A stretch of 64,000 nt of DNA from assembly GCF_026151205.1 (NCBI RefSeq), contig NC_087072.1, forward strand, positions 22,895,603 to 22,959,602, written 5' to 3'. Source of the stretch: Bolinopsis microptera (taxonomy: Eukaryota; Ctenophora; Tentaculata; Lobata; Bolinopsidae). Under the pieces are notes generated by a model, which did not search any database, was not told the DNA's origin, and saw only the letters and a program-made list of their open reading frames with translations. Position numbers and translations under genes: made by a program. Of this stretch, positions 1 through 64,000 are shown piece after piece. Positions within the stretch are counted from its first letter, which is position 1, and every line of letters starts with the position of its first letter.

Positions 1-3000
1 ACGACCTGGACCTGGAAATATTCGGGAACAAAAAAGAAAAAGAGGACATCAGATTGTCGACCTATTCCTTCGAAGTGGTGGACAGTCTCCAGAATTTCTC
101 ACCAATCACTCAGATGACGGTGGGGGAGTCACCGTTCCTCAGCGAGGAGTATAGAAGTAACAATCACCACGATCTGGAGATTGTCTCCTGCAGCGGGTAG
201 GGGCTTTGTTACTTGTTAGGGGGACCAGGGGGGCTTTGTTATCTATAATACTCGTTATCAGATAATTGTAGGCCTAGACAAGCGGCAATAATTTATCAAC
301 TTTGATCATATTTTTTTATCTACTTTTAGTTTGCAATGCTTTGGGAAATTCCTTGAAAGGTTTGCTGACAGGGTCTCCTTTAAGAATTTAGTATAGTGGA
401 CAGTGCTGCATATAATCATAATCAAGCACTCATTTCCCTGGCAGGTACGGCAAGAACGGAGCGTTGTCAATATTCCAGAACTCAATCCGACCCATGATAA
501 ACTCAACATTTGACCTGCCCACAGTGTACAACATGTGGACAATCCACACGGACCCCACTAGTAACATGCACTCTTACCTGATCCTTGCCAAGGCTGACAG
601 CACTCTCGTACTGCAAACAGGTGTGTTAACTGGTAAACTGGGAGTAGTATCCCATCTTGGAGGTGCATGATGATTGTTCATGGAGATTGGATTAAAAACT
701 ATAATTGAAATTGACTGATTTTATCCAAGGTGAGGACATTACGGAAGTGGAAGAGTCCGGGTTCTGCTCATCAGAAACTACCCTTTATGTGGGAAATATA
801 CAGGGTTACGTAGTACAAGTGTGTCCAATGTCCATCATACTGCTCCAGGATACCACCATACTACACCGACTTGAGGTATTTTGTTGTCACAACTAAAATC
901 ATCAAATTATTGTTGTCTAAATGTCTCACTCGCCGACGAAATTTTATTTTATCGAGTTTTACATACCTTATTTGGGATATCTTAATTAAAAAATTGGTAT
1001 CCAATCAGCCAATGCTGAATGGAAGCTCAAACCGTGAACATTTACAAATATTACTATACTAGTGTAAACTGTGCCTACTGCCGGGACTTCATTATCGCAG
1101 TTGAATGGCAAAAGTATAAACATTGCAAAAGTTAAAACGGTGCAAAAGTATGAACACGATCAGTCGAAACCGGCCGCATTTGAGTGTATTTAATTCTGAG
1201 CGCCCATCACGTAATAATCACGTATATAATAATAGTAATACTTGAGTGGCAATCTTGAGGTCCACTGCCAAATTACCTAATTATATAATTTGGGGCACAA
1301 AACCATCAATTAAAATCATTACCACCGGCTGATTTAAAAAACATTAATCATTTGGCTTCGTCGGAGTTTTGTCGAAACTATACCGAAAAAAACCAGTCCC
1401 ATTACTCTGACCGTTTTCTTGGTTAAGCCGTTCGGAAATTACACACGAACGAACAAATGAACGAACGAACCCACACACTTTTTGGGATTATTAGTATAGA
1501 TTAATGAAACAGCTGCTTCATGACGACTGTCAAGTTTTGTGATGAATTGGATGTGTTACTGAAGTTTACATATTAACTAATGAGGAACTGCAGATAATAG
1601 TATCCCCTCACTTCAATACTCACCCAGCTGTCAGAGACTATATCCAGTGCGTCGGTGTGCGACCCATACGGGGTTGTGATGCTCATGTCCGGTGTTGTCA
1701 AACTGCTGGGCGTCGTTACTCGAGATAAAAAACCTCAGCTGTTGCTCTCGGACACTTCTTCAACTCATGTTGTGTAAGTTTTACTTTTATAATGAAATTA
1801 TTGTGTAAGTTTTATTTTTATAACGAAATTCTTGAGTAAGTTTTACTTTTATAGCGAAATTTTTGTAGGATAGTTCTATGCTTAATATTTGATGCTCGTA
1901 ACTCGGACGAAAAAGAAGTTGAATAATTAGTTGAATGTAGTAAAATGGGTTGAAATCTCAGATAGAGATAAGATGATAGTTGCCTTGATCTTTAACTCAA
2001 ATCAACAAGGGTGATATTAACAGCTGTTATGTATCTGAAATGTTCAGTCATCCGAAACTTTCTTCTGTTTTGTTATGATAATTGTTATTTCGTACGTACC
2101 ATAATATGTTACTTCGGGCCTACTTACCATATTAGCCACCAAGTTTCCTGGCTCAAATTTAAATCATTAAAGTCTGATATTTCGTTACATAACCAATATT
2201 ATATATAATATTCCGAAAATAACATATTCTGTATAGTATCATACCCTGTTGAATCAGACTCGGAGCTAACCAGTGCTAAATAGTATCATATCTAATGAAA
2301 ACCGCTACCTCTTGCTCTCTTGGCCTATCTAACAGTCGCTAAAAAATGGTTAACGGCTGAGGTCAGTCACCGTGCAGTTCTTTAACATCCGTTTTATGCG
2401 TCAGAAGTTTGTAACGATAATAAGGCATTGAGGGTGTGAAGGTTAGTGAATCTGTGCTAAGTGACCATCGAGTATCGAGTATCGTCCAACCTTGAGGTAG
2501 CCGCTCAATTCGATTTGGTAATGAATATAATATTACTGGGCACTCGGCATTTGGCGCACGTGTCTCTAGAGAACTGACCACAAGTCGATGGACTGCTGAG
2601 TTTAGTCAAATCATTTATTAAGCTCAGCCGAGCATTCGAAGTGCTAAGCGAAAATTGAGAGAGTCTAGTAATTCTCTTCATTTACCTACTGCTGCGAATC
2701 TGTATGAAATTGTAGATCTGACCATATTGCTTGATGCGTTTCCTTAATCCTAACCTATGGCACTATCTATAGTCGATTGTCATTACCCGTCACGAGAAGT
2801 TAGGACGATGTGTTCTGTGTCTGAATAGGTGTCTGAGTCATGGCCTATTGTTCATTTCACATCCAAGACAGATTCTATCTTGGTGAATATTTATTCGGCA
2901 ATGGAAGGTGTCAGTCTCCCCTTTACTTAGACCTTCCTTCTTCATCTAGGAATATCATCAAATATTTGTATCTGGCACCGGTATAATTTAGTAGCCAGCT

Positions 3001-6000
3001 TATTGCATGAGGGCTCAATGATCGTTCGCATATAATATATGAGACTAATTATGTAATCTATTACAGGGTCCTCGCGTATCCTACATAGTTAATAGTTCTC
3101 GTACAAACGTTTTATGTGAGACTAATAACAATCATTTCTAAGCTTTAACACGTCCCTTCCTCTGACAAGATATACGGTAACGTTATATTATATAGCTGAG
3201 TGAGCGACTGTAACTACCGTAAATTACGTTAGATTACCATGCCATTCCTTATCCTACTATGGGTACTCATGCTTGGATTTCTTCTTGTGCTGCTTTGTTG
3301 GCAGGTCTTGCTCCTCTAAATATAGTCCCTTTAGTTTATGAGAGTGCCGCGATATTGTTCTAACCAAGTAGCCCGCCTCAAATTTTATTACCCACATGTT
3401 GTTTTTAAGTTTGTTCTGTAGCTTTATGTACTGTAATGACATACTTATAGAGTCATAGGTAATAGTCAATGTACACATCAATTCATTTGTTAGCGTATTG
3501 TAATGAGCATCGAACTATTCAGTAGTTTCAAATTGTGTACGTTACAATAATGGAGTTAAATAAACCATGAGTCTTATATTACAATAAAGATGAGTCTAGT
3601 AAACACTAAACTATTACCTAGTCTTTAGAGATGATAATATAAAAGTAGCCGGGCTAGATCGTGCTATAGTCTATACTACTTAAAGTTGCCTTTGTGACGA
3701 TAATAAGGCCCATCTGTGCAGCGCACCCTGCACGTAGAGTGTTAATATAAATTATTAAAGATAATTTTGCTGTGTAGTTGCTTTGTTTTGTTGTCGTCAG
3801 AAGGAACCCAATCTGCTGCAACCACATAATGAAAGTTTTGTGATTAAATTAAGCGCTCGCACTTCTGATTGCTGAAACTCTAACAGTGCAAGTTAACAGG
3901 ACTTGTTATTATTGTAAGCTGTATGGAATATATGAGACGATAGTTCAAGGAAGTTTGCTCATTGTGATCCTATATTGATCCGATATTGCTCAAACTCCGC
4001 ATGTATTACGATTTATCGGTGCTATGGGCATTGCAATTCAAATTGATTGGGCGGGCTTTCAATCTAAGAGCGGAAAATTAATGAAATGACAATTTAGTGC
4101 TATGTGGTTGCAATACGATCACAACAAGCGCAATGTGGTGCCAGCCGCATCGTCATTTTTCATTTTCATTATATTGTTTGTTGACATGAGCAGGACATAG
4201 ATTTGCTATTTTTCATTTCATTATGAGCATAGAATGACTGCAAAATGATCCCAAAATACTTTTCACTGAGTATTAGTATTAGCACTGTAAGTTGCCGCGC
4301 CGGGAAGATATGCAACTTTCCGGCTTGATGGCAGAGTTGACATTGATCCCTGAGTGTATGAATCGAAGTAATTTCATTCAAAATGTTTCGTATGCGGCTA
4401 TGAAATTCATGTTCTTGGGATACCAACAATCCCCTTGGCATTTCATTGATTAAATTAAACTCTGTTCTGAAACGGATTCCTGTTGTTATTTGGTTATGAT
4501 TTAACTTTGATTCTTAGTACGATATGTATTTTAGGAAGATGTCTTATCGAACAGTGTCGAATCGTATTTTCTGTATCCGGAAATTCCTGGAACCTGCTTA
4601 CCGACATATGATCTTAGATTGTCATTTGTCATGTGTCTTTTTAGGTTTATATATTTTGTTTTCATACATAATAGAATCTAGAAATATCCAGATCCACAAC
4701 AGAAAGCTGTGATATTCCGTCTCGTGTAACAATGTTAGTATGTTATGCTGTTCATTTTTTCCGTGTTAAATCAGTGATTAAGTATTTAGTTGCCACAGTG
4801 ATATTGCCAATCGTTAATAAGTGAACTTCATTTTAGAATAAATACCTGTACCTTTCCACTACATTGTCATTTCAAAAGAGTTTAAATGTTTTATAGTTTG
4901 TTGAGATTTGAAATTTGTGACACCTTATTGTGGTGCAACCTTGTTATTGGCATCTGCTGCACTTCATAAGTCGGTGATCATTTCTCAACTCGAATTAGGA
5001 ATAATTACTTGATCTAGGTACGCTAATAGTTATGTAATCTACGCTGATATTTTCTTTCAGCGGTTCCCTTTTGAGAGCTCGAGCTGTTGTAGTAATGATG
5101 ACATATCTCTGTACAACGGTATGTAGGTGCCTGGTGCAACCTTCATAAATGAGAAGATTTATAGAGTTAACAGTTGGTTTGCGGTATACTTGAGTGTATA
5201 TTATAGAATCCTTTGGTAGCACTTATTTCTTGAATTTTGACATATGGGCGAAAGTTTGTTTGTAATTTGTCTTTTGTCTAAGAATAAATTTAAACATGAT
5301 AAAATAAATACGGAATGACGGATTATTTCGAAATTCATAACATTGTTTTAGCGGGCCACCTGATCTCACCAGCGTCACGTGCATATATTGCAAAATAGCA
5401 CCGACTTTAGACTTTAGAGGACTATCTTAGCTTTATTACAATATGTACATACTTCAAAGGTATTTCTAATTGTGTGTTTTATTTCCAGATTTAACTAGAT
5501 TTCACATTAATTATGTATAAACTCGTTTGAGAGTTTAAGGTAACCTGTAGTTCCGCTTTTTATCAGATGTGATGTATTTCATTAAAATAATCTAGCTTAG
5601 GTCTATAGAGTTCGGAAAGGATTTAATGGGCCACGTGACATAAATTAGCCATTGAACTTGCTGTGTCCAAATTGCACCAATACTTAACCGTGGGATATTG
5701 CATGGTAGTCTCTTGAATTATCATTTATCATACTTGAAGGGGCCCGTGATGTTGAGTTCTGTCTCACTAGCTAGGCATGATCATGATTATTAATTTGCCA
5801 TAAATCATAGGCAACGTTGCCTCTCAATGTCAATTAAATATCTTGGGGGTCTATTGTATGTAGGCGTATCCCATAATTTACCATCACAATAAACGTTGCA
5901 CAGCCTAATCTTCACCCGTCATTATTCATCACGTAATGAAATGTTGTCAAAAGACGTGGCCCCTTGTGGTGGTCACATGAACACTACTCAGTACCCACTG

Positions 6001-9000
6001 ATCCCACTCATAACTCACTGTACATTCCTCCACGATACAATCGTGATGCGTCTCGGTCTATGCTGAAATACTGGCATTAGTCTCAGTTTAGATAGTTGAT
6101 AAGGACTAACTATTGCCAGCTGTAATTATGCGATAATACCTCGTTAATGACGCTGCTGATGAGCAGGATCTCTCCAGCAGATCCAGCCTAAAAACTAAAC
6201 TCGTATTTAGTGGTTATGACGATAGTGGTATTGTCAACCACGTTTATCCCTGTTCCAGGAAATGACGCACCTAGCTAGTAACTACCCCTCATGAGCACTG
6301 ACCGTATTCTCGTTGTGTCTGTACAACTCGCAAATGGTCAGTTTTTCATTTCCATGTGTTGCTCATGGGCTACTTCAAATATCGTATTTCCTTTCTTACA
6401 GTAAATGTATTATTTTGTTTAAATTATAACTATTAAATTGTCCGACTGCACTGTATTTTATAAATGGAATCATTGCTGAACTACTTATTGTGAACATTTT
6501 ATTAAAGTTTTTGAGTTAGTAACCTTTGCTGCCGGTTCGGCTAACAAGCACTTTTTATAGCAAAGAAGACCGGTTTATTAGTCCATATACCGTTCGCGAT
6601 AATTACTTTTCCAGCAACTTAAAATAACGCTGGGATGGGGATCTGATGGCGTACACTTAATAACTCGATATTCAGCTGGTGTGAAGATTGTTGGTTTCTG
6701 CTTCATGTGATTTCGGCCTGTTTTTATTTCCAGGACCTTAATGTATTTGTTATGAGATATGATAAGAAAGCACTTACCTATTTTTATTCGAGCTTTTAAA
6801 ATTTCCAGACTAATTAGATGTCCAGACACCCCAATTGTCAATTATCGGTTAACTTCAAAAGACCACATTGCTATGATATGTCGAATGATAACGTGCAGGG
6901 TCACAGTAGTTTAAATTAGTTTTTAAAGTAGCCTGTAACTAACTTTCTACTTTGTTAAGTTGATGATAGTGTTGAAACTCAAACTATTCGACCTCACATC
7001 AGTCCACAAATTTGTTTTAAACATTGTGTTTTATTTCGGTTTATCAAAAGTTAAGGCATTTTCAAGTGATTTCATCAAATTTTGAGCTTGGAGAACTTCT
7101 GTTTCCTGAATTAATCCTTATCAACCCCAGCTGTCGTCATGAACGTTGCATTTAATTTCATTGCAACATTTTCCAGTATTAGATCCAGATCCTGTACTTG
7201 AGATTTAATATTTTATTTTACCGTATTTTGTTGCTCGTCATGCTCTACCTAATCTCAGTAAGGTTATTAAGACAGTGCGGCAGACAACGGTATTAATACT
7301 ATATATTAGATTTGCTAATTACTTCTAGAATTTAATCCAAACTATAGTCAATATGTAGCTATAATGCTCGAAAAATCGGTGCACTTTTCTTATATTGCCA
7401 AAAAAAATTGCTTGTAAGATTCTTGTGAGCAATTATTAACTTTTTACGCCCGGAAATGCCAGCTTTTAAAGCTTTAGACGAATATATTGTAATATTGATA
7501 TATATTCTTTTACTTATTTTTATAGTTGTTATGTCTGTAAATCCTTGGAGCCTTTCACGTCAAGTTAATAAATACCTTTAAGGAACAAAATGCCAGTTAC
7601 CACTTCCGCTCCGATGATAGATTTCCCAACTCCTACGCCTGAAATTGGATCCCGCTCCGGAATGTTCCTCGACCCTTACGGTGTGGAACCGTCAGCAACC
7701 CATCATTCCAGCATGTCACCTACCACCGATGAATCACCGGAAGAGCTCGTCTTGCCAAGCCCTTTAAAAAACTGTTCTGAAGATACTTTAGCAAACATAT
7801 CAGACTCAGCAGCTAACCTAACAGATTCAATCTTATTGAACTTTAATGATACTGCAGATATCACTCTTGCGAGTATAGCATCCCTCCTTGCTTTATGCGG
7901 ACTTCTCGGAAATATCCTAGCCCTGCTTTACTTTTGGCCGAAGAGAAAGAAAGCAATCCCACCCTTTCTCTACACGATAATAAGTGCGATAGACGTATTG
8001 AAATCACCCCTGGCTTTACCAGTACTAGCAACTCTCTTCCGCTCCCGAGCTCCTGGACTATTCGAGAACTCCCTGTTCTGTGCAATGTGGCCCTTTCTCT
8101 TCTACCTGCTGGTGAGGATGTCCATGTTTGTCACGATGTTGGTGAGTGTTACTCGCACCATTGTGCTTGTCACCCCATTTCATGAGCTGAGCAGACGCGC
8201 TGTGAGCTCCTCCGTTGTGGGTTACGCAATTCTGCTAACTGGAGTTGATATTGTGTTCTTCTCGCTGGGGTGGCTGGAAACGAGTTATCGGCAGTACGAA
8301 GGATTTTGTGAGATATTTCCTCCCACTCAATCAAGCCACTACGCTTCCTATTCCTACTCCGGTATTCTGCAAATTGAGCTCCTTCTTCCAGTTCTACTGG
8401 TAATTTTCAGCTTCATAATGGGTACAATATCTATGGTAATGAAGAAAACAACCATGCCTAACGAAGATGAGAAGAAATTGAAAAGAGTGTCGATTACAAT
8501 CGCTATTTTCACTGGAGTTTTCCTTCTGTGTAATATCCCCGGGTTCCTACTCCAGATGATTTACTTGGCTTCGCAGTTTTGTGAGGGCGGGATTGAAAAA
8601 CTTTCCAACAACCCATTCCTGAAGAACTATGGACATCTGCTCACTCATTTCTTTCTTATACAGTTAAATGCAGCTCTGAACCCTTGTATTTATGTGTTAC
8701 GGATGCCAAGATATAGGCGGTGGACTAAAAAAATGATGAAGGATACAGCCAGCATTTTAAAAGCTACGGTCAGAGATTTGAAGAATAGCTCAACCAGTTC
8801 TAGTTCGACTGAATGGGGCTGATTGTATCATACCTAAGCTATAAGGTCTATTATTGTTGAAAAAAATTGATACCGGGAGAATTTTCTGAATCGTTGAATT
8901 CTGTGCAGTCACTGTTAGTCAGAAACATTGAGACTCATTCATCATTTCTGTTTTATGTATCATAATTCATAAACTACAAAAACAAAGAAAGACATTTTTT

Positions 9001-12000
9001 CAGAGTTTAATGAAAGAATGAGTCATTTTATTTTAAGACATTTATAAAAGCTCAGTTCAACAAATCTGAAACATTTCAGTTCAAGGATGCATGTCTGTTG
9101 AATATATATATATATATTGAAATTGCTTATTGATTATAAATATTATTGTATTATATATAAGAAAGTTAATGTTTTTAATTTAAGCATTTAGATTTTATCG
9201 TACCAAAATAACAGTATATACCAAGTTAGGAAACGATTGAACCGGGAAAACTTTACTGAACCCGAACAAACCCTTTTTTATTGCTAAACCAAACCCTGAA
9301 CCGAAATGAATGTTATAGGCTTGGTGCGGCTAATGATCAATTATCATTATCTCGGTTATTTTATGATTTATGATCAACATCTGACTGAAGCAATGGATTT
9401 TAATTAACTCCTGAACCAAGCAGAACCTATATATCAGTCGTTTCCTATACACAATTTTTTGCTGTGTTCACTTTAAACGATCAAATGTGTATTTTTGTTT
9501 TGTTTTAATATATTGTTGTCCGGTCAAAAAACTATGGTATGTTTAAATCAAAGAATATTAATCGAGTCAAAATATTTACACAGAAAAAACTCAAAAACTT
9601 ATTATTTTCTTCGTCTGCAGTTCTTATAAAATCCTAACTTTAAACCCAGTATCACCATCGACAAACATCGAAATGTCCATTTCTTACGGTAAACAGAACT
9701 AAAGTAGAACTGTTGAAAGAAAATCGCATCGTTAGATCTCCAGATATACGCTTTGGAACCACTACACTGAAAACCACCGAATTGGATATATTTTTTGTGT
9801 TTAAGGTAATATCTTAAATGTGGCACATAGAAACTCGCCCAAACTTACACAGATTACTCGTCCTATAACCACCATACTTTATGGAAAGTTTCAAGAAAAT
9901 CACACTGTAGGATCCGACATAAACTATTGTCCAAATAACCTATATTCTGAGTCGGACAGATGTCGCTGTCGGACAGATGTCGCCCAATCAGTTTCCAGAG
10001 ACCTTCCAACCCTCTTCCTCCGAGCCTTTATCTGGGACATTATCCGGGGATTTGCTATGAAGTAAATGAGGGGATTGAGGATACAATCAGCGTGATAGAG
10101 AGTCACCGTGAAGATCTGTGCGGCTTCGTAGGACATCCGGAGGTGTAGTGTAAAAAATAGGATCTGCGGTGTTACGATAAGGATCCCAGAGAAAACGATG
10201 GCAGAGGTTGTGACGAGAAGCCGGCCCACTTTAATTTTGTGTCTGTACATTGAGATAAATATCATCAAGTACATCAAAACTATGAGAAGTAGTGGTGTCA
10301 CCAACGTCATAATCGGGAGCAAAGGTCGACGATCATCGAATATACATCGACCATAATTTCTATGGTATTCTACTGCCATCGTTCCTGCTAAAAATGCTAT
10401 CGGATCGTGTATGAGGTGGGTTATCGCCATCGGTGCCCACGACAGTATGATCATCACTAGGGTAACTCTGGGGGTGATCAACTTGCTGTATTTGTGTGGG
10501 AACACCAGAGCTACAAACCAGTCGATGGTTAGTGGAAGTTTGGTGAACATTATTGAGCTCCAAACAAAATAAGCCAGAAAGACGAAAATGTAGCACCATG
10601 CGTTTACTGATCCATCTTCGTTGACGCCAACAACTTTCTTTGAGATGAAGCCCAATCCTCTTATCATAGCCACTATCCCAATCAGTGCATCATTGACAGC
10701 AACGTTCGTCATAAACATCTTTTTCGGTCCTGGTAGTTTTATCACGTCGAACTTGAAGCACAGTAGAAGAGCACTGCTCATGAAGAATCCGATAAAACCT
10801 ATCCCAGTCAAGCAGCTGCCGTTGACAAGAACAAACGTGCAATCTTGATAAGAACAGGTTGTGTTCTTGATGTTGAATCCCATCCTATCTTACAAGTCGA
10901 AAGACTGAAAACATGATATTATATTATCTTCTATTTGTTTTTAAATAATATATTCGAGTTCTAGTCACAATGAGAAATGTCTACACGAAAAATTATTAAG
11001 AAATTAATCTACTGTGATAATTTGATCATGAACCACTATAGTTAAATATACTATAATATAGCACTCCTGTCTGTCTATCAATAGTAGAAGTTAGAAAGAC
11101 ATCGCGAGTAGGGGTTTATACACACGATGGGTGAGATCCAGTGTTACGCCCTTCCTTGCTGGGCCGTGACTAAGGTCTACCACAGGGATGGCAGCTATAG
11201 TGTCCAATGAACCATACAAAACAAGTAGAGTTCTCAACACCATACAATGAGATTTACAGTACTATGGGGGTCAGGAAGTGGCAGCCCTCAGGTTCCACTA
11301 AATAAGGAGAAACGGGGGACTGCCTTTCAACTGTGCACTGAAGTAAGCTCATAGCTGTATGCTTTCTACCCTCAAATTACAATAGAGTAACTCGTATGGT
11401 GTAATTACGCAAACCTCCATTTACCGCGGCTTTTTCCTTTCTCCCAAACTGCGCGGTTAATCGGGGTATTACTGTAGTTGTTTGAATGAAAAGTTCCACT
11501 TAATGACCAATGACCATGTGAAAACTGCAGAAATTGTACGGAGGCTCTTAGTACTCAGTAATCAGTATGCGTATTTTCCCAGATCTTGAAATTGAAGCTC
11601 ACTTTGTTAGCTTAAACGGAAAAATAACGGAAAAACTCATGTTAAACAATACCTGGCAGTAATTGGTAATGAATGGCGTTCCTCTTGTTGCTGATATTAA
11701 ATGTAGGCGGTGTTTGGTAGTCTAGCCAGTAGACGTATGAGCTTGCGTGGTATTTAAAGCCAGCAATCTCAAAAGTCAAGGATAGAATACAAGTTGCTCG
11801 GTGAAGAACAAAAGGTCGCATTATTTTCAATTTTGTTGATCATATTATATTGGCAAAATTGGTTCCCATGGCCATGGAAATGAGACAGTGGTTTGTTGTA
11901 TCAAATATTAAATCCGCGCAGGTGTATCACTACATATACGGACGAGTCAGGCCTGTTCTCAACGGAGCCTCTTGAGGATGTTGTGGAGGCAGCACCTGAG

Positions 12001-15000
12001 GCCACGGTTAGCGAGACTACAGAAGCTCCCAAGGACACAGAAATGGAAGAAGAGCTGGATGAGGATGCTCTTTTGTACGGAGACTCTGATAAACTGTTTG
12101 AGGGATTCAAGAGCAAGCGGAAACCATTCTCGGAAGAGAAACCAACCAAGACCAAGGTATGTAACACCAAAACAAATATAAGTCGGCAAAGATTAAAACT
12201 TATGGGACGAAATCGATTTTTAAAAAATAACTGCGCCTTTAACCGTTTGATAAATATCGGTTTTATATTCCAGGCTACAAAACCAGAAGATAGGGGACCT
12301 CTGATGGTAGCCCAGTTTCACAACGCGACACATTGGTGTATTCTAACGCGAGATGACGGGGTCCTGGAGATACGCTCTCTTCCTTCCTGGAACCTGCACT
12401 ACTTCTGTAAAAACTTTGCTATGAGTCCCAAGGTAGGTTGTACGCAGTGTAACAATTTATAGCAACAATACAAATATGTTATATATAATTATCTTGAGCG
12501 ACATAAGGATCATGGTCGACTAACCATCAGCTGCTTTGTTAATGCTATCCAGGTTTATTTTTTATTTGGCTTTTAAATTAAAGAACAAGGCTACTCATTA
12601 TGTTTGATGAATCAAAGTCAACAATGTTGCAATTACGAAATAAAAGCGTTCGCTTGTTCACAATTTAGCATCGACAAGTTGTCACGGAATGAGCGGTTGA
12701 GATTGTAATCTATATCATATTATTATTATTAACCGCGCCTATATTTAAATGTTTTTGATTCATTTAGTTGAGGGCAAAACGATGGTAACAAGTATGTTTA
12801 TCGGCGAGAAATTGGTGATTTGCAACAGTGACTTGAAGGTTAGCTATGCCTAATAGGCCCTAATTTAAGATAACTCGCAAATAACTGCTTCTTAAAAGAC
12901 TACCAAGATTAAAGCTGCCTAAGTCCATATGCAGCTTGATAAGGTGAGTGGTGACAATTGCATTGTTGCCTAACCGCTTGTCACAAGGATTTAACACGTA
13001 AAACGTATTATGATCGTTTTAAGAGACAAAACATTGGCACAAATAAAATGTAGCATAAAAACACATAACACAGATACGAGGTTAGCCTCATTGAGCCCCT
13101 ACTAAACCGGTGTAACGTTCACAAGTTAAGTGTTTCCATGTGCTAAAATACTGAGTTAATTACAGGTACAACCTTTCTTATAGATGTGGAATGTGAATCC
13201 TGGTGGGGAAGTGTTTATTGACACGTGACCAGCCCCTCTTACAGGGGCCGGGCCAGTGAGTCAGAGAAGGGGTCATCGGGAGTCTTATTTTGGTATATCC
13301 TGCAATCGATATTAATTTATAGTCTGTAATTAATACCGACTGTTAGACGATAAATAAAACTATATAACCCCTCTGTTGCAGACGTTAGCAGACAGTGAAG
13401 ATCATCACCCGAGTGTAGGAAGTGAGGGTATACCCGGTGTTAAAGAGATATGTGTCGTTGGACTCGGATGGCAGCGTCAGAGACCATACCTTCTCACTCT
13501 CATTGATGATGACTTCTTCATCTACTCAGCTTTTCCATACAATACTTCGAGTAAGACATTTCAAAGATTTTAGTTTTGTTATTATGTTTTTAGTATATGA
13601 AACGGCTTCAACTGTCCTTTATTCCTGGCAATTTAAAATGATAATTAATATCTACTGTATTCTACGGTCTCGGACTGACGTATCAAATTATTCGCTGTTT
13701 TTCATGCATACTCCATATATTCAGATAAGGATTCTCTGAAGATGAGGTTTGCTAAGATCCAGCATGAAGTGCTGATAAAGAAGAAGAAGACGAGGGGAAA
13801 CAAACTACTGGACATGGACGCTCACCCTCACTACACTCCTAAGATACAGTGCTTCAGCAACATTGCTGGTTAGTATTATCAACCGCCGTAAATATTTTAG
13901 GATATAACTATTTTGAACTTTTTAAATATTTAATTCCTATCTTGTGGCTCCTTTCGGAAAATAATTGTTAAGTTCAACAACTCAGGTTACTCGGGGATAT
14001 TCCTTTGTGGTGATTTACCGTACTGGTTGTTCCTAACAACTCATGGTGCTCTTAGAACTCATCCTATGTATTTAGATGGCAAGGTAGGTTCGAGTTGTTC
14101 ATTTTTACATAATTTGTTCGGTCAACTGGCTCTCTTTTTGGGCTCACTCTGGATGTAGGCGTAGCTCCAATTTACAGACCAGACTTGAATAACTCTCTCT
14201 CTTTGAATCTTGGTACAGTAAAATACAATGTCATGTATGTATTTGCAGGTGACATGTTTCGCTCCGTTCCACAATGTGAACTGTGAGCACGGGTTCCTGT
14301 ACTTCAGCAGCACAGACGAGTTGAGGGTGTGCACTCTACCTACCACTCTCTCCTATGACAATCACTGGCCTGCCAAGAAAGTTCCTCTCAGGTCAACCCC
14401 TCACTTCGTCGCCTACCATCATGACACCAAAACGTAAGTTGATAAGATGTGCATCTCGATTATCAAGTCTTCTCAAATTTTAACCAATTTGTGGGTACAT
14501 TTTGTTACCAATGTTTAATGTTTATGCAACTTGATAATGCTAAGTTTGTAACGCCGATCCTCTTAAAGATACGCTGTGTGCACTAGTACTCCTTCTCTCA
14601 ACCCAATGAGGCCAGCTATGCAGAATAACATGGACAAGGAGGAAGCTCCTATTGAAGAGGATGATAACTTTCCCTATCCTTCTCTAAACTGGTAAACATC
14701 TCTTTCTTAACTCTTTACTTTACTGGTCCTTCATAACCATACAGTCAATGATGCTTAAATATCATAAACAAACAGAATTCACACGATAACATTTCTTAAA
14801 AACCAGTAAACTGCATAGTTAGAAAAGTAATCTTCAGTCCTGATCACACTTTTTAAACATTGATACTAAGATAACAGACGAACTGGCAGGTACTCTATAA
14901 CCCTATATACTCGTGATGGCTGGGAGATAATACCAGACAGCAGAATAGACTTCCCCAAATACGAGCGAGTAACCTGTATGAAGTTCATGGAGCTGTCAGG

Positions 15001-18000
15001 GGAGCAGATGGGAGAACAAAAGAAGGGTTATGTGGTAGCTGGGACTATGAGTAGTATGGGAGAGGAGGTATCAGCTAGGGGCAAGATCATGGTCTTCGAT
15101 GTCATGGAGGTAATAATTCGGTGGGACCTTGTTTTAAAATTGAGCGACCAAAGACTGCGTATGATTGTTGAGAACTTGATAAGTTTAAGTTCACTCGTTA
15201 TTAAATTGTACTTTAATTAAACTTTTCAGGTTGTTCCTGACCCCGAGAAACCGCTGTCTGGCTTTAAGTTTAAATGTCTTTACGATAAAGAACAGAAAGG
15301 CCCAGTTACAGAGATAGATTGTATCATGGGACACATTATATCTGCTATTGGCCAGAAGATATATGTCTGGAGTTTTCTAAACAATGATCTTGTTGGGGTC
15401 GCTTTTATTGACACACAAATCTACATTCACAGGTACCTAGATACAATTTATATATAGCTATATGTGCTTATTTTATGCTATTCATTTTCTGTTTCGAGAT
15501 GATAATCTGTAGTCGCTCAAGTAAAAATTGTAATTGTTTTCTTTCAGCATCTCGGTGATCAAAAACTTTGTTCTCTACGCCGATATAACAAAGAGCATTT
15601 CCCTTCTGACTTTCGACAAAGAGTGCAAAACACTTTCAGTGATCAGTAGGGACTATGAACCAATGGAAGTTTATAGATGTGAATATGTAGTTGATGGAAC
15701 TAACTTGGGTTTCATGGTATCTGACTCAAACTGCAACCTCGTCATATACGCATATCAGGTATAGTAGGATTCTACATTGCTTAGTTTTAATAACTGCTAA
15801 ACTCCATTCACTCCATTTCCTGTCGTGTCATTAAAACCCCGTTAAACTGCCAAATATTCAACAAACAGTTCACATATTTCAGCCTGAAGCTGTTGAGAGT
15901 CAAGGCGGAATGAAGCTCATCAGAAAGTCCGATATAAACATCGGGGCTCACGTTAACACATTCTTTAGAACTGGAATAAGGATACATGATGGCACCATAC
16001 TTGGAACCGCACCGTCTAGGTGAGACAGTTTTATCATAATTTAATCATTTAATGTGAATTATGAATCGGCTAACCTTGGGTAGATAAGACACAATAAAAT
16101 AACTTGCACTTGTATTGCTAGATTTTATGTCTCATGTGCGTGTGCTTTTTCAGCATTTTACATACTTGCGCGCGAGTTTATTGATTTCACGTGTTTCAGC
16201 CACATATCGAAATTCCCGCTACATCTATATTCTATCTTATAGGATTTCTTATAAAATAAACATTCACTGTGTATGTGGCTGCAAACATAGAAACATTAAA
16301 CTGCGGACCAGTTTCTATACGAAAAATCGAATTCTGCCATGATGTAAAGTTATATGAAAAATGTAATCATGTCGTCTGGCATAGAGCTGAAATTAACCTT
16401 AAGTGTTCCTACGGATTCATGTCTTAAATCTAAATTTTGATATTTGAGAGGGTCATGACTGCCGGTTTAGCTCAATACTGCAGTCTATTTTCATTTCACT
16501 AGAAACATGAACAAAATAGAACTCACAATTTAGCGTTTACAGTGGCAGTATCGGGCAGACTCTGCCGCATACAGCCTATGTTAAGTATAAAAAAATGTCG
16601 ACGATATACGAACACAGCCCCTTACTTTGTACGTTGCTAATTTTATGATCTGAAATGTCGATACCTACTAAGGGATTGTGGTCCAGGTTGTAGTCGAAAC
16701 TTTGAGTTTGTAATATTATATCCTTACCATAAACAAAGTTTAATAAGTCCAGGAACACCGTAGTAATGTTGTCTGAACCTGTTATTTGGCAAGCCTGTTC
16801 AACAATGCCGATCGTGCACAATCAATAATTAGTGATTGCATAATCCTAATCTGCCATATTATTTTTAGGCAAAATGGTGCCTTTTGGTTCTAATTCATTG
16901 AACTGTCGTTCATTCAGCACAAGAAAACGATGGGTTCTGTCATGAGAAAAAAATGTATATAGGCTAGCTGGCTAGGGGTTGAGCTTTTTTGTTGAAACTT
17001 GATAAATTAATTGTTACGTTCTTGTATGTAATGTAGTAATAAGTAAATAGTGTAAAATCCGGATTGGAGTATTATTTATGAGTCGCATTGTTGTAATGTA
17101 TTCTGTGTAAAATTATCTTTATCCCGGTTGTTGCGACAAGTAAAAATGCTCTTATTAGGGAAAGGAGTTTTCAGTTTACTCGACGTTTCAATGTAACTAC
17201 ATCGTATTCATGATCTCAAATTATTTGTTATATAGTAGTGTTGAAAGTATTAAAAGTAAATAGTGTTGCACACCAGCCATTTCATTTCTGCCCCACTCTA
17301 GCCTTGAATATTGTAAATTCTTAATTTTGTACTCTCAGCGCTTCATTTGAGAATTGCATGACGAATTTGTGTTTGATAATTTCTGAACAGTAATTTGAAA
17401 TTGCGGTGGTTGCGACCGCACATTTCGTTGTAGAATAATAAGTTTACCATTTCACGGATTGCCAACAATGATCTTAAGTGGTTGCTTTTCTAAAGGAGCA
17501 GACTATGCTGTGTGTTTTTACCAGAGTAATTGACGTAGAGATTCGCGTTTTATCAAGATCCATGTAACGTCTGTTTAATTTTGCTACCCAGGTAACGTCC
17601 ATTCAGAAACTGCTGTAACCACCACATACTGTAGTTCGACACGCACTGTAGTTCGACACGCACTTAAGTTCGACAATCCATCATATTAACACACTGTTGC
17701 ACTTCCGTGCGCTACCTGGACTGCAGATCGATGCGGACGAAATCCTTAGTTGTGTACCAGTTTGTGCATGCAGCGTGTACCCTTTCCATTTTATTACGTT
17801 GCAGCCCATTTCATTGCTGCAGGTGCCTGTAGTTAAGTTACAGTTGTCAGTAATTTAATATTCTTAGTAGCTGAGGTGGCTCCTAAATCGTTTGACTATT
17901 GTAGCCTGCCAGGGTTATATGATAAGCTCTTCTGTTTGTTCATTTGATACTGTGTACTGAGCTTACGATTCCACTTTTATCCATTGACTTTTGTATCATT

Positions 18001-21000
18001 TATTAAATTCTTTCAGTTTTAGGGAAAATGGGTGACATCACAATCGAGGTTTTATCTAAAAGAACTGAGTACCAAGAGATGATTGACAATTTCAAAAAAT
18101 GGAATACGTGGCAACAGCATTACTTTTTCTGTCGTTATACTAAGATTCTGGACATAAAACTCTTGGAAATATTGCTGACGGATTTCGAACCGTTATACCA
18201 TTCTGGTTATAAAAAATCTAATTCAAAAGATTCTGGAACATCATTAACATCTGTAAGATCCACTAAACTGCGCAACAAAAGGTGCCGCATACCTAAGGAG
18301 AGACTTTATCATAAGCATGTGACCGAGGAAGTTTTTAAAGATAAAACAATGGCCGATTACATTAAAAAGCCTAATCCCATAAACTTGAAAGTTTATAGCC
18401 AAACTATGAACACGGAACAGATGAAGCAATGTTTTCTGGACCAACTGGAGTACTTGGATGGAATTTGCAATGGCTGGGAGACCTATGAATTTATTCACCT
18501 TATTCATCTTCTGTTTCCCTTTTGTGACAAACCAACCTTGCTTTATCTGAGCTCGTGTGTAAACAAACGGGTCATGCTCACGATAGTGTTCTCAGACTTC
18601 CTGATCGTGCAGTACAAATTATTTGTTCTTATCTGCCTGCTAAAGATCTCGCGAGAACAGCTCAGGTGTCCAAGACTTGGCTGAGATACTCTTACCGGTC
18701 CATAGGTTGGAAGGTTAGTGCATTGGACATTAACTACACAGGTATCGACTTTTCACGATTTTCTGAACGGTCGGAGGACACTCTTTGGAGGCGAATCTAT
18801 TTAGAATTACACGAACTGAACAAGCAAAAAACTACACCACCGAGGATGAGGTTCGGATCTATCGTTCAGACTATAATGCCACATCAAAATACATCTGCTG
18901 GTCCCCAAATGTTGAGAGAACGTAATTCACGATCCGGATCACCCGACCTGGTAAAATTTTGGTTCAAGAAGAGCTCTCTTCCTTCACCAATGTCTCTTTC
19001 AAGTGACAATTCCGTTGTAAGTATACCTTCCAAGACTGCAGTTACTGCTAAAAAGCCAAAAATTGTGACTTTACTAGCTACCCCTGTACCTCACAGTGAA
19101 AATTCAAGTCATAACGTTTCAGAGGCTGGAAATCTTTTTCCTTCTGGTACAAATATGCTTAAGACCCCTTCAGCCGTTCCAATCACTGCAAGCACACAAG
19201 GGCTGCCGTCTACTCGCTCCCAGGGGATCCCAGGTCATTTAAACGATAACACGGTTTTAGATGAATCCATTCAACGAGTTGCATCTGTTCACGCTAGTTG
19301 TTGTTTAGAAGACGAAATTGCCTACGAGGAAAACTTTTCTCCCAAACAACACAGCGAGAAGCACGCACGATTTATCGAGGACGTTACTGGCTACACTGCA
19401 TGTATTAGTGCCCTGGCGACTACCTATCCGTTAAAGTCTGTTAATGAACTAGTGGGCCACAAACAGGCCGTATACACCTTCCAAGCGGACTCTCTAAGAT
19501 TGATATCTGGATGTGGGACTGGGATTCTCAGAATCTGGGACATAAGAACTGGGAGACCGGTGAAGAAAACGACAGCCCACAATGGGGCGATAAATTCACT
19601 CCAATTCGATGGACACAAGATTGTTACAGGTGGGTGGGACACCTTTGTCAAGATATTCTCTGTCATCTCCCTGAGATGTTACAGCGTCTTGACTGGCCAC
19701 AGTGACTCCGTAACAACAGTTTTCTTTAACAAAACTCACTTAATATCTACCTCACTCGACAAAACTCTCCGCGTGTACCAGCCCAGTACGAGGGAAAGTC
19801 CCGACAAGATTGCCACATCCTACACCTGCGATCACGTCATCATGGGACATGAGGCCGGGATCATTCACGGAGACATGGACCAGGAGACCATCTACTCAGC
19901 TTCTTTAGACCATACTATCCGGCTTTGGTGTGCGAAGCACTACAACCCTATTAGGACAATCCACTGTGGCGTGGAGATTCGCCACTTCACCTTTGATCAG
20001 AATCTTATAATTGCCTCTACAGAGAACAAGCTGTTGCTTTTTATCGACCGCAGAAAAGAGGTTCCCTCACATCACATCTTGTGTGGAGACTTTGCTGTGA
20101 ACTACATCTGGTTATATGGCAGCAGGTTTATTACGGGGGATGTTGGTGGGCTTGTTAAAGAGTGGGACCTGCCCAGTGGAGCAATGCTCCGGATCCTTCA
20201 TGGACATTTGGGTCAAGTGCATTGTGTTCAAGCGAACAAGTCCCAAATTATTAGCAGCTCTTTTGATCAGAGTATAAAGATATGGTATCTTAATCAGCTG
20301 AAATCCTCCGATAATTCGCTAGAGTGAGAAATGTTATGAATTTCAGACAATGTTGATATTATTGTGTTTTGTTCGTATCCTCACTGGATGTGCATAAAAA
20401 GAATGAAAGTAGAGTTTTCTGTGACAAAACATTTGTATCGATGATCGATCGTTCAAGTGGCCTCAAAAATTTTGGTCTCAGTTACTAATTACAAACATTC
20501 GAATTTCGGAAGCCAGTGGCTATCCTCCGTTTTAATCAAACTGGCCGTTATTTTATTTTAATATATTATGGTAAACATTTGATGACATTTTAATCACCCT
20601 TACAGCTTATTTTTGAGTTTGAAACATTTCACCCAAACAGTTGACGAGCTGTAATTGAGATTTTATACAATGTTCATAAACATGAAGAATTCATAATTAT
20701 AATTTATATGACCAATTCGGCAACAAAATACATTTTATTAACCTGGTGGTTAAATTTATGACTTTTTTAAAGTACAAAGTAAAACTCCGTATGAAAATGA
20801 ATATTGATTTTATTATTTTACCTCTACCGTCAAATAATGAAATGAAACTGCATGCATTACAACTTTACGATTCAACAATCCTTAACCTCGAGATCAATTA
20901 AACGAGGTCTAAACCGATGATGTTGGGTGTGAGGAACACGCCGGGATCGTGATCGTCTTTATGATCGAGCTTCTTGATTTTTTGCCTGATTTCTTTCTCG

Positions 21001-22952
21001 TTAAGAGTTGTAATAAGGGAGATATCAAAATTAGTCTCCTCAAAGTGAGATATGCGTGTCACTCTGTTCCCGGTCACTTTGTACAGTTTCACTGCAGATT
21101 CGTTGAGAGGCTTCATTGCAAGAAACATGAACTTGAACTCGTATTTCTCATTCTGGCTTACTGTGTGGTTGTGTTTCACAATGAGAACTGGCCCCCGGTC
21201 TGGAAGGGTCCTGTATGAGTGATCTTCTCTTGAGAGAACGGCAACAAGTGCCACAAGGGTAAACACAAAGAAATTCTTCATATTTCAGCTTTGAAGAGGA
21301 ATTTAAAACAGTGAACAGTCGTCTTAGAAGTGAAATAGTCTAACAGAGATCATGCATTTTAACAAGAATTGCGCCCGTTGTTTCGGTTTGGCGGACGCTA
21401 GATTTCCATTCACTATAACTATAAATATAGGCTTCATCAGCTCACTTCATAATAATTATATTGATACACATCAGTACACTATACTACGCATGTTACGTAC
21501 AAATTTGGCTCATTACCTAATACTATACATTATATAGGTAGTATACATTAAAATACACTCGCGCCGCGCATTCATTGACAGGCTAGCTATATACATCACA
21601 TCTCGGCAAGCAATACTCGCGCGCTGCACTGCGCGCTAGTTGACATGGTTATTAACGGAAGTACCCACAGACGACATATTTAAACCTACATACCTCATTC
21701 TCCAAAATCCACGTTTTTCTGCAAAAACGTCCATTCGTAACCTTTCACTATTGCCTTTTTACAAAAGGGTGAACGGAAAAAATTGCATGATCTCTAAATC
21801 TATTTATAGAACGCTACCATCAAGCAGTTCGAAAACTAACAAGAAGATAAAACGGTGAACAAAGAAACCGGGGATGGGGAAAGTGTAACGACCTCATGTT
21901 TCATGGGAGATTAAATTGTGGAAGTGTCCGGATAAGAACCATCGCCCATGTTTTAAACTGCAATTAAAACTACACTTCGTCCCCAACTATCAAACTATAC
22001 AGTATACACAGCTATTTACTGAAATTTAACAATTTTACAATCAAATTAAATGGTTTATGGAATCATTGTTCACCAATACATTTAAGATATTGGTATGACT
22101 ATGTGCAGTGCCATCGAACCTTCATATCATCAATAACGTTATATGTTTCAAGAAACCCCTTCCACTTCCAGTACTTAACAGTCAAATTTGCGTTTTATAA
22201 CCCTTTCGCGTGACCAAAACAGTTTTTTCTCATAACTTCTTGGGGAAGTGTTTGTACCATGGGGGTTATTTGGAATTATTGTAGCTTTATAACCTATCCG
22301 TCTACGGCTGTAGTGTATTGCCAATAAAATGTACCGTGCACCAGTCCATTACCACTTTTAAATATATTGATTTCAGCTTCATGAATTATTGTAGTCACCC
22401 TAACAGTAACACCTAACAAGACTAGAAGTAGAATGACGAGCTGAATTGATCAATACAACCTTTCAGTGCGTTACTACACCCGAGTGAGAAACGTCACGTG
22501 ACATGGTTTGCAACTCTGGACGGAGCTCTGGGATCCTTCTTGCCCTTGTCAGAGAAGAAATACAGAAGACTGTTTATGTTGCACAACAAGTTGGTCACAG
22601 CTGTCCCTCATGTTGCGGGCCTTAATCCCAAGAAATTCAGGTAATGTCCTATGTTAAATTTGATTACTTCCACCTTGTCAACTTAGGCATTCCAATACTA
22701 AACCATGCTGTACTTCTTATGAATTAGTTTGTTTTAATCATGCAACTTATCATAATGATCTCCAGAACAGCCAAGATGCCTGGGAGATGGTTGATGAACC
22801 CACATCGGAATATTCTAGACTATCAGCTTCTAACCAACTTCCTAACATTGTCTCATACGGAACGAAGAGAACTCGCTAAACAAATCGGCACTACTCCTTC
22901 ACAAATTGTGGACGATTTAATGAGCATACAGAAAGCCATGATGATATTTTGA
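1..22952 (+). CDS. CPSF1: CPSF1, cleavage and polyadenylation specificity factor subunit 1 (C-terminal part, 17 exons, 5'-truncated by window)
   Basis: Large scaffold subunit of CPSF (CPSF160), which acts in the nucleus in pre-mRNA 3'-end cleavage and polyadenylation. Exons, by GT–AG junctions and protein similarity: 1-196, 445-620, 730-875, 1628-1773, 11922-12156, 12274-12432, 13382-13550, 13725-13868, 13986-14083, 14249-14433, 14569-14691, 14890-15109, 15230-15432, 15548-15758, 15883-16019, 22467-22640, 22766-22952. They join in one open frame of 968 codons plus stop, which matches the human protein from about residue 470 to its end. Recognisable blocks are YSFEV/PFLSEE and GKNGAL (exons 1-2), FAPFHNVNC (exon 10), KGPVTEID and SAIGQKI (exon 13), TWFATLDG (exon 16) and [14 protein letters not shown] near the end (CPSF_A propeller region). 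The acidic linker in exon 5 ([14 protein letters not shown]) matches the family. Two long introns host other genes. The first 2 nt belong to a codon begun upstream. Confidence 0.96.
1370..1502 (+). mobile_element. Possible 3' tail of an RTE-like LINE or derived SINE
   Basis: The stretch ends in GAACGAACCCACACACTTTT, then a short TTATTAGTATAGAT segment. Runs of ACGAAC and CACACA followed by an ATTAGTATAGAT-type end are typical of RTE-clade 3' ends in many animals. No coding part is present, so this would be a severely 5'-truncated copy or a SINE using that tail. The family call is by pattern memory only. Confidence 0.35.
1771..1863 (+). repeat. 31-bp tandem repeat, three copies, over a CPSF1 splice donor
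   Basis: Three head-to-tail copies of a 31-bp unit, each holding the consensus donor GTAAGT. The first copy overlaps the 5' splice site of the exon ending at 1773. The second and third place extra perfect donors 31 and 62 bp further on. A stop codon (TAA) lies in frame immediately after the first donor, so use of either later donor would end translation. Confidence 0.85.
1774..7589 (+). other. Left part of the 10.1 kb CPSF1 intron
   Basis: AT-rich DNA with stops in all frames. Apart from the tandem donor repeat at its start, no coding, RNA-gene or long repeat signal was recognised. It also serves as the 5' flank of the nested receptor gene beginning at 7590. No clear promoter motif was identified. 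Confidence 0.5.
7590..8822 (+). CDS. Class A-like orphan G-protein-coupled receptor, intronless, nested in a CPSF1 intron
   Basis: A 410-residue seven-transmembrane protein in one exon. The extracellular N-terminus of about 85 residues is rich in Ser, Thr and Pro and holds NxS/T glycosylation sites (NCS, NIS, NLT, NDT). TM1 carries the conserved GN pair ([13 protein letters not shown]). TM2 has Asp in [11 protein letters not shown]3 ends in [12 protein letters not shown] in place of the usual DRY. TM5, with a Pro, lies in [14 protein letters not shown]6 has [11 protein letters not shown]7 has the NPxxY motif as NPCIYVLR, followed by a basic helix 8 and a Ser-rich tail. A Cys at the top of TM3 (LFCAMW) and one in ECL2 (GFCEIF) could form the usual disulphide. 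It would signal at the plasma membrane; the ligand is unknown. The start is the first ATG of the frame. It lies on the same strand as its host gene. Confidence 0.88.
   Translation: MPVTTSAPMIDFPTPTPEIGSRSGMFLDPYGVEPSATHHSSMSPTTDESPEELVLPSPLKNCSEDTLANISDSAANLTDSILLNFNDTADITLASIASLLALCGLLGNILALLYFWPKRKKAIPPFLYTIISAIDVLKSPLALPVLATLFRSRAPGLFENSLFCAMWPFLFYLLVRMSMFVTMLVSVTRTIVLVTPFHELSRRAVSSSVVGYAILLTGVDIVFFSLGWLETSYRQYEGFCEIFPPTQSSHYASYSYSGILQIELLLPVLLVIFSFIMGTISMVMKKTTMPNEDEKKLKRVSITIAIFTGVFLLCNIPGFLLQMIYLASQFCEGGIEKLSNNPFLKNYGHLLTHFFLIQLNAALNPCIYVLRMPRYRRWTKKMMKDTASILKATVRDLKNSSTSSSSTEWG
8823..9923. other. Spacer between the two convergent nested GPCR genes
   Basis: Contains the 3' flanks of two tail-to-tail receptor genes and a short (TA)n microsatellite near 9105. 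No coding exon or RNA gene was recognised. Confidence 0.5.
9924..10883 (-). CDS. Class A-like orphan G-protein-coupled receptor, intronless, antisense in a CPSF1 intron
   Basis: A 319-residue seven-transmembrane protein in one exon. The N-terminus is short, with glycosylation sites (NTT, NGS). TM2 has Asp in [12 protein letters not shown]3 starts at a Cys (NAWCYIF) and ends in [15 protein letters not shown], so the DRY motif is DWF, with the following hydrophobic and Pro pattern kept. TM4 has Trp (LSWAPMAI). TM5 has Pro ([11 protein letters not shown]). TM6 has a Pro ([10 protein letters not shown]). TM7 has NPxxY as ILNPLIYF, followed by a basic cytoplasmic tail. TM7 has no Lys six residues before NPxxY, so it is not an opsin. 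Relative to the other two receptors in the window it is distant, not a tandem copy. It converges on the receptor at 7590–8822. Confidence 0.87.
   Translation of the reverse strand: MGFNIKNTTCSYQDCTFVLVNGSCLTGIGFIGFFMSSALLLCFKFDVIKLPGPKKMFMTNVAVNDALIGIVAMIRGLGFISKKVVGVNEDGSVNAWCYIFVFLAYFVWSSIMFTKLPLTIDWFVALVFPHKYSKLITPRVTLVMIILSWAPMAITHLIHDPIAFLAGTMAVEYHRNYGRCIFDDRRPLLPIMTLVTPLLLIVLMYLMIFISMYRHKIKVGRLLVTTSAIVFSGILIVTPQILFFTLHLRMSYEAAQIFTVTLYHADCILNPLIYFIANPRIMSQIKARRKRVGRSLETDWATSVRQRHLSDSEYRLFGQ
10884..11921. other. Upstream flank of the minus-strand GPCR and remainder of the CPSF1 intron
   Basis: About 1 kb without a recognisable gene; the splice acceptor of the next CPSF1 exon ends at 11921. 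Nothing else identified. Confidence 0.5.
13190..13290. repeat. Short dispersed repeat with a GGGGCCGGGCC core, in a CPSF1 intron
   Basis: The core here (GCCCCTCTTACAGGGGCCGG, 13230-13249) is a GC-rich inverted repeat in AT-rich DNA. The same layout, a small GGCCCT/AGGGCC hairpin then GGGCC, recurs in the repeat cluster at 26.6 and 28.8–29.2 kb, so this is probably a diverged member of that family. Confidence 0.35.
16020..18027. other. Intron sequence upstream of the nested F-box/WD40 gene
   Basis: No protein-coding exon was recognised. Near 17631–17676 there are three close copies of a GTTCGACACGCACT-like unit. Just before the F-box gene start the sequence TTCTTTCAGTTTTAGGG is a good 3' splice site, suggesting that the nested gene has a 5'UTR intron whose first exon lies in this stretch. 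Confidence 0.45.
18028..20327 (+). CDS. F-box/WD40-repeat protein with one reading-frame break, nested in a CPSF1 intron
   Basis: Probable substrate receptor of an SCF-type ubiquitin ligase. The N-terminal part, about 177 codons from the ATG at 18028, reads in frame 1. The rest reads in frame 3 to the stop at 20327. The F-box ([20 protein letters not shown], then SKTW) begins near 18590. It is followed by a Ser/Thr-rich linker and then at least six WD40 blades from about 19450, with units such as [46 protein letters not shown] and IKIWYLNQL. Codons on both sides of the break look coding and belong to one family architecture, so this is one gene. The break near 18555 needs either a skipped 2 nt (mod 3), a missing base, or a very short intron; 18555–18586 has GT–AG ends and is 32 nt. 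It lies on the same strand as host CPSF1. It is not assigned to a numbered FBXW subfamily. Confidence 0.82.
20328..20897. other. Spacer between the nested F-box gene and the secreted-protein gene
   Basis: AT-rich. On the minus strand an AATAAA signal (20809–20814) lies about 85 nt past the stop codon of the secreted-protein gene. Nothing else recognised. Confidence 0.5.
20898..21281 (-). CDS. Small predicted secreted protein, family unknown
   Basis: A 127-residue ORF on the strand opposite to CPSF1, inside its 6.4 kb intron. It starts with a typical signal peptide (Met-Lys, then a hydrophobic stretch [13 protein letters not shown]), with cleavage plausible near residue 17–22. The mature part of about 105 residues has no Cys, two NxS/T sites (NHT, NES), mixed basic and acidic residues and an alternating hydrophobic pattern suggestive of beta strands. 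I do not recognise a family. An AATAAA signal follows the stop by about 85 nt, which supports a real single-exon transcription unit. It could instead be one exon of a larger gene. Confidence 0.55.
   Translation of the reverse strand: MKNFFVFTLVALVAVLSREDHSYRTLPDRGPVLIVKHNHTVSQNEKYEFKFMFLAMKPLNESAVKLYKVTGNRVTRISHFEETNFDISLITTLNEKEIRQKIKKLDHKDDHDPGVFLTPNIIGLDLV
21282..22466. other. Right end of the second long CPSF1 intron
   Basis: No coding exon recognised. Includes the 5' flank of the secreted-protein gene, a CG-rich patch near 21555–21640, and the short dispersed repeat at 22203–22270. Confidence 0.5.
22203..22270 (+). repeat. Dispersed repeat, copy 1 (GTGACCAAAACNGTTTTTT family)
   Basis: The string CGTGACCAAAACAGTTTTTT followed by a CATAACT…GGGAAG…TACCAT pattern is closely matched at 27353–27424 in the same orientation. 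It is non-coding, probably part of a short interspersed or MITE-like family. Confidence 0.55.
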
Positions 22953-23869
22953 TCAAACTTTAAGAGTAAGTTTTATTCACTCTCAGACACTTAACTATTT
23001 TTAGATGTTTTACTTGTTGACTTTGAACTTAGAGCTGGATTTTTATGAGAAATATAATGTTAGGTAGGCGGACCGAATCCCTACCGCCCATATCATCCCT
23101 AACCCTACTGGTATACTATAAGTTGTTATTAAGCGGTAGGTCCGCGTCCGCAATAAGGATTCGGTCTATTTCAACCATAATCCTAGGAAGACTGAAGAGA
23201 TGCAATTGGCAATGTTCAAAGTACCACGCTTATATATCGGGTTTTTCATCATGAATATTTATAGTTGTCCTTCAGACTTTGCGTGTGTTTTGATATTTCT
23301 ATAAACTCCAGCTTTTGATCCAGCGACGTGAAGCGTATATTTATTGATGAGATTTTGAAATGTTATTTTTAACTAATAATTTAATGATTTAACTTTTCAA
23401 CTTACCACTTTGACTAACTTCAAAAAAGACATATCCACCTCAGAAGGTAGGTGGATATATGATGTTATTAAATTTGGACCAACCTATTCCACCTCGCTCC
23501 CCATCATTCTTACACCTTTACTCCTGGACCTATGTGGCAAGCCTGCTCCCTGAACAACAACAAAAAACAAAAAAATACACCTTTACATTTTACAATCACT
23601 ATGAATATTGATTTTTGTTGCCTTCGGTAAAAGACGTTCGCGTTGTATGGAAATAAAACAAGAAGGCAACTTACAAATTTAGTTACTAACAATACAAAAA
23701 AAACAGAAAAGTATGATATTATCTATAAGTGATGCATTTATTTCTTAAATATAATGATAAGGTTTAATGTCCAACATATTACATGTTTAAGAAGTTATGG
23801 AAAGAATAATGTAAGACACGACGTATGTTATGAGTCGTATATATCTGTCCACTACCTACTATATTGAGT
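22953..23869. other. Intergenic stretch between convergent CPSF1 and coiled-coil genes
   Basis: Contains an inverted pair GACCGAATCC (23071–23080) and GGATTCGGTC (23158–23167), and a tight hairpin 23431–23458 with 10-bp arms (ATATCCACCT/AGGTGGATAT) and an 8-nt loop. A minus-strand AATAAA at 23737–23742 is a likely polyadenylation signal for the coiled-coil gene. Confidence 0.5.
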
Positions 23870-25768
23870 TTATAGACGTTCAAGTTGTCGATTAAGTTTC
23901 TCTTCTAATGCTATTTGTATCATCATTTCCCTCTGAAGAAACTCGAAAGCCATTGCAGGTGCGTATTTCTCGGGCTTCTCCAATATTTCCTTTCTCATCG
24001 TGTGATACTGCTTGAGAACATCATCAGGTTCAGTCGATCCTTCAACCCTCTCCAGAATGGGTCCTAATAGGTTGAGTTTCTTAGTCGCCTCCATTGTCTC
24101 CAGAATGTTCGTTTTTGGAAGGAGTTCAGCCAGACGCTCTAGCTGGTTCTCTGTAGTTTTAGTGGTAGACTTGAGGAGCTGTTCAAACCTTGCTAATTTA
24201 CCGGTGGTTCGGGACACAACATGTTCGGTATTTTGAAACTCTTTGTGGTTCAACTCGCGCTGTTTGGCAATAGTTTTCTCCTTGTTGTTCAGGCCCTCTA
24301 TCTCCGAGGTGAGGTTCTTTATCTTGTCCTGCAAGTTCTCGACACCACCCTGCAACATTCCCAGCTCCGGTTTCAGTGACTGAACGATCTGGTATTGTTC
24401 CTGAGGGAACTTGTACTTGTCCTTGTTGGAGAATGCCACGTTTTTAAGAATAGCAACGTCGAGTGCTCCTGCGTCGAATATGTTCTTGAGAGCTCGGTCC
24501 CTCCAGACGGTGCAGTTCACGTCCATGGAGTTGGTCACGTCCTCGAGACATGTCTCCAAGTCACGTGCTACTCGAGCGTTACATTCTCTGATGCCTGCTA
24601 CTTTCTCGTCAAGGACACTGTTAGCCTCTTTCGCCTGAAATTAGAATGGTTAGTTCGCTTTGCCCAGTTGATCTACTGATGACATCACAAGTTATGAATA
24701 GTAAAATGGGAAATTTTCATAAACCGAATCAAACGTCTGCCCTATGGCTGCTGTTAAAACTTATACTTTAAAATTTTATATTTGATATTGGACATTATTA
24801 ATGACCTCTTCAAGCTGAGCTTGCTTCGTCTGCTGAGACTCATCAAGCGCCTTTTCCATGGCATCTAGTTCAGCTTCCTTTAGTTTCAACATCCTCAGTT
24901 TCTCACTCTTCTCATTCAAATCTTTTTCAATATCTTCTCTCCTTGAATGGAGGGAGTGGGATGCTTCTACTCTCAGATCCTCTTTGGATTCGAGCTTCAG
25001 TGCTTTCCTCTGTAGCAAAACCCTACAAAGGGCTTCATTTCTGAGATCCCGATTTGCAGAAGATTGAGCACGTGCATCCGCGGACGCGTAGTTCTGTTTC
25101 TGTATCTCCTTTCGTTTGTTGGTAACCGCTCCTTTGTAAGTTTCTACCTTGGACTCCGCCTCAGTAAGCTGCATATTGCTCTCCTCTAAACTCGCTGTGG
25201 ACTGCTGTACATCTTTCTCAAGATTGCTCAATTTCTCTTCAAGCTGTTTCTTTTCTGCCAATAGATTATCTCTTGTGCCAACATCTCGTTTCAAAAACCC
25301 ATCCCCAGTGTAGTGATCGTTCTTCCCGAACTCCGTTTCAACTTTACACAATTCGCTGAGTTTTGCTTTCAGTTGGTCGTTTCTCTCTTTCAAAACCTTT
25401 AGACAGTTGGACATGTTTATTTCTATGAGCTTGTTTACTCCTGCAACTTCGGATTTTGCATTTTCTGCTGACAGAAGTCCAAAGATTTCTCTCTCAGTTC
25501 CTTCAATTCTTCTCTGCACTTCTTTAGAAGGCTGTATTTCATCCATTGTAATCAACGATTGCATCTGAGCTTCCTTAACCGCATAATACGTTCCACTCAT
25601 TTTTAACCTAGCCAATCGTTTAAACTCGTTTGCTATGTCTTCGTGGCCCTTCAGTTTAACGTGAATTAGCTTGTTACCAGCATTTCGTTCAAAGTTTGCC
25701 CTCTTCTGAACTACGGAGTGCATTTGGCGTTGTACGTCGAAGAAGTGATCAATCTTTGTCGCTTCCAT
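23870..25768 (-). CDS. Long coiled-coil protein, two coding exons, 575 aa, family unknown
   Basis: Exon 1 runs 25768→24806 (321 codons exactly) and exon 2 runs 24634→23870. The acceptor (TCTAATTTCAG) is strong. The donor after GAAGAG (GTCATT) is weak but leaves both exons in phase 0. The product is almost entirely predicted coiled coil: heptad-rich Lys/Glu/Leu/Gln segments span roughly residues 90–360 and 400–480 (for example EKKQLEEKLSNLEKDVQQS). Two less helical parts lie at the N-terminus and around exon 2 residues 40–70. There is no motor, ATPase or membrane segment. The pattern resembles cytoskeletal or ciliary axonemal coiled-coil proteins, but that is only composition; no family is recognised. 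It converges on CPSF1, with stop codons 918 bp apart. Confidence 0.8.
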
Positions 25769-26064
25769 GATCTTTGGGTGTCCGCTAGAAGCCCTGTTAC
25801 CTAAATTAGACGAATTATTGTAAATAATGAATGTGGTATAATAAAGGGCTATTCTAAGCTCACAGGAGTCTAAAAGTCGATAGCAAAATTAGCGAGTCCC
25901 CACTCAAAATAACTATCTCAATCTGTACTCTGTAGCTGTAGTTGTGAGCAGTCATGTCTACTTTTAACATTTAATCAATTTATGACCCTTCATCATTTGG
26001 AACTTTGAAAACTGCATGAAGATGCTAAGATTCGTGAACTGTCTGAAGTCCAAACTGAAAATGG

Positions 26065-26290
26065 TATAATTGATGTTTTGGGACAAAGTGAGAGTCTCCA
26101 CTCCGTTTTTCAAACAAATAGTTGTCGACGTTTCGGCCCAACGCCCAGGCCTCTGTCATGGACGAGACGTTACAATTACGTTACATAGCTCAATAAATTT
26201 TTACAGATTTGTAGTGTTGTAATTAGTTTTCAACTATTTGTTTGAAAAACTGAGTGGAGACTCTCACTTTGTCCCAAAACACCAATTATA
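26065..26290. mobile_element. Fold-back MITE-like element with 60-bp inverted arms
   Basis: Arms at 26065–26124 and 26231–26290 are inverted copies with only two mismatches (core TTTTGGGACAAAGTGAGAGT). The 106-bp interior holds GTTTCGGCCCAACGCCCAGG and no ORF. Both arms begin or end with TATAATTG. It is small, palindromic and non-coding, as expected of a non-autonomous DNA transposon. Confidence 0.75.
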
Positions 26291-26573
26291 TGACCGACCC
26301 ACTCAAAACAGCGAAAGCAGATTGTTATTATTGAAAATGGTATCGTTTAAAATTCACTGCTAGTTGCAAAGTAATATTAAAGTGGCCAATATGCAAATGC
26401 AATGTATGTCAAACGACCCGATCTGGTACGTATTTTGAATTCAGTTTCACGTGTTAAATACCTCCGCAAAGTTATTTTCTCAATATCACGGAGGTTCGAT
26501 CATGGATCGTAATTTGGGTGCGCGCAGAGTTATATTATGTATTAGAGTTCATATATCTGGGGAAGTTATATAT

Positions 26574-26826
26574 GGGGGAGGGCGGCGGTTAAAATTAGCA
26601 AAATCTTTGATCTTACTGACGTCATATGTGAACGCCCCGGCCCTACTATTTACAGGGAGGGCCGGGCCAGATTTAAAAATTGTAAATATGGTTGTTGAGC
26701 AGCTTTTTTTCGATTCCAAACATTTCTTTCCTTTTACTTTTAGTTTTTTTACAGAATGACCTAAATTTCAGAATTTCCAGTTCCTTAATAAAAAAGATCT
26801 CATCAGAATAGTTTGCTGGTATCAGC
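26574..26826 (+). repeat. Repeat family R1, copy A
   Basis: Starts with GGGGGAGGGCGGCGG and runs through GACGTCATATGTGAACGCCC, a small GGCCCT/AGGGCC hairpin, GTTGTTGAGCAGC, and ends GGTATCAGCT. Diverged relative of copies B and C 2.2 kb downstream, in the same orientation. Confidence 0.8.
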
Positions 26827-26950
26827 TACGTAATATGTGAACGACCCCATATGACGTCAGCAGCCGAATGGGGAGTTGGTTGATACACGTTTTAACCCCT
26901 TTTTCATTTTTGCGCGCGGCGGCGGCTTTTACTAATTCGCTCGCCCAAAA

Positions 26951-27314
26951 ATTTCACGTGACTTTTATTTTGGTTTTTATAGTTTTGCAGCCGTACAAAA
27001 CGGTTTTACAAAATCCTAACCAGAACCCCGAAGCTATCCATAACCATTACTACAACCCTAACCCCAACGTACCCGAGCCCTAAATGCTAAACAATGATCG
27101 AATTCATGTTTTACTTACTGAGCCGCGCTCAGCCTGTCATTCCGCCGAATTTTTATGAATAGCCTGAGGTCCCAAGGTAATTTCACGTGACTTTGGTTTT
27201 TATGGTTTTGCAGCCGTACAAAACGGTTTTACAAAACCCAACCCTAACCATAACCCCGAAGCTATCCCTAACCCTTACTTGTTACTACAACCCTAACCAC
27301 TAACCCCAACCCGA
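26951..27314 (+). repeat. Duplicated block with CCCTAA-like strings (two copies)
   Basis: Copies at 26951–27079 and 27180–27314 both start TTTCACGTGACTTT and run through GCAGCCGTACAAAACGGTTT to a string of CCCTAACC, CCGAAGCTATCC and CCCTAACCCTTAC-like units. The spacer contains a GCCGCGCTCAGCCTGTCATT block that recurs at 28318. Confidence 0.75.
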
Positions 27315-27352
27315 GCTCTAAACAATCGAATTCATGTTTTACTATAGCCTGT

Positions 27353-27424
27353 CACGTGACCAAAACGGTTTTTTGCCCATAACTCTCAAGGGAAGCATTT
27401 TTACCATACGTCATGGGGAGTGAT
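27353..27424 (+). repeat. Dispersed repeat, copy 2 (GTGACCAAAACNGTTTTTT family)
   Basis: Matches 22203–22270 in the same orientation, with small differences in the middle. Confidence 0.55.
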
Positions 27425-27847
27425 TCTTGACGGATGTTACTCGTTTACATTTTTTCGAAGTAGCGCGCGCCGCCTTCTTCTGCCCGACGGCAAGTGCTAC
27501 GGTTGATTACAGGTGGGGGGTTTCGGTCGTTGATTACGTAATCAAACTTTTCTTTTTTACCCTCTAGAATAATAACTATTTGACACTATTTATGATACAT
27601 GTTACGTATCACAAATATCGGCGCGCGAAAAGTGGCATGCAACGTATGTCAACAATATTTTAATTCAAATTCCACTCAATTTCACTCTGATAGTGATAAA
27701 ATTTAGAAATTGATCGAATATCCGGCTAAAATAGTAAATAGTTTAGAAGGTGCTTGGCCGGATATCATAACAATGATTTCGGCCTCGGCTCATCAGGATA
27801 GCATGATCAGGGTAGCATGAAAAGTAGAGAAAAGTGTTTTCTAGGAA

Positions 27848-27952
27848 AAAAAGTCAAGGGGGGGGGGGGTCAGGCCATGATTATGTAATATTGCTGTCAG
27901 GAGGGGGGGTTGGGTCTTGATTACGGTTGATTACGGAAGGGGGGAGGGGGGT
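27848..27952 (+). other. Cluster of G-runs
   Basis: Several runs of six to twelve Gs within about 100 bp (near 27850, 27901 and 27936–27950). Four or more closely spaced G-tracts can form a G-quadruplex. Such runs are also error-prone in assembly. Confidence 0.6.
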
Positions 27953-28317
27953 CAAAATTACTAAAATATTGATTACGTAATATATGTGAACGACCCCCAA
28001 CTAAACAAAGCGAGCTTGATTCACGATGTCAATCCTTCGCATCTCGCCGATCTGCATACGTGGTTGCGAGATGCATTATTTGATGCGCGCGCGACCCAGT
28101 AGTGCATTGCGCTACAAAAAGCAAGCGTACTAAATCACTTTACAGTCGATCTTCGAAATTTTTCTTAAAGGGCCCCCAACAGTTGAAACCAACTTGAATC
28201 GATGTATTTTCGGACGCTGATTCAGAATCACCCCCGGCCCCATGGCATAATATTAATAGGGTTAAAATGCTCCCCTGGCGAGATATTGGCGAAAAACTGT
28301 CTTGATCACGTGTTACT

Positions 28318-28445
28318 GGGCCGCGCTCAGCCTGTCATTCCGCCGAATCTCTATTCTATATGATTATGAACATAAATATAATAGCCTGAGGTCCCCAGGT
28401 TGCAGGTAATGATTATGAACATAAATATAATAGCCTGCGGTCCCC
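28318..28445 (+). repeat. Recurrent block plus short direct duplication
   Basis: GGCCGCGCTCAGCCTGTCAT with the following CCGCCGAAT and, further on, AATAGCCTGAGGTCCC repeats the block at 27119–27175. Inside it GATTATGAACATAAATATAA followed by TAGCCTG occurs twice in direct orientation about 47 bp apart. Confidence 0.7.
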
Positions 28446-28635
28446 AGACGTAAATATGAGCCGTGCTGATGTCAGCAGAAATGCCGGAATTTTGGCAAAA
28501 GTTTTGTTTCGAATCAATTTTGTTGACAGTAAAACTTGGCTTATTTGCTTGATTTCAGCAGTTTGATGAACTGAACTCTGTTGTGTGTTGACCAACTGTT
28601 AAAATAAGACAGATATCAATTGTCCCTGCGGGGGG

Positions 28636-28655
28636 GGGTGTAAGCGCTTACACCC
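28636..28655. repeat. Perfect 20-bp palindrome next to a G-run
   Basis: GGGTGTAAGCGCTTACACCC reads the same on both strands and directly follows a G-run (28630–28638). It may be the end of a small element or a fold-back centre. Confidence 0.8.
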
Positions 28656-28792
28656 GTATCCCCCTGTCATGTCAGCATTTCAAAACACCCTCGCTGGCTG
28701 ACGGGAGAGTTATTAGTTTGTTGATGGGGGTGTCTTTCAAATAATCACGTCATTTAAAGGGGGTCGTTCAATGCGGTTAGTTAACGTCATGG

Positions 28793-29337
28793 GACTGGGG
28801 GAGGGAGGGGGTTGAAATTATTCAAATTAGCAAAATCTTACTGACGTCATATGTGAACGCCCCGGCCCTACAGATAGGGCCGGGCCAGATTTAAAAATTG
28901 TAGATACATGATACAAGATACGGTTGTTGAGCAGCTTTTTTTCGATTCCAAAGATTTCTTTCATTTTAGTTTTACAGAATACAGAATGACCTAAATTTCA
29001 GAATTTCCAGTTCCTTAATAAAAAAGATCTCATCAGAATAGTTTTCTGGTATCAGCTGGCAACTGGGGAGGACTGGGGGAGGGAGGGGGTTGAAATTATT
29101 CAAATTAGCAAAATCTTACTGACGTCATATGTGAACGCCCCGGCCCTACAGAGAGGGCCGGGCCAGATTTAAAAATTGTAGATACAAGATACGGTTGTTG
29201 AGCAGCTTTTTTTCGATTCCAAAGATTTCTTTCATTTTAGTTTTACAGAATACAGAATGACCTAAATTTCAGAATTTCCAGTTCCTTATATAAAAAAGAT
29301 CTCATCAGAATAGTTTGCTGGTATCAGCTGGCAACTA
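28793..29337 (+). repeat. Repeat family R1, tandem copies B and C (278-bp period)
   Basis: Copy B starts at 28793 and copy C at 29071. The two are almost identical from GACTGGGGGAGGGAGGGGGT to GGTATCAGCTGGCAACT. They differ by a few bases and one small indel (ATACATGATACAAG versus ATACAAG). Near-identity implies a recent tandem duplication. Copy A at 26574 is older. Confidence 0.9.
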
Positions 29338-29930
29338 TATGATTATGATTGGTTGTTGATCAGCTACCGGAAGCTGAGTAGAGCCTGAAGAATAATGATA
29401 TAAAAGTGATTACTAAATTACAACTACAAAACGTAAACGTGGCCTGATTTTATATCAGGCCATTGCTTTTACCAGAGCCCTCTCGCTTGCAGTAGTAGGG
29501 CGGAAAATAGTATTAGTATTCCGAATACTTTACTGTTTCAGTTTACTACGTTACGAAAGCTCATCAGTAGTTTGCTTACACATTCTCTTGTTCTGGTTTG
29601 TAAATTGTAAATGGATCCAGATTGAGAGAGAGAGAGATCCTGTCAATACTAATAGATCATCCTTTATTCCTTCATCTAAGAAATTATCTGCCGTTTGAAT
29701 TAATTAACTAAAAGTTAGGTCGCATAACCATCCGATTTTCAGCGGATCTAAGTAGGTTTCACTTTCCCTGTCCTTGTCTAAGAACGGCAAATTGTCAACG
29801 CATACCAGAAAAATAAATTTGTTTAAATATAATACATAATATCAACGGTTTAATTAATAAACGAATTTGTAAAATTCATAGGATTCTCACCATATACCAT
29901 TAACATTAACAATTGTAACAACAAGGGACC

Positions 29931-31070
29931 ATGAGCCACTCTAATAGTAATCTTACCATGAAGATGGACACGCTCATTTTCAAAGGAGTCTTCTTCAGCC
30001 TATCCCCGGTTAATATCACTCTGGGTATCGTGGTGGTGGTACATAACATAATCATCTTTGGAAACTACTACAAGGACAAAACCAAATTAATAGCCGGTTT
30101 ATTCATGGGTATCGCTATGGCGGACATTCTGAAAGCACAAGGAGAAATTGTAATGGCAGTAGTGAGTATTCTGGTTAATATGGGACTGGTTGGACAAGAA
30201 GCTCTGTATAAGAGCTTGCTTTACTACATGGTCACTGCTCTACCTGGGGTCAACTGGTCTAAGCTCTTCAATCTAGCCATGACCGTCACCCTGACTGTCA
30301 AACTCGTGAAACCATTCGACAGAATTAACACTTCGCGTCTAAAGATAGTCCTTGCTCTCTGCTGTGCAGTTATAACCTTGCTGCACATCTCAGACATGGT
30401 GGCAATCTTGGTGTTTTTCGAAAGTAATATTCCTCTTGCTTTCATCACCAAGGTTTTTCGCTATCTCGTTGAAGGTTTCAACTTCCCGGGACTGCCCACC
30501 ATAGTTGCGGTGCTTTGCATGCCAGACCAGAATGGAGTATCAAAATGTGCCAGGTCTAATAACAAAATAGAACTCCAAAGCAAGTACAATTGCTTGTTGT
30601 ACATATATGTTATTTTTTACTTCATTTGCATCCCCCTTGTTGTCCTTATCTGCATGATAATTCAGATAAGATATTTGAAGGGGATGCTCCAACAAAATTC
30701 AACCTCTTCATCTATCTCCAGCACAGCCAATCATGTTACAGTCACTGTCTTTTGGGTGTCTGTCCTTTTCTTTTTGTGCAATGCAGCTTACTTCCTGCTG
30801 GTGATGGTTTGGCACCATTTTGACCACATTGATTACGTCCACAGTGACCGGTTTTGGGTGAATGTTGGGATTGTGTTTGGGTTGGCAGAGTTTACACTCC
30901 CCCTGATGTATGCGTTGATCTACCCAATCATTCTGATAAGTAGAAAACCGGAGCTGAGAGAAAGATACGTCGGGTACTGGAGAAGGATCACCAGCTGCTG
31001 TGGACTGAGATGTCTCAACAACAGTAGCACTGAGGGTACTGGAGAAGGATCACCAGCTGCTGTGGATTGA
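29931..31070 (+). CDS. Putative orphan seven-transmembrane receptor, intronless
   Basis: A 379-residue, single-exon 7TM protein. TM1 includes VNITLGIVVVVHNIIIFGNY. TM2 has Asp in AMADILKAQGEI. TM3 is followed by a VKLVKPFDR segment where DRY is expected. TM5 is LLYIYVIFYFICIPLVVLIC. TM6 is VFWVSVLFFLCNAAYFL. TM7 ends in LPLMYALIYPIILI, so NPxxY is degenerate (ALIYP). The loop between TM5 and TM6 is short and Ser-rich; the tail is basic (KPELRERYVGYWRR) and then Cys-rich. The family placement is looser than for the other two receptors, but seven hydrophobic helices with class A-like landmarks are clear. The start is the first ATG of the frame. The last about 33 codons lie in a 62-bp minisatellite. 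Confidence 0.8.
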   Translation: MSHSNSNLTMKMDTLIFKGVFFSLSPVNITLGIVVVVHNIIIFGNYYKDKTKLIAGLFMGIAMADILKAQGEIVMAVVSILVNMGLVGQEALYKSLLYYMVTALPGVNWSKLFNLAMTVTLTVKLVKPFDRINTSRLKIVLALCCAVITLLHISDMVAILVFFESNIPLAFITKVFRYLVEGFNFPGLPTIVAVLCMPDQNGVSKCARSNNKIELQSKYNCLLYIYVIFYFICIPLVVLICMIIQIRYLKGMLQQNSTSSSISSTANHVTVTVFWVSVLFFLCNAAYFLLVMVWHHFDHIDYVHSDRFWVNVGIVFGLAEFTLPLMYALIYPIILISRKPELRERYVGYWRRITSCCGLRCLNNSSTEGTGEGSPAAVD

Positions 31071-31177
31071 GATGTCTCAACAACAGTCACACTGAGGGTA
31101 CTGGAGAAGGATCGCCAGCTGCTGTGGACTGAGATGTCTCAACAACAGTAGCACTGAGTGTACTGGAGAAGAATCTA
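30972..31177 (+). repeat. 62-bp minisatellite over the 3' end of the GPCR gene
   Basis: Units start at 30972, 31034, 31096 and 31158 (GGGTACTGGAGAAGGATC), giving about 3.3 copies that are over 90% alike. The unit is not a multiple of three, so each copy is read in a different frame. The first copy encodes GYWRRITSCCGLRCLNNSST. The second encodes GTGEGSPAAVD and then the stop. The remainder is 3'UTR. Confidence 0.93.
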
Positions 31178-32489
31178 GAGCTCTTACCAAAGACAAAAGA
31201 GATATGATCAATATTATGGTTATTAGTTATGTGTGCACAAAAATGATTGACAATACTACGAACTAATGTTTTTTATGTGAATCAAATATATTATTTGTTA
31301 TTGGAACCAAAATTGTTTCTATTTTATTAATTTCGGTGAAGTCAGATCAAACTCAGGGGCAAAGGAAAACAAAGTCATGTTTTAATCAAATTGTGAATTA
31401 GAATATATACATCTCATTGCCCCACCAGAGCAATTATTTGCACTAACAGTGTTAATACAACTCTGATCGAATCTCAAAACGACCAATTCAACAATAATCA
31501 AGAATTCTTTATTCATTAAAATTTTGAAGTCGTCTCACAATCACGGTAAGTCATGATATAGATCACCCCGTCAAAAAACTTAATTATCCCACTTATGTAA
31601 GACGCAAGTTTATACACATCATCTTCGGTATGATACATTGTTATAATGTTAACAAATTAATTTACTAAATATATATTCTAGCAACTTCGCAACACTTGAA
31701 TACTTGATACCCAATCTTTTTAAACTATAATCAACATAAAAATATTCACGACAAAAAATAAGTAATGCTCGATATTTGTTACCGAAAAATCAAAGCGAAA
31801 CTTCACTACCATTTCCAATTCATCAGGTCCCACAGGAAATGAAAATCAAACAATACAAAGTATATAATACAAGGTGTTTCAGGACCGTAATAGACTAAAT
31901 GGTAACACTACGGCGAAGAGAATTTAGGTAGGATTAACTTTGAAAATGTCAAGAAAGATGCGCTCACTTCTGAATGCCCCCACTTATCGTCAAGTCTCAT
32001 TGTATTGAGCGAATAACATTGTCCGACTAGATTTAGATATCTGGATTGAACTGACGTTACTAAATAACAATTTAAAATCAGACCACAATTACGGACCTAA
32101 ACTGCACCTCTCCTACTTAGGCTCATATTAACTCTAAAACCCCCATGATTACCCAGCAACGAGGGTAGCCTCAAAACTCTTCAAATATGGAATCAGTTCG
32201 CTAAGGTGGCGTTACGGATTGTGTTATAGTAATGGATTGCATTCACTTGCAAGAAGGAGGTGAGCGTTAAAGCCCATTCTTTTAACCTTTCGAGCGTTAC
32301 CGGCTCACTGAAATGAAAATGTTGTTATAAATTAGCGGTTTTATGTGTGACTAAGCTTAAGAAAGGGTTTGCAAAATAGGGAAGAGTGCACAATACAAAG
32401 GAATGCACCCAGGAGATATGAAATATTTAAAACAAAATGTGATATTTTCATTTCATTTTTTTAAAATAAATAAATTGAGACTTCACAAC
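31178..32489. other. Intergenic stretch between the third GPCR and TMEM214
   Basis: AT-rich 3' flanks of two convergent genes. No coding exon, RNA gene or clear repeat recognised. Confidence 0.5.
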
Positions 32490-35400
32490 TCACTCAATAA
32501 AGTTGATAACGACGTACTCCTGGGCGGAGCCGTAGAGCGCCACTGCAGAGTTAGCCCCCACAGTGGCGGCATGCACCAGGTGGCTTGACGCCAAAATCCA
32601 ATATTCCGTACATAACTCCATGTATTTTAGCACGGTCGTTTCCAGCCACTCTATCTTTTCCGGTGTTGCCAAAGATTTAAGGAGGGAGTAGCCTCGCTCA
32701 CCTGCGTCAACTGCTGCAGCCTTCATCTGAAGTGGACCATATTTTGAAATATGTGATAACGTTATTACCTCAAAATGCTAAGTATAAATTGTGCCAGGAT
32801 AATAGCTGGTGGCCGAAAATCAATAATTTTGAGAGCTGTTAATTAGTTATCCTCTTAACACCACAACTTGTAGCTACTGGGCCGGGCGGCGCACGAAATA
32901 ACGGTTCTCGATCTTACGAGATCGTAGCTGAGGAACGAGCTTGAAAGGATTGACATCGTCAATCAAAACAATTACCTGTTGTGCAATCTCTTCCCTATTT
33001 TCAATCAGATAATTGACATTAGTCTGAACGAAGACAGCGAAAAGGGCGAGGGTTGAGGACACTGAGTTACAGATAGTGTAAATGTACTCCATAAGTAAGG
33101 GTACGTGAGCCATGCCATACTTGTTTACCGTGTCAGTGTATTCCTGCAATAACTGAGATTAAGGAATGTACAGCAATCAAACGTTGAAGAATTGCTCGTG
33201 GACAGAATGTTCAAATATCAGACAGCAATAAAAGGAGTCCCTACCTTGACAGTTCCGAGGACGTGAACAACAGTCTCATGTTGCAGTAAGCCTGAGTATA
33301 TTCGTCCAGTTCGTGATGCCTGGAAAGATCCGAACTCTTTGACGTCGTGAAGGATGTAGGCCGCACTCACCACCACCATCACCAACAGAGCAAGTTTCAG
33401 AGCGCCCCTGGAGGAGAGGCAGACGAGATGAGAAACAAGATAAGATATTAGAGTGACATTGCTTTCTTGACGGGTATTATCAAGAGAGAAGTGGGCGTAT
33501 TAACAATATAAGATGTAAGTGGGACATTTCAGATGACTGGTATTTAGGTATAATGGGGCACGAAAAAATAAAGTACAACGCTTCAAAACCAGAATGTGTA
33601 TTTCCCATGAAACTTACCGCATGATAACAAAACTAGCAAAGAAAACGCGTATTTCCTAGTATGAAGAGTACAAATGATTTTTAGTCTACATGTAAACCTG
33701 ACCACACAGCACAACTGAGTTTACACAGAGCTATGATGTAAAAATAAGCAGCTATCTGTACATACGGACAGACAATACAGTAACTATTTCCTCCTTAAGT
33801 CCAGAGTCTACAATAAAAAGTGCACTGTATACTGTAGTACAAGTAACTATACTCATGGAACACATTCGTAAATGAGAATACTTGCAACTATAATTAGAAG
33901 AGGGGGGTTATTGTGTCGCTTGCAGAATTGTAGCATAAAACTTGCAATAATATTATTTCCTTGCATAATTTCCTTCTATACGTTAGAACGATGTAGTGAT
34001 AAGGATGTAAGGCTCTATTAACCATTTCATACCTTTTGATCGTCTTACCGCGACTTATTACGTGTAATTGTGACCAAGTCGGGCCAAACGACCACTGAAG
34101 TTTAAAATTGGCCATACATTACTCGTCCATGTCATTAGTCCTAATAAGAGGTTTTAATTGGATGACTTACTTGAGAGGGGATCCGATAGCATGGATCATG
34201 TCGCTGCACAGCTCCAAGGCTCGTCTCTGATTCTCTTTCACTTTCGTTTTTTCGGAACTGGGGGTCAGGGTGACCACTAAATAGTCTGAAAAGTATCGCT
34301 TTAATATTGAGTTTGTGAATAAGATGAGCCAAGTTTGTTAAAAGATCGTAGTTATTTTGATACTGGGGATCCCGCTATTAATATATTACGAATATAAAGC
34401 CAATTTGTTCTTTGTGAGTCAGAGCTATCTTGACCAAGTATGGTCAAATTATTGACATATTATACCATTACAGGAGATACTTTAAATCAGAAAAATAGGC
34501 AACTTCATCAGCCTCTGATTATTCGGAGATGATGGTCGGCTTTGGTAATAGTTATTTTGGTAGTGCTGTTAGTGTTATATTAAGCATTTTATTTATTTGA
34601 TGGACGATGGTTGACCATTATGACCATAGTGATTAATTTTGGTTTGATACGTACTGAGGGTTTGTTTGAAAGCATATCTATTCACGGTCTTAACAACGAT
34701 GTTCCAGTTGTCGTGGATGTGTTCCAGCAATGTCACTGAATTGTTGAGATGTTTCCCAAACATCTGTTGCCATAGCAACCAACATTGAGCGTCCTGCTGC
34801 AAGCACTCCAAGAGATACGTGAGGGCAACGGTTTTCTGCTTTGCACTGCAGTGCTGTAACCTAAAGCAGAGAGATAGATCATTAGAAGATGATTTTCACA
34901 AGAGAATCGTATGATACAGTTTGGGTAACATCTCTTAAAATTGGGTGAGAAGTTCAGAAATGTCTCAAAATAATGTTTCATATCTTCAGAATTTCAGGCA
35001 AAATTAGTTAGTTAAACCAAAATAATTGGTCAAAAATCACAATTGAGTGTTACCTAATGAGCAGCGAAGGGAAGAATGAGCGAAGTCTTTTATCAGAATT
35101 GCTAGAAAACGCAAAACACTTAACAAGATCTAACACTTCCATCAGCACAACTTGAACCTGCAAATGAATCATTTAGAAGATCTCAATAATAATTGTTCAA
35201 TGAATAATCAAATATCGATTTGCCATTTGAATTGTATCAAAACGACCAAATACTCTTCCTTTTTAGGATTATAAGCTTTTATGTAAACTTACATGCGGAA
35301 ACAGGTTGATATTTGGACTGAAGACAAGGTCGAAGTAGCCGAAGAAATCACTTGGGCCCAACTCAATGGTCTCGTTGCTTTCACTTATCTCACTGTAATA

Positions 35401-38400
35401 TTATGTTTCAAACTAATTACAACACTACAAATCTATTACATTTATTGAGGTATGAGATATGATAGACGAGCGTAAGTGTTGACGTGCAAAGGACTGCTGT
35501 GAGTGTACTTGAAGATTACTCATCCTCCTCCTTCTCATCAAAACTATTCTCATCAAAACTACTATCTGGACTGAAGGTATTGCGTTTACAGTGTTTATTG
35601 TGCTTCTGAACATTGAACTCTTGATAATATAACTATGTCAAATAATCAGAGCTCAGACATTAGTCTCCACTTTTGTGAGCGCCCTTTAGAACATTTGAAC
35701 TTTTCATTCCAGTCTGAAAAATCAGAGAACTGTAACAATTGTCTGTCAAAAGACATCAAGATTGACTTTTTAGAAAAAAAGTTGTCTTTATTGAATGAAA
35801 TTATCAGAACTAGTGATCTCATTGCTCAGTACAATGATAGTCTCATATCAGATCAAATTCAAATACAAGAACAGAGTTTTAAGTGTGAAAATTTGCTGCC
35901 GAACTTATCAGAGGAGATTGAATGTGAGATCATAACCATTACCCCTCAGTCACACGTTGTTATCAATCAAGTAGAAGCGTTTGATGTAGATGACATTGTT
36001 GTGGAAGATGTTGTATCGGACAGTTTGTTTGTTGACAACAATGTCGTGGACAAGGTTGTTCCACAGGAGGTTGTTGGAAACGAGATTGTTATCAGTGAGA
36101 TTGTTGTTAACGAGGTTATGGCAGACGAGGATGATGTGTCTGATCTCCCTGTATCTACTGCTACTGGTGAATCACGGATCAACACCCCTAAGCCCAGAGA
36201 CAAATATCCAAACTTGGTCCCTGCCCCTGTCTACGATCCTATAACACCGGGGCCAATGAATATATCTGTAACTTGTTCCCCATCACCAGTGAAACCAGTT
36301 ACCCTACTAGATGATGGTCCATTCTCTAAATTTTCACTTGATCTATTAATGGAAGAACTTGAGTTCAGTCACGGTTTTAAAAACAGGAAATCGGTTTATT
36401 TTGGTGACTTTCCCTATGAGTATTCAGGTGCAACACATGACCCAAAAAGTGTACACAATGATTCCTACCTTGCTAAACTCAGCTCCTACATTAATGTGAT
36501 ATTACCCAATTTCAGACACAATAGTATTCTCGTCAATCTATATGAAACTGGAGCAGAGTTCATGCCAGCTCATAGCGATTCTGAATCATGTATTGTAGAA
36601 CACTCTGATATTGTAACCATTTCACTTGGTGCGACGAGAACACTGCAAATTAGATCAAACGGCAGCAATGAAGTTGTGGGCTCTGTGCAGCTTCAGCATG
36701 GAGATGTCTTCATCATGTCCAAATTGTCTCAGGCTGACTTTCAACATGAGATACTGCCAGACGAAATGTGTGATGAACCCCGGATCAGCATCACCCTAAG
36801 ACTGATGAAGCCCCCTAGGATCACTCAGTCAACTGAGTTTGGTCTGCGTTCACCGCCCCCACCCATCCCTCATTCAGGACACAAACTGACAGACTCTTCT
36901 TCACCTGCACTCTCAGTTTGCAAACAGCCAGCCAAAGCTTCACAAAAGTCTGTCCTATTCATAAGCAGCTCTATGTTCAGGTTTCTTGATGCGGACAAGT
37001 TATCATCGTCCACTGTTAGTGCTAGTAAACTGTTTTATCCTGGGGCTGATGCCAAAGTAATGTTAAATAAACTAAAAACTGACCTACACTCCGTTCCATC
37101 CCCATCTATTATTTATATTATGACAGGAACTAATAATGTGAACACAGTCTATTTTGGCTCAAAGTCACTGAAGGATGCAGCGGGTGACATTAGTAATCTC
37201 TTAAATTATCTCAAGTCAGTGTATCCGAATGCAACAATTAATGTTCTCAATATTCTTCCCAGGAGTACAAAAGGCCGCAATGATGTTGTGGCAGAGCTGA
37301 ATAAGGTTATTAAGGATATGTGTAGCAAAGATTCTTGTTTTAATTACATTAGCACCCATAATTTATTTAACTATAATAGAAGTGGATTCAGGAAAGAATT
37401 TTATTTTGCCAGACCATCTGCAAAAATATCTGATAACTGTCACCTCAATACAAGCGGTGTTATTCGACTTGCTAAATTTCTGAAGTATTGGGCCCATAAG
37501 CAAGTTTGAATTTTCAGAAAGATTGTTAACATTTATTTCATCTAGATTCTAGATAAGGGATAATTACACATTGTTCCTCATGTTTATTGAAGTTTTAGAA
37601 AGTTTTGTTATTATCTCATACAAATTTGCCAGTTCTGCAATTTATCTTATTCTGACAAGTTTATAGCAGCATAAATTGGAAAAATTTTCATGCTCTCACA
37701 GCAGTTCTTGCATTAACCCGTGCATTAGTAAAATCACAGTTTCATACCATGCCAAAAAGCTTGCAGTGGGACATTGCAACATGCAGGGAGGACTAACAGG
37801 TATGCCAAAATGTCTTGAAATCCAAGATCTAATCTGGAAAGAGAAATTAGATGTTTTATGCCTGAATGAAACAAATCTTAAGTCGGATATTGACTCAGCC
37901 AGTCTAAACCTACCCAAGAATTTTACTTTTATCCGCAAAGACCGTCCTAACGACAATGGTCATGGGGGATGTGGCATTCTCATCAGTGAGCACATAAAGT
38001 TTAAAATGATTCAACTAAACTTAGTTTTGCAATATGACCAAATCGAGGCTATTTGGATCCATCTTACAGATTGCAATATTTTCATCTGCTGTTTCTACAG
38101 ATCTGAGTTGTTTAGTCCTCTTGACAAATTTTTAGATTATATGACAGACTGCATGATGAGTATAGGAAGTAAGAATGTTATTTGGCTGGGTGATGTAAAT
38201 GTAGACCAAAACAACATCAGCAGTATGAACTATAAGAAATTAGACATTACAATGAAAATGTTTGGAATGGTACAGGTAGTTCAGGATATTACCCGCATTG
38301 CTAAACTAGGAAACAGAATCACAAAGACCACAATCGATGTTGTCATAACAAACACTTACTCCAAGTTTCTTGACTGCAAAGTCCTTGATGATTGTATAGG

Positions 38401-41400
38401 AGATCATCAGGTCGTAAAGTTCATTGTCGATTTCAATGTGCATAAGGCCTCAAAATTCAAGAAGTTACTAATAAGAGATCACAGCAAAATGAATGTTACT
38501 GCTCTTAAAGAATTTTTGGAAACCTGTGATTATAGACCAATAATAGATTCAACTAGTCTGAATGATGCAGTTGATGGTTTAAACGAACATATTGATCACT
38601 ACTATGATCACTTCTGTCCAATTAAACAAATTAAGTGCCATAGTGATTACATCCATAAGCCATCTCCAGAATTTTTAGAAAGTAAGAAATTGAAAGGGAA
38701 ACTTTACCGTAAATTTTTAACACACAACAAGAACAGACGTATACATCCAAATGGTGTTATACACTGTAATAAATGTGACTCATTATGGATGGCATATAAA
38801 CGGCAGAGAAACTATTCAACCTATTTGTCTAGAATTAATAGGAAGACTAACTTAGCAACAGAACTGAAAGCCAAGTGTGCCATGAATGATCTAAAGGGTG
38901 TATGGAAAACGATAAAGACAGCATCAAATCTGCCTGTTAAAGCTAACAATATCAATAACAACCTTGATGCTGAAACCACCAATAAATATTTTGCTGAAAT
39001 AGGTCCAAAGATCCAAGCAGAAGTGCAGCTGGAAAATGAAAATGAATTTCTATCTTATCTACAAAATGAGCAGATTGACAACGAGACCAGCTTGAATAGC
39101 TTTACTGAAATAACTGAGTCCAATATCTTAGACTATGTGGCAAGTATCCCTTGTAGCAAATCCACTAATGATCATATACCATTGAGAGTGTTTAGACAAA
39201 TTTTACCTGCATTTATTGCTCCATTAACACATCTTGTAAATTTGAGTTTATCCAGTGGCATCATGCCAAACAGCTGCAAGGTTGCAAAAGTCACCCCAAT
39301 CCATAAGGATGGTGATACTGAGAATCCTAGTAATTATCGACCAATCTCAATTTTACCGATTCTTGGAAAGTGCATCGAATTTTGTGTGAACTCCCAACTG
39401 ACTCAATATCTTGATGAAAAGGGAATACTTTCAGAGCATCAATATGGTTTCCGTAAAGATCACTCTACAACTTATCTCATGTTAGATCTGTTTGATCGTA
39501 TATTTACTGCTAAGAACAGTGCCAAGCATCCTGCAATTATCTTCCTGGACATCAGAAAGGCATTTGATACTGTTAACCATGATATTCTCATTCAAAAGCT
39601 GAAGCATTATGGAATAAAAGATACTGCATTGAGCTGGTTTAGGAGCTTCCTCACAGATAGATTACAGCAAACTAGAGTTGGGAGTAGGATAAGCAGTTTA
39701 CATTCATTGAACTCTGGAGTGCCTCAAGGAAGTATATTAGGACCAATTCTATTCAGCATTTTTATCAATGACCTGCCTAATGCATGCCTATTTTCTAAAC
39801 CTTATCTATTTGCTGATGACGGTGCATTATATTTTGACAATATATCTAGAGGAAACTATGGTAACATCAAACAAGAGTTGAAATTAGTTATCAGATGGCT
39901 TCAGGCTAATAAACTATCCCTGAATAATGAAAAAACAAAACTAATGATCCTTGACTCTAAGCCTAACCTTGATGCCATCCTTGTTGAAATTTGTGATGAC
40001 CTTACTTTGGTAATCTGTGAAACTAAATCCCATAAGTACCTTGGACTTATAGTTGACAGCAGATTGACATTTAATGAACATATTGATAACATTAAGAAAA
40101 AGATATCCAAAAGAATTGGTGCTATGTATAGATCAAAAAAACTTCTCCCTCTTAAGTTCAGGAAGATGTTTGCTAATGCACTTATGTTGCCACATTTTGA
40201 CTACTTAGACACCATCTGGTCAAGAACATATAAAAAACGACTAGGAGAGTTAGATATCATGTACAAAAAGGTTGCTAAAATAGCCCTAGATGTAAACATC
40301 AGAGAGAGGTCGGTTAATGTATACAAAAATATGGGATGGCTTCCTCTCCATTTGAGACGACAGGTTCATCTTAGCTCATATATGTACCGTATAATCAATG
40401 AAACATGTCCAAAGCATTTTATCGGGAAATTCTCGTATATTTCTGGTGGATCACGTGAGGCAGAAAACTGCAATCTTTATACTCCTAAATCAAGATCTCA
40501 CAAGGAGTTTAACTATCTAGGAACTAAGGCCTGGAACATATTACCAAAGTCCCTTAGAGAGTGTGACGACGTTAAGAAATTTTCTAAGTTATACAAAGAA
40601 ACTCTTATGAATATGTTGCTAACTGATGAGAATTACCAAGGGGATAACTCTTACGATAAATTCATGATCCCACCCAACACTAGCCAATGTATCTAGGCAG
40701 TTATGTTATTTCGGTTAAGTTATCTCAGTACATAAGTGAATCCAATCTATCCCCTGCAATCAAAGTATTTCCATGCCTATTAAGCTATTACAGGAAATTA
40801 GGAACATCAGTGGAAAGGTGCACTGTCAATCATTATTGCTCCATACCTCCAGTCCTCCTGTTATGTGCAATTCTCACTGTATGCTCCTCATTTGTATCAA
40901 TTATATTGATGCTACATTGTTATTGAATATGAAATAATTTTCAACCGTATTAATTTATTAACTTATTGTAAATAGCAAGTTTGACAAAGGGATTACGTTT
41001 ATTTTACCCGGAGTTCGTTTAAGTTTAGTATTGTAAATAGTTAATTTGACGAAGGGAATACGTCTATTTTACCCTGAGTTATGTTTTAGTTCAATCTTGA
41101 CACAATTTTAAAATTATAATTTAATTATTTTATATATATGTATTGTCCATAACTAGGGTGGCCTGCTAACAGAACCATGATCTGCCTTGATTCATCCTTC
41201 AGCACAGAGAAAAGCTCCTTTTTTTATACATTATGATTACAGAGGATCTGATATTTAGATATATATTGCTGTGCTGTAAAAATTGACTTTATTTATTTAT
41301 TTATTTATTTACTAAAGTTAGTGACATTAAATGTTTTTTCTGAACGCCCTTGAATCACGTCATCGCAAATCGATTTTTTAAAAGGAAACTGCGATAAATG

Positions 41401-44400
41401 AGATCATACATATTACATACCTGACAACATTTTCGAGGCATTTCAAAATGTAATCTTGAACTGGTCGTTCTGTTTTATGAGTCTGTAAGATCGGTAACAT
41501 CCACGTGAACCACACTGAAAAGGTCTGATTAATATAAACGTTTATTTGGTCAATAAAATCCAGAATGTTTTTATTTGGCGATTTTCAGGGGCATTTTTCA
41601 AATTTTCATACCATTTTGAATCCGTTTACTTATGCCACATCATGAATGACGCGAATAAGAAAACGCGCGATCACGCCGCGCGAATAACCGATACCATTCA
41701 CTATATTGATTTAAATCGCGCCATCCAACTCTCGCAATCTTTAGTAGACTCATATCTGAGATGGATTAGCCTGGATCTTGTAGAGTGTCGAAATAGAGCA
41801 AAGTGTGATTTCATCACAGATAAGATAAAATAATACGTTGCATCATAATTAACAACTTTTATCATCTTGTGTTTTTCATCGAGTCACTACATAAAGTGGA
41901 ACTCCAAAGTTCGATCGCGTTCGAATAAAAAAATTAAAATCAACACTTCGAAAGTCACGTACCTTTGAGTTTAGTGTCGAGTTTATTCCTCGGTACCATC
42001 TGAAGACACCAGAGCATGGCGACACACTCTTTAGTCCTGGCTACACTGTCTGTTATCAGGTGCTGTAGCTTGTTGGTGACCTCTTTACTGTGCACAGTCT
42101 TAGGACAACTGTGTGCCATGCATTGGAGTAGTATTCTGTGATGGTACCCACACGCTCCTGCAAATATTGAACCTTAGTGGAAGTTCATATTGACCTCATT
42201 TCTGAGGAAATTACCATCGAACGATATCTAACTAACATGCTTTAAAGTTAAAGTAAATCGGGATTTTACTGTATTAATTTAATAATGTTTGTGTGTACGA
42301 TCCTGTTTAATAATAAATAATAATAAGTGCGTCATAGAAAATAAAGAGAGAGAACGAGATATGAGAGTGAGCATTTTTAGATGTTTCCAGAAAGTTTTCG
42401 TATGTTCCAAAACGAGGAATCAAGAACGGCTCTAGAAGTGCCAATTCCTTAATCCACGTGTCAAGTTATCCTCTGCAATAACTTAACATTAACTTAATAT
42501 CAAAAATATGACCTAATCATCTTGTCGATATATAATATGAAATTAAGCAGCCACTTCATTCCACCTCTTTATGCCAAACTTTTTGCAGCGTAAATAATTA
42601 AAATAGTAAGCCATTGTGTAAATGTATTATTAAATGTACTATTATTATCACAATCTAAACAGATATTATTGAGCTTGCTAGTTGTAAACAAAAGATACAT
42701 ACATCATCATCATTTATATGTAGCAGATGTGCTATTTTTAGTTAACGCATAATTAGCCACTATCCTGACAAAAAGTTGTCGCCTGCAAAACATAATATAC
42801 CGGTTCTAAAATCACATATTTAGCGATCTTTCTCTTGCCTTTAAGTCCACAAGGCTCCCTCCATACCATATGGGCGACTGGTTTGAGTGGTACCACTTTG
42901 GGTGGCTGCAATCCTCTGTGTTGATGTACTGGTGTTGCCCTTAAGTAATTGTCTTAATTTGACTTGACGTGGCACTGTACCATACCATGGCTGTGAACCT
43001 CAACCAAGGGTTCATTTCAGAAGCCGTAGCTTATGTTTTGGTCAGGGGAATCACTCCATTTTCTGTAACAAACACTAGGTTCATCTATCACATTATCTGA
43101 GCACTCATTAAGATGGTATTCGGAAGCCCGACTCGCTAATCTCACTAAAGTGTGAAACAGTACATCTTGATTGATGAATGGTAATCACGATAACGCGTGG
43201 ATTCAACCCTTAACTTAAAACCACCGAAAAATTAATTTAATCTTGCCGTATCACATGTTGCACTTGAAACAAACATTAGTGTAAAAACCGTACACTTCTA
43301 TTTATCTGAAAACTTAATTGTAATTCGGGGTACCAACTTCCAAGAAAGAAGATGAGGCAAGGAAGGGCAAAGATAACAGGTCCAACCCGGATATCCCACA
43401 TAGAATCAATGTAAACAGTAGGTAAACATATCATCAAAATTATATGACAAATGAACCAATCTTTATAGTCTAATTTATGAGGGTTTGTAAGACACGTCCT
43501 CAGCCAGTCGGGGAAAAGTGTCAGAAATATGTCTGTCAATTACTGTACACCATACGGGATTCTGTCATCACCCGTATAATAATATGTTATTACACACGGA
43601 GAGTTATGCGATCCTAGCTAACTAATCAGTACTAAGCACTGGGTTCTGAGAATAGCAGTTTTGGATCTACATTTTTAAGATACGGTTTGGAAAGATATCA
43701 GTTGGAATGATATCAGGTTTGTCGCAGGATCACGATTTTGTTATAAGTCATAGCTAATTTGTTGCATCTGAAAATTGCAGGATATGTTTAGCATAGAACT
43801 TGTGACAAGAAGTTTTATATTACACGAAGTATTTCTATCCTTATAAGGCCTGATTATCATGTGATCCATGAAACTGCCTGTTAATTATGTGTGACCTCTA
43901 CACTGATACACAGTACATAGTACAGAAGTTTAGGACAGACCTTTATCACACGAAATTCTCAGTGATCGCGAGATTTAATTAATATGTGATCTTGCTCAAT
44001 TTTTCCGTCAAATTCGAGTGCACGAGTATCATTCTAAAGTCTGAACCTATTTTCAAATTATGAAAACGATATCTCAATCGATATCCTTTCAGGTGCCTAA
44101 AACAACGCCAAAGCAATTACATAAGTATGATGACGTATGATGTACAAGAGGGTTCAAATAAGATTTGGGTGTTATGTATTCGAAGCAGCACCTGGTCGTC
44201 ACTCAGTCATAAGGATCGTGTATATTGATTAGGGAGGTTCAACATATCAAAATGTCGCCAAATTATTATGGGCCCGGCCACATCCATATTAATATTATTG
44301 ATGCTCCATGAAAAGAAGACAAGGTGCAATCAGTTGGATTCTAAACTGCCTCTTTGGGAAACTGTCATCGAATAATGATAAAACATTATTTCCTGGAGTT

Positions 44401-47016
44401 ATTTTACTTACCATTTCTGACATCCCTTGCAAGTCCATCAAGCAGTTCAGTGTAAAAAGCAGTCATAACATTGTCAGGAATCTCTTTGAATATGCCAGAG
44501 ATGAAGTCCTGCAGCTCCGTCTCTACCATGTTGTAGGGGTAGGCACTTTCATACATCATCAGACCTGGCACAAGTTCATTTACTGTTAAATACTCTATGT
44601 GGGATACTATAAAGAGAGAGAGAGTTTGGCATTAAATAGTGTAACTCATATTATTAGTCAGCCAATGAATTTATTTTGCTATATCAAAGTATTACAACCC
44701 ATTCAAAACATTAAAAATAAACTTTGTCAAAGTATTACCTGAATCGCTCTCCCGAAGAGTGATCTTCATGTGGAAGTAAGACTGGATGTCCTTCAGCCAA
44801 ACTCGAGGGTGATTGGGAAAACGTTTTTTAACATCTCCTATCAGCGCCTTCATATCACTGATATCAATCTGAAATGAGAATGGTTTTAAGATCGGATTGC
44901 ATGGTTAAATACGCTGATTGATCGCGAAAAACAAATTTTAGATACTAAGTTCAGATGGTTACTTTCACAGACAAATGAACGCAGTCTAAAACATCGCCTA
45001 AACGAGTCACGTACCCATGCTATTCACGTGATCAATGAGCACAGAATTATGCTCTGGTTACTGCATAATTCTGTTGGAACTTAATATTTGAACCTCTCGT
45101 TTGGATGTATTATTTTTAGAGCAGCATATTATTCTAAACTACCGTGCAATTGTAGCCAAGTTGGGCTCCATCTTACTTACTTGTTTAGTTCTCATAATTA
45201 GGCTCGTCTACTTAAGAGAGACCCTTGTAATTGTACTTTATAATCAGTAATCTTAGTAATTCAACTTTTAAGGCCAATGAGTGACGAAACGTCGATTATT
45301 TCATTAAGTTTTCGCAAGTCATTTGCCATGTTTCACTTTGTCTGTCAAGAGCCGTGATGCTCCCTACTAAACACTATAGTATACCATCTACATTTTCGGC
45401 CTTATGAGATCTATAGAATATGATCTGAACAGATGGCTGGAAACGGATTCAAAACGACGAATTTATCAAGTTATCATTCGAAAAAATGAACATCTTCATC
45501 AATTATTATTTAATTTGATATATTTCTTGAATGAGTGATAATAGCAAGTCATACCAGAAAGAGTGCAAGTTTCAACATTCAGGGGGGGGGGGGGGCAAAA
45601 GTCAGTGTGCAAACGGTGGCCTTAATAGCTCAGTCACTGAGTGCCCAATTGAACTAATTCTTTCTGGTATGACTTACTATCACCACTACACTGGTTCGAG
45701 GAATTTGTCAAATCGAAAAATATTCATGCTCATTTTTTTCAAATGAAGGTACATTTTCGCATTTATTTGATAGTTTGGATAGTCGGATCGAGCTAAATTT
45801 TATTGAATTGTGTTTGGCCATTCGAATTATGTTTGTCCTGAAAAAATTAGAGTCGTAGCTTCTCAGATGACCGAGATACGAAGCATAACGAGTTTATTCA
45901 TTACGTGTGATCAAGTCATCAAGTGATTGGTTTACCTAATCAAGTGATTAGGTGACCCCGTTAAACATTATGGGAATTGTTATTTGTTCATTAAGGGTGC
46001 CTAATTAAGGTGTCGTGTCACGGTGTCACAAATTCAAATTTGTTAACGAGATACACAAAATGCTTGATAACTTCGTCATTTGATAACTTCGTCATTTTTT
46101 TCAGATCAGATGCAACATTTAATAATCTACCGTCTCTGATAAAATTAGGCGTTCAGCATGTTCAGAGAGAACAATATAGGTGTTTTAATATTGAATGGGC
46201 GTGGTCTAAAATATTCGGGTTTTCAAAAGGAAGTAGGTACAGTATGCCATCTGCAAAGCAACAACTCTCAAATATAAAACACGGCGGGGGTATAAGACCC
46301 AACGTTAGCACACTGACTTTTGCCCCCCCCCCCCTGCTGTAGTTTCACTACACACGAATTTTTAGTCCTTTGTACATAGCCATAGTAGATGTCATTGTTT
46401 TAAAATAGTTCGCATTTTTAGCACAATTAAGTGACACAATAGTTAATTGACGAGAAACTCACCAACTCAAGTTGTTCCAACAAGATCTCACGTTCGGCTC
46501 TCTTCACTTGGGCAACAGGAGAGCCCTTCTTTTTAGGCTTCAGTTTACCAGAGATACGCGGCTTAGTTATCAGGTTCTCCTTGTTATCTGAACGCTTCTT
46601 TTCATCTTGGTCTGATGACTCGTCTTTCATGAGCGTGTAGATGTTCTTACTCTCCTTCAGGGGATCTGAAATAAGCATTGATTATCATTTTGGCACGATG
46701 CCCATTTTTCTAGCTATTTCTTTTTAGAGAGATAATTTTAAAATATCGGACAATGACATTAGAATTTTACCAAAAGTATCCGATGTACAAAAGTCTACGA
46801 TGTGATCATTGGACATTAAATCATATAATATGTCACAATATCTGCATATAGGTAGGTTGTAAGTACATATTATTGTAACTCACTAGAAATGCCAAAGTTT
46901 TCGAAGGATTCCTCTTCAGCAGCAACAGTAGGCAGTTCTTTCTTCTGTTTTTTAGCAGCTTTCTTACTGAGAGGAGCTTTCTTGCTCTTGCCAGCTACTT
47001 CCCATTTATTCGACAT
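32490..47016 (-). CDS. TMEM214: TMEM214, ER transmembrane protein 214 (13 coding exons, 680 aa)
   Basis: ER membrane protein; the mammalian protein is implicated in ER-stress apoptosis. Exons in transcript order: 47016-46884, 46665-46463, 44868-44739, 44606-44412, 42157-41963, 41514-41421, 35392-35293, 35157-35054, 34860-34655, 34285-34171, 33407-33245, 33143-32976, 32726-32490. All junctions are GT–AG and the sum is exactly 680 codons plus stop, against about 689 in human. Landmarks are the N-terminal MSNKWEVAGKSKKA, FPNHPRVWLKDIQSYF (exon 3), LGPSDFFGYFD (exon 7), WLLWQQMFGKHLNNSVTLLEHI (exon 9), a membrane segment ALKLALLVMVVVSAAYILHD followed by FGSFQASRTGR (exon 11), and a second hydrophobic segment in exon 12. 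The intron between exons 6 and 7 holds a whole antisense LINE. The intron between exons 2 and 3 holds a TIR element. The start codon lies 349 bp downstream of the NEMF stop on the same strand. Confidence 0.93.
35635..37509 (+). CDS. LINE ORF1: AlkB-like 2OG-Fe(II) oxygenase plus SGNH hydrolase protein
   Basis: 624 residues. Residues 1–100 are Leu-rich and possibly coiled coil, with Cys-x2-Cys near residue 33. Residues 105–170 are acidic with many VV pairs. Residues about 228–392 form an AlkB-type dioxygenase core: NLYETG (301–306), the iron ligands H313-x-D315 (PAHSDSE), SLGATRTLQIR, distal H371 (DFQHEILP), and R383-x-S-x-T-x-R389, matching the RxNxTxR 2-oxoglutarate motif. Residues about 437–620 match SGNH/GDSL hydrolases of LINE ORF1 proteins: VLFISSSM for the Ser block, TGTNNV for the Asn block, and D600-x-x-H603-LN at the C-terminus. 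AlkB enzymes oxidatively demethylate nucleic acids; SGNH domains are esterases. The joint role in retrotransposition is unknown. It lies 166 nt upstream of ORF2 in another frame. Confidence 0.88.
   Translation: MSNNQSSDISLHFCERPLEHLNFSFQSEKSENCNNCLSKDIKIDFLEKKLSLLNEIIRTSDLIAQYNDSLISDQIQIQEQSFKCENLLPNLSEEIECEIITITPQSHVVINQVEAFDVDDIVVEDVVSDSLFVDNNVVDKVVPQEVVGNEIVISEIVVNEVMADEDDVSDLPVSTATGESRINTPKPRDKYPNLVPAPVYDPITPGPMNISVTCSPSPVKPVTLLDDGPFSKFSLDLLMEELEFSHGFKNRKSVYFGDFPYEYSGATHDPKSVHNDSYLAKLSSYINVILPNFRHNSILVNLYETGAEFMPAHSDSESCIVEHSDIVTISLGATRTLQIRSNGSNEVVGSVQLQHGDVFIMSKLSQADFQHEILPDEMCDEPRISITLRLMKPPRITQSTEFGLRSPPPPIPHSGHKLTDSSSPALSVCKQPAKASQKSVLFISSSMFRFLDADKLSSSTVSASKLFYPGADAKVMLNKLKTDLHSVPSPSIIYIMTGTNNVNTVYFGSKSLKDAAGDISNLLNYLKSVYPNATINVLNILPRSTKGRNDVVAELNKVIKDMCSKDSCFNYISTHNLFNYNRSGFRKEFYFARPSAKISDNCHLNTSGVIRLAKFLKYWAHKQV
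37676..40696 (+). CDS. LINE ORF2: APE-type endonuclease and reverse transcriptase
   Basis: Open for 1006 codons with an in-frame TAG at 37664 just upstream. Endonuclease signatures are HCNMQ (catalytic Asn), LNET (Glu), GGCGI, LGDVNVD, TIDVVITN and GDHQVV. The RT has KVTPIHKDGD, NYRPISILP, FLDIRKAFDTVNH, SGVPQGSILGP and the active-site FADD box (LFADDGALYF), with a C-terminal WNILPKSLRE region typical of Jockey/CR1/L2 relatives. The only early ATG (37781) comes directly after the catalytic Asn codon. The true start must therefore be non-AUG upstream (for example TTG at 37676), by reinitiation or otherwise, if the endonuclease is functional. It makes the nicking and target-primed reverse transcription enzyme of the element. 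Confidence 0.92.
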   Translation: MEKFSCSHSSSCINPCISKITVSYHAKKLAVGHCNMQGGLTGMPKCLEIQDLIWKEKLDVLCLNETNLKSDIDSASLNLPKNFTFIRKDRPNDNGHGGCGILISEHIKFKMIQLNLVLQYDQIEAIWIHLTDCNIFICCFYRSELFSPLDKFLDYMTDCMMSIGSKNVIWLGDVNVDQNNISSMNYKKLDITMKMFGMVQVVQDITRIAKLGNRITKTTIDVVITNTYSKFLDCKVLDDCIGDHQVVKFIVDFNVHKASKFKKLLIRDHSKMNVTALKEFLETCDYRPIIDSTSLNDAVDGLNEHIDHYYDHFCPIKQIKCHSDYIHKPSPEFLESKKLKGKLYRKFLTHNKNRRIHPNGVIHCNKCDSLWMAYKRQRNYSTYLSRINRKTNLATELKAKCAMNDLKGVWKTIKTASNLPVKANNINNNLDAETTNKYFAEIGPKIQAEVQLENENEFLSYLQNEQIDNETSLNSFTEITESNILDYVASIPCSKSTNDHIPLRVFRQILPAFIAPLTHLVNLSLSSGIMPNSCKVAKVTPIHKDGDTENPSNYRPISILPILGKCIEFCVNSQLTQYLDEKGILSEHQYGFRKDHSTTYLMLDLFDRIFTAKNSAKHPAIIFLDIRKAFDTVNHDILIQKLKHYGIKDTALSWFRSFLTDRLQQTRVGSRISSLHSLNSGVPQGSILGPILFSIFINDLPNACLFSKPYLFADDGALYFDNISRGNYGNIKQELKLVIRWLQANKLSLNNEKTKLMILDSKPNLDAILVEICDDLTLVICETKSHKYLGLIVDSRLTFNEHIDNIKKKISKRIGAMYRSKKLLPLKFRKMFANALMLPHFDYLDTIWSRTYKKRLGELDIMYKKVAKIALDVNIRERSVNVYKNMGWLPLHLRRQVHLSSYMYRIINETCPKHFIGKFSYISGGSREAENCNLYTPKSRSHKEFNYLGTKAWNILPKSLRECDDVKKFSKLYKETLMNMLLTDENYQGDNSYDKFMIPPNTSQCI
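40965..41080 (+). repeat. Duplicated 51-bp unit in the LINE 3'UTR
   Basis: ATTGTAAATAG…TTTGAC…AAGGGA…TACGT…TATTTTACCC…GAGTT occurs at 40965–41015 and 41030–41080 with a period of 65 bp and several substitutions between copies. Confidence 0.85.
41288..41318 (+). repeat. (TTTA)n tract at the LINE 3' end
   Basis: Five or more TTTA units followed by CTAAAG. It probably marks the element's 3' terminus, since several LINE clades end in short tandem repeats instead of poly(A). Confidence 0.75.
42158..44411. other. TMEM214 intron 4 sequence
   Basis: 2.25 kb between exons 4 and 5 without a recognisable gene or known repeat. An 87-codon minus-strand ORF near 43276–43539 is hydrophobic in places, but nothing supports it as a gene. 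Confidence 0.45.
45580..46336. mobile_element. TIR element family T1, copy 1, in TMEM214 intron 2
   Basis: Ends CAGGGGGG… at 45580 and …CCCCCCTG at 46336 are inverted repeats: a G-run followed by GCAAAAGTCAGTGTGC on the left, with its complement on the right. The interior of 757 bp is the reverse complement, with divergence, of the element at 50700–51466 and has no transposase. The left flank (45539–45566) also pairs with 45655–45680 (TCTTTCTGGTATGACTTACT side), forming an extra fold-back. No TA target duplication is visible here, unlike copy 2. Confidence 0.75.
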
Positions 47017-47365
47017 GTTCTTGAAGGAGTGTTGCCCTAGCTTTGAAATGTGCAGATATCAGTTAATTTGAAATAAAATTTTGCATGCTACATGTCTCAG
47101 ATATCAAAATGTAATGAGTATTTGAGGACAAGATTGATTCGATACAGAGAAATTTCCAATAGTCATGAAACATGAGGGTTATCAATTAATTTTAGAAAAC
47201 AGGAGCCAACAATAATTAGAATGTGGAGATAAAAGCCTTTAAATTATAACACAAATAGTTTTAAAAAACAAAATATATCAATATGATACCATTTGCATTG
47301 CTTGTATGATAAGAACTAAAAATAATATCAGCACAGTTTTGGCAATCAAATAACTTAAACAAAAA

Positions 47366-50314
47366 TCATTTCTTCCCGTGTCCATGCAAATTTGGGGCAG
47401 AAATCTTAACTTTACCAGGAATATTTACGGTCATATCAACATCTTTCAAACTCTTGAACACATTCTTTTCTTGTAACAAAGCATTTTTGTCTCTAGTGAA
47501 CATATCTAGAATGGTCTTACATGCTTTCCCCTTCTTAGTTGCACCAGGTGTCAATTTCACTCTGTATTTACAAGACGACATGGAATTGTATGGAGCAACA
47601 AAAGGAATTCCAAATAAAATAGTGTCTGAAGGTAATGGGTTGCGTACAAGAGAATCGAGAATGTCAATGGGCTCATCCTCGTTATCACTTAAGTCAATTT
47701 CTAATGTTGGAGCAGGTTTCGATGGCTGTACTTTGGGTTGAACATCTTCAGTGCCCATAGTTTTTGCAACATTTTCTTTATCAGTGTTGTCAGGTTCATT
47801 GGCTTCTTTTTTTACTTCTACAATTTCATCTTCTTCTTCTTTTAAGTCTTTGGTCAATGTTTGCAATACCCTGTCTGCTTCACTAAGCTTTACTTTCTCA
47901 ACTTCCCCTTTGTATCCTGCAACAACATTTTTGGCAGTCGATGTAGCTCGGTACTTCAATTTAGAGTTACTAGACCCAGTCTTACCCTTGCCTTTTTTAT
48001 TACCAGCTGACCCTAATAAAGCCATCATTGCCTCTCTCTCGTCATCGCTCTGGTCTTCATACTTCTCCATTCTCTTTTTCTTCCCCTTCTGCCCTCTTTT
48101 AGGCCGGTTATCACACTTCTTTGGTTCAGAAACATTTTTTCCATGAGATGGTTTCTTTGGTTCTTGTTTCTTCTTGTAAGAAGGATTGTGGGCAGTTCCA
48201 ACGAATTCAGTGAATTCAGACTGCTCTATTTCTGGTTCCGGCACTGCCGATATGTGAAGATTGTATTTATCAAACAGTTCCTCAAGAACATCCTCATCAC
48301 CTTTATTGATCAATGTATTTTCATTCGCATCACTATCAGGATCAGATTGTTCTAGTTCAAGATCTGCTTCTTCTGGCACATCAGTCTCCAATTTGGCTTC
48401 AATTTTAATCTCAACTTTGTCGTTGTTATGGAAAGATGGCTCCTGAGAAACTTTTCTTCTTTCTTCCACACTTTCATCATCGATTTTGAATAGCACAGAA
48501 AAGCCAAGAATGTGTTGTGCTGGGGGGAGGTAATTTTTCTTTCCTCTTATCATGAAACTTCCAGTGGTTAAGTACTCTCCAGTTGGGGCAGTTTTAGAAA
48601 CCTGCTCAGCATGAACCCAGTATGCACTTGTAACAATCTTGTTATTCCATGCTGAACTTTGGCAAAGAGCAAAACATCCTGCTTCCATCATGGTTTTTGG
48701 TGGTAGTGGATCACTTGACTTGTTCTTAACAATGATCGATGTGGCACCATGAATATCAGCATGAACATATGAATCATTTTTCTTGAGATATTTCTTTACC
48801 AAAATTTCGTTCTGTGTGGCATCCCTACCACCTATAATTATGTAACCTTCTGAACTTATAAACCACAAAAACTTCTCAAACCAAAGCATCTTTCTTGCCT
48901 TTTTTATTGATGCTACAATATTTATATCTTTTATTGTTGCCTGAGTTTTCTTTTCAGCATTCTTCAGAGCAACAGCAGATGACTGGATTGTCTTTTCCTC
49001 TTTTACAGCAGACTGTTTCACCTGGTCAAAATACTGTTTAGCATTGCTGTAAGCACCCATAGCCAAATCTATGTCAACATCAACAGCAACCACCTCTTCT
49101 TCGAATGGATCTTTAAGTGACATAGTCATTTTGTTGTTCTGTAAGTTTATTTTTCTTATTGCCAGAGCTGCTTGGTGATTACTTTCTTTACCCTCTTGAA
49201 CCAGTTCATCTATCTCTTCCCAGGACAGACGATTAGCAACCAGATTTTGAATGGTATTAATCGCTTCTTCAACACATTCTAGGTTAACTTCTATCAAATA
49301 AGCTTTGTTGGCTGAATCTTCTTGCACGTTTTTCAAGACTTTTATTCTATTTTCATGATCAGTTTTGATATTCTCTAACTTTTTCATGACATTCTTTTCT
49401 TTCTGCACTGATTTTATTTCAATCTTCTGGGTCTCCTGTTCATAGAAAAATACATCAATAGCATCATTGTATGATGGAAACTCCTTCGATTCCATTGATG
49501 TGCACTGATCAAACACAATTGGATGAAATTCGTCCATTACTGAATCAGTGGCACTGCTTTTAACCTTTTTGAAGAATATGAATCCACTCTTTAATGTCAA
49601 CGGAAGAGAACTAAACTTGCAGTGTGCAACTTCCATTGATTTTTGAATTTGGGAAAGATTGTCCAAGACACTACTTTCATTGATTTTCTCGTTAGCATCC
49701 ATACCATTTTCTCTCAAACAATGTTCTATGAGGGGAATGCTATATGGAAACATGAAATTAAGCCACCGCTTAAGCTGTGTGTTGGGTTTAATGTCACTTG
49801 TATTACTGTTCATAATTTCCATGTTTGGACTTGTTAAAGTCTGACAAACTTCAAAAGGATAGAAATGACCAACTGCATATCTGATATCCTCCTTTTCATC
49901 TTCTCTTGTCCTTAATATAGCAGTGATCATATACTGATCGTTACAAAGACATATGTTTCCTTTGTCATAAAGTTCAATAATTAAATGGGAAGAAAACTCT
50001 TCACTTCCAAACTTCAGATCTACAATTCTATCACAACCAATTTGAGAGACACTTGTTAACCTCTTGTTCCTCATAACTTTTCTACATTTAGCCGAAAATG
50101 GGGAAGGTATCATTTGTTTTGGCCATTCAAAGGCAGTCAAATGAATTCTAGAACCTGATTCTATATACAACATCGATTTCACCTCTTGTCCAAACTTGAT
50201 GATATATGATTTGTTGTTTATGTCGTAGACATTGATAACACGCAGATCTTGAACTTTTGATTTAAGTTCGCTGACAATGCATGCAACATCGAAGGAGTTA
50301 AACTTGATCTTCAT
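47366..50314 (-). CDS. NEMF: NEMF (Rqc2/NFACT family), ribosome-associated quality control factor
   Basis: 982 residues in one exon; human NEMF is about 1076. It binds 60S subunits carrying stalled nascent chains, works with Listerin, and adds C-terminal tails using tRNA. NFACT-N lies at the N-terminus (NVYDINNKSYIIK, FEWPKQMIPSPFSAKCRK, CDRIVDLKFG). Asp9 and the Asp95-Arg96 pair match residues known to be needed for tailing in the family. Central coiled coils lie near residues 300–345 and 430–475. NFACT-R is at about 475–590 (WFEKFLWFISSEGYIIIGGR, HADIHGATS, SKTAPTGEYLTTGSFMIRGK). An acidic/basic linker follows with KKRMEKYEDQSDDERE and LLGSAG. NFACT-C is at the end (YRVKLTPGATKKGKA, NIPGKVKISAPNL). 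The sequence TTATTTTTTAG just before GATATAGG-ATG looks like a 5'UTR splice acceptor. It lies upstream of TMEM214 on the same strand. Confidence 0.96.
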   Translation of the reverse strand: MKIKFNSFDVACIVSELKSKVQDLRVINVYDINNKSYIIKFGQEVKSMLYIESGSRIHLTAFEWPKQMIPSPFSAKCRKVMRNKRLTSVSQIGCDRIVDLKFGSEEFSSHLIIELYDKGNICLCNDQYMITAILRTREDEKEDIRYAVGHFYPFEVCQTLTSPNMEIMNSNTSDIKPNTQLKRWLNFMFPYSIPLIEHCLRENGMDANEKINESSVLDNLSQIQKSMEVAHCKFSSLPLTLKSGFIFFKKVKSSATDSVMDEFHPIVFDQCTSMESKEFPSYNDAIDVFFYEQETQKIEIKSVQKEKNVMKKLENIKTDHENRIKVLKNVQEDSANKAYLIEVNLECVEEAINTIQNLVANRLSWEEIDELVQEGKESNHQAALAIRKINLQNNKMTMSLKDPFEEEVVAVDVDIDLAMGAYSNAKQYFDQVKQSAVKEEKTIQSSAVALKNAEKKTQATIKDINIVASIKKARKMLWFEKFLWFISSEGYIIIGGRDATQNEILVKKYLKKNDSYVHADIHGATSIIVKNKSSDPLPPKTMMEAGCFALCQSSAWNNKIVTSAYWVHAEQVSKTAPTGEYLTTGSFMIRGKKNYLPPAQHILGFSVLFKIDDESVEERRKVSQEPSFHNNDKVEIKIEAKLETDVPEEADLELEQSDPDSDANENTLINKGDEDVLEELFDKYNLHISAVPEPEIEQSEFTEFVGTAHNPSYKKKQEPKKPSHGKNVSEPKKCDNRPKRGQKGKKKRMEKYEDQSDDEREAMMALLGSAGNKKGKGKTGSSNSKLKYRATSTAKNVVAGYKGEVEKVKLSEADRVLQTLTKDLKEEEDEIVEVKKEANEPDNTDKENVAKTMGTEDVQPKVQPSKPAPTLEIDLSDNEDEPIDILDSLVRNPLPSDTILFGIPFVAPYNSMSSCKYRVKLTPGATKKGKACKTILDMFTRDKNALLQEKNVFKSLKDVDMTVNIPGKVKISAPNLHGHGKK

Positions 50315-50699
50315 CCTATATCCTAAAAAATAAGTGTTTTATTGAGAAAATAAACTTCAAAGTTAACTTGGACTTAACTCAAAGAATAAACAAGGCATTT
50401 GAGAAAAGACAATTTTTTTTTGAGAAAAGACAATTTTATTATTTATCACCAATTCAATACATAATCAATAAATATATATCCGAATAAATTTGATTAAAAA
50501 TTAAATGATACAAGTATGCTAGCAGCTAGCGCGCTTATATTTGATAAATATTCACGCTGTTCAAATGGGTTTTACCACACCGCCACTCACATTAGCACAG
50601 TTGGTGAACGGACCCAGGCGCTGTTAAGCTTTTATGAGCCCTGGTTGACTGCTGAGAGTGGCGAAGGGGCTGATATTAATTTTATCTTAGTTTAACCTA

Positions 50700-51466
50700 C
50701 AGGGTGGGCCAAAAGTCAGTACCCATACGTTGGCCTTAATAGCTCCGCCGTGTGTTATATTTGAGAGCTGTTGCTTTGCAGATGGCATAATGTACTTACT
50801 GGTTCGAGGATTCCGTCGTCAAAATTTGAAAATTCGAATATTTTAGACCACGCCCATTCAATATTGAAACACCTATATTGTTTTCTCTGAACATGCTGAA
50901 CGCCTAATTTTTTCAGAGACGGTAGATTATCAAATGTTGCATATGATCTGAAAACATGAGGCAAAACGGATTAGAAATGACGAAGTTATCAAGCATTTTC
51001 TGTATCTCGTTAACAAAATTGACTGGGTGATTATGTGACACCGTGACACAACACCTTAATTGGGCACCCTTAACAATTCCCATAATGTTTAACGGGGTAG
51101 TTAACGGGGTCACCTTATCACGTGATTAGGTAAACCAATCACCTGATCACACGTAATGAATAAACTCGTTATGCTTCATATCTCGGTCATCTGAGAAGCT
51201 ACAGTTCTAATTCTTTCGGGACAAACGTAATTCGAATTGCCAAACACAATTCAATAACATTTAGCTTGATCCGACTATCCAAACTATCAAATAAATGTGA
51301 AAATGAACCTCCATTTGAAAAAAATGAACACGAATATTTTTCGAGTTGACAAATTCCTCGAACCAGTGGTGGTACTAAGTCATACCAGAAGGAAGTATTT
51401 AAATTGGGCACTCAGTGACTGAGCTATAAAGGCCAACGTATGGGTACTGACTTTTGGCCCACCCTG
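50700..51466. mobile_element. TIR element family T1, copy 2, upstream of NEMF (TA target duplication)
   Basis: The left end CAGGGTGGGCCAAAAGTCAG continues for about 45 bp and is matched in inverted orientation at the right end, ending CCACCCTG at 51466. Both sides are flanked by TA (50698–50699 and 51467–51468), the target duplication of Tc1/mariner elements. At 767 bp it has no transposase and is therefore non-autonomous. The interior matches copy 1 at 45580–46336 in inverted orientation. Confidence 0.9.
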
Positions 51467-51828
51467 TATATTCCAATAAAATTTTAGTTTTGTGTTATAA
51501 TTATATGACTTTTATGCGATATTTAAGTTACAGCTGCTCGCAATACATTATTGCTTAAAAATTGTTAAATATATGCTCGCTATACGCTTAATTTTAGATA
51601 CCGTATGTATATATACATATCAGCTCATAATACCAAATAACAATAATAAATAAATTAAAAGCATTGAAGAGGTCCAAAACCAATTCAAGCATGACACAAA
51701 GTTGAATACATTTTCATCGGAAGCTGCAAGCTTATTAACGTTTGATTCTGTACGTTCATGATCCGTTATTATGCATTCACCTTCAGGCGGTGTCGACGGA
51801 TCATGCGAAGAGGGTTTTTGACAGGCTG

Positions 51829-52625
51829 TATCATATTTTACCTTTAAGTTATTATATTCATAGACATGTCTGAGTGGTTATGTTTTGTTGTTTCACACAC
51901 ACTCATTCCCTTAGCATGTAAATACAACAAGGATGTAAATATAGAGGATTCAGGTGAACTGAACGAGAGCTAACCCTGAAGGGCAGGTAGTGTAATGTTT
52001 AGCTTATTTTGGTTTCTATGTAGTAGTTTCAGTTTCTTTGTAGTAGTTCCTTTAGTCCTAGGTTTGTAGTTTTGGGGTTACTACTTTCTAACATACTTTC
52101 TTATATTTACAGGGTTGTTTTTAGTTCTAGTGAGTGTCTGCTGCTGTAAGAGTGAAAGCCAGACAAGTCAAGTTCCAGTGTGTGTGTGTGTCACGGGGAC
52201 CACACAGAAGAACCTAAAGAGAAGATCTAGTGTTTGTGAGTAAGGGAATATCACAACACGTTCACATCACTTCTGGGGAAGTGATAGAAGAATTAGTTTC
52301 TAAGAAGTTAGAAGAAGTTAGAAGAAGTAGTTTATTATAAGAAGTTTGAACTGTTATTAAGAAGGATTTACAGTTTTGGGAAGATTTGTTTGTAATCACA
52401 TTACCACACCACTCACGAGGTTAAGTGAGTGAGAGTTGTGTTTGAGGTCTGTGTAGAGTGACGTGCAGTGATAGTGAGTGCAGCGTTAGTGTGCTAACCC
52501 ATTACCCATTTGTTAACAATTCATTTACTAACCTATTTAACCAATTGTTACCAATTTAGTTACTAACCCAAATTACAACTTGTTTTACTTTGTCTCCCGT
52601 GATTGATCAGAATACACAATTAACA
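51829..52625 (+). repeat. 5' LTR of the copia element
   Basis: 797 bp, starting TATCATATTTTACC and ending CACAATTAACA. It starts TA, not the usual TG. It contains a (TG)n tract (TGTGTGTGTGTG) near 52180 and a small AGAAGTTAGAAGAAGTTAG tandem. Confidence 0.95.
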
Positions 52626-52626
52626 G

Positions 52627-52640
52627 TGGTAGCAGAAAGG
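52627..52640 (+). other. Probable primer-binding site
   Basis: TGGTAGCAGAAAGG starts one base after the 5' LTR. The leading TGG pairs with the CCA end of a tRNA primer. The tRNA was not identified. Confidence 0.6.
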
Positions 52641-52656
52641 AACGATTAGATCAATC

Positions 52657-53790
52657 ATGGGGGAAGACAAAGTCCCTAGGTTAACAGATACAACGTGTTA
52701 TGGGGATTGGAAGAGAAGGGTTACTGTATGGGAAGTCTCAACGAGCACAACTAAGAACAAGAGAGCAGCTACCCTTATAACGTGTATGAGCGGTAGACCA
52801 GAGCAGGCTGCTATCCAACTCAAAATCGACGATTTGAAAGGAGAAGATGGAGTAAAGAAACTGATAGCAGAAATGGACAAACTGTTCCTACCAGACAATA
52901 CCCAGCAAGTGTTTAACGCTTTGGATGCTTTTTTGGAGTATAAAAGACCAGCTGATCTATCTATGGAAGACTACTGCAGGGAGTTTCACTACAAGAAGAA
53001 AATAGCAGAACAGATGAGCGACAAGACAGACATGTTTGATGATGGTGTCCTTGGCTATTTCCTACTCAAGAACAGTGGTCTTGAACAGAACAGTATGACC
53101 TTAATTAGAGCTACAGTGACGAAGCTCGAGCTCAGTTTGGTGGAAGGAGCTTTGAAGAGAACGTTTGGAACAGGACTATCAGGTACGCTGATGGGTTCTT
53201 CGGGACTGGGAACATCAGCTATGTCGATTAAACAAGAAGTGATGTACAATCGACACTCTTCAAGCGAGACTGATCAGTCAGGGGACTGTTCCTCAAGAAA
53301 TGCATCTACATCGCTCACTAGTTCAGATGAGGCAGAGAACGAGACCTTCTACAACAAAGACTCAAAATCGTATGGAAACAGAGGATCATACCATGGTTAT
53401 AAGGCAGGAAACAGTTTCAGCTCAAGAGGTAACTACAGAGGTAACTACAGCGGTGACTACAGAGGCAGAGGTAATTACCAAGGGAACTACAGCAACAGAG
53501 GAGGCAGATACGGCAGCAGAGGGGGTTCCAACTTCAGGGGAAGAGGAAAGTACAGTGTCCAGAACAACCAGCAGAACAACAGGAAGGATCAGAACTTTGT
53601 TTGTTTCTGGTGCGGGGGTGAAGGACATAAGATTGCAGACTGTCCCAAGAGACTAGCTGAGAAGTCTACGCAATACTTCCAGTCCTTGCTAACGTCCAAA
53701 ACAGTGAGACTTTCTTGTGCCATAAGACCTACAACGGTGCCTTGTTGGATTCAGGCGCTAGTGCTACAGTTTGTGGGGAACAGTGGATGA
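52657..53790 (+). CDS. Copia Gag with RGG-rich region and CCHC knuckle
   Basis: A 377-residue ORF. The N-terminal two thirds fit a copia Gag (UBN2-like: opening WKRRV, LEYKRPADLSMEDYCREF). Then comes a Ser-rich linker, a Gly/Arg/Tyr-rich stretch at about residues 240–310 with many RG and GNY units, and a CCHC zinc knuckle (CFWCGGEGHKIADC) near 319–332. The final 40 codons after the knuckle look out of frame, since the protease continues in frame 3. Gag forms the particle and binds RNA. Confidence 0.9.
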   Translation: MGEDKVPRLTDTTCYGDWKRRVTVWEVSTSTTKNKRAATLITCMSGRPEQAAIQLKIDDLKGEDGVKKLIAEMDKLFLPDNTQQVFNALDAFLEYKRPADLSMEDYCREFHYKKKIAEQMSDKTDMFDDGVLGYFLLKNSGLEQNSMTLIRATVTKLELSLVEGALKRTFGTGLSGTLMGSSGLGTSAMSIKQEVMYNRHSSSETDQSGDCSSRNASTSLTSSDEAENETFYNKDSKSYGNRGSYHGYKAGNSFSSRGNYRGNYSGDYRGRGNYQGNYSNRGGRYGSRGGSNFRGRGKYSVQNNQQNNRKDQNFVCFWCGGEGHKIADCPKRLAEKSTQYFQSLLTSKTVRLSCAIRPTTVPCWIQALVLQFVGNSG

Positions 53791-54017
53791 CGAAGTTTGA
53801 GTATTCACTGACGACTAGGGAGAAGAAACTGGTGCAAGAAGAGCCGTGTCATCAAGTGTTCAGATTTGGTGACAGTGACCCCATCATATGTACGACGAGG
53901 AAGAACATACCCATAACCATCTGTGGGAATGATATCATGCTATGGACATACGTTGTGGAGAGTGACGTACCTTACTCTTGTCCAGAACAACTATGTCAAA
54001 GATGGGCTGTCAGATAG
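53691..54017 (+). CDS. Copia protease segment (frame 3)
   Basis: The open frame carries the aspartic protease active site ALLDSGASATVCG (Asp codon at 53748). It is in the −1 frame relative to gag and overlaps its tail (53691–53790). It is a segment of pol, not a separate gene. Coding similarity stops near 53970, where the rest of pol continues in frame 2. The transition is consistent with loss of one base in a short T-run, or a frameshift signal. Confidence 0.85.
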   Translation, partial: NVQNSETFLCHKTYNGALLDSGASATVCGEQWMTKFEYSLTTREKKLVQEEPCHQVFRFGDSDPIICTTRKNIPITICGNDIMLWTYVVESDVPYSCPEQLCQRWAVR

Positions 54018-57000
54018 ATTTCCAGAGGAGCGAAATCAAGGTATTTGGACGGACAAAGAAGCTTGTTATAACAGATTCTGGTCACATGATTATCCCCTTC
54101 GAAGCCAGAAAAGTGATCAAGTGTGATGAACCAGAACCAAGCCCAAAGACTAAGCCAGCTTCAACTGATCAAGCATCATACATTGTAGATTTGGAGAATA
54201 GTAAAAAGACGGCAGAACATCTACACAAGTATTTTGCCCACGGATCTGCTAACAAGATCAAAGAAGTTGTGTTAGAGTCAAGCTTGGAGAAGAAGAGCGA
54301 AGTGTGCAAAGAGCTTGATCTTATAGAAAAATCTTGTGATCAATGCCTGAGACACAAGAGTAAGAAGATACCGCATAGAAAAGTTGCTCTACCTGCAGGG
54401 AAAGCTTTCAACGAAAGAGTTGCGATGGATCTAAAGATGCTTGAGTCTGGGGATACTATTTTGCACATGATCGATTGTGTAACCCGATATGCAATGGCGA
54501 TCAGTGTAAAGAGCAAAACAGCTACTGAAATACTGGAGAAAATATTCAGAGTCTGGATCTCAGTATTTGGAAGACCTGGTCAGTTCTTAACTGACAACGG
54601 AGGAGAGTTTGTCAATCAAGAGTTTAACGAGATGTGCCAACTACTTGACATCGTTATCTCCACTAGTCCTGCAGAATCACCTTTCTGTAACGGTATGGTT
54701 GAGCGCCATAATGGCATCCTGGGAAAGATGATAGACTCAACTATGGGAGACACAGGATGTAGCTTGGAAACTGCGATTTCCTGGTCTGTAAATGCCAAGA
54801 ACACACTGACTAACGTGCAAGGATTCTCCCCAAGTCAGCTAGTGTTCGGCTACAATCCTAGCAACAGCAGCTTACTTGATGAAAGACTGAAGCTATCAGT
54901 CCTTAAGACTGAAACTACAAGCAAGTTGGTAGCTAATATGATAAACGCCAGGGATACAGCAAGAAAGAAGTTTGTACAACTTGAGAACACCAGCACCATC
55001 AAGAAAGCTCTTACTGAACGTGTGTATGCAGGGAGGAATAAACAGTATAAGAATGGAGATAATGTTTATTTCAAACGTGAGAAAAGCAAGTCATGGCAAG
55101 GACCTGCTGTGGTAGTTGGACAGATTGACAACATAATTGTTATCAAGCATGGGGGACTGCTATATCGTGTCCATCCTTGCAAGATAATAGAGAAGCACGA
55201 GGCTGACAGTCAGATTAATGGGGATGCAGAAGAAGGAAAATCTGATCAGTTGGAGGAGCCTGACACAGCAGCTGTCAAACGAATGCTATCAACACTGGAT
55301 AGTGATGCAGATCCAGATTCTGATAGCAACTACGACATCCTTGAACCCAGTGACTTGGTTCAAGAGCTGGAAGAAGACGAGATTCAAAGACCCTCGGAAG
55401 AACAGAGTCAGGTGGGAGTTGGAGGACAAAAACCCTCTGAAAAGCAGAATCAGACGGGAGTTGGAGTTCCCAGAATGAGCCAGAACGCTGCTAAGCCTAA
55501 TACAGGAAGTACACCTTCGCAATCCAGCGGATGGAAGCCTGTGCCAACTTCTAACGGAAAGTTGAAACTGAAGAAAGATGATGTGATACGGTACAAGAAT
55601 AGTAATGAAGAAGAATGGAAAAATGGTATCATCATCGGCAGAGCTGGTAAGGCTACTGGGAAGATGAAGAACGAGTTTAACATCTTGACAGAAGATATAG
55701 AAGACCCAGAACCCATACTGCTTGATAAAGTTGAGGTTGAGGTACAAGGTACCTACCACCTTGTAACGGATGTTGAAAAGGACGACCCAGCTCTCATCAA
55801 GGCTAAAGAGGAGGAGATCAAGAGATTTCAAGAATTCGACGTGTTTGTTGAAGTTAAAGACCATGGACAAACCAGTGTAACGTCTAGGTGGGTCATAACT
55901 TCAAAAGGAGATGGAAAGTACAAGGCAAGACTAGTTGCCAGAGGATTCCAAGAAGAACTTAACGGACAGTCCGATGCTCCGACTGTGAATAAAATTAGTA
56001 AGAGGCTCATGTTCACAGTTGCTGCATGCCGAAAATGGGAAGTAAAGAGTTTAGATGTAACAAGTGCTTTTCTCCAAGCAGATGAACTCGACAGGGAGAT
56101 TTTTGTCAAACCACCAACTGACATAAGGAGAAAAGGCATTGTTTGGAAGCTAAAGAAACCACTTTACGGTTTGGGTGATAGTGCTAGAAGATGGTATCTA
56201 ACTTTAAGAGATAGACTCATAGAGGCTGGATGTGTTATCTCAGTTCTAGATCAGTCAGTATTCAGGTACTATGATGAGAGGAATAGTTTGTGTGGTATCA
56301 TAGTAACCCACGTTGATGATCTACTGTATGCTGGGAACACCAAGTTCCAGAGAGAGATTATGAGAAAAGTACTGTCATCCTTCAAGATATCAAGAATGAA
56401 CGGAAAAGATTTCACATACCTTGGATGGTCAATAACTCAAGAAGATGGTTACATATCTGTGAATCAGCGAGAATACTGCAAGTCCATTGAACCTGTAACT
56501 GTCAACTCAAAATCGCCTAAAGACAGTGAGCGTTTCTTGAATGATTCAGAGAAGACCAAATATCAAGAAACATTGGGGAAGTTGTTATGGCTAAGTAGTC
56601 AAACCAGACCTGACCTCAGCTATGACACGATGGAACTGTCGACCTACACAAGTTCAGCTAAAGTCAAACACCTCAGTATTCTTAACAAGGTCGTTAAGAA
56701 AGTTAACTATGGACCCCAAGAGATCAAATATACCGAAATGGATATTGATCAAGGTGAACTGCAAGTAATATTCTACTCAGATGCCAGTTTGGGTAACCTG
56801 CCCAACAAGATAGACAGTGGGAGAGGCTATCTAGTCTTTATATCTGATGGAAGGCGAGCTTCACTTGTTGCCTGGTCTAGTAACAAGATCAAGAGGGTAG
56901 TTCACTCTGTGTTTGGAGCAGAAACTTTGGGATGTGTAGATGGTTGTTCAGCAGCCATTTATGTCAGACAACTGATATCAGAGATACTCTACGATGATCC

Positions 57001-57253
57001 TACAAAGGCAGTCATACCTATTGTTGGATATGTGGATTCCAATCAGCTTTACCAACAGGTTACATCTACAAAACAGTGTCTAGACATGAGAATGAGGCTA
57101 GACATAGCTGGTATCAGACAGACAGTGAAATCAGGAGAAGTTCAAGCTATCAAGTGGATTCCTACTAAAGAGATGCTTGCTGATTGTCTCACAAAGAAGA
57201 ACGCAGACTGCAGTAAACTGAAGATCACTCTTGAGAGAGGAAGATTCTGTTGA
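53978..57253 (+). CDS. Copia Pol: integrase, reverse transcriptase, RNase H
   Basis: 1091 codons from the first candidate start. The real frame starts a few codons earlier, in continuity with protease. GAG-pre-integrase zinc site: H83, H88, C120, C123. Integrase catalytic triad: D151 (VAMDL), D206 (LTDNGGEF) and E242 (MVERHN), the last two separated by 35 residues. A copia RT follows (KARLVARGFQE, LDVTSAFLQA, active-site HVDDLLYAG). RNase H has FYSDASLG, GAETLG, GYVDSNQL and the terminal WIPTKEMLADCLTK. All catalytic residues are present in this frame, so the enzymes look intact except for the frame breaks upstream. Confidence 0.93.
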   Translation: MSRTTMSKMGCQIDFQRSEIKVFGRTKKLVITDSGHMIIPFEARKVIKCDEPEPSPKTKPASTDQASYIVDLENSKKTAEHLHKYFAHGSANKIKEVVLESSLEKKSEVCKELDLIEKSCDQCLRHKSKKIPHRKVALPAGKAFNERVAMDLKMLESGDTILHMIDCVTRYAMAISVKSKTATEILEKIFRVWISVFGRPGQFLTDNGGEFVNQEFNEMCQLLDIVISTSPAESPFCNGMVERHNGILGKMIDSTMGDTGCSLETAISWSVNAKNTLTNVQGFSPSQLVFGYNPSNSSLLDERLKLSVLKTETTSKLVANMINARDTARKKFVQLENTSTIKKALTERVYAGRNKQYKNGDNVYFKREKSKSWQGPAVVVGQIDNIIVIKHGGLLYRVHPCKIIEKHEADSQINGDAEEGKSDQLEEPDTAAVKRMLSTLDSDADPDSDSNYDILEPSDLVQELEEDEIQRPSEEQSQVGVGGQKPSEKQNQTGVGVPRMSQNAAKPNTGSTPSQSSGWKPVPTSNGKLKLKKDDVIRYKNSNEEEWKNGIIIGRAGKATGKMKNEFNILTEDIEDPEPILLDKVEVEVQGTYHLVTDVEKDDPALIKAKEEEIKRFQEFDVFVEVKDHGQTSVTSRWVITSKGDGKYKARLVARGFQEELNGQSDAPTVNKISKRLMFTVAACRKWEVKSLDVTSAFLQADELDREIFVKPPTDIRRKGIVWKLKKPLYGLGDSARRWYLTLRDRLIEAGCVISVLDQSVFRYYDERNSLCGIIVTHVDDLLYAGNTKFQREIMRKVLSSFKISRMNGKDFTYLGWSITQEDGYISVNQREYCKSIEPVTVNSKSPKDSERFLNDSEKTKYQETLGKLLWLSSQTRPDLSYDTMELSTYTSSAKVKHLSILNKVVKKVNYGPQEIKYTEMDIDQGELQVIFYSDASLGNLPNKIDSGRGYLVFISDGRRASLVAWSSNKIKRVVHSVFGAETLGCVDGCSAAIYVRQLISEILYDDPTKAVIPIVGYVDSNQLYQQVTSTKQCLDMRMRLDIAGIRQTVKSGEVQAIKWIPTKEMLADCLTKKNADCSKLKITLERGRFC

Positions 57254-58536
57254 TTATTTTGTTGAACTACTGAAGATATGGAGGAAGTTTTGTATTAAAA
57301 ATGTATGATTTTCAATGTTTTATCTGATATATTTTGTTGTAATGCTCAAATTATTTACCAATTTCTTACGTGTCATATGTATTTTGTTAAATTATTACCA
57401 GTATAACGACTTTTTACCTACTATTATGTGACCTTGTAAGAGATATTTACTTTTAAAAGTTGTATTTTGCGGTACAGACTACCGTGTATTGTAGTTGTAA
57501 TATCAGTCTTTAACGACGTTTTAACGGATTTATATTTGTAATGACACTTTTAACTTTGTATTATGTAACTTTTATTTAACTTTTACGATGATATTATGAT
57601 GATGAGATTAGTGTTCATGATTTTTTTTACTCTAGAATATTCGATTGTAATTCATATTTCGATAATTACCTACTTTTATTACCCTAACATAACTTTACAG
57701 GAAACAATAAAACACCTTTTATTTCAGAATCTGTACGGAGTCTTGTTCGTCTAGTCGGTTAATTCGGTCAGTTATGTCATTAGTTTTTAACACTACTAAT
57801 ACTAATAAACTAATACACATCATTTCATCACAATATTTGTAACTTTTAAATATCATCTTTTAACTTGATTATTTTTAATCTTTTAAACATAAAATTTTTG
57901 GGTTGGTAACATTGTAAATTTTTTGAATCTTGCTATTGAATACTGAACAGAATTCAAATAGAGCAGCTAAGTTGTTTATAAGGCGGAGACACTTTGTCTG
58001 GTCGCCAGCGGGGTCGTACCACGATCGTTAGCTGCAGTGTATGCCTGAAATAGAGTTCTGATTAGTATCTTGACACAAGTATCACGTGATCTAGTTTTGG
58101 GATGTTTCTCGTGTTACGTTTTTTAGTGATCGCTTGACAGGGTTTTGTCAGCATGTTTAACTTGCGAGGAGCTTGACAGCGGTGTCAAGTGATGTGATCC
58201 TTAGAGCTTGTTAGTTTGGGAGCGTATTTTAAGATTTTAGTATTGATAATGTCTTAGTTTCTAGTCTTTCTGTGAAGGAAACATGTTCTTGAGGCGTGTT
58301 TGGCAGGCTATTTACCCCGAAATAATAACTCGTGGTATGGGACGCGAGATTTCGTGGGCACTAGCTTGTCGCGGCCGCTGGAAAATGTTTTCTCAGAGAA
58401 GATTTTGAGTACTTGTCGTAGCGCGCAGGAACCTTCTTGTGTGAAGTAGACCTAATTTTATGTCATTTTCGTTTTAATTTTTACGCGCGCACGAAGCGCT
58501 AGTTTTAGTCTTTTCAAAACTTTAAAATAGGGGGAG
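57254..58536 (+). other. Long non-coding 3' region and polypurine tract of the copia element
   Basis: 1.28 kb between the pol stop and the 3' LTR, unusually long for copia. It is AT-rich for the first 700 bp, then of more mixed composition, and shows no ORF. It ends in AAAATAGGGGGAG (58524–58536), the expected polypurine tract for plus-strand priming directly before the 3' LTR. Confidence 0.8.
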
Positions 58537-59330
58537 TATCATATTTTACCTTTAAGTTATTATATTCATAGACATGTCTGAGTGGTTATGTTTTGTTGTT
58601 TCACACACACTCATTCCCTTAGCATGTAAATACAACAAGGATGTAAATATAGAGGATTCAGGTGAACGGAACGAGAGCTAACCCTGAAGGGCAGGTAGTG
58701 TAATGTTTAGCTTATTTTGGTTTCTATGTAGTAGTTTCAGTTTCTTTGTAGTAGTTCCTTTAGTCCTAGGTTTGTAGTTTTGGGGTTACTACTTTCTAAC
58801 ATACTTTCTTATATTTACAGGGTTGTTTTTAGTTCTAGTGAGTGTCTGCTGCTGTAAGAGTGAAAGCCAGACAAGTCAAGTTCCAGTGTGTGTGTGTGTC
58901 ACGGGGACCACACAGAAGAACCTAAAGAGAAGATCTAGTGTTTGTGAGTAAGGGAATATCACAACACGTTCACATCACTTCTGGGGAAGTGATAGAAGAA
59001 TTAGTTTCTAAGAAGTTAGAAGAAGTTAGAAGAAGTAGTTTATAAGAAGTTTGAACTGTTATTAAGAAGGATTTACAGTTTTGGGAAGATTTGTTTGTAA
59101 TCACATTACCACACCACTCACGAGGTTAAGTGAGTGAGAGTTGTGTTTGAGGTCTGTGTAGAGTGACGTGCAGTGATAGTGAGTGCAGCGTTAGTGTGCT
59201 AACCCATTACCAATTTGTTAACAATTCATTTACTAACCTATTTAACCAATTGTTACCAATTTAGTTACTAACCCAAATTACAACTTGTTTTACTTTGTCT
59301 CCCGTGATTGATCAGAATACACAATTAACA
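58537..59330 (+). repeat. 3' LTR of the copia element
   Basis: 794 bp. Compared with the 5' LTR it lacks one TTA in GTTTATTATAAG and has about two substitutions (GTGAACGGAAC for GTGAACTGAAC; TTACCAATTTG for TTACCCATTTG). Confidence 0.95.
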
Positions 59331-59335
59331 GGCTG

Positions 59336-60228
59336 TGCCCTTACCATAATTAAACTGAACCATTGCCTGATACGATGTAAACAAGAGTGTTGGATAGGTG
59401 AGCCGCGCAAGCGCTCGCGCATTTGTGTCGCTCTGACAAATAGCACTTGAATAATTTAGCTACCAAGACGTAAATCGCGCGTTACGTAAAGTATTATTTT
59501 TCCCTTCGGATAAAGTGAACGTTACACCCGCGTGTAACCTGCTTTAATGTTTTGTGTGCATGTGTGGTGGAGTGAGTGTATAATGTAATGATTGAATGAA
59601 TCTTTTTTCTTTCAAATTGATTTTTCAAAATGAAAGTGATTGTGCAACCATTCTTGTTTTAGGTCCATCTTTGGTATTTTCAATTCCAAAGTTTACCAAG
59701 GTACTTCTATAATAAATATATAAATTCGTTTTGTGAAGAGAGATGAAATATAATTTTCATGGAGACCACTCAAGGGCCAAGTTTCACCTTTGAGCAATGT
59801 CTCCTCATTTGACCCAATGATCGGAGGGAGCTAAATGAGGGGCTCTGGCATAATATCAAGAATCTTCTAAGGACACCCCTTCAGTACATGATCTACATTG
59901 TACTGTATCGTAAAGCAGGGAATTTAAGCATTGAGCATGGAACATTTGTGCAGAACGGCCTAAACTGGAATCATAATTTGAAAAGCCTCGATCTTGATTA
60001 CACACTACACAGGTCTCAATATTTTGATTCACAAATATATTCAATTCATATTTGGAAAGATTTTGTATCAGAAAAGATGGTTAAAAACGTACATTTAAGA
60101 ATACAATCCGATCCTTTGAATCATGAACATACTCAGTTCATGTTCTGGTATGAACTAAAATTAGAGCACGGTAATTTTTAAAATGTAGGTCTGTAATCAT
60201 TTAGAACGAAATTAATAATGACTATCTA
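59336..60228. other. Spacer between the copia element and the second LINE
   Basis: No gene recognised. A CG-rich patch (GCGCAAGCGCTCGCGC near 59405) is unlike its surroundings and could be an old promoter or first-exon region for the NEMF side, but no splice or coding evidence supports that. Confidence 0.4.
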
Positions 60229-60404
60229 TAATAATTAATAATTACAACTTTTATAAACCGCCTTATAGCTAAATCATATAACTCGATATAATTTAATCCT
60301 GGAGATAAACTCCATTGCTTTCTAAAGCGGCTCTTACATTAACTGAGCTTAGTTTAATTGAAAATTAGACATGACAAGTTCATTTTACTTATGTAAATGC
60401 AAAA

Positions 60405-63302
60405 TCAATCAAATGCTAGAGAAAAGAAGTATGTTTTAAGTTTGGTCTTGAAAGATGTAACTGACTCAGCTGATCTTATGTCGTATGGCAAGGAATTAAA
60501 TACTTTAACTGCACAGTGACTAAAAGCTTTCTCTGTGTTTACATAGTTAGGAGAGGGCGGAAAACTAAGGTAAAAATAATCATTATCAAGACGTACATTT
60601 TTAAAACTTTGCTGCCTAGGAGATATCAACTCTTTTAAGTAAGGAGGAGCTATATTATTTAAACACTTGTAGGCAAGTAGGGCAATCTTAAAATCTATTC
60701 TAAATCTAACTGGTAGAAAATGAACTTTCTTAAGTAGTGGAGTAGTGTGTGCCTTTCTTCCTCTCCCGAAAATAAATCTTACAGCAGAATTTTGCACCTT
60801 CTGTAAACGACTTAAATCATAAGAGCTCAGTCCAAAATATACGCTATTGCAATAATCAATTCTAGAGAGTACTAGAGCATGAACAAGCTGAATCTTAAGG
60901 TTAAAAGACAGTTTTGATGCAATAAACCACAAATTTCTGATCTGAATATTACATGCTTGAACCACTGACGTAATCTGATCACTCATTGAAAGATAACTGT
61001 CCAAATACAGCCCAAGACTCTTCACAGTTCCACTAACAACATGTGGCTCTTGATCCTTAACAATCTGTAGAGAGGCTGGAATATTTTTTGAGTCAAATTT
61101 AGAGGATATAACGATGACTTCAGTCTTAGAAGAATTCAGTTGAAGGAAATTGTTTGTCATCCATTTCTTGATATCAGACATACAGTGTTCCATATTGTGC
61201 TCTAGCTGTGATGGGTCATCAGAATCAAGAGTGAAATACAGCTGGGTGTCATCAGCATACAAATGAATACAGCACCCATGCATACTTGCAATGTTCTCAA
61301 GATCTTTGGTGTACAATATGAATAGCAGGGGGCCAAGGATTGAACCTTGTGGCACACCTATCTCAAGAACAGTTGATGAGGAAGACGAATCCTGGACTTT
61401 GACACAAAATGAACGGTTAGCCAAGTAGGACCTGATCCATGTAAGAGCAATGCCTGTAATGCCATAAGCAGATCTTAGCTTCTTGATTAATCTTGGGTGA
61501 TTGACAGTATCAAAGGCAGCACTCAAATCTAGAAGTAAAAGAACAACTTTAGTTTTCTTGTCAATAGTTATCAAGATGTCGTTATGGATTCTGGTTGTTG
61601 CAGTTTCACAGCTATGAAACTTCCTATAGCCGGACTGAACTTTAGAAAGCAAGTTGTTATCCTCAAGATAACTGGTTAGCTGTATAGATACACACTTCTC
61701 AATGATTTTTGACAAGAATGAGAGATTGCTAATAGGCCTATAGTTAGATAGAGATTCACCGTCAAGGCCACGTTTCTTCAAACTTGGACGAATGAGAGCC
61801 TCCTTAAGTTTTATAGGAAACTCACCTTTAACTAATGATTCATTGACTATAAATGAGATCAGAGGAAGGAGTTCTGGGAGACACTTGATGAGAATCTTTG
61901 TAGGTATGGGGTCAAGATCACAGAATTTGTTGGACATATTCTTTATGATGCTTACTAGTTCCTCATCAGACACATGACGGAATTGTACTATCTTTGGGCT
62001 ATTAGAAAGAGGAACAGATTCATCTGAGTTAGGAGAATCTTCAAGGGATTGTTGTTCTAAATAAATGTTGTTGTATATGTTGTCGACCTTTGATTTAAAG
62101 AACTGTGCAAAGTTGTTAGCACTCTCAAGATTTGAAGAGCAAGAAGGTGTAGTAGTACTAACTTTTTCTTTATTGAGCAACTTATTAACGATGGAATAAG
62201 TCTTTTTAGCATCACCTGCACTATCTTGTAACCTTGTTTTGTAGAAGTGATCTCTTGTGGATACAATGACTGAGGATGCTCTCTCTGATGCTTTCCTGTA
62301 CAGTCGTTTATAATCTGGGCAATCATGATTCTTTTGATACAGTCTCTCAATCTTTCTTCTCATTGCTTTTGCTTGTTGACAGTGTGTAGACCACCATTCA
62401 GCGTTATGATCTTTTCTTGGGATGAAAGTTTTTTCTTTAGCATGCTTGTCCAAAATACTGCTCAACTCAGACTCATAGATATCAACTGCACTATCGAGGT
62501 CATTGAAGCAATCAGTGTCACATAGTTTTGACTTAAGAATGTCCTCAACAAAAGCATCTAGGTCTATGCAAGCAATGTTTCTGTAAGTAATTGGTTCTAG
62601 AGTGCCTATGGGTGCTGGAGATACATTGCAATTAAAAGCAACAAAGTAGTGGTCAGACGATGTGCCAGAATCAGTAATGACAGGATCTAGAACTTCAATG
62701 CAATCGTGAGTAAAAGAACCATCCCTGGTAATTACAAGATCTAATATGCCCCCATCTCTGTGTGTTGCAGCTGAAATTTGTTGCACCCACCCACAAGACT
62801 TAAGTAGTGAATTAAACCTTTGTGCAACTGAATCATTTTCGTCTTCAATGTGGATATTAAAATCACCCATGATCAAGGGCTTTCCAGGTTTGTCTACTAA
62901 ATCAACCAAGAGTTGCTCAAAGTCAGTTAGAAATTGGGGGATGTTAGCACTCTGAGATGTGGAGGTGCCAGAACGGTAAATTGAAACAATTCGTAGTATA
63001 TCTCCAGAAGATGATTTGAAGGTACATTCACAAGACTCAAACGTTTTGAATCGCTTGCACTTCTGAGGAGTCACTTTAAGACTTTTCTTATATAGAACAG
63101 CAACACCTCCTCCCCGCCCAGCTCTTGGCTGGCTATGAATGGAATATCCAAGTTCTTTCATCTCAGAAAACTTAGCATTGTCATCTTTTCTCAGCCAAGT
63201 TTCTGTAACACAGCAAATATCCGTATCAAAGTCTTCAAGCAATTGCATGACTCCAGCAGTTTTATTGCATATGGATCTGCAATTGAACAGGGCAAAGTTC
63301 AT
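60405..63302 (-). CDS. LINE ORF2: endonuclease and reverse transcriptase
   Basis: 965 residues with an ATG start 30 nt after the ORF1 remnant's stop. The APE endonuclease has LFNCRS (catalytic Asn7), CVTETWL (Glu34), GRGGGVAVL, IMGDFNIH, ILDLVIT and SSDHYFV. The RT has LKKRGLDG, NYRPISNLSFLSK, LLDLSAAFDTVNH, GVPQGSILGPLLF and the LYADDTQLYF active site. The C-terminal HFLPVRFRIDFKIALLAYK region and a Ser/Pro-rich end fit CR1/L2/Rex relatives. No internal stop. It is clearly a different family from the LINE at 35–41 kb. Confidence 0.94.
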   Translation of the reverse strand: MNFALFNCRSICNKTAGVMQLLEDFDTDICCVTETWLRKDDNAKFSEMKELGYSIHSQPRAGRGGGVAVLYKKSLKVTPQKCKRFKTFESCECTFKSSSGDILRIVSIYRSGTSTSQSANIPQFLTDFEQLLVDLVDKPGKPLIMGDFNIHIEDENDSVAQRFNSLLKSCGWVQQISAATHRDGGILDLVITRDGSFTHDCIEVLDPVITDSGTSSDHYFVAFNCNVSPAPIGTLEPITYRNIACIDLDAFVEDILKSKLCDTDCFNDLDSAVDIYESELSSILDKHAKEKTFIPRKDHNAEWWSTHCQQAKAMRRKIERLYQKNHDCPDYKRLYRKASERASSVIVSTRDHFYKTRLQDSAGDAKKTYSIVNKLLNKEKVSTTTPSCSSNLESANNFAQFFKSKVDNIYNNIYLEQQSLEDSPNSDESVPLSNSPKIVQFRHVSDEELVSIIKNMSNKFCDLDPIPTKILIKCLPELLPLISFIVNESLVKGEFPIKLKEALIRPSLKKRGLDGESLSNYRPISNLSFLSKIIEKCVSIQLTSYLEDNNLLSKVQSGYRKFHSCETATTRIHNDILITIDKKTKVVLLLLDLSAAFDTVNHPRLIKKLRSAYGITGIALTWIRSYLANRSFCVKVQDSSSSSTVLEIGVPQGSILGPLLFILYTKDLENIASMHGCCIHLYADDTQLYFTLDSDDPSQLEHNMEHCMSDIKKWMTNNFLQLNSSKTEVIVISSKFDSKNIPASLQIVKDQEPHVVSGTVKSLGLYLDSYLSMSDQITSVVQACNIQIRNLWFIASKLSFNLKIQLVHALVLSRIDYCNSVYFGLSSYDLSRLQKVQNSAVRFIFGRGRKAHTTPLLKKVHFLPVRFRIDFKIALLAYKCLNNIAPPYLKELISPRQQSFKNVRLDNDYFYLSFPPSPNYVNTEKAFSHCAVKVFNSLPYDIRSAESVTSFKTKLKTYFFSLAFD

Positions 63303-63331
63303 ACTCTGACATTCTGACTTAGAGTTTGTAG

Positions 63332-63544
63332 CTAGTTTTTTGAAGTAAGGATGTTTTGTTTATACCGATTCAATGCCTGTTGCATGATGGGACACTGCTC
63401 TGAGCTGGAATGGTGAGTGTTACAGTGAGATGAGACTCTTGGATCTTTTGACAGACTGCAATTGCGACATCTATGTCTGCTAGCTATATCCTTGCAGAAA
63501 TCACACTCACACCTAAAGTGCACGCATTGCAATAGCTTCTTTCA
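63332..63544 (-). pseudogene. C-terminal remnant of the LINE ORF1 with Cys/His knuckles
   Basis: A short open frame with no ATG, starting just after a TGA. It holds closely spaced Cys/His pairs (HFRCECDFCKD, HRCRNCS, HCNTHH, QCPIM), resembling zinc knuckles of LINE ORF1 proteins. It ends 29 nt before ORF2. Probably the 3' end of a 5'-truncated ORF1. Confidence 0.6.
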
Positions 63545-63545
63545 A

Positions 63546-63928
63546 ATTTCAAGAATCCGGGTAAAATTTTTTATTAATATCATTTTGATTCAGTACATGG
63601 CATTGTATGCACTTCAATCTTAAGATTTATGAAGCGAAGGTAGTCTCTCTCGCTGCATCAAAGCAGATATTAAACAAACTTGATGAATACCACATGAAAC
63701 GTCTTAAGCAAATTAGTATATCAAAATATGTCATTGTAATTTTGCATGGCTGAAATGTAACGCTCGATTTATATATATAATAATTAATTGAATTTTCAAA
63801 TAAAATAACAGATAACAATGATATACCCTAACATTATCAAAGATAAGACACTCTTACAAAAAATGTATTTCTCGTGCACGATGAATGATGAAGGATGCTT
63901 GGTAATTTCCTTCGCATTAATAACTCAC
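63546..63928. other. Flank to the right of the LINE
   Basis: AT-rich, no gene or repeat recognised. Confidence 0.4.
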
Positions 63929-63991
63929 TTGCATAACTTTTATTGCACTTTGTAGCAGAGTCTCCAGTCTCTGCTGCAGAGAGCCAAAGTA
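63929..63991 (-). CDS. Possible single exon of an unidentified gene at the window edge
   Basis: On the minus strand CTTTTTTAG is a good acceptor and CAA-GTGAGTT a good donor, bounding exactly 63 nt. These read YFGSLQQRLETLLQSAIKVM in one frame, a plausible amphipathic helix. There is no family match and no flanking exons are visible in the window, so this is tentative. Confidence 0.3.
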
Positions 63992-64000
63992 CTAAAAAAG

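Follow-up and report, generated by a model that had tools for sequence, protein, structure and literature searches.

An AlkB-type oxygenase domain joined to an SGNH hydrolase in the ORF1 of LINE families, and in Helitrons, of the ctenophore Bolinopsis microptera

The stretch of DNA analyzed here (the window) covers 64,000 nt of the Bolinopsis microptera contig NC_087072.1 and carries a LINE whose ORF1 codes for an AlkB-type dioxygenase domain followed by an SGNH hydrolase domain (Table 1). The preliminary description had reported ORF1 as an intact frame of 624 codons at 35635-37509, with sequence landmarks of both enzymes. Re-reading returned the frame exactly as described and found every landmark in place, with NLYETG at residues 301-306, H313-S-D315, H371 and R383-I-S-I-T-L-R389 in the AlkB part, and TGTNN at 497-501 and DNCHLN at 600-605 in the SGNH part.

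Table 1. Coordinates of the LINE copy in the window, of its domains and motifs, and of Helitron loci elsewhere in the genome
Feature	Position	Strand	Remarks or basis
Whole LINE copy, family F1	35410..41311	+	5' UTR, ORF1, ORF2, 3' UTR, (TTTA)n tail; 5.9 kb
ORF1	35635..37509	+	624 aa, AlkB + SGNH, uninterrupted from ATG to stop
N-terminal Cys-x-x-Cys (C33, C36) and predicted long helix 37-82	35731..35880	+	alignment, AlphaFold
AlkB-type 2OG-Fe(II) dioxygenase domain, residues 217-393	36283..36813	+	Pfam, AlphaFold, fold comparison
Fe(II) ligands H313, D315	36571..36579	+	invariant, 15 and 16 family representatives
Fe(II) ligand H371	36745..36747	+	invariant, family representatives
2OG-binding motif R383-x-S-x-T-x-R389	36781..36801	+	invariant in every element copy
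SGNH hydrolase/esterase domain, residues 437-624	36943..37506	+	fold Z about 19 (PAF-AH), PF13472
SGNH catalytic S446, G498, N500, D600, H603	36970..37443	+	ORF1 alignment
ORF2	37676..40696	+	endonuclease about 37820-38416, reverse transcriptase about 39299-40051
(TTTA)6 3' tail	41288..41311	+	copy ends
Loci with PF13532 and PF14214 in one frame	C10:16.88M, C12:2.47M, C3:14.44M, C12:8.34M, C9:11.09M, C9:15.87M		
Giant-Rep Helitrons with SGNH and AlkB at the start	L039, L040; C9:15866686-15872640, C3:14437531-14443593, C12:8333845-8338713		

Comparison of copies defines both ends of the element. Similarity among several unrelated loci stops 225 nt upstream of ORF1, while most of 40 copies align as far as position 41311. 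Since these boundaries are shared, the copy in the window is a complete non-LTR retrotransposon of roughly 5.9 kb. No clear target-site duplication flanks the F1 copy, where merely a 4-nt chance match was seen. ORF2 matches the Pfam models for the EEP endonuclease (E 1.9e-4) and reverse transcriptase (RVT_1, 6.3e-37). With its ORF1 and ORF2, APE-type endonuclease and reverse transcriptase, lack of LTRs, short tandem 3' tail and 5'-truncated copies, F1 is an APE-type non-LTR retrotransposon of the Jockey superfamily (CR1/L2/Jockey). We note that the ORF2 frame opens at 37667 just past a TAG and that no ATG occurs in it ahead of the endonuclease motif; the ORF2 frames of families F2 and F3 resemble it in this ATG-less start. 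Translation of F1 ORF2 may start by reinitiation or use a non-AUG codon.

Several other features lie in the window. On the minus strand at 60405-63302, a second, different LINE is represented by an ORF2 of 965 aa with endonuclease and reverse transcriptase, and no intact ORF1 for it was found in the 700 nt of upstream window. A Ty1/copia-like element occupies 52657-57253 (+), with a gag-like ORF of 377 aa bearing a CCHC knuckle and a pol ORF of 1091 aa bearing integrase and reverse transcriptase motifs. An intronless 982-aa ORF at 47366-50314 (-) resembles NEMF/Rqc2, a factor of ribosome quality control, and three single-exon ORFs are GPCR-like (7590-8822, +; 9924-10883, -; 29931-31070, +).

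Within ORF1, PF13532 (AlkB-type 2OG-Fe(II) oxygenase) matches residues 261-389 with 66.9 bits (E 3.6e-18), the curated cut-off being 31.2 bits. The SGNH/GDSL matches are weak and below cut-off, PF13472 reaching E 8.6e-5 over residues 477-614. An AlphaFold2 model of ORF1, built from 16 ORF1 relatives of the same genome, is confident at residues 220-392 and 438-622; the rest, save for a long N-terminal helix, is poorly defined. Modeled alone, the AlkB domain reaches a pLDDT of 94.7 and a pTM of 0.90 and adopts the double-stranded beta-helix of the AlkB family. It superimposes on human ALKBH2 with Z 24.1 (1.6 A over 170 residues) and on ALKBH3 with ssDNA with Z 22.6 (1.9 A over 171 residues), whereas E. 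coli AlkB, ALKBH5 and FTO fall well under these at Z about 16-17. The structural match to AlkB that the preliminary description had put forward as a check is therefore obtained, at Z 22-24 against the two human enzymes. The identity of the C-terminal domain is settled by its predicted structure, which matches PAF acetylhydrolase and other SGNH hydrolases with Z about 19; in SGNH block I, the GD-S motif reads S-S-S in families F1-F5. Helix 37-82, modeled with a pLDDT of just about 50-60, is likely a coiled coil, and C33 and C36 ahead of it are almost invariant in the alignment of 16 ORF1s. ORF1 is a two-enzyme protein made up of (I) an N-terminal region that is probably coiled-coil, (II) a catalytically intact AlkB domain of the ALKBH3/ALKBH2 type, and (III) an SGNH esterase. 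The proposed combination of AlkB and SGNH in a LINE ORF1 is confirmed by Pfam for AlkB, by predicted fold for both domains, and by the further families described below.

The genome assembly searched comprises 264.65 Mb in 232 contigs, and nearly all matches fall on 13 contigs of 15-26 Mb; copy and locus counts from this search are lower bounds. Family F1 has at least 19 further ORF1 copies that are full-length, intact and 98-100% identical, plus shorter or broken ones, and PF13532 is found at at least 150 genomic places, all of them, among the matches listed, exceeding the curated cut-off. Inspection of 25 LINE loci sorted them into 14 families (F1-F14), in each of which a single ORF codes for AlkB and, after it, SGNH; some few of the loci are truncated. 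In nearly all LINE cuts inspected, ORF2 starts directly downstream on the same strand. Further copies with the same ORF1-ORF2 order, which the preliminary description had suggested looking for, hence exist in F1 and in 13 other families, and every full ORF1 copy retrieved has AlkB, contrary to the case of AlkB-less copies that it had named as telling against its reading.

The families differ in their remaining layout. A PHD-like zinc finger lies in ORF1 of F7, F8, F10 and F12 and at the start of ORF2 in other families, while F9 (L047, L052-L054) combines an N-terminal AlkB domain, a long coiled-coil stretch and SGNH with an ORF2 of a different kind. One F4 copy (L035:4128-6800, -) is broken within ORF2 by a look-alike of a Penelope-like retroelement with the reverse transcriptase motif RYIDDG. 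SGNH/GDSL ORFs with frames of 455-523 aa are also numerous in the genome (e.g., C10:13661524, C2:13102744 and C1:21774942), a large class at 478-523 aa among them, with no AlkB among the matches listed. These are possibly plain-esterase LINE ORF1s and, as such, natural AlkB-less comparators; AlkB may not be needed by every SGNH-type element.

Alignment of 16 ORF1s reveals 25 invariant columns, which include H313, D315, H371, R383, S385, T387 and R389; the SGNH residues S446, G498, N500 and H603 are likewise invariant. The AlkB catalytic residues, among them the complete Fe(II) triad H-x-D...H, do not vary across the 25 LINE and 2 Helitron sequences compared, and ORF1s that keep all Fe(II)/2OG ligands are merely 20-38% identical to the ORF1 in the window.

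The preliminary description had predicted purifying selection on the domain and its catalytic residues, and both predictions held. Between well-diverged subfamily pairs, AlkB dN/dS ranges from 0.049 to 0.23 (0.049 for L052/L053 and L052/L054, 0.055 for L053/L054, 0.125 for L036/L048, 0.19 for the Helitron pair, and 0.23 for L044/L056 and L058/L059). These values are usually under those of flanking parts of the same protein, several pairs showing AlkB as the ORF1 region under the tightest constraint, and they lie below the N-terminal value in all pairs for which both could be estimated. Closely similar pairs within F2 and F6 give 0.30-0.52, on few changes that are little informative. A comparison of 20 F1 copies finds 3 nonsynonymous and 9 synonymous variants in the AlkB domain, zero stops, and zero variants at the catalytic codons. 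The resulting pN/pS of 0.09 (binomial p 1e-4 for so few nonsynonymous changes) compares with 0.51 in the N-terminal part and 0.31 in SGNH, and the contrast between AlkB and the rest of ORF1 is borderline (Fisher p 0.05). The copies were chosen as best matches, which biases the sample to intact ones but should change the contrast between domains little. Purifying selection thus keeps the AlkB domain in place in many LINE families and in Helitrons.

The Helitrons came to light at two loci, L039 and L040, where Pfam places AlkB in very long frames. An open stretch of 2339 aa at L039 holds Lipase_GDSL_2, 2OG-FeII_Oxy_2, DUF6570 and Helitron_like_N together, the last being the Rep domain (PF14214, E 3.4e-22). 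The two loci are identified as Helitrons by this Rep domain, within 10-kb cuts that stop ahead of the helicase. Genome-wide, among 38 PF14214 matches, PF13532 and PF14214 share one open frame at no fewer than six loci, and both lie near each other at two more. Helitrons of this genome, which are transposons unrelated to LINEs, thus employ both of these enzymes as well, in the order SGNH-AlkB, which is the reverse of LINE ORF1. In the giant Rep protein, long low-complexity Pro/Ala and tandem-repeat linkers separate the domains.

Sequence comparison places the element AlkBs near ALKBH3 and ALKBH2. Against solved structures, phmmer ranks human ALKBH3 (8.7e-15) above ALKBH2 (1.9e-6) and E. coli AlkB (0.003) for ORF1. 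A profile of element AlkBs gives 1e-30 for ALKBH3, 1e-25 for ALKBH2, 1.5e-13 for ALKBH8, 2e-11 for AlkB, 1e-4 for a nematode 6mA demethylase, 0.01 for ALKBH1 and 0.04 for ALKBH5; FTO has no sequence match with this profile. The m6A erasers ALKBH5 and FTO are therefore not the closest relatives, and membership in their subfamily is disfavored by sequence (0.04 for ALKBH5 against 1e-30 for ALKBH3). A single-protein search of viral contigs returned no relatives.

In AlkB trees, the host ORF L041 groups with human ALKBH2 and the host ORF L042 with human ALKBH3. The LINE and Helitron AlkBs other than F9 form one clade (99/97, or 100/99 with F9 omitted), which F9 joins weakly (88/80). The elements hence stand as a clade of their own outside human and host ALKBH3. 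The preliminary description had suggested a phylogeny against ALKBH8 and ALKBH2; of these, ALKBH2 is the nearer by profile, but the trees keep the elements apart from it. L043, a second ALKBH3-like host ORF beside L042, is intronless with a long branch and could be a lineage-specific duplicate.

Two sequence features further set the elements apart. The 2OG motif R-x-N-x-x-x-R retains both arginines throughout, yet reads R-x-S-x-T-x-R in all elements as against R-x-N-x-T-x-R in L041-L043 and E. coli AlkB. Serine at this position also occurs in ALKBH8 and viral AlkBs, and the swap is a conservative variant. The VFG hydrophobic finger, with which ALKBH2 probes dsDNA and flips bases, is present in host L041 and absent from all element AlkBs compared.

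Monophyly of the LINE AlkBs with the Helitrons outside is rejected by the AU test when F9 is included (p 0.0056 and 0.0225), whereas without F9 it is not rejected (p 0.31); long branches are in play. In the SGNH tree, the Helitron SGNH groups with no LINE family, and this, together with the reversed domain order, leaves a joint transfer of AlkB and SGNH unsupported. The simplest account of these relationships would be one capture of an ancestral ALKBH2/3-like gene, perhaps with a second capture in F9, after which the domain was exchanged between the two element classes.

We infer that the ORF1 AlkB acts as an oxidative demethylase. The ORF1 proteins of LINEs are RNA-binding chaperones that cover the RNA of their own element, and they are mostly regarded as RNA packagers; Helitrons go through single-stranded DNA. 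Both m1A and m3C, which block Watson-Crick pairing and halt reverse transcription, are repaired by ALKBH3 in single-stranded DNA or RNA and by ALKBH2 in double-stranded DNA. The best explanation as a whole, to which we give about an even chance, may be that a self-carried demethylase cleans the element's own single-stranded RNA or DNA. The ORF1 protein would accompany its RNA in the ribonucleoprotein, and AlkB would remove m1A/m3C-type base methylation, whether placed by enzymes or caused by alkylation damage, from the RNA template and first-strand cDNA of the LINE or from the single-stranded DNA of the Helitron. Left in place, such Watson-Crick-face lesions would stop reverse transcriptase or a host polymerase, and the new copy would be shortened or aborted. 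An element-borne demethylase acting in this manner would fit LINEs and Helitrons alike, since both expose single strands, and a purely RNA-template account is less general because AlkB also sits in Helitrons. Weighing against this reading are the serine in the 2OG motif of all elements, the SGNH ORFs without a listed AlkB match, and the borderline contrast between AlkB and the rest of ORF1 in F1.

As to the substrate class, kinship favors m1A/m3C carried on single strands rather than m6A. The profile ranks ALKBH3 and ALKBH2 far above ALKBH5, which points to substrates of their type, and the lack of the VFG finger from all element AlkBs suggests a single-strand preference. An alternative in which AlkB strips host-written m6A from element mRNA, evading m6A readers that silence or sequester it, would also cover both LINEs and Helitrons, with mRNA as the target, and an AlkB encoded by an orchid Ty3/Gypsy element, for which such a role has been proposed, does bind RNA and demethylate m6A in vitro (PMC9289625). 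MT-A70 writer-type and YTH reader-type genes are present in the host genome. We nevertheless consider this alternative unlikely, the domain being ALKBH3/ALKBH2-like, remote from ALKBH5 in sequence (E 0.04), and closer in fold to ALKBH2 (Z 24) than to ALKBH5 and FTO (Z about 16). Action on element DNA or cDNA (m3dC arising as a by-product of the host DNA methyltransferase, m1dA or 6mA), keeping chromosomal or new copies unsilenced and replicable, is rather unlikely. It would agree with ALKBH2 as the nearest fold, with the PHD fingers in ORF1 or ORF2 of several families, with the Helitron being a DNA element, and with the presence of a DNA methylase gene in the genome; the missing VFG dsDNA finger and the known role of LINE ORF1 proteins as RNA-binding chaperones speak against it. 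With MT-A70, YTH and DNA methylase genes in the host, no rival fails for want of a writer.

A non-catalytic or non-nucleic-acid role, with the AlkB fold serving as a binding module or protein modifier, finds a parallel in some cellular AlkB homologs that modify proteins. We regard it as improbable: a fold used only for binding could do without the full set of Fe(II)/2OG ligands, which are invariant even at the low ORF1 identities given above, nor does the role sit well with AlkB being the part of ORF1 under the strongest constraint in several pairs. An artifact, in which a LINE has broken into a host AlkB gene or been wrongly joined to it in the assembly, is practically excluded: 19 more intact copies, nearly identical and sharing their ends, lie on different chromosomes, and 13 other families exist. 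Demethylation of the element's own single strands thus stays the preferred reading.

An intact demethylase in ORF1 over many families would mean that these elements meet a real obstacle in chemically modified templates or intermediates, and a catalytic mutant in a retrotransposition assay would give a direct handle on it. The related module in Helitrons ties RNA-based to DNA-based elements, and we note that transposons can inflate counts of 'ALKBH genes' in such genomes. More broadly, and only tentatively, base methylation or alkylation might, in this animal lineage, act as a defense against mobile elements, or a steady hazard for them, which LINEs and Helitrons counter with a shared, self-carried AlkB module in their ribonucleoprotein or transposition complex. 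The module would then be an animal, transposon-borne equivalent of the viral AlkBs, able to pass from one class of element to another.

Among open-access papers we found no report of an AlkB-bearing LINE or Helitron; prior annotation in Repbase or subscription journals is possible. Similarly to human ALKBH3 and ALKBH2, their top sequence and fold matches, the element domains have the cofactor-binding core, and they differ in lacking the ALKBH2 VFG finger, in the S-for-N swap of the 2OG motif and in forming their own clade. Plant RNA virus replicases likewise provide mobile elements with an AlkB of close predicted fold, thought to repair RNA; these viral domains are replicase-fused, in systems without reverse transcription or integration.

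The ORF1 architecture itself has a relative in the type IV ORF1 of CR1/L2-lineage LINEs such as zebrafish ZfL2-1, in which an SGNH esterase lies upstream of the endonuclease-reverse transcriptase ORF2 (PMC3905857, PMC4120745); in PMC4120745 the esterase ORF1 turned up in vertebrate groups only. Both share the SGNH esterase, an N-terminal coiled coil or zinc finger and, in related families, PHD, whereas neither PMC3905857 nor PMC4120745 mentions an AlkB or oxygenase domain. In bdelloid rotifer retroelements, a GDSL esterase and a DEDDy exonuclease are enzyme modules common to unrelated classes, without AlkB (PMC5408684); in contrast, the sharing observed here links a retroelement with a DNA transposon of the rolling-circle type. 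The closest precedent for an AlkB-bearing LINE or Helitron is the Phalaenopsis Ty3/Gypsy retroelement, which carries its own AlkB, an enzyme that demethylates m6A in RNA (PMC9289625). There, the domain sits in a separate extra ORF of an LTR element and is kin to plant RNA demethylases (PMC9289625), whereas in Bolinopsis it is ALKBH3/2-like, fused to SGNH in a LINE ORF1, spread over many families, and found in Helitrons too.
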